Part shown: one piece after another, positions 1 to 64,000 of the stretch | How the letters are laid out: every line of letters begins with the position of its first letter | How positions within the stretch are numbered: the first letter of the stretch is position 1 | NCBI GenBank assembly: GCA_033558025.1 | Contig: JAUCEF010000011.1 | Location: 1,674,001 to 1,738,000 of the forward strand | DNA length: 64,000 bases | Source of the DNA: Phytophthora sp. 'mugwort' | Lineage: Eukaryota > Oomycota > Peronosporomycetes > Peronosporales > Peronosporaceae | Reading direction: 5' to 3' | Notes under the pieces: model-generated | Seen by the model: the letters and a program-made list of their open reading frames with translations, nothing else | Databases searched by the model: none | What the model was told of the DNA's origin: nothing | Program-made: the position numbers and the translations under genes

Positions 1-1478
1 TTTATCCCAATGCATCGGCCAACTTGTTCTGTTCTCCGCAACAGTCTGGCGGCGTGCGAAATTCTTTGACACCCCGGAGTCTATCAAGACTCGGAAGGGA
101 TGGGTATATCCCGTAGACTTACGTGTACTAGTAGAAGCCCAACGCTGCCGTTTTTGATTCGCGAGTGCACAGACGCTCAGGGGTTAAGTCTCCATGGCGC
201 CACCCGCGCACCGCTCATGAAGAATTAGAGCTTCCCCAGTAGGGCTCCCCGCCCCTACTGGTGTCCTACGTCCCCCTGCACATATGCTTGGGAGGGAAAC
301 GTTTTCGTTCCCCCCCCCTCCCGCAGGACAGGCACGCGCCATGTGCCCTAGCTTGCCACAGCAATAGCAGCGAATATTTTGAGGCTCGGCGAGCTCAAGT
401 TTCATAGGAACTGGCCCGCTTTGGGCTCCGAGACTTGGTGTCGCCGCCCCTGGCCGCCGGCCTGCGCGCCTGGCGGTGACTGTACCCCTCTTAGAGGGCG
501 ACTTGGATCGTCTCTTTCAGAGTATTGGCCAGCACCCGAAACATCTGGTTGCGAGTCGGGCCTACGCTTAGGTCATCCATGAACACCGTCGCCTTGATGT
601 GTTCATGGAGTGGGTTTCCCACAAGGGATGTGGTGACCTCCCGTATCTCCTGGATGTACTCGTGCAGCAGACGCCTTCTCTGTTTATATGACAGGAAGCG
701 TGACCGTTGGCGGAACTCATAGTTCGCCGGGAGGAACGCGGGTTTTAGCTGCTCACAGAGCTGAGGCCGTGATGCGAAGCATCCAGGCGTTGTTGCTTCC
801 CGCGTATAACGCTTAGGACGGCAGCTAAGGTTGGAGAGGGCGAGCGCCATTCGGAGGTGTTCGAAAGAAATGACAGCCGCATCCATTGCGAGCTCTACTT
901 CTCGCATCCACAAGTGAAGGTTTCCCTCTTCCTTCCCTTCGTACGGGTTTACCTTCAACCTCAGCGGCATGCGGATGACCGGTTTCGGCTCTGCGGCCGG
1001 AACCTGCAGGTTACTCCGAACGTGTTCAATGAGCCTCTGCTCATACATGTCGAACGTGGTCACGCACTCGACCTGCTCAGCTTGCGTTGACGACTAGCTG
1101 TGCAAGGCATCCATGCCAAATATGCCAGCCATCTTACGAATGGACTCAAACTGTGAGTCGTTCAGATGGGAAAACTCATTCCGGTCCATGTTGCTAGGAC
1201 CCAGAGGTTTCACGTAGAAACGGCGTGAATTGACTACAAGTGCTACCAAGTGTGACTTCCGAAGAGTATACAAACTCTCAGTAAGCGGCAGTTCACAAGT
1301 TCCTAGTCTGGGGGACTGTTACCAAACTAGGTAGATTTAAGACTGAATAGATTTATAGATGACCCCTTTTAATGCGTCTACATACTAACTATTAGTCACC
1401 TATAAAGTAATCTAGATATTATCCTATTGGGTGGATCTGAGGTCTTTGTACCATATGTGTGGTACCTATCTGTGACGT
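1..1478 (-). mobile_element. Partial Ty3/Gypsy-like LTR retrotransposon
   Basis: The element reads right to left: an LTR-like segment (1248-1478), a short leader, then gag, and it runs off the left window edge before any pol domain is seen. On the minus strand the LTR-like segment ends in CA at 1251, followed by a leader of about 60 bases that would hold the primer site, then the gag start near 1189. The coding part has stops and a frame change, so this copy is dead. The family call rests on the gag region and its CCHC knuckle. Confidence 0.65.
184..1189 (-). pseudogene. Gypsy-type Gag, broken
   Basis: Gag is the structural protein that packages retrotransposon RNA. The first ATG is near 1189. 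An in-frame TAG falls near 1095, then an open stretch runs 1063-491 with the usual Gag core (WMREVELAMDAA, then a basic KQRRRLLHEYIQEIRE helix). A TAA at 491 ends it. A CCHC zinc knuckle (CYCCGKLGHMARAC, spacing C-x2-C-x4-H-x4-C) follows in another frame at about 365-325. The two stops and one frame change show decay. No protease or reverse transcriptase is visible to the left edge. Confidence 0.7.
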
Positions 1479-1729
1479 TATTACCGTGACATTACCGTGA
1501 CGTCACAGATAGGTACCACACATATGGTACAAAGACCTCAAATCCACCCAATAGGATAATATCTAGATTACTTTATAGGTGACTAATAGTTAGTATGTAG
1601 ACGCATTAAAAGGGGTCATCTATAAATCTATTCAGTCTTAAATCTACCTAGTTGGTAACAGTCCCCCAGACTAGGAACTTGTGAACTGCCGCTCACTGAG
1701 AGTTTGTATACTCTCCGGAAGTCACACTT
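1248..1729. repeat. Near-perfect 230-bp inverted repeat (head-to-head LTR pair)
   Basis: The left arm 1248-1478 and right arm 1500-1729 are reverse complements with only a few single-base differences (for example an extra A in the left arm near the CCAAACTAGG run). The 21-base centre holds a TTACCGTGACATTACCGTG direct repeat. The left arm sits where the Gypsy 5' LTR should be, so the palindrome is probably two partial LTRs joined head to head. The transcript would fold into a long hairpin. Confidence 0.85.
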
Positions 1730-2743
1730 CCTGTGCGCAAGGTGTCGTGGGCTCCGTCACAGGTTGTGTATGCTCATCAATTAATGCCACCAACATCCTA
1801 CCACGAACAGTCCACACTTTTATTTTTAACGACGTAATAGCCTTCTAGGTTTGCATACCTAAAAACAAAATCCATACACACTTTAGAAGCGCCAAACACA
1901 TCCACTGTATTTAGTATTCAGCGTCATAAAGGTCTCGTGTAGTAGCATATCTAACCGCCAACCAGTGTATTACAGCGCACCACAGTTTTAATTAATCATT
2001 TTATAATCGTTAAATGAATTAATGATATATTTTCGCGTTGTCCCTCAATAGCGCTCTTCTGCCCCTTAGCACATGTGCAATGCATCACTGGTATATACTG
2101 GTGTGACCATCAGGAACAAATAATGCATGGTGGCACCGATATGAAATGAGTATACCGTTCCGACCATGAAATTAATCCTGTTTGGGCTGTGGTACAGCAT
2201 TGCGTTGCTTGCTTTTCCAGTAGTACGATGCGTTTCGGTATGCCCATATCCCATACACCCATTTAGGCTGTGGCCTTATGACATCGATGGCACTAGCCAT
2301 ACGCCGCTACGAAATTTAGAGAGTACCCATTTCTCCCGCATAAGGGCTCGCTCCACTACTAAGAATGCTACCTACGCTACGCTCCCGTAGTTAAAGCCTC
2401 CGTTCCGCTCGCATAGGCTCACTTCGCTACTCTCCGCTTTAGGTTAGAAATTGAGCTACCTACGGCTTCGGTTTCGGTAGGATGGGCGGACCCTTCGGAC
2501 CCGCTAGATACGAAGCGTTTACTGGCTTGCCCCCCATTCGCTTCGCTCGGCACCATTTTAGTTATCGTGGTGCCGCGCTCTCTCCGCCCGACACCCTATC
2601 TCTTCAATGGAAAGCCTTAAAAAAGCGTTACGAAAAAAGGTACCGCAGAAAGTTTAACATACAGACCGACCGACTGGTTACCCCTGAACGTTTAGTAACT
2701 GGCCCAACGCCGCCCGCTTTGCGAGCGGTGTTTGTTTGTTGGG
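1730..2743. other. Non-coding stretch without a recognisable gene
   Basis: The stretch is AT-rich to about 2270, then changes to GC-richer, low-complexity sequence with CTTCG-type motifs. A short ORF at 2166-2390 (+) starts with a hydrophobic run, and another spans 2482-2808 (+). Neither resembles a known family and both overlap simple repeats. I see no RNA gene. Confidence 0.5.
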
Positions 2744-3095
2744 TCCCAACCCGTTCCGATCGTTGCACTGCTCCTGTCGCGTCCCAACCCGTTCCGCTGC
2801 TGTTCTAGCTCGCTTCGATATTCCTATTGCGTAACAACCCGTTCCACTCGGTGTTCCAGCTCGATTCACTACTCCTATCGCGTCCCACCCCGTTCCCCTC
2901 GCTGTTCCAGCTCGCTTCACTACTCCTATCTTGGTTGCAACCGGTTCCGCTCGATGTTCCAGCTCGCTACACTATTCCTGTCGCGTCGCAACTCTTTCCG
3001 CTCGCTGTTCCAGCTCGATGCACTACCCTTAGCTTGGTCTCAATCCGTTCCGCTCGCTGTCTCAGCTCGCTCCACTACTCCAATTGCGTAGGGTG
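2744..3095. repeat. Degenerate minisatellite, about 7 x 51 bp
   Basis: Roughly seven imperfect copies of a 50-52-base unit built on CGTTCCGCTCGCTGTTCCAG followed by CTCGCTTCACTACTCCTATCG-like sequence. Because 51 is a multiple of three, two frames stay open across it, which explains the apparent ORFs 2732-3091 and 2827-3096. These are repeat translations, not genes. Confidence 0.8.
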
Positions 3096-3203
3096 ACCGC
3101 CTTCGCTTCGCTCGGCAGCAAAACATCGTTGCGCTAAGTACGTTTCGGTGTAACCACACATCTTATATGTAGCCATGGGAGACCGCCTTCGCTTCGCTCG
3201 GCA
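3095..3203 (+). repeat. 23-bp direct repeats flanking a 63-bp insert
   Basis: The same 23 bases, beginning GACCGCCTTCGCTTCGC, occur at 3095-3117 and 3181-3203. The core TTCGCTTCGCTCGGCA also occurs at 2537-2552. The motif is probably part of the same low-complexity family as the neighbouring minisatellite. Confidence 0.7.
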
Positions 3204-4290
3204 TCAAATAATAAAATACTAGTATTCTGGCCAATCAGAAGGGATTTCAACGAATGGACAGACTGACACATAGACGCGGAATAAAATTATTCGAAAATTG
3301 TTTACTCGATGTTTTATCGAAATAAATCATTATATATATAATATCTGTATATTAATTAGATTTTATATCTTTTTTTATTCGATCACCCACCATACCCTAA
3401 CAGCGCTCATAGTAGCATGGGCAAAGGAGTTGAAGTCACTGAAATATGCAAACAATTGCAAAGGGCGAAAACTCTTACTTGCTCTGCAATTGTATGCATA
3501 CTTTATCGCGTTTCCTCCCAGTGTTTGGATTTTGTGTGAAGATACGAATATGGATTCGTCATGGGCATACATTTGATGACTCGGATTTGGTGAACTGAAC
3601 TACAGGGAATGTTTATGCCCTCACTTGTAGTGACTGGCAAATTACAATTTTTTATTGAAAAAATCTATTTTGTTTTAGCTTTCACAAGGCCTCTCCATCT
3701 ACGTAGGGTCTTAAAGTGGAAGGTGGTTTTATGACGGAACAGCACATTAGCGCAGCAGATGTAAGCACGAGGATTCAGTGGTGTCGAAGGCATTTAGGGT
3801 GCTTCGAGACATTTACTGATTTTGACTAACTGTTTGCCCATACTTCCATGTAGGGCGACACAGAATCAACTCGTGTATATGAGGAAAACGGTGTGCTCTA
3901 TAAACGACTTGACATTTCTAAGATAGCTCTTATCGTCGATCAATCTTCTTGGACACACATAAAGCTCGGCATAAAGCTCGGTCCAAAGGTGATTCCGCCG
4001 CTTTTTTTACCCTAACAATTTCAGAGCATACAAAAAAGACGAATTGTTTGTGGTACTGGACTGTAGGAACTATATGCATGCACACCCTCAGATTGATTCA
4101 GAATAGCAAATCGATTGCTCTGTTAAGGCTGCTTGTATCTTAAGACTGAGGATGAGCTATCCACAAAGTCAATCTGCCAGCGATGAGTCACTAGAAGATG
4201 GTTTTCGCCAGCTTTCTACGCTATTTGAATGTATTCCTGGTACCATTTCACTCTTGTCGCGGTTACTGGCGTTCTCCACCTTGTCGCAGA
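3204..4290. other. Mostly non-coding, with a possible spliced gene fragment
   Basis: 3204-3660 is AT-rich and shows nothing. Between about 3715 and 4015 the plus strand reads as two open pieces joined by a plausible GTAAGC...TGTAG intron (about 3757-3853). The second piece contains ENGVLYKRLDISKIALIVDQ and then meets stops near 4015. I do not recognise the family. It looks like a decayed fragment of a repeated gene or transposon. Confidence 0.3.
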
Positions 4291-4295
4291 TAGTT

Positions 4296-4715
4296 TCAGA
4301 GGAGTATGTATCTCTTTCGAAGCCACTTCGATAACAAGACACTTGTGCGGCCATCGCGCAGATCCTTGAATTTTGTATTGCTCAATCTTGCTTCAATGCC
4401 ATCGATATCTTGGGGGTCGTCGGAGGCTCGGCGGATGCGCAGGGACCGCTTGTCATTCTCGTCATCCATGGCACCAGCAATCGCGTGGAGCTGATCCGGG
4501 GACACTATTGTCGAGACTGAGGTTTTCTCCACGCTCGGAGACGCGAAGCCAGTTGCGAGGAAGGCGGCCGCAGTCGCAGCGAGCAGGAAAGACGTCGTGC
4601 GCGTGGTGTCGGTGGTACTGGGAAGTTGTAGGCATAGAGGTGAGTGCACAATGCGAAATGATCGAGTCAAATGCGGCATTACGTTTGTCAAGGGAATGCG
4701 ACAGCACGAACGCAA
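4296..4715 (-). pseudogene. RXLR-effector-like ORF, possibly degraded
   Basis: RXLR effectors are proteins that oomycete pathogens secrete and move into plant cells. The 139-residue ORF has a hydrophobic signal-like core at residues 42-58 (SFLLAATAAAFLATGFA), then a polar stretch and RSLR at residues 90-93 after an acidic run, about 31 residues past the likely cleavage point. That layout is typical of the family. Two points count against an intact gene. About 40 residues precede the hydrophobic core (28 if Met13 is the start), which is too many for a normal signal peptide. There is also no clear dEER motif after RSLR. A nearby ATG at about 4647 lies in another frame, so a frameshift may have broken the signal peptide. 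No known effector name is claimed. Confidence 0.45.
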
Positions 4716-4815
4716 CTTTTATCTGCACAGCCACGATGAAAACTATAGAGCTTAGCATCGCTGTAGTTTTAAAATTTGGGTTGACACGACAACCCAGCCC
4801 AAGGCACAGGATGAC

Positions 4816-4952
4816 TGACGGTACGTATCATTACGGAAAGCACGCCGGAAGTCATCTCATGGTAATAGCAAATAGGTACAGTACTCTAATTTGTACAATT
4901 CGAAGGATACTCTGAATAACACCGTAATAGTACCATCATTTACGTACCGTCA
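4816..4952. repeat. MITE-like element with 12-bp terminal inverted repeats
   Basis: TGACGGTACGTA at 4816-4827 is the exact reverse complement of TACGTACCGTCA at 4941-4952. Beyond the ends the similarity continues loosely (TCATTACGG against CCGTAATAG...ATGAT). The 137-bp size fits a miniature inverted-repeat element. I could not see a clear target duplication. Confidence 0.4.
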
Positions 4953-5579
4953 CCCTCTGGTGCGTGACGTAAACAAGCGGCAATCGGAGACTACTCGATA
5001 CCGCACTTTTTTTTCTAAGCGAATTTTTGTCCTAAGCGAATCTTGATTACGTACGCCCAATCACAGCGGCCCTATTTTAGTCAGATGGATAAAACTAAAA
5101 TACCATCTCATTGGAGCTAATTTTAAGCTGTGCTGCACCACAAACGGTACACTCGAATTGCTGTCGACTACGCCCACAAGCTGGAGCTTAATAGAGTATC
5201 TTGGATGCTGGACACTCTGTGTGTGAAGCCACCTAAAATAGGATTTTCTCGAACGCAATCCCATTCCGTTTCGCTACATAACTATTAGCTAAAAGTACGG
5301 CTCGTCGTAGATAGATAAATAACACATATTGTGGCGTTCGTCCTATTTTGGCAAACCGGACAGTCCGATATATGAAATGGTGTACTTTTTAGCGGTGGCC
5401 TCAGATTTAGCTGCAACTCTAGAGTGAAGGGTAAGGCAAAACGTTGGTAAGCGTGGGCTGGTAAAGGCTTTTCTATCCGTTTTGCCGACCTTCGCCGACA
5501 AAAATTAAACGGTTGGCGCGTTGCCTCTCAACTAGATGATCGTTAACCCAATTGCCGCATTCATTGCGTCGACCGAAAC
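4953..5579. other. No gene seen
   Basis: AT-rich sequence with a short repeated CTAAGCGAAT motif near 5017 and 5033. The minus-strand ORF 5061-5264 has no recognisable features. Confidence 0.5.
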
Positions 5580-6420
5580 ATGACCTACGCAGACGACTTC
5601 AGGTTGGGTGCTGTCGTCTTAATTCGCGATTACATTGTTCCTATTGTACACACCACCGAGCGCCTCGGACTATGGACAAAACGATTCGACTGATAGCGCT
5701 CATTTTAGCGGAGGGAATCCTAAACGAGCGCTGTGAGCGACAGCGGCAAGTGAGGTGGCCTAAAAACGTGTTAGCATCGGTAGATGCTTACGCTCAAGGT
5801 CATCCAATATTCTACTTGAGGAGCTACTGAGTTCAGTATCAAAAGCTTTCCAACAACGCCAACCACTTTCATCCTGAATTTCGATCTAAATCCAAACCGG
5901 AAGGTACAAGAGAAGGTGGCGCGCGAAACTATTCCTTCCGATAACAGCGGCTGCCATTATATCCATTTGCCGACCAGTTCGTTTTTCTTGACGAGACGGT
6001 CAAGGATGGTCGTCCCGCCTATCGTCGGTACGGGTGGTCAAAACGGAACACGAAGGCAATCGTCAAATAGCCTTCTCGTTAAGGCGATCGCCTTCCGAGC
6101 TGGATGCGCTAGATGTGAATGGAGTTTTCGGGTGGGAGTGGACGGAAGGGGCATTCACGCGTGAAATTTTCTCGAGGCATATTTCCGGCAAGTTGTTCTG
6201 AAGCTCAACCTTGGCCCATCGTCGTCATGGATAACACTAATATCCGTTATTAACCAGAACTGCAAAGCACCTATTCACCAGTGTGGTGCGCAGCTAATCT
6301 TTTTGCCACATTACTTCCCGCAACTGAAATAAATCTAATGAGCAGTGTTTTGGACTTCTGGTTCGATGGCTTCAGCTGAATGCCGATTTGATTTTTAAGT
6401 TGTACCCAGGTTACGTTTTA
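5580..6420 (+). pseudogene. Dead Tc1/mariner-type transposase
   Basis: Read across frames, the plus strand gives MTYADDFRLGAVVLIRDYI at the ATG, then GHPIFYLEELLSSVSKAF, then a KDGRPAYRRYG-like block, then ELDALDVNGVFGWEWTEGAF. The order and motifs match the transposase at 33,096-34,221, which has the same HPTFYLEKL and KDGRHAYRRYG blocks. Many stops and at least three frame changes show it is long inactive. The terminal repeats could not be placed. Confidence 0.65.
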
Positions 6421-7738
6421 GATGTGGACTAGACCTATTTCCCTACCAGAAGGTATCGCTATCTTTCGTGCATTTCCTTGTCGTCTAGATGATCGATATT
6501 TTGCAGATCGGGTTAGTTGCCGGCACCGGGTTGAACTAGTGGAAGGTCCCTTGCGCGAACGTGTCCAGCCGATTCGAGCCAGACGTCCAATTCAACCCAC
6601 TAAAACCCAGGTTTTTTTCTCTGAAGAAGGCGCGCAGCGACTATCAACGAAGGTAAACTCAGCTCACGTCCCATAACTTCCCGGCGCCACTGCAGCGTCG
6701 ATGGAAGCTCTTGACCCCTCGCGATATGGATCGGCTTGGGAATTTCGCTTTAAGGCCTTTGTACTTGCAGTGAACCACCTCGCCCGAGCAGTCCGAACCC
6801 CCTCACGATTACTGCCCATTTCCTTGGTGTTGTGCATGCCAGGCGCCCCGATGCGACGCCTTTCGAAGTTCCGAACAGTAACACACGGCGCAAGCAAAGG
6901 CGTTAGGTTAACATAGCGAAGTCATTCGACAAACAGACGGTGAAGCTGACGCAGCCCAACCTCGGGATTAGCGGAAACCTTCGTCAACTTCGCAATGCTT
7001 TTGTTCTTGAACACCGCATAATCGCCTCGCTGATGTCTAAGTGCACATTCTTGCACCGTCCGCCACGGACTCTTCCGTTCGCCTGCCTTATACGAATCAA
7101 CAGGAGAACGGTTGCACGTGCTGGTAGTAGACGCGACCATTCGTAGCCAAGCGAATAGCTTCAACCGGCCACGGTGCATCCGAGCTTGTCGGTGGGCTTC
7201 GTTTGAGTCGGCGTAGCGGCGATTGCTTGGTTTTCTTCCTCTGTATTCATCGCCAGCAGTAACAGACGCGGAGAGAAATGAAAACGCTTGAGTGTCTCGC
7301 AGGAAGAACGAACGATTACCCTCTACGAATGTAATATCTGTCTTCATTTACTGTCTAAGAAGGAGGTCATACATTCATAGTCACGATATTATCATAAACG
7401 TCTCTAGACCAACCTTATCTTGACATGGTAGAAGCTGCCGCCAATCGATCGCAGTGAATTGTGCCAGCATGCGAAATGCATTGCCACAAGCTGTATGCTT
7501 TTCTGAGACGTATACCGACTCGCACAGCAGCTTCCAGCATCCGCTGACTTTCCAGCTGCTTGTGTAAATTGGCAGAGGTGTCGTTAGACGTCTTAGCGTC
7601 ATTGCGGTAAACGTCTGTCGGGTAACTTCCCTGCGAAAGGTAGAAGCTTCAGCCTCCATCATCAGCTGGTGTCTAGCTGCTGGTGTAATAGTCTGACCCT
7701 CCACTAGCGTGGCCCATCGCCACTCCACAGGTAATGGT
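6421..7738. other. ORF fragments of unknown nature
   Basis: Several open stretches of 70-140 codons occur on both strands (6422-6676 +, 6701-6916 +, 6922-7347 -, and 7381-7809 -, which runs into the outer Copia LTR). The 6422-6676 frame has a basic ELVEGPLRERVQPIRARRPI run and could continue, with a break, into 6701-6916. None shows a motif I can name. The stretch lies between two transposons and may be repeat debris. Confidence 0.3.
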
Positions 7739-7895
7739 TGTTGAGGATACCACGATAAGTTGGAAGTGACCATTAAGTTTAACAATCTCTTGCCTGCTAT
7801 TCTTGTCACCCATCCGTGCCATTCTTCGCAGTGCCGATCCAGAGCGGTGGATAGCCCACCGGTCCGCAGACCGCGGTCTACACCAGCTTTGTAAA
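7739..7895 (-). repeat. 3' LTR of the outer Copia element
   Basis: It aligns with 17422-17573 from TGTTGAGGATAC to GCTTTGTAAA, sharing GGAAGTGAC, AGTTTAAC, CGTGCCATT and GACCGCGGT in order. The inner end follows a purine-rich GAGAAGGAA tract (minus strand), as expected for a polypurine tract. RNase H coding ends just inside it. Confidence 0.6.
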
Positions 7896-9437
7896 TTCCT
7901 TCTCGGTCGTCTCCCCCTTGCTGATCACGTACTACTTCATTTTGAAGATCTCACTCAGCTCGGCCATTCTGGCGTGCGAAATTGCTTTCGTCAGGAATTT
8001 CGCCATCATCAAGCGCGACTCAACGTACTCTGGTCTGTTATCCCTTTGTTCACAATGTCGCAAAGTAACTTTACTCTGATGTCCACGTGCAAAGCACGTA
8101 GACATCAGGTGGAGGAGCCGAGCTCACGCACTAGCGTTTCTTCGCCAGCTTCCAGTCGCTCATGATCAGATGTGGGTTTGGCAGCCGTGTGCGCAGCGAA
8201 GCTAATATTTGGTCTCATGCCGCGCGCGGCCTATAACAGGTTCCACACGAGCGAGTGGAAATCCCGGAGAATCGGTTCGCCTCGAAGCCCCCGTCTTCAC
8301 AAAGAGTTGGGTATGGTTCTTTTCCGCCTCTTTGTACTCATTCCGATGACCCGCGCACTTTGTTCGCGTCCGGGAGACAATGCCGCTCGAGCGGCTCCTC
8401 GATGGCGGCCTGCTGGTCCAGCGAGTATACATCGCTGCTGTCCCGCTCCACGTGCATCCTGAAGAACGTCCAGGCCTACCCAAGGTCCTTGACCGACAGT
8501 GTGCTCATCACGTTAAGGAAATCATCGGTCAAGCAGGGGTTGGACGCAGTGACCAGCAGGTCATCCACGTAACACGCCCACTATGGTAATCTGGTTGGCT
8601 TGGCGCTCGAAGTGCAGGCACATGTCCGTCACGCAGCGCAGCTTCCACGAGCCTGGCGTGGAGGAGCTTGCTCCGCAGTGCCTTAACCCATATAAGTACT
8701 CTATCAGACGCAGCTCCACCTTGGCCTTGGTGTCTACGCCCAGCTTGCGTAGCACGGCTCGTTGGTTAGCATTCCGTGCGTGTTGAACAGGTAGATATCG
8801 AGGTGCTACACCTGTCAGCATTGACGTACGAGTTGCGGGTGTCCCCATGCCTCGCCGGCACACGCCAGCGGCGTGTAAACACGAGGATCATCATCACGGT
8901 GCTCAGTTCCACCACGGCCGCAACTTGTGTCCGTAGTCGATGCTGAACAACTGTTTGTTCCGGATCGCCACGATCCTGGCCGTGGACAGTGACGCTGCAT
9001 CGGCATCCGTCTTAGTATTAAAGACCCATTACGTGGGCAGCACGTGGCTATTGCATGGCCATACTACAAACATCCACCCCCCTTCTCGTTGGTCGCCTCG
9101 AGTTCCTCGGCCATCGCAACGACCCACCTGTCCTTGCGCCGCATGACCTGTCCGTAGTTCCTCGCGTCTGCATCATGTCGCGGCTTATCCAGCGCCATCG
9201 CCATCCATGCCCTGTCGCGCTGCCGCAGCAGTCTTGCGTGACACCGACTGTGTGCGGTGCTCCTCTCGCGTACACTTGCTTCTCCGACCGCGATCCTTCG
9301 GTTTCGCCTTTCGAAGCCTCATCATCGCCGCGTCTCCCTGAAGTACCTGCGCCCTCTGCCGCCTCTGTCGCCTCGTCCGGCTCGACTAGGTGCGCGCGGT
9401 GTAACTGCGCATTCTGCTCGTTTGTATGAGTTGCCAT
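7896..9437 (-). pseudogene. Reverse transcriptase / RNase H of outer Copia, broken
   Basis: Reading leftwards from 9437, the minus strand gives the start of the RT domain (a KWVF-like block near 9030 and an SIDYG-like block near 8940). Then come LIEYLYGLRH, CVTDMCLHFERQANQITIVG, and the catalytic YVDD at 8571-8560 in a shifted frame. The C-terminal RNase H tail MMAKFLTKAISHARMAEL lies near 8010-7950. Several frame changes separate these pieces. YVDD binds the catalytic metal ions in reverse transcriptases. Confidence 0.7.
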
Positions 9438-9932
9438 GATCTGGACTTGCTGAGTGACAACTACTATATTGTCCTTCGGGATACTCCTTCGTCTCGTCGC
9501 TCTTCCCGACGATCAAGCCCGGCTTTCCTCGTTCGCCAGCGGCTTGTATTTGCGTCCCTGTGCACCGTGCGTGGCGAGTCAAAGGCCGCGATGTCGGTCA
9601 GGTCGAGTGTGCTCTTCGTGAGCATCTAAGCTGGTGAATTCCTTTGAGGGTTCGCTTTGCTCGGGCTCCCGTTCAAGATGTAGGCTGCGTATTCCGCCGC
9701 ATCGCCCCAGAACGTCAGCGGTAGCCCGTAGGTAAACACTATGCTTCGCACTATGTTCATGATAGTACGGTGCATCCGTTCCGCCTTGCCTTTGCTTGTT
9801 TGGTTGAGCGGCTCGCTGAGCTGGCGTGCGATGCCGTGTCCTAGCAGGGCAGATCCAGCGTCTGGTACTCCGCGCTGCCTCCGTCATTGTCACTTGGACA
9901 TGGCAATTAGCATTCGCACTAAGGCAGAAAGT
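9438..9932 (-). pseudogene. C-terminal part of outer Copia integrase
   Basis: The minus strand reads AERMHRTIMNIVRSIVF and then FWGDAAEYAAYILNGSP, the canonical end of a Copia integrase core, in frames interrupted by stops. The N-terminal half lies beyond the inner element at 15424-15600. Confidence 0.65.
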
Positions 9933-9937
9933 GCTTG
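9933..9937. repeat. Target-site duplication (GCTTG), left
   Basis: GCTTG directly before the left LTR of the inner Copia element. It is identical to 15419-15423 directly after the right LTR, as expected for a 5-bp integrase cut. Confidence 0.85.
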
Positions 9938-10228
9938 TGAAGCGAACTTGTATCGCTCGCGAGTGAAAACTCAAGAGGTAAGTACTTGACGAGCAGGCAA
10001 CAAAGGTCACCTGTGAGGCAGTCGGTGTTTTGCGAATGAACTCGAAGCTCCTGTTAGTTATTCCTGCTCTCTGGTAATCCATCTTCCTAACCGCCGGATG
10101 TGGTGGTCAACCTCTTTCATAGGACAGCCCCACCACGTGGGAAGACCTCCCGCCCTCAAGTCCTTCACGGAATTAACGACCCACGCTCGCACTCCAACGT
10201 CGGTAGCAATACACATCAATCCTCAACA
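9938..10228 (-). repeat. 3' LTR of inner Copia
   Basis: Begins TGAAGCGAA and ends CCTCAACA on the plus strand. It matches 15129-15418 along its whole length, with scattered substitutions and small indels (for example TGTATCGC against TGTGTCGC). Confidence 0.88.
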
Positions 10229-10240
10229 GCCCCACCTAGC
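10229..10240 (-). promoter_or_regulatory. Polypurine-tract-like site
   Basis: On the minus strand CTAGGTGGGGC lies directly before the 3' LTR start TGTTGAGG. A short G-rich tract at this point primes plus-strand synthesis in LTR elements. Confidence 0.5.
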
Positions 10241-10391
10241 GATCTCCAGCGTTGCATTGCGATGCGTCGAGTACTGCTCTCGGCATCACCCCATTGCATC
10301 TCTGTGTTTCTCAAACGTACTTCTTGGAAGGGGCTTCGTGAAAGCGTATGCAACATTGTCACTTCAGGTACGCGCTTCACTTCAATTCGCC

Positions 10392-11735
10392 TCAGCTCCA
10401 CACGTTCTCGCACGTATTGATGTCGCCATCGGTATACTTGGTGTGATTGTAGAACGCAGGATTCTCGGGTAACTTCCTGGCGCTTTCAATGTCAATCAAC
10501 ACTTCCATAGGGGCTTTTTGCGTCATCGTCAGTTCTTTCAGCATCTGCCGAATATGGATCACTTCTTGCGCGAGTAGGCTCAAAGCCATGTACTCGGCTT
10601 CGGTAGTGTGAAGAGCACTGTCTTTTCCGTCTGACTGCTCCATAAGATTATGTTTCCGCCGAGATTTGTCTAATGTCCTGATACCGATTTCGATCATCTA
10701 TTCGATTTGCAAAGTCGGCGTCAGCGAATGTCAGCAAGTGTCAATCGAGGCCTTGCTCAGTCCGCTGGAGATCTCCAAGACGTAAATCGTAATTAACTGT
10801 CTCTCGTAGGTAGCGAATGCCACGTTTCGCGTCTCGTCAGTACGTTAGGCCAGAGTTCTCCAAGAACTGGCTGCACTCGCGAACTAGATACGCCAAGTCG
10901 GGGCGCCCCCCACCATCAAATGCATCGTACTTCCAATTACGGACCGATACGGTTAGCTCTCCATAAGCTTCCGTTCATCTTGCTCTGTTGGACACAACGA
11001 TTTAACCAACTTTAAGCCTGGGATGCTTGCATCCATTACACTCGTCCAACCCAAACCTTTGCAGTAACAATTCTCCATATTCTCATTGTCCGATGAGAAT
11101 AATTCTCTCTTCACGATTTCGGGTGGTCTCACAACCCAAAATGAAGTGCAGCTCCCCAAGGTCTTCCACCTTGAAGCAGGAACAGAAAGTTCTCTTCATC
11201 GGCTTGATTAAATTCATCGTTGGAGCCAACCGAATTAAGTCGTCACATAAGAGAGGCACAAACTGACAATTAATTACTTCGACAGCAACGCAAACTGCCG
11301 ATTTCAACATCGTAAAGCCTTGCTTCTCCGAAAACGACTTCAGCAACTGAAACCACACTCGCGGTGCTTGTTTCAAACCATAAAGTCTATTTAAAGGTGG
11401 TAAACCCATCTTTACTTGCCTGGTACCGCATAGCCTTCCGGCTGCCTCATGAAGACCTCAACGTCGACATTTCCGTTCCAAATGCTGTTGTCACGTCCAA
11501 CTGGTGAACTTTGTAATTCCAGACTGCGGCCAGCGTCAACAGGAGCCGCAATGTCTCGAGACGCACCACGGGCTAGTAGACCTCCAGATGATGTACTCCG
11601 TATATCTGCATGAAACCCTTTCTCACGAGTCTCGCTTTGAATCGGCCTATCTCCCCAGTTGCCAGAGATTTGACACGAAATACCCATCCGTGTTTCAGCA
11701 CCTTCATGGGTTTCTTTTGAGGAACAAGTTCTCAC
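10392..11735 (-). pseudogene. Reverse transcriptase and RNase H of inner Copia, broken
   Basis: RT blocks are NRLYGLKQAPRVWFQLL near 11395 and KVEDLGELHFILGCE near 11150. The catalytic motif region reads VPLLCDDLI, so the usual YVDD has become LCDD. RNase H follows as DSALHTTEAEYMALSLLAQE near 10610, with the conserved TEAEY motif. A first RT segment with VEVFMRQPEGYAVPG lies at 11420-11460. Frame changes at about 11410 and between 10950 and 10700 break the polyprotein. Confidence 0.8.
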
Positions 11736-11935
11736 GTGCCTTCTGCATCAATGCTTCATACTCTGCGTTGGCTGCAGCTCGCCGCTGCATGCACTGCTCA
11801 CTTTTCATTGCTTCTTTGTCTCTACAACAGCACTCACGGTCAGGCGGCAGTAATCCTGCCACCACGCAAGTGCTATTTCGTTTGCCATCACTCGCAACGC
11901 TTCACGAGTTTTCATCCATACCACTGATGACGAAC

Positions 11936-13330
11936 TCACTGCATATAATTACTGTTTTCATACGCAGCGTAAACGTAGGCACCAAACCACGAAAGCGGCT
12001 TGCGCACACGACCACTCCGTGTTACTGGGTGCTCCTCAGCGCGAGCCCCTTCCGGTGCCACGTACTCTCGTAAAGACCTGCAATCAGAGGTTGGTAGACT
12101 TTCTGTATTTGCGGCTTCACTTAGTATTGACTCCGATGTCTCCGGTACCGTGGTCTCCATCTCACTAGGCTCCGAAGTGGACTGCTCTTTCGTAATTGGT
12201 GTTCTTTCACCCGCACATTCACTACTGAACTGCGTTTTGAAATTTGGTGCATTGCGCCGCCCACTGCCATTTCGTATTTGCCTTTTGAGCTTTGCACCTC
12301 GACGAGGGTCATCGGTATCCGTGACTTCTCTTATTGCTCCACCCCGTTTGGAAGCCTCATTTGACCGTGCATTTCTCGCATTATTGCAAGTTGTCCCACT
12401 TTGACGGTCATCACTCGTGTCATCAGCCCCACCTGTCCGACAATCACGCTCACTTTCTCCCTTCATCACCACTATTGTCGGCGCCACATTTTCGCTATAA
12501 CACAGTATAGTCCCAGCATCGTCTTGGTTAGCACCATCTCCTCTATATAGTTATTGGCAGAACCTTCACTCGTTGTTCCAGGTGAATTTGACCCAACCAA
12601 GACGCGACCAGGCTTTGTCTCATTGAAAACAGCAGTGTGACTGAAGAATGCTTTGTTAGTTTTGCTATCCAGCAAGCGATGGCCACGCTTCTGACGAGAG
12701 TACCCAACAAAGACAGCCTCTCTTGCCTTGCCTTCTATCTTTCGTTTTTCGACTTTATCAACGCATGGCAGTGCGTCACAGCCAAAAAAGTCCGCAACTT
12801 CTCGTATGCTGGTGTCGGACGATACCATACAGAGTACGGTACCTCCCTCCTCTAGCTGAACTCGGAATAATATCGCGCAGTATGCAGCTGTCGATACTGC
12901 TTCATCCCCCATTAGTTCCGGTATATCAAAATGGGCCAGCACGCACCTCATTTTCACGGTGATGGCGCGAATCATTCACTCGGCGACTCCTGCGGTGTGC
13001 TTGATGCTGCTGCCGAACTCAATTCTATACTTCGACTCACACGTGCTTTGAATGTGTTCGAACGCCTTCGCATTATCCGATCCCAATCCTATTATTCTCA
13101 CGTGCACTGCGTTTTGACCCGCTCATAATAGTCTTTAAACTTTTCACACATTTCTGAGCGATGCTCGGCCAAGTAAACCGTGCAAAACGACTTGCATCGG
13201 CACCAAGCACCACAAAATATATATTGCCCCCTATTCGGGCCCAAGGCATCAGCGCGAACGTTTACCAACTAAAGACTCTCGAGTGGTTAGACGCCGCGAT
13301 TTAAAGCTGCGTCTTGTCATCTTTCCTTTA
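11936..13330 (-). pseudogene. Integrase and linker of inner Copia, broken
   Basis: The frame 12472-12975 holds the integrase C-terminal part, with KIEGKAREAVFVGYSRQKRG, the usual 'VFVGY' block. The serine/threonine-rich linker 11936-12487 ends in the VTRSGRVRKPLSWF motif that typically precedes RT in Copia. The catalytic core between 12976 and 13330 is interrupted by stops. Confidence 0.72.
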
Positions 13331-13603
13331 TCACAGGTCTCGCAACTGAATGTGTCCGATCCGCGCAGGTTCTTGCGCGTCAACGGCCAGGCTGGATAGC
13401 GCGTTGAATGCATTCTTACCGGGATGCCCCAACCTCATGTGCCAGAGATCCAAACTGCGAACTTGGGTTAGCAGCGCCACCATTGCCGAATCTCTAGGGC
13501 TTTCCATTTCCAAACAGTACAAACTTGTGTCATCTGGTTGGACGCGATTGCAAAATAACAGCAGCGTAGTCGCTTTCATCGAAGTGAACCTTGGCACGGT
13601 CAC
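13331..13603 (-). pseudogene. Pre-integrase zinc domain of inner Copia
   Basis: Contains LDLWHMRLGHPGKNAFNAL, the H...LGH block of the GAG_pre-integrase domain that begins the integrase zinc finger. Confidence 0.75.
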
Positions 13604-13621
13604 ATTCTGGCACTGAAGTAT

Positions 13622-13909
13622 TCAATTGGCGTCGCACCGAGTACAAGCTGCACTGTAACTCGGGCGATATCTTACTCCACGCAGCATCATCGTTTGTCTA
13701 CCACGATAAGTACTCAATTCCGTTTTGACAGTCCCAATGCCTTCTACATTCGGATAATGCTTTCCTTCAACGCGTACGCGAACACTCAAAGGCGTAAAAT
13801 CCACATAGCTGTCATTTGAGATTGTGATATGGCTGGATGCAACCGAATCCAGATACCAGTTATCGCGTGCCATATCGGCAATCTGCTTCTTCATCATCAT
13901 AACTTCCAT
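13622..13909 (-). pseudogene. Aspartic protease of inner Copia
   Basis: The active-site region reads NWYLDSVASSHIT where functional Copia proteases have DSGAS, so glycine is replaced by valine. GIGTVKTEL and MLRGVRYRP follow in the right order. Confidence 0.75.
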
Positions 13910-13949
13910 GACAACGTACGCACTATCATCACTTTCATTGGCCTTTCCA

Positions 13950-14874
13950 CTAACCTTTGCGCTTGTGCCTCCACCAGTTTGCTTTATGCGCTTTGGAGAG
14001 GGCGATTACTCTTTTTTTCAGTCGGGGGGGGGCGTTTTTCCATGTGACGGCAGTCTTTGTACTTGATGGTCTCGCTCGTGACAGTGGCAACATCCACCAG
14101 CATTTGTCCACCTTCACCACGTCCACCACCGCGACCTCTACCACCATTTGATCATTCTGGGTCGTGGTGGTGGTGGTCCACCACGACCACGGCCTCGCCC
14201 TCCTCCAGTGTAGACGGCCTTCTCGCCATCATCTCCCTTACTTCCTTCCGCATTTCGAACTTGCGTGTGGTCGTATGCCATCTCCAGCGCTTGTTCTAGT
14301 TGCTCGTGATTCGGAAGATCGTCGGGGTTCTGCGGAGGGTGGCTCGCAAGAAATGTCTGCACGACGTTATCATACTCGCCGGTAATGAACCGATCGGAAT
14401 AGGAGGTTTTGCGTATTCGTCCACAGGCCCGCCAGCTACCGAAATTGTCTCCACGATTCTACACATCTCGCTCAAACGATCAGACATGTTGCCCTTGGGG
14501 TGAAGGCGAAGTCGGCTCAGCTTCGTTCTCTCCTCAGCGTACTTCAGGTACGTCTTTCCCGTAAATTGTCTCTTCTAACGCTCCATAATTTGTACGGTGT
14601 TGGTTCGTTCTTCACTGTCTTCAGATTTGGTTTGTCGTTGCTTCGTACAGGATCTTATTTGTACGTGGGGTCTCTTTCATCCAGTTAACATGATCAGATT
14701 GTTTGCTTTCCTCGGGCTCCGAGACGTCTTCTCGCAATAATTCCACAATTGCTTGTGTTGCAGCTTTAGTTTGACTCGTTCTAATCACACTTCGAAGTCT
14801 TTTCCATCAAAGGGCGGGATAAACCTGCGGTCGTCCTTAGACTCCTTCGTTTCGCTTCCTTTTGTCATGCTCAT
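13950..14874 (-). pseudogene. Gag of inner Copia, broken
   Basis: An ATG at 14874 starts MSMTKGSETKESKDDRRF and then the FDGKDFEV block, followed at once by an in-frame TGA. Later pieces include a glycine/arginine-rich RGRGRGG segment (14160-14190, also a DNA hairpin) and a zinc knuckle near 14085-14035. The first half of the knuckle (CCHCHERDH) and the second half (KYKDC) are in different frames. Confidence 0.72.
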
Positions 14875-15115
14875 TGTAATCTACAGGTGTCCGTCACGCT
14901 CTCCGTCAGTTGCGACCAGCAAAGCACACGACATCGATGATCTCGAGACTTCCAAGATGCCACAGGTGATGCAGCTACACCGTTTGCAGCCAACCACTGG
15001 CTTACCCCAATCAGCTGTTCCAACCGCTATCTTTTGGACGAGGCCTCGATGGCTTCTCGTTCCGCTAGCCGTGCTCGAGCTCGAAAGGTGAACACTGAGC
15101 GTCTCGCGTTGAGAT

Positions 15116-15128
15116 TGGGCTCATAACC
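15116..15128 (-). promoter_or_regulatory. Primer-binding site complementary to initiator tRNA-Met anticodon arm
   Basis: Directly downstream of the 5' LTR the minus strand reads GGTTATGAGCCCA, the exact complement of the CAU anticodon stem-loop of eukaryotic initiator tRNA-Met. Drosophila copia and yeast Ty5 use the same half-tRNA priming. Confidence 0.8.
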
Positions 15129-15418
15129 TGAAGCGAAGTTGTGTCGCTCGCAGAGTGAAAGCTCAAGCGGTAAGTACTTGACGAGCAGGCAGCAAAAACG
15201 CCCTGTGAGACATTCGGCGTTTTGTGGAAAAAAAAATCTCCTGTTAGTTCTTTCTGCCCTCTGGCAGTCCTTATTCCTAATTGCTGGATGTGGTGGTCAA
15301 CCTCTTTCATAGAACAGCTCCATCACGTGGGAAAACCTCCCGCACTCAGTGCCTTCACGGGATAAACGACCCACGCTCGCGCTCCAACGTTGGGATCAAT
15401 ATACATCAATCCTCAACA
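15129..15418 (-). repeat. 5' LTR of inner Copia
   Basis: Partner of 9938-10228. Runs from TGAAGCGAAG to CCTCAACA. Confidence 0.88.
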
Positions 15419-15423
15419 GCTTG
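15419..15423. repeat. Target-site duplication (GCTTG), right
   Basis: Identical to 9933-9937. Removing the element and one copy joins the outer integrase as ...KLK-HFL... in frame. Confidence 0.85.
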
Positions 15424-15941
15424 AGCTTCTACGCGGCGGTGCCCTTGATCTTAGCCAAGAACATCATGCAGTAGTTGGTACGGTGGTCTACGAAGTTGAC
15501 CATGGACCTGTTCCGCGTCGATCTATCAGAGTCATCGGCCCGTTCAGATCGGAGCGGAGGAACCTCCTATCACATCGATTGGTGAGTTGCACCCGGTGTC
15601 GATGCACGACTTCTTGTTCTTGGTCTGCTTACCCCTGGGAACCATCCAGACAGTTCGCTCGGACCGCTTCCGTGAGTATGATACTCGAATCTGATCCCCG
15701 ACGCAGAGCCCTTGGCCACATGACGGATCCTGTCGTAGTGCAGATGCGCGAGTCTGCGGTGGAATGCATTATACCCCTCGGTGCACGTCTTGTCCCACCT
15801 CCGCCTCGTTCGGGCAAACACGGATATTAACACGCCACCCCCGCTCCTCGTGCTGTTGCACTTTGCGCGCGTACGGCCAAGCACGCTGTTGGACATCTCG
15901 GCATCGAAGTTCGCTGGTCCGCCATTCATGACTGCGATCAC
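15424..15941 (-). pseudogene. Pre-integrase domain and integrase N-terminus of outer Copia
   Basis: Contains FHRRLAHLHYDRIRHVAKGS (the zinc-binding HRRL...H block). Then, in other frames, it has the DHRTNYC-like start of the integrase core up to the insertion point. An internal stop precedes the junction. Confidence 0.65.
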
Positions 15942-16088
15942 ACGATGGTGTCTTCGTTACGATATCCCCTACCGCTTATCCTCAGCAGACCTACGAGGTG
16001 ATATATGTATTCCACTCCTTGTTCTCTGCGTACTGCATACCCAGCAGTCGCAGCCTGGTCGTCTTCCCCACCATCGTCGCCACCATCA

Positions 16089-17330
16089 TCAAGCTTCCGC
16101 ATTAGATACTTTCAGAGCCCCCCCCCCCCCCCGTACTGTCCGCAGCGACGAACTCGATCGCGTTTTCCTCGGGGACAGGACTCCAGCAGGCTCGCGCCGT
16201 GGATACAGGGCACTTGCTCGATGCTCGACCCCTCGACGGCCAGCACGAAGTCCGCGTCGCCTCCGTGTCTCCACTCCTTCTTGCTGGTGGGGCTCGCCGT
16301 TTTCAAGTTCCCGACCTTCCCGCAGATGAAGCACTTTTGTGTCACTAGGCGGTAGTGCTGGACGTCGTTCACAACGTCCCGACCCACCTCTTTTTCGCGC
16401 AGCCATCTCGGTTGACTACATAGTGTGCCAACTCCTCCGCCTGCCGCAGGTAGTCCGCGTGCGCAAGGTTTAGTATGGACACTATCATGGCCGGGTCCGC
16501 GTAGTGCACAATGTTGTTCTGCATAAGCTGCCGGCACCGCCGCACGCCTCGTTGAACACCACCAAGTAAAGGTAGTGCTCGTTCAAGCTTCTCTTCGCGC
16601 TCTTTAACGCGGCGAATATCCTCACACTCTGTACCGGCGTGATCGGGATCGCAAACGTGTGCAACAGCCGCTGCATTGCGTGCACTAGCGTGGGCCGGCC
16701 CTCCCACCTCCCGTCCACCAGGCGGTTGTAGTACCGCTCTGCCATGCCAGTTATGTGGTGGCCAGGACGCCGACATTTACGTCCTCCGTCCACTGAAACC
16801 CGCTCGCGAGGGCGCGCCCTCCGCGAACTGGACCTTGGACACGAATCGCTTTCCCAGGCCAGGAACCAGTTCCTCAGACCCCAATACAACTCCTTGCCGT
16901 CGAAGGAGCTGACCCCGAGCTTTGCGCTGACGCATGTCAGGCATGAGAGCGACCTGCGGCCCAGGAGACTGGACATGCTGCGGCGGTGCAGCTGCCGGCA
17001 CACTTGGGGCGGTACGAAGTGCTGCGGCTGTGCCATCTTCACATTCGCGCCCGCGTTCGCATACCCACGCTATATCACGCCGAACTACGTGGCAGGTGAC
17101 ACTCCCAGAGGTTTGGGCGGTGGTGGTGTCGAGTCGAGGGTATGGCGATTTATCGTCTTTCCCTGCCCAAGCGACGAGCCCAACACGCTAGTCTCATGCC
17201 CCATGAGCAGTTACTTCTCTTTCTGTCGCTACTGCGACGCCTCCAGGCGCTCCAGGCCCTCTGCAAGACCCGTGAGAAAGTCGGGAAGCTTCTCGTGCAT
17301 CCTTAACAGCATCGGTTTGGCCCTACAGGT
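16089..17330 (-). pseudogene. Gag of outer Copia, broken
   Basis: The N-terminal part (17330-17100) reads LLRMHEKLPDFL and GLERLEASQ and holds stops. The core has FDGKELYWGLRNWFLAW, AERYYNRLVDGRWEGRPTL and AMQRLLHTFA, and is followed in another frame by NIVHYADPAMIVSILNLAHA. The zinc knuckle near 16340-16300 has decayed: CFICGKVGNLKTAS keeps two cysteines but has N and S where H and C belong. A poly-C run at 16119-16135 lies in the following segment. Confidence 0.7.
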
Positions 17331-17421
17331 TGCCGGCCCTTTAGCGACGGCGTTTGTATTCGGCTGAGCGCAGTCTTCGTCCGCCCAATGGTATGAACTG
17401 TTGATTTCATAACTTGTAATT

Positions 17422-17573
17422 TGCTGAGAATATCTTGAAAATGTGGAAGTGACTATTTAGTTTAACTTTATCTGACGTGCAATTCCTGGCAGCCATGCGT
17501 GCCATTATTCGCCATGCCGATTCCGAGGGTGCGGGGGGGGGCTACAGACCGCGGTTCATGTCAGCTTTCTACA
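17422..17573 (-). repeat. 5' LTR of the outer Copia element
   Basis: Starts TGCTGAGAATAT and ends TTTCTACA on the plus strand. The inner side has a GTTATGA match to the half-tRNA primer motif near 17415. Identity to 7739-7895 is visibly low but collinear. Confidence 0.55.
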
Positions 17574-18260
17574 GTAACCCTTGTAGCGGCGCTTCTGCGG
17601 TTTCCTCCGTGGCGGTCGGCGCCCTTCAGCCATCTCGAATGTCTGGGAAGTCGCCGCAGCTTCCGGCACTGCCTTCGTCGCCAATTTTTATTATTGCCGA
17701 CGGCAAGATTGGATTTTTTCTTAGTGCTTGTTCAATTCAGTACGGTATTGAATTTTTGGACCTCTGCTCCACAGCAACTCCGCGAGATCCGAATCGGGTG
17801 TGAAATTTTTCATCATCAATCGTGTCGTAGTCGTCACGAACGAAACACGACATGCCCGCGCTGCTCGATTTCCATGTTGATCATGAAAAATGTCAATGCG
17901 TCGAAATTGCTGGAGTGAAACGACATCATAAAATATACATATTGTCGAGCACAGATAAACATTTTCGGAAAATGCTCCTTGGGCGGGAGGGTGATGGTCA
18001 AGAGTGGGTTGATTCGGCTAATACAATTCTCAAGCTGTTTGGGAATCGACCAAACCCATTCCACATGATACGGCAAGGTTTCGCCTTAGTCCGCTTACGT
18101 ACTTTGTGGGGACCATTGTTAACTCAAATGCGTTTGGGTTTTGGTCGATTTTGTCGATTCAACCAATCGACCGCGGAAAATTCGACTAGAATGCACAATA
18201 CCGAAGCGCGCTGATCACTGTTAAATAAAAAGGCAGATGCAGGATGATGTGGATGATCTT
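17574..18260. other. No gene recognised
   Basis: Overlapping ORFs on both strands (17499-17918 +, 17852-18214 +, 17834-18076 -) have no recognisable motif and overlap each other. The sequence may be transposon flank plus the 3' untranslated region of the katanin gene that ends at 18261. Confidence 0.45.
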
Positions 18261-20535
<2,275 letters not shown>

Positions 20536-20562
20536 TCCTGCTCTGTGTTCAGGTTCAATATA

Positions 20563-20572
20563 TTTTGGCGCG
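20563..20572. promoter_or_regulatory. E2F/DP-like site between katanin and SEC66
   Basis: TTTTGGCGCG matches the E2F consensus TTTSSCGC. It lies 28 bp upstream of the katanin start and about 210 bp upstream of the SEC66 start. E2F drives G1/S transcription, which would suit a spindle protein. This is a motif match only. Confidence 0.4.
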
Positions 20573-20780
20573 ACTGAATGGGATTGGAAGTAAAGGATGG
20601 GATATCAACCAATCGAAGAGATGGTAGTTGTGTACGCCACACAATGCTGTCCCATGCCGACACGTAGCGGGCAGGCAACGCTACCCGTCAGTCACTCGCC
20701 AACTCCCACCACCGACGTCAACGTTGTCGACGGTTTTCCTTCCCGCACCACGCACAGGCACCTAGATAATAGCAGAGAAG

Positions 20781-21503
20781 ATGCTGACGGACCTTCAGAT
20801 TGTGGCCGCCATGGTGACGGGGGTGACGCTGCTGCTAATGATTATGGCGGCGCGCGTGCTGCTTCCGCAGAAGACGGACGAGGTGGATGAGTCGCTGCAG
20901 GCCATGATTAACGGCTTTGACTTCGCGCTCCCTGAGGAGGTGGAGCAGTATCACAAGGGCAAGGAGGAGCACCCAGACAACAAGGACCAGTGCTTTCAAC
21001 TGCTGTTTCGCCGTGCCGTGGCCGATATCCCACTCATCCGCAAGATCCAGTCGGAGAGCTCGGGCATCCAACGCCTCAAAAAGAACGACATCTTAAAGGA
21101 TGGCTCTTTCCTTAGCTACAAGATGGCCGAGGAGATGATCAACGAGGAGATTAACGACGTGCGCAGGGAAGCCGAGGAGCTTAAGCCAGGTACGCTAAGT
21201 TGTCGTTGAACTGCACCATTGTATCATTAGATTGTATAGCTTACTGTTGAGGCCGTTATGATGGACACAGGCGAGGGCTGGCCCGACAAGATCTTCCCTC
21301 AGGCCGTGCAGTTTATGAATCAGATCGCCGAGCAGCAAATGGCGGCGCAGCGCAAGGCGGCGGAGGCACAGATGAAGGCCATGCAGGCAGCACGCGCCAA
21401 AGCTATGGCACAAGCGGAAGCTGCTGAGGCGGCCGTTAAGAACATTGAGGCCCAGGTAGCGGCAAAGGAGAGCGAAGAGGAGACTCTGCGGAAGAGGAAG
21501 TAG
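20781..21503 (+). CDS. SEC66: SEC66/SEC71-like subunit of the ER translocon
   Basis: Sec66 belongs to the Sec62/Sec63 complex that helps post-translational import of proteins into the endoplasmic reticulum. Two exons, 20781-21189 and 21271-21503, join with a GTACGC...CAG intron to 213 residues. Residues 5-27 form a single membrane segment (IVAAMVTGVTLLLMIMAARV). The Sec66 core follows: CFQLLFRRAVADIPLIRKIQ, SFLSYKMAEEMINEEINDV, then GWPDKIFPQAVQFMNQIAE after the splice, and a charged alanine-rich coiled coil at the C-terminus. The start is the first ATG before the membrane segment. It runs convergent to the next gene, with 163 bp between stops. Confidence 0.8.
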
Positions 21504-21666
21504 ACGGTTGGGCACTCTTTGGAGCCGTAACAGCCTCCGCCATCACCCGTCAATGCCTCTTGAACTTCGTTGCTTCACTGCTTCGGTACTCGATCCATTT
21601 TGTGAGATAGACAGTTTCGTTTTTGATCAGTTTGTGTCGTTTACTTTCTTCTATTGAGTGTCTTCA

Positions 21667-23447
21667 TCAATCGTTGCCCGTCATGGAAGCTGCGGCTTGC
21701 AGAGCGTTGTTGACGCTGGTAATGTGAGCCAGTGTAGCTGCTTGGAGCTCTCGCACTGCAGCTAGCGACAGTGTCAACGATAGGTCATTTCTACTACTAT
21801 CACAGGGCATCGCGTGGCCTTCGTCCTTCGCAGCGGCAGGTTTCATGTCGATGTCCTTGCTGCTTTGATGCTGGAGATATTGGAGCTCGTTGTTCATCCC
21901 ACAGCGCACGTTAATCCGCTGAAGCTCCCGAGCGACAATCGCTCGAGCTTCCTGCCGTTTCTCATGGCTTTGCATGCGCTCTTCTTGCGATGCAAAGGCC
22001 CAGTGGCCGAATTCCAACGCCTGGCAGATGTAGGTGCGGTACCGAAACGGTGCTGATGCTAACATGGTTTGACCCGAGGTGCCGTCCGGAAAGAAAAACG
22101 AGCAACATTCGCCGTCGCGTTCAACTTGAAGGATGGTGCGATCAGCAAATGCAGCTCGTATACGGCCGCCACGAAATGCACGAAACCGGCCGTGCTCATT
22201 CTCAATCTCTTCCACTAACTCGAGCTCGCTTGGCTTCGATGGGGATGATAGCGAAGTGTCTTGATTCAGCGGTTGAGCAGCGTTACTACAAGATTGCAGC
22301 ACGTAATCGATGTGTTGACACAGTGAGGCGACGGAATCACTTGAGCTCTTCGTTTCAATGGTGGTGGGCAATGGAATCGTTTGACGCGTGAACCGATGTT
22401 GAAGCCGTCCTTCCTCATCGTACCAGGTGAAGAAGCCATCACGTCCAGTCAGCAAAGAGCCTTCATTACCCAATTGTACCTAACAAAAGACAAGGCGGGA
22501 GTTAGTAAAATGTATGCACTGAATCACAGTGATGAAGTCACGCGTACCACAATTTCCGGTTGCTGGTCAGATGCTCTGCGTGATACAAACAACTCCGCAT
22601 CATCCCCAACTACCTCCGCCACAACACGTCGGTACAACAACTTCGACGGTAGTGTAGCAACCCTCAATATGTCCGCCAACGACAAGCAATCCTCCCGGTC
22701 TACATCCGCCAGAACCCCATCATTACTCGTAGCAATGACAGAGAACGCCGGACGAGCAGCAAACGCGCCATTCCACGGCAAATCAGATACCACACAACTC
22801 CTATCACCCCGTCCATACACAATCTCAGCTTCTCGGTCTTTATCCCACGCAGCTTTAGCTGCCAACAACAGCCTCACTGGGAATTCAAAACCCTCTGGCG
22901 TCTGACACACCGCGAACGATCGAAGCAGCGTAGCATAGTGCGCGTGGCTGCAGCTCGTCCCCACGTCCTCATCTGAAACCTTCACCTCCACGATAAAATA
23001 GACATCTACAAGCTTCCCACTTGCATGCAATCTCACTTTAGCTGCGCCTTCTATCGACTGCACCTCAAAGCACTTGTCCTGATCATTGAATAGCCTCGAG
23101 ACCTTTGTCTTCCCCTCTGAAATCGGCCATCTCGCTCGCGGAGTTCGAATACGTCGCTGGCGTCTCACGTGCTTCGGGTTCATCAATCGCAGATGCAGAT
23201 ACGGCGATTGGTCTGTCAATCGGTTGCGTACAGTGAGTGTGTCGACGACCAGGGGCCGATGGCTAGAGAGTGCGGTGGGTGTCAGGTGCCGTGTGCGCGT
23301 CCCATCTGGATGGATGTACGAATACGTGTGACCCGAGGGCTCAAGCACAATGGTGTGCGTCTCGTGCGTGTCGCGCTGGTAGCAGCCAATGGCGGAGCCG
23401 TCCGCCAGCACCACGCACCGGCGGCGTTTCGTCCCGTAAGGCAGCAT
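21667..23447 (-). CDS. C5orf34-like protein of unknown function
   Basis: Two exons, 23447-22548 and 22479-21667, join in frame (GTACGC...TTAG intron of 68 bp) to 570 residues. The N-terminal [15 protein letters not shown] and the later [20 protein letters not shown], followed by FFFPDG, are repeated short beta-type modules with a 'DG' turn. They resemble the N- and C-terminal domains of the vertebrate C5orf34 family. The match is from memory and moderate. A middle region (residues 100-300) is charged and unassigned. The start is the first ATG. It shares a 74-bp divergent promoter with the amidohydrolase. Confidence 0.6.
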
Positions 23448-23521
23448 TAAATTTTAAGAATGTAGCAATATGTATCGTACACAATTTCGGTGCCAGCTCA
23501 TTTGATAAGCATCTTTTCAAA
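23448..23521. promoter_or_regulatory. 74-bp divergent promoter
   Basis: Only 74 bp separate the start codons of the C5orf34-like gene (-) and the amidohydrolase (+). The gap is AT-rich and contains CAATTTCGG and GCTCATTTGAT, partial matches to oomycete initiator and flanking elements. Both genes must share this DNA or start inside each other's leader. Confidence 0.5.
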
Positions 23522-25493
23522 ATGAAAACGTTCGCGAATGGGAAGATCTGGCAGTGGGCGGACGCCACCAGCTCCATCGCGGGAGCGTTCGCTCAATGGA
23601 TGGCAGTGTCGGACGACGGCCTCATTGTCTCCGTAGGCTCAGGCGCTCCCCCTCCGGCCGATGAGACGGAGGACCTCCTGGGTGCGCTGGTGCTGCCAGG
23701 GTTGCACGACTCCCATATCCACGTGTCGATGTTAGGGGAGAGCGCCGAGTGGCTCGATCTATCGGGCTGTGGATCATACGAGGAGTTCGCAGAGCGTCTT
23801 ATGAGATATGACGCCCGGTATCCGGACAAGACCTGGGTTGTTGGCATCGGCTGGGCGCAGGACGAGCTCTCGAACGACGCGCGGTACCCGAGTCGACACG
23901 ATATCGACGCCGTGATCAGGGACCGGCCTGTGATTCTGCACCGCGCATGCTGGCACATTGCTGTTGTGAACACGAAGGCGCTGGAAATCGCAGGGGTGGA
24001 TCTGGACGCAAAGAGTCATGACGTTGAGCATGGAGCGATCGACGTGGACGAGAAGGGCGCGACGGGCATTTTGAGAGAAGATGTAATAGGTTTTTGATGG
24101 GGGTGGAGTGGGTGGGAGCTGATTGAAGAATGGTGTGTGATAATTGAGGACAGGCGGTGCAGATTGTGGAGAAGCACGCGCACGAGCCCTCGCTGGGTAC
24201 GGAGAGCTACCAACGTGTGGACTTCTTGCTGTCAGGAGAGATTGACATGCTCGTTTTTATTGTTTTGTGCTGATGGTCGTTATGATGCTGCAGATCTGCG
24301 TGTAGGATATTTTAAACACGCGTTGGAGATGTGTGTATGCTCGGGGCTGACTGCTGTTCACACGAACGACGAGGACGCGTGGCGTGTGTATATGAAGCTT
24401 CAAGAGGAGGAAAGATTGCCAGTTCGAGTGTACCTTACTCCGTCGATTCATGAGCTGGAGAAGCCCACGACCCCGAAACCCGGTACTTGTGATGGTCTTG
24501 TCTCGTGTCACCGTATGAAAATTTTCAGTGATGGCAGCCTTGGGGCGGTAAGTCACGGTAGAATGTCTTTTGGGCTATGATGTGTAGGGAGTGACTTGTA
24601 TCTTACTTGTTCAGGAAACGGCGGCGCTTCGCTCTGCCTACAAGGGCACGAATACCAAGGGGATTCTCATGAACTCAGATGAGGGTCTCATTAAGAAAGT
24701 TAGTGATGCCAACAATGCTGGCTATCGTGTGGAAATCCACGCAATTGGTACGTCCTGCTGCTAACTAGCTGCTATATTATGATGCATTTGTCTCACTTGC
24801 AATCGATCAATACTAGGCGACCGCGCTGCGGAACAAGTGCTCGCAGCTCTCAGAGCAGCAAACGTTGGGCCAGATAAGCGGCCAATTCTCACGCACTGTC
24901 AGATCCTAGGAGAAGACTTGATCGCGCAGATGCGAGAGCAAGGTGTCATCGGAAACGTCCAACCGTCCTTCGTTGTGACTGACGCAGCCTACGTACGCAA
25001 GCGTTTGCAAGACGAGGTCATTCCATTTTCATATTGTTGGAAGCGCATGCTGGATAATGGTATCGCCTGCGCTGGAGGAAGTGATGCACCCATCGAAACG
25101 TGCAATCCATTTCATGGCATTTACGACGCTATATACCGCTGCAAACCCAACCGGCTCCAAGATGTGTTTCTACCGGAGGAGCAGCTCTCATTCGACGAAG
25201 CTCTTGCCCTTTACACGAAAGGTGGCGCTTTCGCGGCGATGCAAGAAGGAATGCTCGGCCAGATCGCTCCAGGTTTTTGTGCCGATTTCGTGGTGCTCCG
25301 CAAGGACGTAACTGAAGATCATGCTGCACTCGTGGAGCCCGGCATTGTGGAGAGTGTCTGGGTGAATGGCAAAAAGACGTACCAGGATGATCCCACGTCA
25401 ACGGCGTTGAAGAGCACTCAACACGACCTCAGTAACAGCCTACTGCCAGGCAAGAACGGGCTCATGCCTGTGTGCCGATGCTGTCGGCATTAG
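23522..25493 (+). CDS. YtcJ-type metal-dependent amidohydrolase
   Basis: A member of the amidohydrolase_3 family, which hydrolyses amides or related bonds with one or two metal ions. The physiological substrate is unknown. Five exons (23522-24082, 24154-24214, 24306-24547, 24615-24747, 24817-25493) join in frame to 557 residues, close to the family's usual length. Metal ligands visible are LHDSHIH near residue 62, THCQ, HAIGDRA across the fourth intron, and GSDAP near the C-terminus. [10 protein letters not shown] is the family's signature before the third metal-binding strand. No secretion signal is seen, so it is probably cytosolic. The second intron (24215-24305) is the least certain: it was chosen because it keeps [14 protein letters not shown] in frame. 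The start ATG at 23522 sits directly before the family's N-terminal strand (FANGKIW). Confidence 0.85.
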
Positions 25494-25636
25494 TGGTAGT
25501 TACGTCACTAGACGAATTCCTTTAAAAAAAACTGCTAGAAGAACGTTATTTTAAATATTATTTCTTCTTCAACAACTGTATAGTTGGCCGTAATCGTTTT
25601 TATTGGTTAAAAATGCGTGGCGCGAGATCCTCTTCG

Positions 25637-25646
25637 TTTTGGCGCC
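25637..25646. promoter_or_regulatory. E2F/DP-like site upstream of RPA3
   Basis: TTTTGGCGCC, a consensus E2F site, ends 37 bp before the RPA3 start. Replication genes are standard E2F targets in animals and plants, so the match is credible here. Confidence 0.5.
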
Positions 25647-25683
25647 AGCACAAACGAATTCATCAACCCGAAGCAGTGACAAG

Positions 25684-26096
25684 ATGGACTTTGGTGGTGC
25701 TCCGAGCAGCAACGCAACGTCCCCCCGCGTGAACAAGAAGACGATGAGAGACTACGTGGGCCACACGGTGGCTCTCGTCGGAGCCGTGGAGAGTCACTCG
25801 CCCACTGCCGTTGTCCTGCGCACCTCAGTGAGCGTCAATTCGAGTCTCGAGGAAGTCGATACTGTAACTCTTAACTGGAAACTATTTGCTGTTGGCAGGA
25901 CGGGGAGATCGTGAATGTGACAATTCAGCCAGGAAGCGACTACGGCAGCAAGGTTGTGGAGGTGATCGGCCGCGTCGTGGACAGCGAAACCATCCAGGAG
26001 TTCAAAACGACGCTCTTTGGCGACAACTTCGACCTGGGCGTGTACGACCAATTCTTGCAGCTCTCGCATACCAAGTACAAGCATTTGTTTGAGTAA
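25684..26096 (+). CDS. RPA3: Replication protein A 14-kDa subunit
   Basis: The smallest subunit of the single-stranded-DNA-binding RPA trimer. Its single OB fold holds the complex together in replication and repair. Two exons, 25684-25827 and 25899-26096, join in frame (GTGAGC...CAG intron, 71 bp) to 113 residues, the normal family size. The order MRDYVGHTVALVGAVE, then the EIVNVTI strand, then VVEVIGRVVDSETIQEF, and the C-terminal helix DNFDLGVYDQFLQLSH fits the fold and the trimer-forming helix. An intron retained at the first splice would shift into a stop. It is convergent with CFAP119, with 94 bp between stops. Confidence 0.88.
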
Positions 26097-26190
26097 CTCG
26101 CTCTAGTGCCAGAGTGGAATAATGAAGTGGCACGCAGGAGCCCCGGAGGAGAAGAATATATAGAGGGGGTGCACGTGGTTTTGCCTGCTG

Positions 26191-27042
26191 TTATTCGCCT
26201 GCGGGTGAGTCTAGGGTTCTTTCTGAGGTATCTCCGGAGGTTTCAACAGGAGGCAGAGGCTCGTCAGGGTGCAGAAAACCTAGACTGAGCGGACTTGGAG
26301 CGATGGGCGTTTCGACGTCATTGATCTCGCTTTGCACTAGGAACACGTGGTAGTACGGCGTGTAGATGCACTTATAGAGCTGGAAATGACGGTAGTACGA
26401 ATTCGTGACGTAGTCCACGATGGCTGCGACTTCGTCGTGGCTGAAAATCCCCACACTGTCAACAGGGAGGCTAGATTTTAGGATTCTGCAGCATTGATCC
26501 GTCGCTCTGTTCGCTGCATCTTACCTTTTAGGCGATCGATTGACGCTGTGCGTGAGCAAAATGGACTGGAAAAAGTCGAAGCTGCCCTTAAGGTCGGTAA
26601 TGCTGTCAAATGCGAAGTCACGTTCCATGAGCGTCTGACAGATCCCAAGAAACACGGACGTCTGGTTGAGCTGGAAGTGTCTTTGCCTGCAGAACGTAAA
26701 CTCCTTCACCCATTAAGGAAAACTAGCCAAGTCCCTAGCTCAAACCAAAAATGCATGCAATAGCAACGGTGGGGAAAGAAAGGATATGAGTAGTTGTGCA
26801 GGTGGAAATCCAACAAAATCTTCTGCTTCTCGTCCGTGACATCCAGGTCGAAGATCTCCGCCAGTGCGCTAACACGCCAGCAACGTAACACCAGTGAGCA
26901 ATAGACCCCCGTGCTTGAGCTGTGTGACGCTAGGCAAAAAGAGCCGCTGGTCGTCGCACCTTTTGCAGTCGTTCACCGAGTGCCGCGTCCCCAACTGCGC
27001 CAGCGCGCGCTCGCTCGCGTGCTTCCACACGATCGCCTCCGT
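26191..27042 (-). CDS. CFAP119: CFAP119 / C1a-32 flagellar central-pair protein (5' end unresolved)
   Basis: A homologue of the Chlamydomonas C1a-32 / human CCDC189 family, which sits on the C1a projection of the axonemal central pair and affects beating. Four exons join in frame: 27042-26960, 26868-26788, 26695-26525 and 26455-26191. The core ILLTHSVNRSPK followed by GIFSHDEVAAIVDYVTNSYY, RHFQLYKCIYTPYY is the best-conserved block of the family. Upstream are ALAEIFDLDV, KILLDFHLHNYS and NQTSVFLGICQTLM. The third splice is an AT-AC intron, described separately. The first exon is not resolved: a candidate ATG near 27227 could splice with a GTACGA donor to 27042, but the residues there are not family-like. 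The gene implies a motile flagellate stage. Confidence 0.75.
26696..26787 (-). other. U12-type AT-AC intron in CFAP119
   Basis: The 92-base intron starts with ATATCCTTT, the exact minor-spliceosome donor consensus. It contains TTCCTTAAT (26712-26720), a match to the U12 branch-point consensus, with the branch adenosine 17 bases from the 3' end, and it ends in AC. Removing it joins HNYS to FCRQRHF, giving gap-free alignment with the remembered human family sequence (LLD...QTSV spacing). There is no GT donor near the exon end, and an AG acceptor at GTGAAG breaks the frame. Confidence 0.75.
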
Positions 27043-27612
27043 CTGTGGGATGCAGAAAACCGGTCAATGCCGCCACAAATCGAGTTAGCTAATCGTTGTC
27101 TATCATCTCTCGATAATATGACACGTCTTGAGGCCAGCGAGGCATTGGCATCGTACCATGATCCTACAGTACGTAGTACAAGTGGAAGTTGCCGTCACGC
27201 CCTTGGAGACCCGTACTTTATCGGACATCCTCACTGGCCGTCTATGCAGCCATTCCGAAGAGCGGCTCTATGGCAGCCAATCATCGTGCAGCATCCAAAG
27301 AGGATAGACGGCAGAGGTCAGTAACAACAGGTCTCTTTTGCCACTCGTAACCTGCATTGTATCATCCAATACAGACATAAGTCACCCATACCTCCCTAAA
27401 CAGCATGTGTCAGTAATCGCACTTGGCTGGCTCTTTTTTCTGCCAATGGAAATGGCTCCCCCTCTCCCTCTCACGACGGCATAGCTGTGTCTTGCCTGCG
27501 ACGGCCGGGTGAGTTGACCCAGTTAGTTCACAGAGACCTCCCACCGAGCGAGAGACTTCCCCCGCACCGGTCCAGAAGCAAGCAGATCAGCACGGCGACC
27601 CCAAGCAGTGAC
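27043..27612. other. Shared upstream region of CFAP119 and the SAPS gene
   Basis: About 440-570 bp between the divergent genes. It should hold the first CFAP119 exon(s) and both promoters. The plus-strand ORF 26911-27324 overlaps CFAP119 exons and is a shadow. I see no RNA gene. Confidence 0.45.
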
Positions 27613-30600
27613 ATGGAGGCGGCCTCGGTGCCCAGCGACGCCGCAAGTCGCCCGTGTAAGACGCCCGCGCGGCCCGAGGACGCGCCCGAGATCGTGGGCG
27701 AGCCCGTGACACTCGAGGAGCTCGTCACGTCCACCGCCAGTGGGAGTAAGAATAAGGGAGAAGTCGCTCAGAGCTTCGCAACAACGGAGGAAACTACGAC
27801 GGAGGAGACGGTCTCGACGAAGGAGAAGGAGAATAACGAGGTCGTGAAGGAGGAGGCAGAGACGCAAAAGGAGGCAGAGACTCCAGTCAAGGATATGATA
27901 GAGACTGACACTATAGTGCAGACGGTGAAGGAGACTGTCGATCAGACGACAGTGGTCGCAATCTCCGACGACGCGAACGAAAATGGCAATAGCAATGATG
28001 CTGTCATGATGGAGTTGGCCGCTTTTGACGACGACGAGGACGACGACGACGAGTTCCACGAAGCCATGGAGGATGGCGTGGACTTGTTGGAAGATGACGC
28101 AGTGAAACACACAGTTCCCCCCACGATGAGCTTCTCAGTGAACGAGATGGAAGTGATTACTAACCGAGGAGGACGCTCAGGCAGTCTGTCCAAGTTTCTG
28201 GATGACGCCGATACATACCGCCGACGGTCATTACCATCATATCCAGATGACCAACTGTTTGCTGGTTCACTGAGTCAGAAAAAGATGACCTTGACAGCTT
28301 TCCTGGACATGCAGATTGACCCCGTGCTGGAGATTTTGGAGGATACCGACTCGGACATTCGTCTCTGGCTCATGCAACCGGAGACTGTGAAGGAGGTGCT
28401 GGCAGAGTTTGTGACCCCGCCTCTGCTCAGCGGTGAGCCTCATGAGGAGTACGGCTATTACAAGAAGCACTTCCTTTGCTCCGAGATCATCATGAAACTG
28501 TACACAGGCGAAGAAGATTTGTACGAGTCGTTCTCGTCTGATTCGAGTTCAGGCTCGACTGCGTCTACTGCTGTCTTTGGTTGCCAGGAGCAGGAAGATA
28601 TTGACAAATGGGAGCAGCTCTACTCGATCTTCAAGAACCCCATTCCATTGGATGAAATGCAGCTTCTGTTCTTTAGCAAGGCATTAGTACGTCTTCACGA
28701 CGGCTTTTGTCTCGAAGAAGGATACGTCAACAATGTGCTCAAACGCTTCTTGCCGATGGTCATCCCGCACTTGTACTCGAACACGATCAAGTATATGCTG
28801 ACCCTGATCTTGCAGAGCTACGAGAGTGTGCACCCAATTACTGGTCGCAATGACGCGATGGAGATTGCAGCGCCTCTGCTCGCTGAAGCCACTCGCGTTG
28901 ACATTTCCATGCCGGAGAATTTGCCTCTTGTTGAAAATACGACCAATTTGCTTGTTGATATGCTCCAGGCGAACCAGGCAGACAGATTAGGTGCGTTCAG
29001 TCGCCGAGAGGGCGGGGTGTACCTGTCCAAGTACTTCGTGCGGGACCAGTTTGGCACAATTCGTGGCTTTGAATCGATGACGCACGGCTACCACAACTTT
29101 CTGCAGTATATGCTATTGGAAGAGATGTCCAAGCAGCCAGCTATTGTGGAGGAACTCTTCAAGAACGCCTCGGACGAGCTTGCTATTATTCGCGACAAAG
29201 AGCTCACTGAAGTGTCCAGTGCTCTGAATATTCACGTGGTGGCTGAGCTCCTAGTTCTCTGTCAGAAATTGATAAACGAGAGCGACGACAACAACCAGAC
29301 GCCAGAAACGGACGCACAAAACACACAAATGTTTGGATACTCGAGTTTCTCGTCAGAGCAATACCCGAACTCACCGCACGATGGTGCCAGCGAGACCTCA
29401 ATGTACAACTTGACATCTCTGCCTCGTGGTCATGTGCTCTGGATATCCGTGCTCGATGTAGCTCGGAAAACGTGTGGCTCTTTTGTAGCTCAGTTGAACA
29501 AGGGCCTGCCTTCGTCAGTCGAAATCTCGCTGGCCAAGTATCTGAACAATTTGGTGTTGCTCAATGATGTGAGCGTGGACGAGGAGCTACACAAGAGTGG
29601 GCTCATCCAGGCATACCTAGCCGTTCTCGAGAAACGATCGTCGTTTGATATGCTCCTTATCCACATTATTCCTGCCATCTCGTTCATTCTTCGTGATGCG
29701 GATGCCTCTCGGGCGAAGAATTGTCCTCTGACAAGAGACCTCTTTGGTGTGGACATTAAAGTTCCTGAGAACATCATCAGTCTCTTACTACGTGCCAAGG
29801 TTGACATCCCTTCGCTGGATATTTACGCTGCGATTCTGCATGATGTGATTGACGAAGTATTCACGAGCAAATCGCCGTCTGAAAACAACGCGCAGGTTGT
29901 GTTCCATTGCAAGCGCAGCGCTGCGTGGGCGAAGCTTTCGGAGAGGACTCGATTCAGCAGTGGCTCGGAAAAGTCGGATTCTGTTCGTGGGTCGGACGAA
30001 AGGAGGAGTTCGGTGGGTGAACAGGCCTCCAGAAGCGAGCGTGGCTCAGCTGTGGAGACTGCAGCGGCTGTCGAAGATGAAGCAGCTCCGGTAGTGGAGT
30101 CATTGCTGCAGGAGGATCCAGTTACCTTAGCTCCTGAAGAATCGGAGGAAGTCTCGGAGCGTCTCTCTTCCGGCAGAAGGAGTTCTGTTCAGGAGAAGGA
30201 AGTTCCGGCGACTGATTCGGAGCCATCTTCGCCTGGTTCTGAAACAACTAAACTGGATACTGCAATCGAGAATGTTGTTGAGAAGGATGAGGAGCCTCAA
30301 TTGGATTCAAAAGAGAAGGAAGACAAGCCTTCTATACTGCACGCCATCATCACGGATACTGAAACGAAGCCAGTCTCACCGTCACCTATGTCCAAGGAGG
30401 AGTCGCCGAAAAAGTCTCCAAAGGAGAAGCCCGCGACGAGCACGAACAGCGAGACGAACAGAAACAGCGAAAGTGACGGCTCGCGCAAGTCGCACTACTT
30501 CAAGAATGTCCTTCAATCGCCTGTCTTCAAGTCGCCAATGCGTCTGGGCTCGGTGATTAAGCCGCCGGTCGCCCCACCAGCTCAGGACTCGAGCTCTTCG

Positions 30601-31782
30601 CAGTCGAATGGAGAGAACAACCAACGCAATTCATTTGGTTGGAATAGTGTGTTTAAACGGTTGCGGAAATCGCTCGTGACAACTCACAACGAGAAGACCG
30701 ACAAGAAGGTCTTGGCGCTGAGCAACGAAGCCTACGCTTCTCCTAACGTGGCACCACGACAAACAGATGTGTTTGTTGTGGACACGTCCCATGGTGAAGA
30801 TATCACGACATTTGTGCATCGTGATGCAGGCGTCGTAGTGACTGATGTCCCAGCAGCATCCTCGAAATCATCCGAGTCGGTGATGAACGTGATCACGGCA
30901 GGTTACATGTACAAAAACAAATATCCCGAGACCGGCCACAGGAACGTGTGGGAACGATACTACTTCGTGCTCAACCGCTCGGATGGTTCACTGAGTTACT
31001 ACATCAGTGATGCCCATGCCAAGGATCGTACGTTCGTCCGCGGTACTTCACGTCCGCTTACCGTGTCAGAAGGTCTCCCCATGCACGTGCACGGTCAGCA
31101 CAATGTGTTTGGCTTTCAAATCAACACTCAAGGTCACGGCGCCTTTATGGTCTTGGTGGACTCGATCGATACTCGCCTCACATGGCTAACGGAGATTTTG
31201 GTCTGCGTATCGAATGCCAATCTATCGCCCCCGCTACCCAAGCAGCGTCTGTCGTTAGTGCCTGACGATGCACCGAAGCAGCGTTTGTCAGCGACCACGA
31301 GCTCGATCAGCTCGATCAAGTGCAGCAAAGAAGAAATGAGGGAGTTGGTTGTGGATTTCTACTGCAATTTGTTTGGTCCAAACCTGAAATTTTCGTCACC
31401 GCTGGACGCGCCGGCGTCTTTTTGGATGGAGGAGAAGATCGATCCGGTGTCGGATGTCTGCGTGCTGAGCTCGAATCTCCCCGATTGCGTGCCGTATTGG
31501 GGCGAGTTTCACGGGTACAAGCGTCTATGTGACTACTGGAAGATCCGTGATGAGACTGTGGAGCGCAGCAGCGGTCGCGTACTCCGGATCCTCGTGGATG
31601 AAGACGAAGAGACTGCAGTAGTGATGACTTCGACAACGTTTCGCATCCTGCGGAACAGCGAGATCGTAACGGAAGAGTCGTGCGACATCGTGAGCGTGAG
31701 CGGCGGCAGCATCGTGAGCATCCACTGCACCTTCGACTCGCATCGCATCGCCCAAGCCTTCAAAAAGTACGCATTTTCCTGA
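27613..31782 (+). CDS. SAPS-like PP6-type phosphatase regulator with PH and NTF2-like domains
   Basis: A 1,389-residue intronless protein. Residues ~225-730 form an alpha-helical repeat region resembling the SAPS domain of Sit4/PP6 regulatory subunits: FLDMQIDPVLEILEDTDSDI, WLMQPETVKEVLAEFV, FFSKALVRLHDG and AEATRVDISMPEN...TNLLVDMLQ. An acidic N-terminus (to ~220) and a serine/glutamate-rich linker (~780-1030) flank it. Residues ~1095-1200 are a PH domain (AGYMYKNKYPETGHRNVWER, then YYFVL and LTWLTEIL). Residues ~1240-1388 look like an NTF2/SnoaL fold (MRELVVDFYCNLFGPNLKF, then EFHGYKRLCDYW). The start chosen is the first ATG, at 27613; an upstream GTG in the same frame is not used. PH and NTF2-like modules are not part of fungal or animal SAPS proteins as I know them. 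The SAPS call is moderate; the PH call is firm. Confidence 0.7.
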   Translation: MEAASVPSDAASRPCKTPARPEDAPEIVGEPVTLEELVTSTASGSKNKGEVAQSFATTEETTTEETVSTKEKENNEVVKEEAETQKEAETPVKDMIETDTIVQTVKETVDQTTVVAISDDANENGNSNDAVMMELAAFDDDEDDDDEFHEAMEDGVDLLEDDAVKHTVPPTMSFSVNEMEVITNRGGRSGSLSKFLDDADTYRRRSLPSYPDDQLFAGSLSQKKMTLTAFLDMQIDPVLEILEDTDSDIRLWLMQPETVKEVLAEFVTPPLLSGEPHEEYGYYKKHFLCSEIIMKLYTGEEDLYESFSSDSSSGSTASTAVFGCQEQEDIDKWEQLYSIFKNPIPLDEMQLLFFSKALVRLHDGFCLEEGYVNNVLKRFLPMVIPHLYSNTIKYMLTLILQSYESVHPITGRNDAMEIAAPLLAEATRVDISMPENLPLVENTTNLLVDMLQANQADRLGAFSRREGGVYLSKYFVRDQFGTIRGFESMTHGYHNFLQYMLLEEMSKQPAIVEELFKNASDELAIIRDKELTEVSSALNIHVVAELLVLCQKLINESDDNNQTPETDAQNTQMFGYSSFSSEQYPNSPHDGASETSMYNLTSLPRGHVLWISVLDVARKTCGSFVAQLNKGLPSSVEISLAKYLNNLVLLNDVSVDEELHKSGLIQAYLAVLEKRSSFDMLLIHIIPAISFILRDADASRAKNCPLTRDLFGVDIKVPENIISLLLRAKVDIPSLDIYAAILHDVIDEVFTSKSPSENNAQVVFHCKRSAAWAKLSERTRFSSGSEKSDSVRGSDERRSSVGEQASRSERGSAVETAAAVEDEAAPVVESLLQEDPVTLAPEESEEVSERLSSGRRSSVQEKEVPATDSEPSSPGSETTKLDTAIENVVEKDEEPQLDSKEKEDKPSILHAIITDTETKPVSPSPMSKEESPKKSPKEKPATSTNSETNRNSESDGSRKSHYFKNVLQSPVFKSPMRLGSVIKPPVAPPAQDSSSSQSNGENNQRNSFGWNSVFKRLRKSLVTTHNEKTDKKVLALSNEAYASPNVAPRQTDVFVVDTSHGEDITTFVHRDAGVVVTDVPAASSKSSESVMNVITAGYMYKNKYPETGHRNVWERYYFVLNRSDGSLSYYISDAHAKDRTFVRGTSRPLTVSEGLPMHVHGQHNVFGFQINTQGHGAFMVLVDSIDTRLTWLTEILVCVSNANLSPPLPKQRLSLVPDDAPKQRLSATTSSISSIKCSKEEMRELVVDFYCNLFGPNLKFSSPLDAPASFWMEEKIDPVSDVCVLSSNLPDCVPYWGEFHGYKRLCDYWKIRDETVERSSGRVLRILVDEDEETAVVMTSTTFRILRNSEIVTEESCDIVSVSGGSIVSIHCTFDSHRIAQAFKKYAFS

Positions 31783-32696
31783 CTTTTGGAGTTTTTTGTT
31801 GGAAAATTTCCTCGTTCTCGCTAACTTTATGTATTGTGGTCGTTGTACTTCATTTGTGGCATTGCAGGGAGGGTATCAGCGCGTCGTAGACGTCGTCAAC
31901 GGTTCGTTGTGTTCGTGATATGCGTGCAAATGCGTGTACTTAAGTACGTATTTTGGAGCAAAGACGCAGGCGCCGGTTTCTTTCTGGAGCATCAGCAGCG
32001 TTGTGAATGAATCGATGGTGACGACAACGAAGGCGAGGAAGGGGCTTAGCGAACGAGTTGCGAGCTCCAATTTGGATGCTGTGTCTCAAGCTCCTACTCC
32101 TTGACGCCTTCATAACTCCCCCCCCTTGTAGAAACCTAGAGCAAGAGAGCAGACAGAAGTATGTTGTATTGGGTGCCGCGCATGGACCTGGTAGCCCATT
32201 TTCCTTTTACTACCCCATATTAACGTATCTTGAGCAATAGCAAATGTCAATTGATACACACAGAGTTTGCCGGCGACACGTTCGTATCCCGGCGGAAAAC
32301 TACATATCTCACATGGGGTCTTAAATTAAGCTGTAGTTCCTCATTTAATAAAGATTACCCAACAAACTTCATATGATCAGCAGCATACACCAGGATGCAG
32401 TACCCGACAACAGTACACGCGTGCTTCCCATTGGAGCTTGTGCTTTTCCTGGCCTCGCTAGCACGTAAACTTCTTCCATTTAGGCACCAACACGATGATG
32501 GATCCGCTTCAACCAGGAGGAGTCACACATCCTTATTCAACGAAACGGGCAAGAACAAAAGAAAAACTAAAGGTTTGTAGTGGACCAACATCTTCGTACG
32601 CTTTGATAAGATCTGCGACGATTAAATAGTAGAAGAAGTTGGAGAAGAATCCGCTTGTTCAGATCTGTCGTGTGTACGCCTCCTCACTTTATGCCA
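31783..32696. other. Non-coding, no gene recognised
   Basis: Contains the likely 3' untranslated region of the SAPS gene and then AT-rich sequence. ORFs 31876-32070 (-), 32058-32240 (+) and 32395-32580 (+) lack motifs. Confidence 0.5.
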
Positions 32697-32794
32697 GAGG
32701 AGGATCCGATTCTGTCACCGACTGTTGTGGAGCTTGAAACAAGCGCGGAACGCGCCGTTGTGACAGTAGTTGGTCACAGAATCGGATCTTCCTC
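32697..32794. repeat. Foldback with 32-bp inverted arms
   Basis: GAGGAGGATCCGATTCTGT at 32697-32715 is answered by ACAGAATCGGATCTTCCTC ending at 32794. The arms continue with a few mismatches for about 32 bases around a ~35-base loop. It could be a small foldback element or the remnant of a terminal repeat. Confidence 0.6.
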
Positions 32795-33095
32795 ATATAT
32801 TATTCTAAAGCAAATTTAGTTTGCTTTACCTGTGTTAAGTATTATTGCCGTTTGCAGATGGTTTGGCTAACCGGCTACTAACTTCGAGATTTGTGGTCGA
32901 ATTTAGTTAGCCCTTGAAACTATTTTGAGGTCAAAGAACACAACACGAATTTAGAGACGAGAAGTTCGAGTTAGGTCGTAATAAGGCTCAAGATTAGAGA
33001 GCATAACGCCGAATTGCCGCTTGGGATTGGCAATTTGTCACAGCCACTCATACGTCTGCGTTTTCTATCACTGCAAAACGTACGCGGACCCGAGC

Positions 33096-34221
33096 ATGAC
33101 GTACAGACCGGATTTTCGCTGGCGGGCGGTCTCCATGCGTTTTGTATATGAGCTGGACCTGTGGTTCATCAGCGATGTACTTGGTCCCAAGCCAAGGACG
33201 ATACGGCGCTGGTATAAGCAATTTCGAACTGAAGGCACTGTTAAGCTGTACAAGACTTCGCAGCAAACAGCACGGTGTCCGTCAGACGTTCTTGCCCACG
33301 CGACGTCGTACGTCAAGCATCACCCTACCTTCTACCTAGAAAAACTTCAAGACAATCTCATGCAACATTTTCCTTCTCTGAAGAATATATCACTGATTAC
33401 GGTGTGTCGCGCTCGTCACTTTGACTTTAATTTATCAAGAAAGCGCCTCACGCGAGCTGCAAGAGCGTGCATACCTGCTGATGTAATTATCATTGCTGGT
33501 TTCGTTTGTGTTACATAATTAGTGGTTTGTACTTATGTTTTCTGTAGGTCGCTACGTACAAGGCTAAGCTGGCTGCGATATATTTTTTCCCAGAGCACCT
33601 TCTGTTCATAGATGAAACCTCCCATTATTTTATTAAATTGATGTAATATATTATAAGTTAAATCAAGGACGGGCGTCACGCGTATCGACGCTATGGGTGG
33701 CCATCAAGGGGGTCTCAGTTTGTTGTTAAGCTGCACTTTCGCCGTGGCAAACGGCGGTCAATCTTGCCTGCTTAGACCACCGTGGCTTTGCCGCCTGGGA
33801 AACAACGGAGGGAACGTTCACAAGGCGGAGCTTTCACGTAGCATTTTCCAGAAAGGTGGCTCCTTTGCTCAATCCCTGGCCGTTGCCCAGGTCCATAGTT
33901 ACTATAGACAACGCCAAAATCCACATGTATCCCTATTTAGTGGAAGCCAGCCATCAAGCTGGCGCAAGATTGCTGTTTTTGCCGCCGTACAGCCCTCAAC
34001 TTAACTCAATTGAGGTCTGTTTTGGCCGCTTGAAGTCATGGATCCAACGCGACGCGAATTTGGTATTCCCTGAGAACCCCGACGGAGTTCTCAATGTGGC
34101 CATGCGGAAATGTTTATCTGCGGATGCTTCGAGCACGTTAAATTTTTACGGGCACTGCGGATACGACATAGGTGGTCTTAGAACTGTAGCGTTTGAGCAA
34201 CTTCTTAATGAGAATGAATGA
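33096..34221 (+). pseudogene. Tc1/mariner DD34E transposase, recently broken, with an intron
   Basis: The transposase cuts and pastes its own element. Exon 1 (33096-33482) has the helix-turn-helix DNA-binding part (GPKPRTIRRWYKQF) and HPTFYLEKLQ. A 65-bp GTAATT...GTAG intron (33483-33547) joins PAD to VATYKAKLA in frame. The catalytic D lies in LLFIDETS, the second D in IVTIDNAKIH, and E in LPPYSPQLNSIE, with 34 residues between the last two. Two breaks follow the first aspartate: an AT-rich 48-base insertion with stops near 33640 and a frame change near 33700-33770. From about 33770 to the TGA at 34221 the frame is intact. The dead copy at 5580 is a relative. Confidence 0.8.
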
Positions 34222-34721
34222 AAGGTTTATTGTTCGTCATCCTCGTTATCTCCTTGCTGGTGATCGACATCAGGGATGTCAACCTGAGGTGGTTGAACAG
34301 GTTCGTAGCCGTGAAAGATTCCCTCCGTGAAGATGTTGCGGTGGGGCTGCGTAGCGTAGTGCGTCAGAGGAAGACGTATGACTCCCCGAGTCTTAGCTGT
34401 GGTTATTCTACCCCTGAGGTCTCCGCAGGGGCTTAGATCACTCTAGTTAAAAGCTAGAGACTCAAAGGTCAGTATTCCTAAACCTAGGGCAATACTCTCT
34501 TTAATGCTAAAACTGAACTGTTATTTGTTTGCTTATCTGCGGCAAAGCCGCCTGCGGTGTAAATGTATGACTCTATCTACCATAGTTTAACCTAGTCACA
34601 TGCATATCGGGTGGCCCTGTGGCCACGTACTGAAATCCCTTAATCTAAGTGATACCAAGTACCACTTACTACCAGGTGACACGTTGCACGGCTACACTCG
34701 TGTTACCTTCGCGCAACCCCG

Positions 34722-35390
34722 TTACAGATGTCGTGATGGTAACCCTAGAGCAGCTCGCAAATCGAGAACGTCAACTTCGTAGCGAATCCAGCGTCCATTC
34801 ACGCGAAGGCGGATACTTGCGGTACGGCGGTTCGTGTCGGTTATTTCTGCGGGGGTAGTTTGGATTTCAGCGATAGCTGCATCAAGTGCTATGGCTTGGA
34901 GTGTCGTATTAACTTTAGGCATGAAGGTCATGTCTGGCTAACGTTCCAACGCAGCTGAGAGATGGGTGCGCGTAATAGATCCAAAGTTCATTGCATTAGC
35001 TTCCTCATATTGGCCAAGTGTCGCCCGCAACTGAATTCTTGCAGCAGTGGCACGATGAATGCCTGCGACGCTGGTGGGGCAATAGAGTGACAGTAAACGA
35101 AGAACTCGAACTCGAGATTCCCCGCGACGTCACCTTTCCAGCGTGAGCGATCGCCACTTGAAAAATCCGCTTCCACCGGTGTCGAAGCAATGATTCAAAG
35201 TGGCGGCATCAAGAACATCAAATTGGTGCTGAGACGCACCCTTGGTTTTCCGGAAAAATATACGCTCATTCCTTCGAAGTTTAGCGAAAGCAGGTTTATC
35301 CAGGACTCTGCTAATCTTCGCTCGAAGCACCTTCGGAGACAGTGAACTGGATTTTGCGCAGCTCACCACCTCTTGAACGCTGCTCCACAC
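34722..35390 (-). other. Minus-strand ORF pieces of unknown family
   Basis: Two open pieces, 35390-35130 and 34931-34722, are separated by frame changes. The first has VLRAKISRVLDKPAFAKLRR; the second has NTTLQAIALDAAIAEIQTTP and RLRVNGRWIRYEVDVLDLR. They read like parts of one decayed protein. I cannot name the family. It may be cargo of, or a neighbour inserted in, the Tc1 element. Confidence 0.35.
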
Positions 35391-35477
35391 TTCCTTTGCG
35401 TTTCGTTACCACCCCTTTTATGAAACCGTCAGGCGGTAAGTCGTTCATCTAGAATCACCAATTCACCGCGACATGAC

Positions 35478-35699
35478 AGCCGTAGACCTGCAAAATAACC
35501 CACAAACACTGTTAGTAGGCTAATATAGCGCGAGATACGACCACAAGTACGTGCTCGAGCGAAACAATTTGCGCAGGGAAGGGGGGGGGGGGCGATGTAT
35601 TGACACCCAGGACCCTACCGCCATTTCTACTCCAGTTCGCAGCTACTTGCCGAGGTAGTAAAGCCGTAGACTTACAAAATGCACCCACAAACACTGTTA
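35478..35699 (+). repeat. Direct repeat of about 40 bp
   Basis: AGCCGTAGACCTGCAAAATA...CCCACAAACACTGTTAG at 35478-35516 recurs with a few changes at 35658-35699. A poly-G run lies between them at 35579-35592. Confidence 0.6.
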
Positions 35700-35990
35700 G
35701 CGAGTATCTTGATGCAATGCTATGAGCGCTGCATTATACCGCGTTCTGCGTGTGTCTCGCCGTCCTTTTTGGTTATGACCATCAATGCCTTCCAATCTGT
35801 GATTTATAACCCGCTGAATCGGATAACGATTTCATAGGAATTAGTATTGACACCGCGGATAGTTTTGCCGTCGTATTATCCTGCACTGGTCTATTTTAGA
35901 TGTCATGCTCAGTTTTATACTCGGCTTTATAGTAGTTCTAGGTCGTCATACAGACTCTATTATAAAGGGCAAAATATCTGCAAACGGCAA

Positions 35991-36790
35991 TACCATTTTT
36001 TTTATTAAAAGGAGTACCAGTCCTTATTTGTATTTTGAAATGTTTAACTTCGTCTCGCTCGCTGTTGTGGCAATGCTGCATATCGACCTGATTATTATCC
36101 ATTTTTAGTCCTACATTATAGACCTAGCGACAGGGGAGTTGGAACTGCGCAACGCAGAAGACTTTACATACCACGAGCTCACCTTTAAACGCGCCTTTCC
36201 TGAAAAAAAGGTTTAAGAACAAAGAAGATTGTATATGAAGTAGCGCGCAACAAGGATACGATATGGAAATCGTCGACTACGGAATCAATTGAGGACAAAT
36301 CATAGATCAGTCAGTTTTGTGTCTAGCGAGGAATTGCTGTGGATGGTATCGCCATCCCGTAGTTTGGTTACAAGGGCGATGATGGCTTCAGAGCGTTGAC
36401 TTTTGCGGTATGTCATAATGGAGATGACGAGCTTTTCATTGTGCTAGCTAGCTCCAAGTTACTTTAAGTATTTAAGAACTAGACCAACGAGCTAACTAGG
36501 ATTGCAGCGGTGTCACCAACACTAAGCTACAAGTAGCCGTGTTTGACGAATGCAGGCTCTTAAAAACCTCATTAACTACGCACTACCCTGTAGGCGACCA
36601 CCTCAGGATGCGATTTTGCCATAATTTGAGGTTCTGCCGCATTCACATCCCGCCGGCAAGATCACACCCATCAAGCCTAGCCGAGTGCGTTTGTCTATGT
36701 CAATCAGCATCCATACAAACATCCATATAAAGAGGAAAGCCCGCCAGGATTGGCCACTCGTTTGGTGCTTGGGGCCCCCTCAATCATCGC
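35991..36790. other. Non-coding, no gene recognised
   Basis: AT-rich sequence with short coding-like scraps (36130-36420 +) interrupted by stops. The right end must hold the promoter of the next gene. Confidence 0.45.
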
Positions 36791-36799
36791 CCATTCTTC
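36791..36799 (+). promoter_or_regulatory. Oomycete-type initiator
   Basis: CCATTCTTC fits the oomycete Inr consensus YCAYTYYN and lies 50 bp upstream of the ATG at 36849, a normal distance. Confidence 0.45.
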
Positions 36800-36848
36800 T
36801 AGTAGGTGTGACGCGCTCAAGCCAACAACCGATCGACCACCGCTCAAT

Positions 36849-38198
36849 ATGATGCGCCGCGTACTAATGAGCCGCTCATTGCAGGCGCTATCCGCCGCTG
36901 CGGGCGCCGAGCGTCGCGTGGCGCCTCTGCTGCGTCGCGCCTTCTCGTCGGCGCTGCCCGATGGCGTGTCCCCGCTGACGATGCCGTCGCTGTCCCCCAC
37001 TATGGAGACGGGCTCGCTCTCTTCGTGGCTCAAGAAAGAGGGCGAGGAGGTGCACGCTGGTGACGTTTTGTGCCAAGTGGAGACGGACAAGGCCGTCGTG
37101 GACTACGAGATGCAGGACGACGCAGTCGTGGCTAAAATCGTCTGCCCCGAGGGTACGGCCGACCTGCCTATTGGCGCTCTGCTTGCCTACACAGTGGAGG
37201 ACCTGGACGTGTACAAGAGTCTGCTGGAGAGCGGTGAGCTCGCCAAACTCTCATCCGAGGCTGCACCCGCTGACGCTGAGCCTGAAGCAGTTAAAGCATC
37301 CCCCGCTGCTGATGCCGCGCCTGCTGAGCCGACTCAGGGCGGCCGCGTGCCGCTCATCAAGTTCCTGGGCAAGCGCTCGCTCATCCCCGAGTTCAACCAT
37401 TCGCCTCTTGAGGAGCCTGTGAAGTCTATGACCACTGCCGCTCCCGCGGCACAGTCTGTGGCCGCTGCTTCCCCCGCTGTCGCTGCCGACGCCGAGTTCG
37501 AGGACCTGCCGCTGTCCAACATGCGTAAGATCATTGCCAAGCGCCTCACTGCTTCCAAGAAGGACGTGCCACACAGCTACATGAGCATTGACTGTGAGAT
37601 CGACAGCATCCTCAAGTTCCGCAAGCAACTCAAGAACAAACACGACGTCAAGGTCGGTATGAACGACTTTATCCTTAAGGCTGTGGCCCTGGCGCTTCGT
37701 GACGTCCCAGAGGCCAACTGCTTCTTCGATGTCAAGACCCAAAGCGTGCAGCCCAATCCGTCCGTGGACGTGTCGGTGGCTGTAGCCACTCCCGCGGGTC
37801 TCATCACTCCCATTGTGCCCAAGGTGGACACTCTCGGCCTCAGCGGCGTTAACAGCATATTTATGGAGCTCGTGACGCGCGCGCGTCAGAACAAGTTGAA
37901 GCCGGAGGAGTTTCAGGGCGGTTCCTTTACCGTGTCGAACCTCGGTAGCTTCGGTATTGACCAGTTCCGGGCCGTGATTAACCCGCCACAGGCTTGTATT
38001 CTAGCCATCGGTGGTGGTCGCAAGGAGGTGCTGCCACCTCTTGAGATCGTGGAAGGCGTCAACCCGGAGCCGCGTCTTGCCACGCTCATGAACGTGACGC
38101 TATCGTCAGACCGTCGTGTGGTGGATGGCGTCATCGCTGGCCAGTTCTTGCAGGTGTTCAAGTCGTACATGGAGAATCCGGAACTTATGGTCTTGTAA
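36849..38198 (+). CDS. Mitochondrial 2-oxoacid dehydrogenase E2-like / E3BP-like protein lacking catalytic His
   Basis: A 449-residue intronless protein of the dihydrolipoamide acyltransferase family. It has an arginine/serine/alanine-rich mitochondrial leader (MMRRVLMSRSLQALSAAAG), a lipoyl domain with MPSLSPTMETG and the lipoylated lysine in ETDKAVVDY (K81), and an alanine/proline linker. The acyltransferase core runs from DLPLSNMRKIIAKRLTASKK to the end (GGSFTVSNLGSFGIDQF, AVINPPQACILAIG). The DHRxxDG catalytic motif reads DRRVVDG: R422 replaces the histidine. Animal E3-binding protein (PDHX) also lacks this histidine and has a structural role. No peripheral-subunit-binding motif is visible. 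Instead the linker has RVPLIKFLGKRSLIPE. The start is the first ATG; the longer frame from 36750 begins with TTG. The protein is probably part of the pyruvate dehydrogenase core, but catalysis is doubtful. Confidence 0.88.
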   Translation: MMRRVLMSRSLQALSAAAGAERRVAPLLRRAFSSALPDGVSPLTMPSLSPTMETGSLSSWLKKEGEEVHAGDVLCQVETDKAVVDYEMQDDAVVAKIVCPEGTADLPIGALLAYTVEDLDVYKSLLESGELAKLSSEAAPADAEPEAVKASPAADAAPAEPTQGGRVPLIKFLGKRSLIPEFNHSPLEEPVKSMTTAAPAAQSVAAASPAVAADAEFEDLPLSNMRKIIAKRLTASKKDVPHSYMSIDCEIDSILKFRKQLKNKHDVKVGMNDFILKAVALALRDVPEANCFFDVKTQSVQPNPSVDVSVAVATPAGLITPIVPKVDTLGLSGVNSIFMELVTRARQNKLKPEEFQGGSFTVSNLGSFGIDQFRAVINPPQACILAIGGGRKEVLPPLEIVEGVNPEPRLATLMNVTLSSDRRVVDGVIAGQFLQVFKSYMENPELMVL

Positions 38199-38580
38199 GC
38201 AGCCCCCGACGTGTAGAGCGCTAGATCCACCAGCTCCACCATCAATTGCAGACGGCACAAAAGAGAGCATGAAGCGAGTTTGAGCTTCTGGTGTTTAAAA
38301 CTCAGCCAATCCGGACTGAATGATACAGGTGCGAGTAGTTTTCTCGGTCGTCTTGAGCGATTAACATGGGGGCGTACGTATCGTTGTCTCGTGTGGTTCA
38401 ATTCGTTTTCTAGCATTATTTGCGCTTGTTTCTTGTGCTGTCCGTTTCGAGCCTTGAAATAGCGACAGTCTTATGTGTCATCAGGGCCTTCGAATGTCCT
38501 TGAAGTTACTTCAGGCAATGGTAGAAAGTGTATTCTTATCTGGAAGACGTCCCGAAAGTCTAATTCCGGTAGGTTACTCC

Positions 38581-38588
38581 TCACTTCA
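38581..38588 (+). promoter_or_regulatory. Oomycete-type initiator of the kinase gene
   Basis: TCACTTCA matches YCAYTYYN and lies 69 bp upstream of the ATG at 38657. Confidence 0.4.
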
Positions 38589-38656
38589 TCTTTTCACTCG
38601 TTTGTTGTCTAGTCATTGCTACTTCTGCGTTAACGGGAGCGAGTTTACCCTGAATC

Positions 38657-40405
38657 ATGGCCAGCATCCAGCAGAACGAAAATCCCGAAGCTGTCTATGA
38701 GGTGTTGGAACGCATTGGTGAAGGGTGAGTTAAGTGTCGTTGTGAATATCCTTCAAAATTCCTCCGTGAAAGTTTTACTCATTTGTTTGTGTGTGAATTT
38801 GTCAGGTCGTACGGCAAAGTGTACAAGGCTGCGAACAAGTCGAGTGCCGAGATTGTAGCGCTTAAGGTCGTGCCCGTGGAGAGTGAAGACCGCGCTGCGT
38901 TCGACGAACTGACGCGTGAGATCCGCATCTTGGAACGATGTGAGTCTCCTTTCGTGGTACAATACCGTGGTAGCTTCTCGTACGAGGCTCAGCTGTGGAT
39001 TGCCATGGAATTCTGCGCCGTCGGGTCACTCGCTGACTTGTATGTACTTCGTGGACGTCACGTGCTGAGCGAGGCGGAGATTGCTGCCGTTTGTGCCAAT
39101 GTGGCACTAGGACTCGCTCATTTGCACTCTCGAGGACTCATCCATCGAGACATTAAGGCTGGCAATTTGTTACTGAATGGCGACGGTGTGGCCAAGTTAG
39201 CAGACTTTGGTGTGTCGGCACAGCTCACAGCAACTGTAGGCAAGCGACGCACTGTCATCGGAACACCATTCTGGATGGCTCCTGAGGTGATCCAGGAAGC
39301 TCAATATGACTGCAAGGCAGACCTCTGGTCGCTGGGGATCACTGCTCTCGAGCTGGCTGAAGGTGAGCCTCCACTCGCTCATATGCACCCGATGCGTGCC
39401 ATCTTCTTGATCCCGAATCGTGTCCCGCCTGAACTTCGTGAGCCTACTAAGTACTCACCAGAATTTCGAGACTTTCTCGCTCTGTGTTTGAAGAAAGACC
39501 CTCAGGAGCGTGCGTCGGCTGAAGATTTATTGCGTCACCCGTTCATTGTCCGTCACGTCGACCGACTGCGAGCAAATTCAGCTCGTTCTGCTGAGAGTGG
39601 AGCGCGTATGGTTGGTTTACCGGTTCTCCAGGAGCTTGTGGAACAAAGTCTCGAACTGGTGCATGAAGCTCGACAGCGACGTGCCGAGGATGAAGCCGAG
39701 TTCCGTGATGCTGCTACAGGTCGTCCTGATGGATCACTCTCTGTTGCTGATCTCAGTACCATGCTGCGTAATGGCTCACTCTTAAGCAACGGTACAGGTG
39801 GATTTGGTGGATTCAGTGGCTCGGACACGGCTGTAGGCTTTTCATCAGTCAGACGGAGTGACTTTAACTCGACTTTGGGAAATGGAATTGGAGGTGGAAC
39901 CACCGTCTTCTCTTCCAAAATCTTAATGGATGAAGAGAACTGCGGTACGATGGTGTTCCGAGGCGATGAGACCAAGAGTTCTACTAGTTCTGAGACTCGG
40001 GAGCGTGAGATCACATCGAGTGATCTGTATGGTACCATGATCCCTATGGTTGCGTCTGGAACTATTCGTCCACCGCCAGTACCCGTTGCTCCTGTCGCCT
40101 ATCACTCAAGGACTAGCAGTCGCAATAGTAGCCGCGATAGCAGCCAAGGGGAAGCTGCGAAGCCCGAGATTGATAGCAACGAGCCGTCTTTTATGAAATA
40201 TTTCCGACGAATTACTTCGTCCTCTTCAAAGTCAGCGACAATTCGTGCTGCTGGAGCTACAACCTCGGCACTGCGTACAGTGCAGGAGAAGCTTCGTCAA
40301 CTTGAAGAAAACTACGCACTCGATCGCGAACAACTTGCTGAACGTTACGAGAAGCAAAAAATCGAGCTCGAACACGAACTTAAGAGCTTGTCATTCGACA
40401 ACTAA
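38657..40405 (+). CDS. STE20/MST-family (Hippo-like) protein kinase
   Basis: A serine/threonine kinase related to MST1/2 and Hippo, which act in growth and cytoskeletal signalling. Exons 38657-38724 and 38806-40405 join in frame (GTGAGT...CAG) to 555 residues. The kinase domain (residues ~15-275) has the P-loop GEGSYGKV (21-28), ATP-binding K43 in VALKV, HRDIKAGN with D138, DFG 156-158, and the GTPFWMAPE activation motif (175-183) typical of STE20 kinases. A serine-rich linker follows, then a C-terminal coiled helix (LRQLEENYALDREQLAER, then YEKQKIELEHEL) that resembles the SARAH dimerisation helix of MST kinases. The SARAH call is by resemblance only. The intron splits the P-loop glycine codon. 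The gene converges on IFT81, with 117 bp between stops. Confidence 0.88.
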
Positions 40406-40522
40406 GATGATTTCTTACCAAAAAAGAGAGGAATACGCAAAAGTAAAATATATATAACGAGGCAATGAGAAGTAAGCTAAATGTTCCAGCTCGTGACGCT
40501 ATTGTTCTTATAGGGCAGGTAC

Positions 40523-42728
40523 TTAGGCCTCGAGCGTCATGACGTTGGCTCCACCGACATCATAGTGTGCGATGTCAGTGCGTCCATCGAAGAGATCCTG
40601 ACCCCCACCTTTAACTCCACCACCGCCTCGGTTCACATTGCCATCTCCTCTGTTCTCTTGCTGTGCGAGACGAGCTTTGCACGCGAGTAACTGCAATAAC
40701 CCGTCAAACATTTCTCGTTGTTGTTTCTTGGCTGGTGCATTCGTCTTAAGAGCTTTTTGCTGCTTGCGAAGCTCCTTTGTGAGTGATTCTTGTTGGGCCA
40801 CTTTGTGTTTGTAAAGCTCTTGGAAGGAACGAATGTCTCGAAGCAGACGAGCGTTTGAAGTGCCCTGTTCGAACTCAATTTCCTGTGCGATTTTAGATGC
40901 TTTGCCCTGTTGCAGCTGTAGCTGGCAGTGCAGTAAGTGAAATTGAGACTCTTCACGTAGAGCGTCGTCTTGGAAGGCAGTACACTCTTGCTCGAGTTTG
41001 AGTCGTTCAGCCTCCAATCCGACGGCTGTGTGGTCATATTGAGCCTTGCGTTCCAGATAAACGTGCTCCATCTCCTGGTAACGCTGACGAACCGTGCGCA
41101 GTTCTTTAATCTGTGGGGCTAATTGGTTCTTGCGCTCTTTAAGTGCCTGGTTAATGTCTGTGACGATTCGTGAGATCTCTTCAAGTGTCTCGCCCTTGAG
41201 TGCATTCACTCGCGCATTTTGAACCGAAATGTCGTCGATTTTCTCTTGTGTAGCGAGATATCCACTCACTCCCTTCTGACGCTCAAGATCACGAAGGAAG
41301 CCATCCAAGTCGGCGTCTTTGCTTTTCAGTAGCTGCTCGGTACGATGCAGTACGACACTCTCGGCTGTGAGCTCAGCCAGTTCGGCTTTCACCTTTTTGT
41401 ATTGGTTCGTCTTGTTGCGCAACGTCGTCGCGTACTGCTTAAACTCTTCACGACTCATGAATTTGGTACCGGAGATTGCAGCCAACTTGGCTTCCAGCTC
41501 ATCTGTACTACGAACAAGTCGCTGTTTCTCAGCTCGTAATTGCTCCAGTTCCTCTTCCTTGTCGGCGAGTTTGCGGGCTTGAAGATTCGCGTGCTGTCGG
41601 AAGACTGCGAGCTTGTCTTCGCCCTCGCCATTTCCTTGAGCTACTTGAGCATCGGCCGTTTGAGTCTGATACTGTTGGATAGCGCGTCGTAATGCCTGGA
41701 CTTCGTCCTCCATGTCCGCAATGTCGTGCTCAGTCTTTAGTGGTTCACTAAGTGCACGCTCCAGTCGCTGTAAAGTTTCTTGCTGGGTCTGAAACTCGGC
41801 TGGGAATTTGGTCGAGAGAATATCATTATTGCGAGCCACTTGCGACTGCAGACGCTCAAAAAGCTGCTCCGGTGTCGCGTCCTGCGACAAAGACGCTCGA
41901 AGGTCTTGCAGTCGGGCTTCAGCTTCTCGAGCGCGTTTCTCCGCTAGCGACAGCGACAGCATCTGGTCGCGCTTCCGCTCGGCCAGTTTGGCTTGCTCTT
42001 CCTGCTCCTTTCGAAGCGAGCTGGTAGCAGTCAGCAGCTCTTGAAAACTCGGGTCTGACGTCGTCTTCTTTTTCAGATTGGCAATCTTCTCTGTCAATTG
42101 CTGAGACTCTTCTTCCAACTGCGCAATCTCGCGTCGCAACTCACCAGGACGAGACTTGGACGTTCGTAGCTGATCCACCTCTTTGTGTACTGTCTTGAAC
42201 TGGTTCTGTAGCTGCTGGTAGTGCTCGTACATAGCGTTCAGTGCTGTAGAAGTAAAAACAACATGAATAAACACGTATGAGACCCCATAAAGCAATGGTT
42301 AATGTAGCAGCATTCAATAGAAACCTACAGCCATCACCAAAATACTCTTGAGGCACATTAAGGGGAGCCAGGAAACGTCCAAGATACGCTCGTTTCTGAT
42401 GAGCAGGCAGACTCTTGAGTGCCCAGTGTAGCAGCGTATAGATGGTTTGTCGATCGCCATGAGCCAGTGCTTCTCGGAACCCGTCGATGTCTCGAGGCAA
42501 CGGGAACTTGAGCAGCTGCAGGAACTCTAAATAGCGCTGAGCTCGCACCTCATCAGCCTCAGCACGCAGATCTACGCCCGAATGACGCATCGGGTCGATC
42601 TCCACGAACACCTCGTGCAGAATCTGCAGCAATTCGAAGTTGCTTTTTTCATCGAAAGCCACGAGGGTGAGCCCTAGACGGAAGGGCTCCTTATTCAGGT
42701 GCTCGACAATGAGCTGCAGCTCGCTCAT
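40523..42728 (-). CDS. IFT81: Intraflagellar transport protein 81
   Basis: IFT81 is a core IFT-B1 subunit that binds tubulin through its N-terminal calponin-homology-like domain and carries it into the growing flagellum. Exons 42728-42329 and 42243-40523 join in frame (GTAGGT...CAG) to 706 residues, near the human length. The N-terminus (VEHLNKEPFRLGLTLVAFD, then RAYLGRFLAPLNVP) is the CH-like domain at residues 5-130. The rest is coiled coil with family landmarks LAVFRQHANLQARKLADKE, GVSGYLATQEKI, LKGETLEEISRIV and YDHTAVGLEAERLKLEQE. The start is the first ATG. With CFAP119 it shows that the organism builds flagella. Confidence 0.94.
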
Positions 42729-43389
42729 GGTGGGACGGGAGGGGGATATCGGAGACTGTACAATTGCTCATGAAAGGGCACGTCTCTTGGTATATAAATT
42801 ATATAATATAATGGAGAAATTGTGTTTTCCACTTCAAGCTGCATTTCGGGGATACCGGTACATACCGGATTATTTGATCAGTCCCCCATCACTTCGAATC
42901 CAGAAGAACATCACACAAGCAAGAAAGACCCGCCTCTCCTCGTCCCTTATCGAACTGAGCTTATGGATGCTGCATAAGCTCTCATTAATGATACTGTGAT
43001 TGACCTCGATCGGATGGTATTCACTGATGTTGCATTCATGTAAATATAGGTCGTCTTGCGCTCATAGATCAGCCATATTACTCGGTTACATGAGTGTCGT
43101 AAACATGCAGCACTCGGGATGGCCCTCGATTGGTCGCGTTCCGACCACCGCTGTCGAGCTCAGAGAGGATGTGCGCGGTGATCCCAATAGCGAATTGTAG
43201 TTCCTGGAGCTTTTTAGGGTTACGGAGCTAAACTGACTTAACGTTTTTTTTCGTTGTAAAACGTAACTTCTGTTCCAAATCACGCGCTCCTTGGAGTTGC
43301 AGAGGGTGCTCATTTGTCCAAGGAGAAAGATACCAGAAACCTTCACGAGCTTACACCAGTCAGCAAGAGTTTTCGCTGGTTTCCTTCCG
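42729..43389. other. IFT81 promoter and non-coding stretch
   Basis: No ORF with a recognisable family. 42790-42830 is AT-rich. The ORFs 42640-42999 (+) and 43086-43346 (-) show no motif. Confidence 0.5.
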
Positions 43390-43395
43390 ACTCAG

Positions 43396-44312
43396 CAAGA
43401 TGGAGGTCAAGTCGTCCCACCACGTCTCGCTAGCGTCCAAGACCCCTTCCGCTTGTGAGCTGAGAGCGTGTCATCCTGCATCTTAGATCTTAAACCGATG
43501 CCCGCAACCAACCAGCGGGCTGCAGAGGAGGCCGGCGTTGCCGCTACTGAGACCTGGAACCACCGACCAAGAAGCGTGCAATTGCCTATGCTACGGAAGC
43601 CGCTCCAGCCCCTGCGCGGGCCCGTGAAAAGTAGTCTGCTTCCATCAAGAAGGCGTCGAAGCATCGCGCACTCAGCAAAGAACGCGATGTTGCTGTCGGA
43701 CATGTCCGCCGAGGAGGAAAAGTGCGAGGAGGAAGATGACGGCGTCGACAGGCTGGATTTGGCTGTTGAGAAGGCCAAGCGACGGGTGTCTTACACGGCG
43801 AAGCAGGATTGTCTGGTCCTACAAGAAGTGCTTGGCGATGGCGGTCTTTTCGAACGCAAGGGATAGTCAAGACCGAGCGCTGGATTAGGTCACGACTCGA
43901 ATGAGCGAGGTTCTGAGCCGGTCGAAGATTACGCCGAATGGACTGCGCCAGTACCTCGATCTGCTGGTGAAGAAGCATCGAGTGATGGTATCGAAGGAGA
44001 GATCGCTTTCTGGTGCGTATCTAGTGGAGATGTAACGGCATGATTAGAAGCATGATCATTTCTTTGCACGGCTGTGTTTACTACAGGCCGCGAACCGAAA
44101 AAATTGCGGACCAAGTTGAACTCGAGGCGCTTCTCGCCCGGTACATAAAGTTGAAGGAAGATGAGGACACGCCGAAGGCTGAACGCGTAGAAACTCGCAA
44201 CAAGAATGCTGAAGCGGATCGCGTCGGTGGCGAAACGATTCGGGATGCTGAGTTAAGGTGTGGGAAGCTTATGAGAAGCAAACGGGGAGCAAGGAACGCT
44301 CTGATCCGTTAG
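43396..44312 (+). pseudogene. Harbinger Myb/SANT-like companion protein, broken
   Basis: Harbinger elements carry a Myb-like protein that helps the transposase reach the nucleus and bind the ends. The frame 43468-43866 ends RVSYTAKQDCLVLQEVLGDG, the start of a SANT-type helix set. After a stop and frame changes a charged coiled segment follows (LEALLARYIKLKEDEDTP at 44115-44170, then RDAELRCGKLMRSKRGARNA). The association is inferred from position and the SANT-like start. Confidence 0.45.
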
Positions 44313-44542
44313 AGGTTTTTCGTACGTTGATTGAAGCATATGAAACTCGCAGAGAAAACGAAAACCTCCAGCCCCTCGACCGTTGATCTGCAAAAGCAAC
44401 AGGTCCGTCGCAGCAGCAAGTCGCCCAAATGATGGATTTACTGAGCAGACTCTATACAAGCTCCTCGGCAGCAACGACGCCAGCAGCGCCCGCACCAACC
44501 GTAACAACACCGAAAACGCGGACAACAACAACAAGTAAGAAA

Positions 44543-45940
44543 CTAAACTCGATTTAGCTGGCAACACGGCCGACGGCAGCCTGCTTCGCAGAAATTCTGC
44601 CCACAGCGAGTAGTAGCCCATCCTTTTTTTCTGTCGTAGAGTATGCTCCTTGTAAGGCCCTCATAAACCATTTTCGTTGCTCTTTCGCTACCACTACTAT
44701 CAGCCTCACTTTCACTATCGCTGCAAAAGCTGCTGCTGATGCCATTAACATATTCACTATCCAACTCGCTCGATAACTCATCCTCGAAAACGTCCTCGTA
44801 ATCATCCGGAGGGTACTCGTCTTCATCCACAACATCTGCATGCAGGTCAGCGATGTATATTTCCACTGTTGGCAGCTTGCACCGGAAGTACTTGCTAGTT
44901 TCATTTTTTCGCCGCCATACCCATGGCAAACGTCGTTAAGAAGGCTGCAACAATGTACAACAAACCTATCTGAGAGTTGAAAACCATCATGCTGTTCGGA
45001 TGGGTGAAACTCTTCCAGTCGCGCACGACCCAGACGAAACTCCATTCGACAGCAACGCGAGCCTTGCTCAGATCGAGATTAAACTGTGTCTGAGGGTCCG
45101 TTAAGACGGCCCCAGCATATGGACAAATGAGCCAGTTTTGCAGCGGATACCCTTGGTCACCGTATATCACGTAGCTAGGATACTTTCCCAGCTCAGATTT
45201 TTTTCATCTCACTGCGCGCAGCATATAGCCGTCGTGACGCCAGCCTTCCACAGACCCATAGAGAAAATTAATCCATTCGCAATCGCGATGCTTTAAAATT
45301 TGATTTGGTGCATTTTCTTGTTGCCGCTATAGGCTTGCTTCTGGCGCCGTCTAGGGCGACAAGTCCGACGGACGGTTCCATCGATGAACCCCAGACAGTT
45401 TGTCAGGTCCCCAACTTTGGCGAAGATTGCACCCGCCGAGCGATTTTTATAGAGTTCGACCATTCGACGATCTTCGATGATCAATTCCATCTTGGATTTG
45501 ATCGTCATGTATATCTTCCGCACGAAGATGCTCACAACGGACGAAATCACTTCAGGGCTCCGCTAAAACTCACCGGCAAGATGATCGTGGCGGCAAGGAA
45601 ATGCCAGGCGTCGTAACAGCATACACAGGGCTTCTTGAGGAGGCACAGGTACGTTTTGAGCGGAGTAGATCAATGCAGGTAGCCTTAGAGCTTCTTCTAA
45701 CTCGACAATATCATGCTCGAAGAAACAAGCGCCGCCGACACAACGCAGGAGAGATCTTTTGTAACCGGAAGGGGCGAGCGGGGACTGGCACGTGAACACG
45801 TACGACTCGCGAGCATACGAACATCATCAGCTGATGTAGTGCTTCTCCCATGTCCATCCCGAGCGCTATCCCAGCAGCAAGCAGAAACACGAGCTCCTTG
45901 ATCGTGATATCCAGACGCATGATGTGAAGAGTTGTCACCT
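44543..45940 (-). pseudogene. PIF/Harbinger DDE transposase, broken
   Basis: From the right, the N-terminal piece MRLDITIKELVFLLAAGIAL (45938-45711) is followed by a frame change. Then LTNCLGFIDGTVRRTCRPRR with QKQAYSGNKKMHQIKF (45400-45293) carries the first catalytic aspartate. After stops, MIYGDQGYPLQNWLICPYAG carries the second aspartate and RVAVEWSFVWVV the glutamate (45170-44901). This is the standard Harbinger DDE order. At least two breaks make it inactive. The acidic segment 44929-44543 is unassigned. Confidence 0.72.
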
Positions 45941-46379
45941 TTCAGAATTAGTAGTAGCATGACTTTAACGTTTACTCCCCAGTGGATACTCCAGTTCGGA
46001 TTCACATTGGTGAGAGTATTATCTTAGAGCAGTGCGGGTTAGGTAAATTCTAGGATTAGCACCAACAAACTATTTTCTCGAATAGCACCACTTGGTCTCA
46101 TGAGCACGGTCTTCGGTTGCTGCATCGGAAAAACGGCTCCGCTACAGGAGGGTGAAGTCACAACGGCGAAGCCTGGCGGCTCGTTTGAATCGAGCTGACG
46201 GCGAAGCCTGGCGGCTTGTTTGAATCGAGCTGACGGCGACTCGGAGGTTGACGTGTCAGAAGAGGTAGGCATGAGGGAAACGGAGGCGTGCATGTGCCAA
46301 TAGCGATCGTGCGAAGCGTTGTAGTGGTCGTGTGTGGGTGTCACTTTTCGAGAAGTGTGGTGATGATTGATGTTTTGGC

Positions 46380-46383
46380 GCCT

Positions 46384-46441
<58 letters not shown>

Positions 46442-46452
46442 GGGTCGCGGCA
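46380..46452 (+). tRNA. tRNA-Phe (GAA), array copy 1
   Basis: Folds as a 73-base tRNA without intron: D arm GCTC-AGTTGGGA-GAGC, anticodon arm TCAGA-CTGAAGA-TCTGA with anticodon GAA (phenylalanine), T arm CCTGG-TTCGATC-CCGGG, discriminator A. The acceptor stem GCCTCGA / TCGCGGC pairs except at positions 4 and 69, where U faces C. Internal A and B boxes are normal. A TTTT Pol III terminator starts two bases after the gene. CCA is not encoded. The unit to the next copy is 557 bp. Confidence 0.95.
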
Positions 46453-46936
46453 CTTTTGCAACCTGTTGCTCTCCCCGACCCTTCCTTAACTCTTTGCAGC
46501 AACGGATGCGCGGGCTACCTCATCACACCCTGCTAGTCTTCCCTGCTTATCGGCCTGGTATGGTGCTCGATTTATCGGATCAAGTCGGTCCTTGTTGGCG
46601 TGGTTCGAGCCTCGGTCGGTCGCATTCTGATGCCGCTGTCAACGCTTAGCGCGGCTGTGTGGCGGTCCCAATAACACAACTTGGTCTCTGGAGCGTGGTG
46701 GACCGAGCTGCTGTATCCGAAAATACGGTTCGGCTTCAGAAGGGTGAAGTCACAACGGCGAAGCCTGGCGGCTCGTTTGAATCGAGCTGACGGCGACTCG
46801 GAGGTTGACGTGTCAGAAGAGGTAGGCATGAGGGAAACGGAGGCGTGCATGTGCCAATGGCGATCGTGCGAAGCGTTGTAGTGGTCGTGTGTGGGTGTCA
46901 CTTTTCGAGAAGTGTGGTGATGATTGATGTTTTGGC

Positions 46937-46940
46937 GCCT

Positions 46941-46998
<58 letters not shown>

Positions 46999-47009
46999 GG
47001 GTCGCGGCA
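46937..47009 (+). tRNA. tRNA-Phe (GAA), array copy 2
   Basis: Same 73 bases as copy 1. Unit 557 bp with GTGCCAATGG spacer form. Confidence 0.95.
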
Positions 47010-47493
47010 CTTTTGCAACCTGTTGCTCTCCCCGACCCTTCCTTAACTCTTTGCAGCAACGGATGCGCGGGCTACCTCATCACACCCTGCTAGTCTTCCC
47101 TGCTTATCGGCCTGGTATGGTGCTCGATTTATCGGATCAAGTCGGTCCTTGTTGGCGTGGTTCGAGCCTCGGTCGGTCGCATTCTGACGCCGCTGTCAAC
47201 GCTTAGCGCGGCTGTGTGGCGGTCCCAATAACACAACTTGGTCTCTGGAGCGTGGTGGACCGAGCTGCTGTATCCGAAAATACGGTTCGGCTTCAGAAGG
47301 GTGAAGTCACAACGGCGAAGCCTGGCGGCTCGTTTGAATCGAGCTGACGGCGACTCGGAGGTTGACGTGTCAGAAGAGGTAGGCATGAGGGAAACGGAGG
47401 CGTGCATGTGCCAATGGCGATCGTGCGAAGCGTTGTAGTGGTCGTGTGTGGGTGTCACTTTTCGAGAAGTGTGGTGATGATTGATGTTTTGGC

Positions 47494-47497
47494 GCCT

Positions 47498-47555
<58 letters not shown>

Positions 47556-47566
47556 GGGTCGCGGCA
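47494..47566 (+). tRNA. tRNA-Phe (GAA), array copy 3
   Basis: Unit 556 bp. The spacer carries CTCCCTGACCC, TTTGTCGG, GGAGGGTG, GTGCACGTGCCATGG and GTGGTGACG variants, the most divergent of the inner units. Confidence 0.95.
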
Positions 47567-48049
47567 CTTTTGCAACCTGTTGCTCTCCCTGACCCTTCCT
47601 TAACTCTTTGCAGCAACGGATGCGCGGGCTACCTCATCACACCCTGCTAGTCTTCCCTGCTTATCGGCCTGGTATGGTGCTCGATTTGTCGGATCAAGTC
47701 GGTCCTTGTTGGCGTGGTTCGAGCCTCGGTCGGTCGCATTCTGACGCCGCTGTCAACGCTTAGCGCGGCTGTGTGGCGGTCCCAATAACACAACTTGGTC
47801 TCTGGAGCGTGGTGGACCGAGCTGCTGTATCCGAAAATACGGTTCGGCTTCAGGAGGGTGAAGTCACAACGGCGAAGCCTGGCGGCTCGTTTGAATCGAG
47901 CTGACGGCGACTCGGAGGTTGACGTGTCAGAAGAGGTAGGCATGAGGGAAACGGAGGCGTGCACGTGCCATGGCGATCGTGCGAAGCGTTGTAGTGGTCG
48001 TGTGTGGGTGTCACTTTTCGAGAAGTGTGGTGACGATTGATGTTTTGGC

Positions 48050-48053
48050 GCCT

Positions 48054-48111
<58 letters not shown>

Positions 48112-48122
48112 GGGTCGCGGCA
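48050..48122 (+). tRNA. tRNA-Phe (GAA), array copy 4
   Basis: Unit 556 bp. The spacer has a one-base deletion (CGAGAATGTGG), shared only with copy 9. Confidence 0.95.
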
Positions 48123-48605
48123 CTTTTGCAACCTGTTGCTCTCCCCGACCCTTCCTTAACTCTTTGCAGCAACGGATGCGCGGGCTACCTCATCACACCC
48201 TGCTAGTCTTCCCTGCTTATCGGCCTGGTATGGTGCTCGATTTATCGGATCAAGTCGGTCCTTGTTGGCGTGGTTCGAGCCTCGGTCGGTCGCATTCTGA
48301 CGCCGCTGTCAACGCTTAGCGCGGCTGTGTGGCGGTCCCAATAACACAACTTGGTCTCTGGAGCGTGGTGGACCGAGCTGCTGTATCCGAAAATACGGTT
48401 CGGCTTCAGAAGGGTGAAGTCACAACGGCGAAGCCTGGCGGCTCGTTTGAATCGAGCTGACGGCGACTCGGAGGTTGACGTGTCAGAAGAGGTAGGCATG
48501 AGGGAAACGGAGGCGTGCATGTGCCAATGGCGATCGTGCGAAGCGTTGTAGTGGTCGTGTGTGGGTGTCACTTTTCGAGAATGTGGTGATGATTGATGTT
48601 TTGGC

Positions 48606-48609
48606 GCCT

Positions 48610-48667
<58 letters not shown>

Positions 48668-48678
48668 GGGTCGCGGCA
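48606..48678 (+). tRNA. tRNA-Phe (GAA), array copy 5
   Basis: Unit 557 bp, standard spacer. Confidence 0.95.
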
Positions 48679-49162
48679 CTTTTGCAACCTGTTGCTCTCC
48701 CCGACCCTTCCTTAACTCTTTGCAGCAACGGATGCGCGGGCTACCTCATCACACCCTGCTAGTCTTCCCTGCTTATCGGCCTGGTATGGTGCTCGATTTA
48801 TCGGATCAAGTCGGTCCTTGTTGGCGTGGTTCGAGCCTCGGTCGGTCGCATTCTGACGCCGCTGTCAACGCTTAGCGCGGCTGTGTGGCGGTCCCAATAA
48901 CACAACTTGGTCTCTGGAGCGTGGTGGACCGAGCTGCTGTATCCGAAAATACGGTTCGGCTTCAGAAGGGTGAAGTCACAACGGCGAAGCCTGGCGGCTC
49001 GTTTGAATCGAGCTGACGGCGACTCGGAGGTTGACGTGTCAGAAGAGGTAGGCATGAGGGAAACGGAGGCGTGCATGTGCCAATGGCGATCGTGCGAAGC
49101 GTTGTAGTGGTCGTGTGTGGGTGTCACTTTTCGAGAAGTGTGGTGATGATTGATGTTTTGGC

Positions 49163-49166
49163 GCCT

Positions 49167-49224
<58 letters not shown>

Positions 49225-49235
49225 GGGTCGCGGCA
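49163..49235 (+). tRNA. tRNA-Phe (GAA), array copy 6
   Basis: Unit 557 bp, standard spacer, not distinguishable by eye from copy 5. Confidence 0.95.
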
Positions 49236-49719
49236 CTTTTGCAACCTGTTGCTCTCCCCGACCCTTCCTTAACTCTTTGCAGCAACGGATGCGCGGGCTA
49301 CCTCATCACACCCTGCTAGTCTTCCCTGCTTATCGGCCTGGTATGGTGCTCGATTTATCGGATCAAGTCGGTCCTTGTTGGCGTGGTTCGAGCCTCGGTC
49401 GGTCGCATTCTGACGCCGCTGTCAACGCTTAGCGCGGCTGTGTGGCGGTCCCAATAACACAACTTGGTCTCTGGAGCGTGGTGGACCGAGCTGCTGTATC
49501 CGAAAATACGGTTCGGCTTCAGAAGGGTGAAGTCACAACGGCGAAGCCTGGCGGCTCGTTTGAATCGAGCTGACGGCGACTCGGAGGTTGACGTGTCAGA
49601 AGAGGTAGGCATGAGGGAAACGGAGGCGTGCATGTGCCAATGGCGATCGTGCGAAGCGTTGTAGTGGTCGTGTGTGGGTGTCACTTTTCGAGAAGTGTGG
49701 TGATGATTGATGTTTTGGC

Positions 49720-49723
49720 GCCT

Positions 49724-49781
<58 letters not shown>

Positions 49782-49792
49782 GGGTCGCGGCA
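49720..49792 (+). tRNA. tRNA-Phe (GAA), array copy 7
   Basis: Unit 557 bp, standard spacer. Confidence 0.95.
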
Positions 49793-50276
49793 CTTTTGCA
49801 ACCTGTTGCTCTCCCCGACCCTTCCTTAACTCTTTGCAGCAACGGATGCGCGGGCTACCTCATCACACCCTGCTAGTCTTCCCTGCTTATCGGCCTGGTA
49901 TGGTGCTCGATTTATCGGATCAAGTCGGTCCTTGTTGGCGTGGTTCGAGCCTCGGTCGGTCGCATTCTGACGCCGCTGTCAACGCTTAGCGCGGCTGTGT
50001 GGCGGTCCCAATAACACAACTTGGTCTCTGGAGCGTGGTGGACCGAGCTGCTGTATCCGAAAATACGGTTCGGCTTCAGAAGGGTGAAGTCACAACGGCG
50101 AAGCCTGGCGGCTCGTTTGAATCGAGCTGACGGCGACTCGGAGGTTGACGTGTCAGAAGAGGTAGGCATGAGGGAAACGGAGGCGTGCATGTGCCAATGG
50201 CGATCGTGCGAAGCGTTGTAGTGGTCGTGTGTGGGTGTCACTTTTCGAGAAGTGTGGTGATGATTGATGTTTTGGC

Positions 50277-50280
50277 GCCT

Positions 50281-50338
<58 letters not shown>

Positions 50339-50349
50339 GGGTCGCGGCA
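50277..50349 (+). tRNA. tRNA-Phe (GAA), array copy 8
   Basis: Unit 557 bp, standard spacer. Confidence 0.95.
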
Positions 50350-50833
50350 CTTTTGCAACCTGTTGCTCTCCCCGACCCTTCCTTAACTCTTTGCAGCAAC
50401 GGATGCGCGGGCTACCTCATCACACCCTGCTAGTCTTCCCTGCTTATCGGCCTGGTATGGTGCTCGATTTATCGGATCAAGTCGGTCCTTGTTGGCGTGG
50501 TTCGAGCCTCGGTCGGTCGCATTCTGACGCCGCTGTCAACGCTTAGCGCGGCTGTGTGGCGGTCCCAATAACACAACTTGGTCTCTGGAGCGTGGTGGAC
50601 CGAGCTGCTGTATCCGAAAATACGGTTCGGCTTCAGAAGGGTGAAGTCACAACGGCGAAGCCTGGCGGCTCGTTTGAATCGAGCTGACGGCGACTCGGAG
50701 GTTGACGTGTCAGAAGAGGTAGGCATGAGGGAAACGGAGGCGTGCATGTGCCAATGGCGATCGTGCGAAGCGTTGTAGTGGTCGTGTGTGGGTGTCACTT
50801 TTCGAGAAGTGTGGTGATGATTGATGTTTTGGC

Positions 50834-50837
50834 GCCT

Positions 50838-50895
<58 letters not shown>

Positions 50896-50906
50896 GGGTC
50901 GCGGCA
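50834..50906 (+). tRNA. tRNA-Phe (GAA), array copy 9
   Basis: Unit 556 bp with the CGAGAATGTGG deletion of copy 4, five units away. Confidence 0.95.
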
Positions 50907-51389
50907 CTTTTGCAACCTGTTGCTCTCCCCGACCCTTCCTTAACTCTTTGCAGCAACGGATGCGCGGGCTACCTCATCACACCCTGCTAGTCTTCCCTGC
51001 TTATCGGCCTGGTATGGTGCTCGATTTATCGGATCAAGTCGGTCCTTGTTGGCGTGGTTCGAGCCTCGGTCGGTCGCATTCTGACGCCGCTGTCAACGCT
51101 TAGCGCGGCTGTGTGGCGGTCCCAATAACACAACTTGGTCTCTGGAGCGTGGTGGACCGAGCTGCTGTATCCGAAAATACGGTTCGGCTTCAGAAGGGTG
51201 AAGTCACAACGGCGAAGCCTGGCGGCTCGTTTGAATCGAGCTGACGGCGACTCGGAGGTTGACGTGTCAGAAGAGGTAGGCATGAGGGAAACGGAGGCGT
51301 GCATGTGCCAATGGCGATCGTGCGAAGCGTTGTAGTGGTCGTGTGTGGGTGTCACTTTTCGAGAATGTGGTGATGATTGATGTTTTGGC

Positions 51390-51393
51390 GCCT

Positions 51394-51451
<58 letters not shown>

Positions 51452-51462
51452 GGGTCGCGGCA
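51390..51462 (+). tRNA. tRNA-Phe (GAA), array copy 10
   Basis: Unit 556 bp. Spacer variants GACGCGTCAG and GGAGGGTG, shared with copy 12. Confidence 0.95.
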
Positions 51463-51945
51463 CTTTTGCAACCTGTTGCTCTCCCCGACCCTTCCTTAAC
51501 TCTTTGCAGCAACGGATGCGCGGGCTACCTCATCACACCCTGCTAGTCTTCCCTGCTTATCGGCCTGGTATGGTGCTCGATTTATCGGATCAAGTCGGTC
51601 CTTGTTGGCGTGGTTCGAGCCTCGGTCGGTCGCATTCTGACGCCGCTGTCAACGCTTAGCGCGGCTGTGTGGCGGTCCCAATAACACAACTTGGTCTCTG
51701 GAGCGTGGTGGACCGAGCTGCTGTATCCGAAAATACGGTTCGGCTTCAGGAGGGTGAAGTCACAACGGCGAAGCCTGGCGGCTCGTTTGAATCGAGCTGA
51801 CGGCGACTCGGAGGTTGACGCGTCAGAAGAGGTAGGCATGAGGGAAACGGAGGCGTGCATGTGCCATGGCGATCGTGCGAAGCGTTGTAGTGGTCGTGTG
51901 TGGGTGTCACTTTTCGAGAAGTGTGGTGATGATTGATGTTTTGGC

Positions 51946-51949
51946 GCCT

Positions 51950-52007
<58 letters not shown>

Positions 52008-52018
52008 GGGTCGCGGCA
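51946..52018 (+). tRNA. tRNA-Phe (GAA), array copy 11
   Basis: Unit 592 bp: contains the 36-bp duplication around 52325-52395 and the TTAGCTCTTTT variant, as copy 13. Confidence 0.95.
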
Positions 52019-52537
52019 CTTTTGCAACCTGTTGCTCTCCCCGACCCTTCCTTAGCTCTTTTGCAGCAACGGATGCGCGGGCTACCTCATCACACCCTGC
52101 TAGTCTTCCCTGCTTATCGGCCTGGTATGGTGCTCGATTTATCGGATCAAGTCGGTCCTTGTTGGCGTGGTTCGAGCCTCGGTCGGTCGCATTCTGACGC
52201 CGCTGTCAACGCTTAGCGCGGCTGTGTGGCGGTCCCAATAACACAACTTGGTCTCTGGAGCGTGGTGGACCGAGCTGCTGTATCCGAAAATACGGTTCGG
52301 CTTCAGGAGGGTGAAGTCACAACGGCGAAGCCTGGCGGCTCGTTTGAATCGAGCTGACGGCGAAGCCTGGCGGCTGGTTTGAATCGAGCTGACGGCGACT
52401 CGGAGGTTGACGTGTCAGAAGAGGTAGGCATGAGGGAAACGGAGGCGTGCATGTGCCATGGCGATCGTGCGAAGCGTTGTAGTGGTCGTGTGTGGGTGTC
52501 ACTTTTCGAGAAGTGTGGTGATGATTGATGTTTTGGC

Positions 52538-52541
52538 GCCT

Positions 52542-52599
<58 letters not shown>

Positions 52600-52610
52600 G
52601 GGTCGCGGCA
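52538..52610 (+). tRNA. tRNA-Phe (GAA), array copy 12
   Basis: Unit 556 bp. Twin of copy 10. Confidence 0.95.
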
Positions 52611-53093
52611 CTTTTGCAACCTGTTGCTCTCCCCGACCCTTCCTTAACTCTTTGCAGCAACGGATGCGCGGGCTACCTCATCACACCCTGCTAGTCTTCC
52701 CTGCTTATCGGCCTGGTATGGTGCTCGATTTATCGGATCAAGTCGGTCCTTGTTGGCGTGGTTCGAGCCTCGGTCGGTCGCATTCTGACGCCGCTGTCAA
52801 CGCTTAGCGCGGCTGTGTGGCGGTCCCAATAACACAACTTGGTCTCTGGAGCGTGGTGGACCGAGCTGCTGTATCCGAAAATACGGTTCGGCTTCAGGAG
52901 GGTGAAGTCACAACGGCGAAGCCTGGCGGCTCGTTTGAATCGAGCTGACGGCGACTCGGAGGTTGACGCGTCAGAAGAGGTAGGCATGAGGGAAACGGAG
53001 GCGTGCATGTGCCATGGCGATCGTGCGAAGCGTTGTAGTGGTCGTGTGTGGGTGTCACTTTTCGAGAAGTGTGGTGATGATTGATGTTTTGGC

Positions 53094-53097
53094 GCCT

Positions 53098-53155
<58 letters not shown>

Positions 53156-53166
53156 GGGTCGCGGCA
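53094..53166 (+). tRNA. tRNA-Phe (GAA), array copy 13
   Basis: Unit 592 bp. Twin of copy 11. Confidence 0.95.
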
Positions 53167-53685
53167 CTTTTGCAACCTGTTGCTCTCCCCGACCCTTCCT
53201 TAGCTCTTTTGCAGCAACGGATGCGCGGGCTACCTCATCACACCCTGCTAGTCTTCCCTGCTTATCGGCCTGGTATGGTGCTCGATTTATCGGATCAAGT
53301 CGGTCCTTGTTGGCGTGGTTCGAGCCTCGGTCGGTCGCATTCTGACGCCGCTGTCAACGCTTAGCGCGGCTGTGTGGCGGTCCCAATAACACAACTTGGT
53401 CTCTGGAGCGTGGTGGACCGAGCTGCTGTATCCGAAAATACGGTTCGGCTTCAGGAGGGTGAAGTCACAACGGCGAAGCCTGGCGGCTCGTTTGAATCGA
53501 GCTGACGGCGAAGCCTGGCGGCTGGTTTGAATCGAGCTGACGGCGACTCGGAGGTTGACGTGTCAGAAGAGGTAGGCATGAGGGAAACGGAGGCGTGCAT
53601 GTGCCATGGCGATCGTGCGAAGCGTTGTAGTGGTCGTGTGTGGGTGTCACTTTTCGAGAAGTGTGGTGATGATTGATGTTTTGGC

Positions 53686-53689
53686 GCCT

Positions 53690-53747
<58 letters not shown>

Positions 53748-53758
53748 GGGTCGCGGCA
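53686..53758 (+). tRNA. tRNA-Phe (GAA), array copy 14
   Basis: Unit 557 bp, standard spacer. Confidence 0.95.
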
Positions 53759-54242
53759 CTTTTGCAACCTGTTGCTCTCCCCGACCCTTCCTTAACTCTT
53801 TGCAGCAACGGATGCGCGGGCTACCTCATCACACCCTGCTAGTCTTCCCTGCTTATCGGCCTGGTATGGTGCTCGATTTATCGGATCAAGTCGGTCCTTG
53901 TTGGCGTGGTTCGAGCCTCGGTCGGTCGCATTCTGACGCCGCTGTCAACGCTTAGCGCGGCTGTGTGGCGGTCCCAATAACACAACTTGGTCTCTGGAGC
54001 GTGGTGGACCGAGCTGCTGTATCCGAAAATACGGTTCGGCTTCAGAAGGGTGAAGTCACAACGGCGAAGCCTGGCGGCTCGTTTGAATCGAGCTGACGGC
54101 GACTCGGAGGTTGACGTGTCAGAAGAGGTAGGCATGAGGGAAACGGAGGCGTGCATGTGCCAATGGCGATCGTGCGAAGCGTTGTAGTGGTCGTGTGTGG
54201 GTGTCACTTTTCGAGAAGTGTGGTGATGATTGATGTTTTGGC

Positions 54243-54246
54243 GCCT

Positions 54247-54304
<58 letters not shown>

Positions 54305-54315
54305 GGGTCGCGGCA
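54243..54315 (+). tRNA. tRNA-Phe (GAA), array copy 15
   Basis: Unit 557 bp. The spacer has GCGTGATTCGAGCC, a unique change that alters the B-box-like motif. Confidence 0.95.
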
Positions 54316-54799
54316 CTTTTGCAACCTGTTGCTCTCCCCGACCCTTCCTTAACTCTTTGCAGCAACGGATGCGCGGGCTACCTCATCACACCCTGCTAGT
54401 CTTCCCTGCTTATCGGCCTGGTATGGTGCTCGATTTATCGGATCAAGTCGGTCCTTGTTGGCGTGATTCGAGCCTCGGTCGGTCGCATTCTGACGCCGCT
54501 GTCAACGCTTAGCGCGGCTGTGTGGCGGTCCCAATAACACAACTTGGTCTCTGGAGCGTGGTGGACCGAGCTGCTGTATCCGAAAATACGGTTCGGCTTC
54601 AGAAGGGTGAAGTCACAACGGCGAAGCCTGGCGGCTCGTTTGAATCGAGCTGACGGCGACTCGGAGGTTGACGTGTCAGAAGAGGTAGGCATGAGGGAAA
54701 CGGAGGCGTGCATGTGCCAATGGCGATCGTGCGAAGCGTTGTAGTGGTCGTGTGTGGGTGTCACTTTTCGAGAAGTGTGGTGATGATTGATGTTTTGGC

Positions 54800-54803
54800 G
54801 CCT

Positions 54804-54861
<58 letters not shown>

Positions 54862-54872
54862 GGGTCGCGGCA
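54800..54872 (+). tRNA. tRNA-Phe (GAA), array copy 16
   Basis: Unit 557 bp from a +1 (TTAGCTCTTTT) and a -1 (GTGCCATGG) change. Confidence 0.95.
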
Positions 54873-55356
54873 CTTTTGCAACCTGTTGCTCTCCCCGACC
54901 CTTCCTTAGCTCTTTTGCAGCAACGGATGCGCGGGCTACCTCATCACACCCTGCTAGTCTTCCCTGCTTATCGGCCTGGTATGGTGCTCGATTTATCGGA
55001 TCAAGTCGGTCCTTGTTGGCGTGGTTCGAGCCTCGGTCGGTCGCATTCTGACGCCGCTGTCAACGCTTAGCGCGGCTGTGTGGCGGTCCCAATAACACAA
55101 CTTGGTCTCTGGAGCGTGGTGGACCGAGCTGCTGTATCCGAAAATACGGTTCGGCTTCAGAAGGGTGAAGTCACAACGGCGAAGCCTGGCGGCTCGTTTG
55201 AATCGAGCTGACGGCGACTCGGAGGTTGACGTGTCAGAAGAGGTAGGCATGAGGGAAACGGAGGCGTGCATGTGCCATGGCGATCGTGCGAAGCGTTGTA
55301 GTGGTCGTGTGTGGGTGTCACTTTTCGAGAAGTGTGGTGATGATTGATGTTTTGGC

Positions 55357-55360
55357 GCCT

Positions 55361-55418
<58 letters not shown>

Positions 55419-55429
55419 GGGTCGCGGCA
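55357..55429 (+). tRNA. tRNA-Phe (GAA), array copy 17
   Basis: Unit 556 bp. Carries three linked changes (GAGCATGGTGG, GTTCAGCTTC, CGTTTAAATC) found again only after copy 27. Confidence 0.95.
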
Positions 55430-55912
55430 CTTTTGCAACCTGTTGCTCTCCCCGACCCTTCCTTAACTCTTTGCAGCAACGGATGCGCGGGCTACCTCAT
55501 CACACCCTGCTAGTCTTCCCTGCTTATCGGCCTGGTATGGTGCTCGATTTATCGGATCAAGTCGGTCCTTGTTGGCGTGGTTCGAGCCTCGGTCGGTCGC
55601 ATTCTGACGCCGCTGTCAACGCTTAGCGCGGCTGTGTGGCGGTCCCAATAACACAACTTGGTCTCTGGAGCATGGTGGACCGAGCTGCTGTATCCGAAAA
55701 TACGGTTCAGCTTCAGAAGGGTGAAGTCACAACGGCGAAGCCTGGCGGCTCGTTTAAATCGAGCTGACGGCGACTCGGAGGTTGACGTGTCAGAAGAGGT
55801 AGGCATGAGGGAAACGGAGGCGTGCATGTGCCATGGCGATCGTGCGAAGCGTTGTAGTGGTCGTGTGTGGGTGTCACTTTTCGAGAAGTGTGGTGATGAT
55901 TGATGTTTTGGC

Positions 55913-55916
55913 GCCT

Positions 55917-55974
<58 letters not shown>

Positions 55975-55985
55975 GGGTCGCGGCA
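55913..55985 (+). tRNA. tRNA-Phe (GAA), array copy 18
   Basis: Unit 556 bp. TTTGTCGG variant and a private GAAACGAAGG change. Confidence 0.95.
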
Positions 55986-56468
55986 CTTTTGCAACCTGTT
56001 GCTCTCCCCGACCCTTCCTTAACTCTTTGCAGCAACGGATGCGCGGGCTACCTCATCACACCCTGCTAGTCTTCCCTGCTTATCGGCCTGGTATGGTGCT
56101 CGATTTGTCGGATCAAGTCGGTCCTTGTTGGCGTGGTTCGAGCCTCGGTCGGTCGCATTCTGACGCCGCTGTCAACGCTTAGCGCGGCTGTGTGGCGGTC
56201 CCAATAACACAACTTGGTCTCTGGAGCGTGGTGGACCGAGCTGCTGTATCCGAAAATACGGTTCGGCTTCAGAAGGGTGAAGTCACAACGGCGAAGCCTG
56301 GCGGCTCGTTTGAATCGAGCTGACGGCGACTCGGAGGTTGACGTGTCAGAAGAGGTAGGCATGAGGGAAACGAAGGCGTGCATGTGCCATGGCGATCGTG
56401 CGAAGCGTTGTAGTGGTCGTGTGTGGGTGTCACTTTTCGAGAAGTGTGGTGATGATTGATGTTTTGGC

Positions 56469-56472
56469 GCCT

Positions 56473-56530
<58 letters not shown>

Positions 56531-56541
56531 GGGTCGCGGCA
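56469..56541 (+). tRNA. tRNA-Phe (GAA), array copy 19
   Basis: Unit 556 bp. CTCCCTGACCC and TTTGTCGG variants, as in copy 3. Confidence 0.95.
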
Positions 56542-57024
56542 CTTTTGCAACCTGTTGCTCTCCCTGACCCTTCCTTAACTCTTTGCAGCAACGGATGCGC
56601 GGGCTACCTCATCACACCCTGCTAGTCTTCCCTGCTTATCGGCCTGGTATGGTGCTCGATTTGTCGGATCAAGTCGGTCCTTGTTGGCGTGGTTCGAGCC
56701 TCGGTCGGTCGCATTCTGACGCCGCTGTCAACGCTTAGCGCGGCTGTGTGGCGGTCCCAATAACACAACTTGGTCTCTGGAGCGTGGTGGACCGAGCTGC
56801 TGTATCCGAAAATACGGTTCGGCTTCAGAAGGGTGAAGTCACAACGGCGAAGCCTGGCGGCTCGTTTGAATCGAGCTGACGGCGACTCGGAGGTTGACGT
56901 GTCAGAAGAGGTAGGCATGAGGGAAACGGAGGCGTGCATGTGCCATGGCGATCGTGCGAAGCGTTGTAGTGGTCGTGTGTGGGTGTCACTTTTCGAGAAG
57001 TGTGGTGATGATTGATGTTTTGGC

Positions 57025-57028
57025 GCCT

Positions 57029-57086
<58 letters not shown>

Positions 57087-57097
57087 GGGTCGCGGCA
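57025..57097 (+). tRNA. tRNA-Phe (GAA), array copy 20
   Basis: Unit 556 bp with TTTGTCGG. Confidence 0.95.
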
Positions 57098-57580
57098 CTT
57101 TTGCAACCTGTTGCTCTCCCCGACCCTTCCTTAACTCTTTGCAGCAACGGATGCGCGGGCTACCTCATCACACCCTGCTAGTCTTCCCTGCTTATCGGCC
57201 TGGTATGGTGCTCGATTTGTCGGATCAAGTCGGTCCTTGTTGGCGTGGTTCGAGCCTCGGTCGGTCGCATTCTGACGCCGCTGTCAACGCTTAGCGCGGC
57301 TGTGTGGCGGTCCCAATAACACAACTTGGTCTCTGGAGCGTGGTGGACCGAGCTGCTGTATCCGAAAATACGGTTCGGCTTCAGAAGGGTGAAGTCACAA
57401 CGGCGAAGCCTGGCGGCTCGTTTGAATCGAGCTGACGGCGACTCGGAGGTTGACGTGTCAGAAGAGGTAGGCATGAGGGAAACGGAGGCGTGCATGTGCC
57501 ATGGCGATCGTGCGAAGCGTTGTAGTGGTCGTGTGTGGGTGTCACTTTTCGAGAAGTGTGGTGATGATTGATGTTTTGGC

Positions 57581-57584
57581 GCCT

Positions 57585-57642
<58 letters not shown>

Positions 57643-57653
57643 GGGTCGCGGCA
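57581..57653 (+). tRNA. tRNA-Phe (GAA), array copy 21
   Basis: Unit 556 bp, GTGCCATGG form. Confidence 0.95.
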
Positions 57654-58136
57654 CTTTTGCAACCTGTTGCTCTCCCCGACCCTTCCTTAACTCTTTGCAG
57701 CAACGGATGCGCGGGCTACCTCATCACACCCTGCTAGTCTTCCCTGCTTATCGGCCTGGTATGGTGCTCGATTTATCGGATCAAGTCGGTCCTTGTTGGC
57801 GTGGTTCGAGCCTCGGTCGGTCGCATTCTGACGCCGCTGTCAACGCTTAGCGCGGCTGTGTGGCGGTCCCAATAACACAACTTGGTCTCTGGAGCGTGGT
57901 GGACCGAGCTGCTGTATCCGAAAATACGGTTCGGCTTCAGAAGGGTGAAGTCACAACGGCGAAGCCTGGCGGCTCGTTTGAATCGAGCTGACGGCGACTC
58001 GGAGGTTGACGTGTCAGAAGAGGTAGGCATGAGGGAAACGGAGGCGTGCATGTGCCATGGCGATCGTGCGAAGCGTTGTAGTGGTCGTGTGTGGGTGTCA
58101 CTTTTCGAGAAGTGTGGTGATGATTGATGTTTTGGC

Positions 58137-58140
58137 GCCT

Positions 58141-58198
<58 letters not shown>

Positions 58199-58209
58199 GG
58201 GTCGCGGCA
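58137..58209 (+). tRNA. tRNA-Phe (GAA), array copy 22
   Basis: Unit 557 bp. CAATTACAC and GCTCATTTG variants, shared with copy 24. Confidence 0.95.
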
Positions 58210-58693
58210 CTTTTGCAACCTGTTGCTCTCCCCGACCCTTCCTTAACTCTTTGCAGCAACGGATGCGCGGGCTACCTCATCACACCCTGCTAGTCTTCCC
58301 TGCTTATCGGCCTGGTATGGTGCTCGATTTATCGGATCAAGTCGGTCCTTGTTGGCGTGGTTCGAGCCTCGGTCGGTCGCATTCTGACGCCGCTGTCAAC
58401 GCTTAGCGCGGCTGTGTGGCGGTCCCAATTACACAACTTGGTCTCTGGAGCGTGGTGGACCGAGCTGCTGTATCCGAAAATACGGTTCGGCTTCAGAAGG
58501 GTGAAGTCACAACGGCGAAGCCTGGCGGCTCATTTGAATCGAGCTGACGGCGACTCGGAGGTTGACGTGTCAGAAGAGGTAGGCATGAGGGAAACGGAGG
58601 CGTGCATGTGCCAATGGCGATCGTGCGAAGCGTTGTAGTGGTCGTGTGTGGGTGTCACTTTTCGAGAAGTGTGGTGATGATTGATGTTTTGGC

Positions 58694-58697
58694 GCCT

Positions 58698-58755
<58 letters not shown>

Positions 58756-58766
58756 GGGTCGCGGCA
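58694..58766 (+). tRNA. tRNA-Phe (GAA), array copy 23
   Basis: Unit 557 bp. TTAGCTCTTTT plus GTGCCATGG. Twin of copy 25. Confidence 0.95.
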
Positions 58767-59250
58767 CTTTTGCAACCTGTTGCTCTCCCCGACCCTTCCT
58801 TAGCTCTTTTGCAGCAACGGATGCGCGGGCTACCTCATCACACCCTGCTAGTCTTCCCTGCTTATCGGCCTGGTATGGTGCTCGATTTATCGGATCAAGT
58901 CGGTCCTTGTTGGCGTGGTTCGAGCCTCGGTCGGTCGCATTCTGACGCCGCTGTCAACGCTTAGCGCGGCTGTGTGGCGGTCCCAATAACACAACTTGGT
59001 CTCTGGAGCGTGGTGGACCGAGCTGCTGTATCCGAAAATACGGTTCGGCTTCAGAAGGGTGAAGTCACAACGGCGAAGCCTGGCGGCTCGTTTGAATCGA
59101 GCTGACGGCGACTCGGAGGTTGACGTGTCAGAAGAGGTAGGCATGAGGGAAACGGAGGCGTGCATGTGCCATGGCGATCGTGCGAAGCGTTGTAGTGGTC
59201 GTGTGTGGGTGTCACTTTTCGAGAAGTGTGGTGATGATTGATGTTTTGGC

Positions 59251-59254
59251 GCCT

Positions 59255-59312
<58 letters not shown>

Positions 59313-59323
59313 GGGTCGCGGCA
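59251..59323 (+). tRNA. tRNA-Phe (GAA), array copy 24
   Basis: Unit 557 bp. Twin of copy 22. Confidence 0.95.
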
Positions 59324-59807
59324 CTTTTGCAACCTGTTGCTCTCCCCGACCCTTCCTTAACTCTTTGCAGCAACGGATGCGCGGGCTACCTCATCACACC
59401 CTGCTAGTCTTCCCTGCTTATCGGCCTGGTATGGTGCTCGATTTATCGGATCAAGTCGGTCCTTGTTGGCGTGGTTCGAGCCTCGGTCGGTCGCATTCTG
59501 ACGCCGCTGTCAACGCTTAGCGCGGCTGTGTGGCGGTCCCAATTACACAACTTGGTCTCTGGAGCGTGGTGGACCGAGCTGCTGTATCCGAAAATACGGT
59601 TCGGCTTCAGAAGGGTGAAGTCACAACGGCGAAGCCTGGCGGCTCATTTGAATCGAGCTGACGGCGACTCGGAGGTTGACGTGTCAGAAGAGGTAGGCAT
59701 GAGGGAAACGGAGGCGTGCATGTGCCAATGGCGATCGTGCGAAGCGTTGTAGTGGTCGTGTGTGGGTGTCACTTTTCGAGAAGTGTGGTGATGATTGATG
59801 TTTTGGC

Positions 59808-59811
59808 GCCT

Positions 59812-59869
<58 letters not shown>

Positions 59870-59880
59870 GGGTCGCGGCA
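59808..59880 (+). tRNA. tRNA-Phe (GAA), array copy 25
   Basis: Unit 557 bp. Twin of copy 23. Confidence 0.95.
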
Positions 59881-60364
59881 CTTTTGCAACCTGTTGCTCT
59901 CCCCGACCCTTCCTTAGCTCTTTTGCAGCAACGGATGCGCGGGCTACCTCATCACACCCTGCTAGTCTTCCCTGCTTATCGGCCTGGTATGGTGCTCGAT
60001 TTATCGGATCAAGTCGGTCCTTGTTGGCGTGGTTCGAGCCTCGGTCGGTCGCATTCTGACGCCGCTGTCAACGCTTAGCGCGGCTGTGTGGCGGTCCCAA
60101 TAACACAACTTGGTCTCTGGAGCGTGGTGGACCGAGCTGCTGTATCCGAAAATACGGTTCGGCTTCAGAAGGGTGAAGTCACAACGGCGAAGCCTGGCGG
60201 CTCGTTTGAATCGAGCTGACGGCGACTCGGAGGTTGACGTGTCAGAAGAGGTAGGCATGAGGGAAACGGAGGCGTGCATGTGCCATGGCGATCGTGCGAA
60301 GCGTTGTAGTGGTCGTGTGTGGGTGTCACTTTTCGAGAAGTGTGGTGATGATTGATGTTTTGGC

Positions 60365-60368
60365 GCCT

Positions 60369-60426
<58 letters not shown>

Positions 60427-60437
60427 GGGTCGCGGCA
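60365..60437 (+). tRNA. tRNA-Phe (GAA), array copy 26
   Basis: Unit 557 bp. TTTGTCGG together with GCTCATTTG and GTGCCAATGG. Confidence 0.95.
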
Positions 60438-60921
60438 CTTTTGCAACCTGTTGCTCTCCCCGACCCTTCCTTAACTCTTTGCAGCAACGGATGCGCGGGC
60501 TACCTCATCACACCCTGCTAGTCTTCCCTGCTTATCGGCCTGGTATGGTGCTCGATTTGTCGGATCAAGTCGGTCCTTGTTGGCGTGGTTCGAGCCTCGG
60601 TCGGTCGCATTCTGACGCCGCTGTCAACGCTTAGCGCGGCTGTGTGGCGGTCCCAATAACACAACTTGGTCTCTGGAGCGTGGTGGACCGAGCTGCTGTA
60701 TCCGAAAATACGGTTCGGCTTCAGAAGGGTGAAGTCACAACGGCGAAGCCTGGCGGCTCATTTGAATCGAGCTGACGGCGACTCGGAGGTTGACGTGTCA
60801 GAAGAGGTAGGCATGAGGGAAACGGAGGCGTGCATGTGCCAATGGCGATCGTGCGAAGCGTTGTAGTGGTCGTGTGTGGGTGTCACTTTTCGAGAAGTGT
60901 GGTGATGATTGATGTTTTGGC

Positions 60922-60925
60922 GCCT

Positions 60926-60983
<58 letters not shown>

Positions 60984-60994
60984 GGGTCGCGGCA
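60922..60994 (+). tRNA. tRNA-Phe (GAA), array copy 27
   Basis: Unit 556 bp. Same three linked changes as copy 17, plus TTTGTCGG and a private CTCATCGCACC. Confidence 0.95.
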
Positions 60995-61477
60995 CTTTTG
61001 CAACCTGTTGCTCTCCCCGACCCTTCCTTAACTCTTTGCAGCAACGGATGCGCGGGCTACCTCATCGCACCCTGCTAGTCTTCCCTGCTTATCGGCCTGG
61101 TATGGTGCTCGATTTGTCGGATCAAGTCGGTCCTTGTTGGCGTGGTTCGAGCCTCGGTCGGTCGCATTCTGACGCCGCTGTCAACGCTTAGCGCGGCTGT
61201 GTGGCGGTCCCAATAACACAACTTGGTCTCTGGAGCATGGTGGACCGAGCTGCTGTATCCGAAAATACGGTTCAGCTTCAGAAGGGTGAAGTCACAACGG
61301 CGAAGCCTGGCGGCTCGTTTAAATCGAGCTGACGGCGACTCGGAGGTTGACGTGTCAGAAGAGGTAGGCATGAGGGAAACGGAGGCGTGCATGTGCCATG
61401 GCGATCGTGCGAAGCGTTGTAGTGGTCGTGTGTGGGTGTCACTTTTCGAGAAGTGTGGTGATGATTGATGTTTTGGC

Positions 61478-61481
61478 GCCT

Positions 61482-61539
<58 letters not shown>

Positions 61540-61550
61540 GGGTCGCGGCA
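61478..61550 (+). tRNA. tRNA-Phe (GAA), array copy 28
   Basis: Unit 557 bp with TTAGCTCTTTT. Confidence 0.95.
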
Positions 61551-62034
61551 CTTTTGCAACCTGTTGCTCTCCCCGACCCTTCCTTAGCTCTTTTGCAGCA
61601 ACGGATGCGCGGGCTACCTCATCACACCCTGCTAGTCTTCCCTGCTTATCGGCCTGGTATGGTGCTCGATTTATCGGATCAAGTCGGTCCTTGTTGGCGT
61701 GGTTCGAGCCTCGGTCGGTCGCATTCTGACGCCGCTGTCAACGCTTAGCGCGGCTGTGTGGCGGTCCCAATAACACAACTTGGTCTCTGGAGCGTGGTGG
61801 ACCGAGCTGCTGTATCCGAAAATACGGTTCGGCTTCAGAAGGGTGAAGTCACAACGGCGAAGCCTGGCGGCTCGTTTGAATCGAGCTGACGGCGACTCGG
61901 AGGTTGACGTGTCAGAAGAGGTAGGCATGAGGGAAACGGAGGCGTGCATGTGCCATGGCGATCGTGCGAAGCGTTGTAGTGGTCGTGTGTGGGTGTCACT
62001 TTTCGAGAAGTGTGGTGATGATTGATGTTTTGGC

Positions 62035-62038
62035 GCCT

Positions 62039-62096
<58 letters not shown>

Positions 62097-62107
62097 GGGT
62101 CGCGGCA
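62035..62107 (+). tRNA. tRNA-Phe (GAA), array copy 29
   Basis: Unit 556 bp with GCTCATTTG and GTGCCATGG. Confidence 0.95.
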
Positions 62108-62590
62108 CTTTTGCAACCTGTTGCTCTCCCCGACCCTTCCTTAACTCTTTGCAGCAACGGATGCGCGGGCTACCTCATCACACCCTGCTAGTCTTCCCTG
62201 CTTATCGGCCTGGTATGGTGCTCGATTTATCGGATCAAGTCGGTCCTTGTTGGCGTGGTTCGAGCCTCGGTCGGTCGCATTCTGACGCCGCTGTCAACGC
62301 TTAGCGCGGCTGTGTGGCGGTCCCAATAACACAACTTGGTCTCTGGAGCGTGGTGGACCGAGCTGCTGTATCCGAAAATACGGTTCGGCTTCAGAAGGGT
62401 GAAGTCACAACGGCGAAGCCTGGCGGCTCATTTGAATCGAGCTGACGGCGACTCGGAGGTTGACGTGTCAGAAGAGGTAGGCATGAGGGAAACGGAGGCG
62501 TGCATGTGCCATGGCGATCGTGCGAAGCGTTGTAGTGGTCGTGTGTGGGTGTCACTTTTCGAGAAGTGTGGTGATGATTGATGTTTTGGC

Positions 62591-62594
62591 GCCT

Positions 62595-62652
<58 letters not shown>

Positions 62653-62663
62653 GGGTCGCGGCA
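62591..62663 (+). tRNA. tRNA-Phe (GAA), array copy 30
   Basis: Unit 556 bp. Indistinguishable by eye from copy 29. Confidence 0.95.
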
Positions 62664-63146
62664 CTTTTGCAACCTGTTGCTCTCCCCGACCCTTCCTTAA
62701 CTCTTTGCAGCAACGGATGCGCGGGCTACCTCATCACACCCTGCTAGTCTTCCCTGCTTATCGGCCTGGTATGGTGCTCGATTTATCGGATCAAGTCGGT
62801 CCTTGTTGGCGTGGTTCGAGCCTCGGTCGGTCGCATTCTGACGCCGCTGTCAACGCTTAGCGCGGCTGTGTGGCGGTCCCAATAACACAACTTGGTCTCT
62901 GGAGCGTGGTGGACCGAGCTGCTGTATCCGAAAATACGGTTCGGCTTCAGAAGGGTGAAGTCACAACGGCGAAGCCTGGCGGCTCATTTGAATCGAGCTG
63001 ACGGCGACTCGGAGGTTGACGTGTCAGAAGAGGTAGGCATGAGGGAAACGGAGGCGTGCATGTGCCATGGCGATCGTGCGAAGCGTTGTAGTGGTCGTGT
63101 GTGGGTGTCACTTTTCGAGAAGTGTGGTGATGATTGATGTTTTGGC

Positions 63147-63150
63147 GCCT

Positions 63151-63208
<58 letters not shown>

Positions 63209-63219
63209 GGGTCGCGGCA
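63147..63219 (+). tRNA. tRNA-Phe (GAA), array copy 31
   Basis: Unit 557 bp with TTAGCTCTTTT and GCTCATTTG. Confidence 0.95.
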
Positions 63220-63703
63220 CTTTTGCAACCTGTTGCTCTCCCCGACCCTTCCTTAGCTCTTTTGCAGCAACGGATGCGCGGGCTACCTCATCACACCCTG
63301 CTAGTCTTCCCTGCTTATCGGCCTGGTATGGTGCTCGATTTATCGGATCAAGTCGGTCCTTGTTGGCGTGGTTCGAGCCTCGGTCGGTCGCATTCTGACG
63401 CCGCTGTCAACGCTTAGCGCGGCTGTGTGGCGGTCCCAATAACACAACTTGGTCTCTGGAGCGTGGTGGACCGAGCTGCTGTATCCGAAAATACGGTTCG
63501 GCTTCAGAAGGGTGAAGTCACAACGGCGAAGCCTGGCGGCTCATTTGAATCGAGCTGACGGCGACTCGGAGGTTGACGTGTCAGAAGAGGTAGGCATGAG
63601 GGAAACGGAGGCGTGCATGTGCCATGGCGATCGTGCGAAGCGTTGTAGTGGTCGTGTGTGGGTGTCACTTTTCGAGAAGTGTGGTGATGATTGATGTTTT
63701 GGC

Positions 63704-63707
63704 GCCT

Positions 63708-63765
<58 letters not shown>

Positions 63766-63776
63766 GGGTCGCGGCA
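63704..63776 (+). tRNA. tRNA-Phe (GAA), array copy 32
   Basis: Last copy in the window. Its spacer is cut by the window end at GGTCCCAATAACA. Confidence 0.95.
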
Positions 63777-64000
63777 CTTTTGCAACCTGTTGCTCTCCCC
63801 GACCCTTCCTTAACTCTTTGCAGCAACGGATGCGCGGGCTACCTCATCACACCCTGCTAGTCTTCCCTGCTTATCGGCCTGGTATGGTGCTCGATTTATC
63901 GGATCAAGTCGGTCCTTGTTGGCGTGGTTCGAGCCTCGGTCGGTCGCATTCTGACGCCGCTGTCAACGCTTAGCGCGGCTGTGTGGCGGTCCCAATAACA

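Follow-up and report, generated by a model that had tools for sequence, protein, structure and literature searches.

The window analysed here, a 64-kb stretch of Phytophthora sp. 'mugwort' DNA (C11:1674001-1738000; genome of 86.26 Mb in 154 contigs), ends in a long tandem array of tRNA-Phe genes, which raises the question of whether these repeats are working genes or a repeat of another kind. The array is confirmed as real, and we put at roughly 0.86 the probability that these are a Phytophthora species' working nuclear genes for tRNA-Phe(GAA), a family of 81 presumably transcribed members in one tandem array.

ARAGORN called 32 tRNA-Phe(GAA) genes of 74 bp in the 64-kb window, all on the plus strand between 46380 and 63777 (first gene 46380-46453, last gene 63704-63777), and these were the only tRNAs called. 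Rfam scored each of them at 62.7 bits, with nothing else at gathering score, and all 32 are letter-identical. The 31 start-to-start units in the window are 556 or 557 bp long with two exceptions of 592 bp, which carry a tandemly duplicated 35-bp piece (unit 11, 52322-52398; unit 13, 53470-53546); within the window this duplication is otherwise present only at the left edge of the array (46163-46239). Array-like sequence starts there mid-spacer at approximately 46081, close to the start of 46088 proposed in an earlier note on this DNA, and this partial spacer (46081-46379) shares first 85% and then 99% identity with the unit. The portion in the window (46081-64000, plus strand) continues to C11:1764978 as 80 uninterrupted tandem copies, and copy 81 is located at C11:1772531-1772604, past a 7.5-kb insertion. 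The array therefore leaves the window, as the earlier note had stated, and its description as a single tRNA-Phe gene in a homogenised head-to-tail array also holds. Its count of at least 32 is right for the window, but the full number is 81, and the unit length it gave (557 bp) applies to 38 of the 79 units of the whole tandem array, the others being 556 bp (38), 592 bp (two) or 555 bp (one). The array occupies 1.72-1.77 Mb of the 3.84-Mb contig C11, near the middle of the contig and not at its end, and this one contig extends into non-array sequence on either side of it.

Each unit has one tRNA gene, of the same isoacceptor throughout the array. A tRNA-Phe cloverleaf was called by ARAGORN in all 81 copies, and 79 of the 80 tandem copies are identical, the remaining one, outside the window, having the anticodon AAA. 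The minimum free energy fold of the gene is no better than that of shuffled sequences (z = 0.45), a result that speaks neither for nor against function. An acceptor-stem mismatch, U4-C69, is present in all copies and could indicate reduced tRNA-Phe function. Directly 3' of the gene, TTTT, which resembles a Pol III terminator (46454-46457 after the first gene), is found in 81/81 copies, as part of a 12-base stretch (the last gene base plus trailer) common to all of them. As each gene has a predicted Pol III promoter within it (the A and B boxes) and its own terminator, each unit could be transcribed alone. In the 483-bp spacer (representative copy 46454-46936) no Rfam family besides tRNA was found at gathering score, either in the window or in a laxer scan of 45500-48200. 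A candidate second RNA gene in the spacer was rejected, since the only signal, at 22.4 bits where the cut-off is 65.7, is a weak shadow of the tRNA on the opposite strand.

Whether the genome has tRNA-Phe genes elsewhere was determined by pattern searches. A pattern for the 35-base gene core (anticodon/T-arm), allowing up to 3 mismatches, had 81 matches in the 86-Mb genome, all in the C11 array, compared with none for the reversed-pattern control, which excludes chance. A D-arm/anticodon-arm pattern had 82 matches, these being the 81 array genes and one 5'-half fragment on C2 which sits between 17-bp direct repeats. A looser pattern had 289 matches; among those listed, the 81 array genes came first, followed by one other sequence that matches with 2 mismatches and lies on C15, C19-C23 and additional short contigs; many of these contigs have mitochondrial-type tRNAs. 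A search with the 557-bp unit recovered only the C11 array and the C2 fragment among the best 12 candidates listed. In the genome-wide Rfam search, the 23 loci scanned (L018-L040), of the best 30, lie on short contigs and carry a mitochondrial-type tRNA cluster, and the nuclear tRNA count (9,329 first-look candidates) is an upper bound only. As all core matches lie here and the second pattern adds only the C2 half, the nuclear genome very probably has no tRNA-Phe family besides the array, which is neither a satellite nor a SINE on this reading; a diverged second nuclear tRNA-Phe gene could be hidden among the 3-mismatch matches of the loosest pattern. The phrase 'pure tRNA-Phe satellite' in the earlier note is thus misleading; as the only nuclear tRNA-Phe locus found, the array is read as the gene family itself. 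Phe codons must be decoded by any cell, and the genes of a sole locus should therefore be functional.

The order of unit variants suggests how such an array might be maintained. Among the 79 units there are 32 distinct ones, with a mean of 2.8 substitutions per pair. Units u15-u31 and u46-u60 have 14/15 variant types in common in the same order (at most 10 in 1000 shuffles), and the longest identical run at an offset of at least 5 is 8 units (at most 4 in 2000 shuffles). Blocks of units have been duplicated, and this block-wise repetition points to unequal exchange. A possible third block copy, u63-u76, has 9 and 8 units in order, a level which shuffles also reach, and identical neighbouring units (7/78) are not in clear excess, as 175 of 2000 shuffles matched this number. 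By site count the gene does not measurably exceed the spacer in constancy: variable columns number 1/74 in the gene and 23/482 in the spacer (Fisher p = 0.23), a difference that is not significant, so variation alone does not demonstrate purifying selection on the gene.

Other tRNAs of this genome are arranged in the same way. Asn(GTT) has 173 matches, and among approximately the first hundred listed all are on C5 and, one gap aside, are spaced at 726-746 bp; Thr(TGT) has 25, of which 23 are on C17, mostly 1,130-1,245 bp apart. Two further series, one Gly(CCC)-like on C1 and the other with 560-bp units on C5, were also seen (partial count; pattern search with 1,186 matches and 7 for the control). 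These numbers bear on the possibility that selection for tRNA-Phe supply sets the copy number, with which 81 intact genes with terminators are consistent. We consider this unlikely, as Phe, with 81 matches, falls well below Asn(GTT), with 173, despite about equal codon use (Asn 112 and Phe 109 of 3114 codons in four window ORFs, which as stop-to-stop frames are a limited and approximate sample). Furthermore, in P. infestans gene number is only modestly correlated with codon use (R = 0.41), and the Pro and Ser families that have expanded most decode codons in infrequent use (PMC9584435). For the working gene family that we prefer, unequal exchange between repeats would bring about growth, shrinkage and uniformity of the array, and the copy number would probably drift over a wide range without being fixed by demand.

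By analogy, the array might instead persist because its clustered Pol III/TFIIIC sites organise the chromosome or form a chromatin boundary. In humans, a tRNA tandem repeat with a 7.3-kb unit at 1q23.3 has been implicated as a boundary (PMC4041453), and the authors of the P. infestans work pose nuclear organisation as a question (PMC9584435). The surroundings of the array may also differ between its sides. To the left, in the window, are a kinase gene and a dihydrolipoamide acetyltransferase gene; the best relatives of a neighbouring gene are Phytophthora proteins, one from P. oleae at 90% and one in a record of P. capsici ('Phyca11') at 89%, which agrees with the genus that the earlier note had guessed. 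To the right is a LINE and, 17-41 kb beyond, two stretches of Copia-type reverse transcriptase (RVT_2) which are 99% alike. ORFs to the right of copy 81 (L012:4689-5171) and to the left of the array (window 44557-45078, minus strand) look Copia- or transposase-like by eye, and Pfam found nothing in them. Against a structural role, the Copia-type element is not clustered like a centromere marker, with 9 matches in the genome and just 2 near the array, so that a centromere neighbourhood was rejected, and the array is near the middle of C11 and not at a contig end. Nothing observed here supports the boundary or structural role suggested in the earlier note, and it is very unlikely to be what maintains the array.

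For Peronospora effusa it has been proposed that annotation mistook non-autonomous SINE-like elements, each with a tRNA head, for tRNA genes; the clusters there vary strongly among isolates and the units include ORFs (PMC11540230). In the array described here the tRNA part is likewise nearly invariant, the unit is 557 bp and many units also hold an antisense ORF. The tRNA-Phe 5'-half on C2 between its 17-bp direct repeats furthermore indicates that tRNA-Phe RNA can be retroposed. SINEs are however dispersed, and their promoter head drives transcription of the body. In this genome the tRNA head is found 81 times at one locus, with the C2 half in addition, and not as dispersed copies; among the best 12 candidates the 557-bp unit was found only at the array and the C2 fragment, and no other nuclear tRNA-Phe was found by the genome pattern searches (among the matches listed for the loosest pattern). 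Pol III would also be expected to read through into the body of such an element, whereas the TTTT at all 81 genes is predicted to terminate transcription early. This origin is accordingly even less probable for the array than a structural role. One paper has read such oomycete clusters as amplified tRNA genes (PMC9584435), another as SINE-like elements (PMC11540230). For the tRNA-Phe family, an array that is apparently the sole source of an indispensable tRNA speaks for real genes. A simple test for other clusters is whether any copy of the isoacceptor lies outside its array.

Least probable of all is an assembly artefact, through inflation of a short array or an end-to-end join of two haplotypes: such a join could also produce the recurrence of u15-u31 as u46-u60, but the two blocks are not identical, non-array flanks lie on both sides in one contig, and in P. 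infestans copy numbers of representative families match read depth (PMC9584435).

The insertion between the tandem copies and copy 81 is a 7,547-bp LINE with an Exo_endo_phos-type endonuclease domain, flanked by a 13-bp duplication. At least seven tRNA gene sites contain a member of this LINE family (Phe, Asn, Leu, Gly, Thr, Asp and Arg; the names of the Asp site, L115, and the Arg site, L117, were assigned by eye). Seven independent sites of 39 are at tRNA genes (p ~3e-8, assuming random landing and an upper-bound tRNA density of 0.81%). Since the array copy led to the family, its inclusion introduces a bias; leaving it out gives 6/38 (p ~6e-7 on the same assumptions). For 14 full-length copies both flanks were joined, and a tRNA was present at the empty site in 6 (5 independent of 13) and in none of the other 8. 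Candidates were scored for 40 of 62 5' ends and 40 of 175 3' ends. Rfam detected a tRNA at the junction in six of 39 5'-flanks (L098, L099, L107, L108, L115 and L117), that of L115 at 26.1 bits, under the gathering score of 29. In L113 the tRNA is approximately 70 bases from the junction, and a subset of 19 of these flanks gave 0 tRNAs. Among 39 3'-flanks, five have a tRNA, these being L066 and four copies with a nearly identical Thr flank. The flanks L071, L075/L105 and L121 are tRNA-like by eye only and were left out of the count; no tRNA was found in the other flank of L071 (L103).

The insertions are in several tRNA types and not at one fixed position in one type. First-strand junctions, positioned by hand, all fall within the first third of the tRNA gene, but the exact nucleotide varies. 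It is an even call whether this family prefers the A-box/D-arm region of many kinds of tRNA gene, with tandem tRNA arrays as its harbour; open chromatin alone could favour landing there. An element landing in one repeat among dozens would do little harm, and it might be copied along when array blocks duplicate, as may have happened for the two full LINE copies 22.9 kb apart in the Thr array. If true, this would be a non-LTR element which recognises tRNA genes generally and inserts inside the gene, not restricted to one type or a fixed distance. Insertion of a LINE into several tRNA gene types was not found described in the open-licence literature searched. The Dictyostelium TRE and other elements are likewise mobile elements landing at tRNA genes, TRE beside them and not inside as here (PMC5006619), and tRNA-specific NeSL/LIN elements (PMC4640811) and Dada DNA transposons (PMC3706591) also use tRNA genes as landing sites, though the families named there use one tRNA type each with few exceptions, in contrast to the LINE here with its Exo_endo_phos-type endonuclease domain and several tRNA types.

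Read as a working gene family, the array means that all members of an essential family can reside in a single repeat prone to exchange, and that a change like the acceptor-stem mismatch can be in every copy of it. The open-licence literature searched gave no description of the tRNA-Phe array of this species. The human 1q23.3 repeat is also a tandem repeat of tRNA-bearing units, and differs from the array here in its 7.3-kb unit, CTCF site, 9-43 copies and boundary evidence (PMC4041453). Entamoeba carries almost all of its tRNA genes in tandem arrays of mostly uniform units, but these hold up to 5 tRNA genes, some with 5S, and two species, E. histolytica and E. dispar, have short tandem repeats between the genes (PMC2652664). 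With one gene per unit and just an occasional 35-bp duplication, the tRNA-Phe array has neither the multi-gene units nor the intergenic short tandem repeats of that type. Clusters in Peronospora effusa, of the same family of organisms, have 0.7-kb units, a fully conserved tRNA part, sub-blocks from recent expansion and one place each (PMC11540230); their authors read them as SINE-like, while the sole locus and immediate terminators here favour real tRNA genes. Tandem tRNA arrays are already known as routine in P. effusa and in P. infestans, where approximately 64% of the tRNA genes (7,519 chromosomal and 3,537 on unplaced contigs) are in same-gene tandem arrays (PMC9584435). The earlier note had presented the array as a rarity, to be given up if it were a routine feature already described in the genus, and this is largely what the P. 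infestans work reports. Its arrays, such as 271 tRNA-Cys genes with a 513-nt unit, share with that described here one isoacceptor, head-to-tail order, a unit of ~0.5 kb and near-identical copies, and their growth is ascribed to unequal crossing-over, as we propose. About two-thirds of its families are on one chromosome, as are 81/81 tRNA-Phe copies on C11 (PMC9584435). Every P. infestans-type feature examined is found in the tRNA-Phe array, namely a single isoacceptor, near-identical units with grouped variants and one chromosome. It differs in species and in isoacceptor from the examples in the P. infestans text (PMC9584435), and here the unit-by-unit order of variants and the near-exclusivity of the locus have been worked out.

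The tRNA search detected 32 tRNA-Phe(GAA) genes within the window (C11:1674001-1738000, on contig JAUCEF010000011.1 of the 86.26-Mb, 154-contig genome), all on the + strand between 46380 and 63777; these are the only tRNA genes it detected there. All 32 genes are completely identical in sequence and each scores 62.7 bits with the Rfam tRNA model. The left edge of the array lies mid-spacer at window position 46081, where the opening piece is partly diverged, and in the sequence adjoining the window the tandem run reaches C11:1764978, giving 80 copies; copy 81 is located to the right of the run, at C11:1772531. The 79 measurable units of the run, each comprising one gene and its spacer, are 557 bp (38 units), 556 bp (38), 592 bp (two) or 555 bp (one) long. 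The DNA is from a Phytophthora, as a dihydrolipoamide acetyltransferase gene near the array has a 90% match to P. oleae and an 89% match to a P. capsici record.

Each tRNA-Phe gene has A and B boxes that conform to the usual consensus. TTTT lies directly 3' of every gene, where a 12-base stretch is identical in 81/81 copies, and the 20-base leader is identical in 79/81. One of the 80 tandem copies, outside the window at C11:1741601-1741674, differs from the rest in its anticodon, which is AAA rather than GAA. In the acceptor stem, positions U4 and C69 are mismatched at window 46380-46452 and in every other copy, and an intact Asn gene in another genome stretch (L097) has, by eye, a C-T mismatch in the anticodon stem, which is also seen in the ARAGORN drawing of an Asn site from which a retrotransposon had been removed. 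As the Phe copies and the Asn gene each show one, a single mismatch can run through an entire array, and fixation across arrays is possible. In many units the tRNA gene is overlapped by an antisense ORF of 156 codons (for example 46575-47042, minus strand), which probably gives rise to false protein predictions.

When up to 3 mismatches were allowed, a 35-base pattern produced 81 matches in the whole genome, every one in the array, and a second tRNA-Phe pattern produced the same 81 and one fragment on C2. The 5'-half copy on this contig (C2:1493232-1493306; L017 5232-5306) comprises nt 1 to about 41 with one mismatch and two leader bases, sits between 17-bp direct repeats, and looks like a retroposed tRNA half. 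A third, looser pattern produced 289 matches in total, which were sorted by mismatches and then contig, and were covered up to 2 mismatches. The matches listed are the 81 array genes followed, at 2 mismatches, by a distinct sequence that also bears GAA and occurs on C15, C19-C23 and additional short contigs; at up to 2 mismatches there is no other match on C1-C14 or C16-C18. Many short contigs with this sequence hold mitochondrial-type tRNAs. A mitochondrial-type cluster (Asn-Ser-Met-Pro-Met-Gly) was observed on many short contigs (C15, C19-C21 and others up to C115), and dozens of mitochondrial pieces seem to have entered the assembly. On these three patterns, the last covered up to 2 mismatches, the array very probably represents the complete nuclear tRNA-Phe family, and as the cell has to read Phe codons, we infer that it must be functional.

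There are 32 distinct unit sequences among the 79 units. Where the consensus has a base, 24 positions vary, 1/74 in the gene and 23/482 in the spacer, a difference which is not significant (p = 0.23). Units 15-31, counted from the left end, repeat as units 46-60 with 14/15 in order (maximum 10 in 1000 shuffles), and for units lying at least 5 apart the longest identical run is 8 units, which was reached by 0/2000 shuffles. A further resemblance to units 63-76 (9 and 8 in order) falls within the range of the shuffles and is not established. As the order of variants recurs and long identical runs exceed those in shuffles, the pattern fits unequal exchange duplicating many-unit blocks, and the array would be kept uniform through exchange between repeats. 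Such block repetition, including the recurrence of units 15-31 as 46-60, could be mimicked if two haplotypes had been joined in the assembly.

A 7,547-bp insertion (C11:1764979-1772525; L011 6979-10000 and L012 1-4525) separates copy 81 from the spacer of copy 80 and is bordered on each side by TTGGCGCCTCGAT, a 13-bp target duplication. On the minus strand of the insertion, open frames run to 683, 514 and 935 aa, with matches in different frames to Exo_endo_phos (endonuclease, E 1.1e-5) and RVT_1 (reverse transcriptase, E 4.9e-23); the insertion is a non-LTR retrotransposon (LINE). The duplication takes in gene positions 1-8 together with the five bases that precede them, and copy 81 is therefore still a complete tRNA gene, but with a new leader. 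By eye, the part of the LINE close to its 3' end contains a tRNA-like stretch (L011 7290-7370, C11 about 1765290-1765370) with motifs resembling A and B boxes. To the right of the array are two stretches of Copia-type reverse transcriptase (RVT_2; C11:1789474-1790208 and 1813187-1813921), 99% alike and in opposite orientation.

As a side result to the array, members of this LINE family were found in tRNA genes elsewhere. Matches were scored for 40 of 175 candidates at the 3' end and 40 of 62 at the 5' end, and 14 full-length copies had two flanks that could be rejoined at the target duplication. The resulting empty site contains a tRNA gene in 6/14 copies (Phe, Asn, Leu(AAG), Gly(CCC) and Thr(TGT)) and none in the other 8/14. 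Two copies 22.9 kb apart share the flanks of the Thr(TGT) site and were counted as one event; both are full copies within the Thr(TGT) array at C17:3722763-3761918, as if a block including the LINE had been duplicated. Rfam analysis of the flanks added Asp and Arg sites (isotypes named by eye), the Asp match being below the gathering score, giving 7 independent tRNA gene sites among 39 with the Thr pair counted once, and thereby at least seven genome-wide. With tRNA density set at an upper bound of 9,329 x 75 bases, or 0.81% of the genome, the chance probability of 7/39 is about 3e-8; this is about 6e-7 without the array copy that led to the family (6/38), and about 1.4e-5 without that copy and Asp (5/38). 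All tRNA-gene sites fall within the 16 matches closest to the array copy, so the LINE copies in tRNA genes are the more similar and presumably younger ones. First-strand junctions, placed by hand, are at nucleotide about 8 (Phe), 23 (Asn) and 11 (Leu), and on the other strand at 10/11 (Gly) and 8/9 (Thr), within or beside the A-box region. One LINE copy (C6:4105823-4113297; L075, L105) has, by eye, tRNA-Arg-like 5' parts on both sides in opposite orientation, and its flanks show no simple target duplication. No description of this LINE family was found in the literature searched, where the published tRNA-targeting elements are of other kinds (PMC5006619; PMC4640811; PMC3706591).

The tRNA-Phe array is one of several in this genome, as Asn, Thr and further regular series are present. 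Asn(GTT) has 173 genome matches, all forward, and those listed are all on C5, 726-746 bp apart save one 7.6 kb gap, which contains a LINE copy. The 25 Thr(TGT) matches comprise 23 on C17 (3.722-3.762 Mb), with a spacing of 1,130-1,245 bp that widens to 7,576 at two gaps and to 1,501 at the last, and 2 on C13. Further regular series appear among the matches listed, a Gly-CCC-like one (by eye) on C1 and one with a 560-bp step on C5.

The best reading of the array is that it consists of working tRNA-Phe genes, kept uniform through exchange. Copy number need not follow demand, since Asn has 173 matches against 81 for Phe, although a small sample shows the two sets of codons used to a similar extent. 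The structural role suggested in the earlier note, as a boundary or chromosome element, is possible but unsupported here. In Peronospora effusa such clusters contain around 99.6% of the annotated tRNA genes, which number more than 6,000, and the authors of that study read the clusters as SINE-like (PMC11540230); the Phe array is better explained, on the present data, by real tRNA genes. Several tRNA gene arrays in one genome are likewise described for P. infestans (PMC9584435, section 9).
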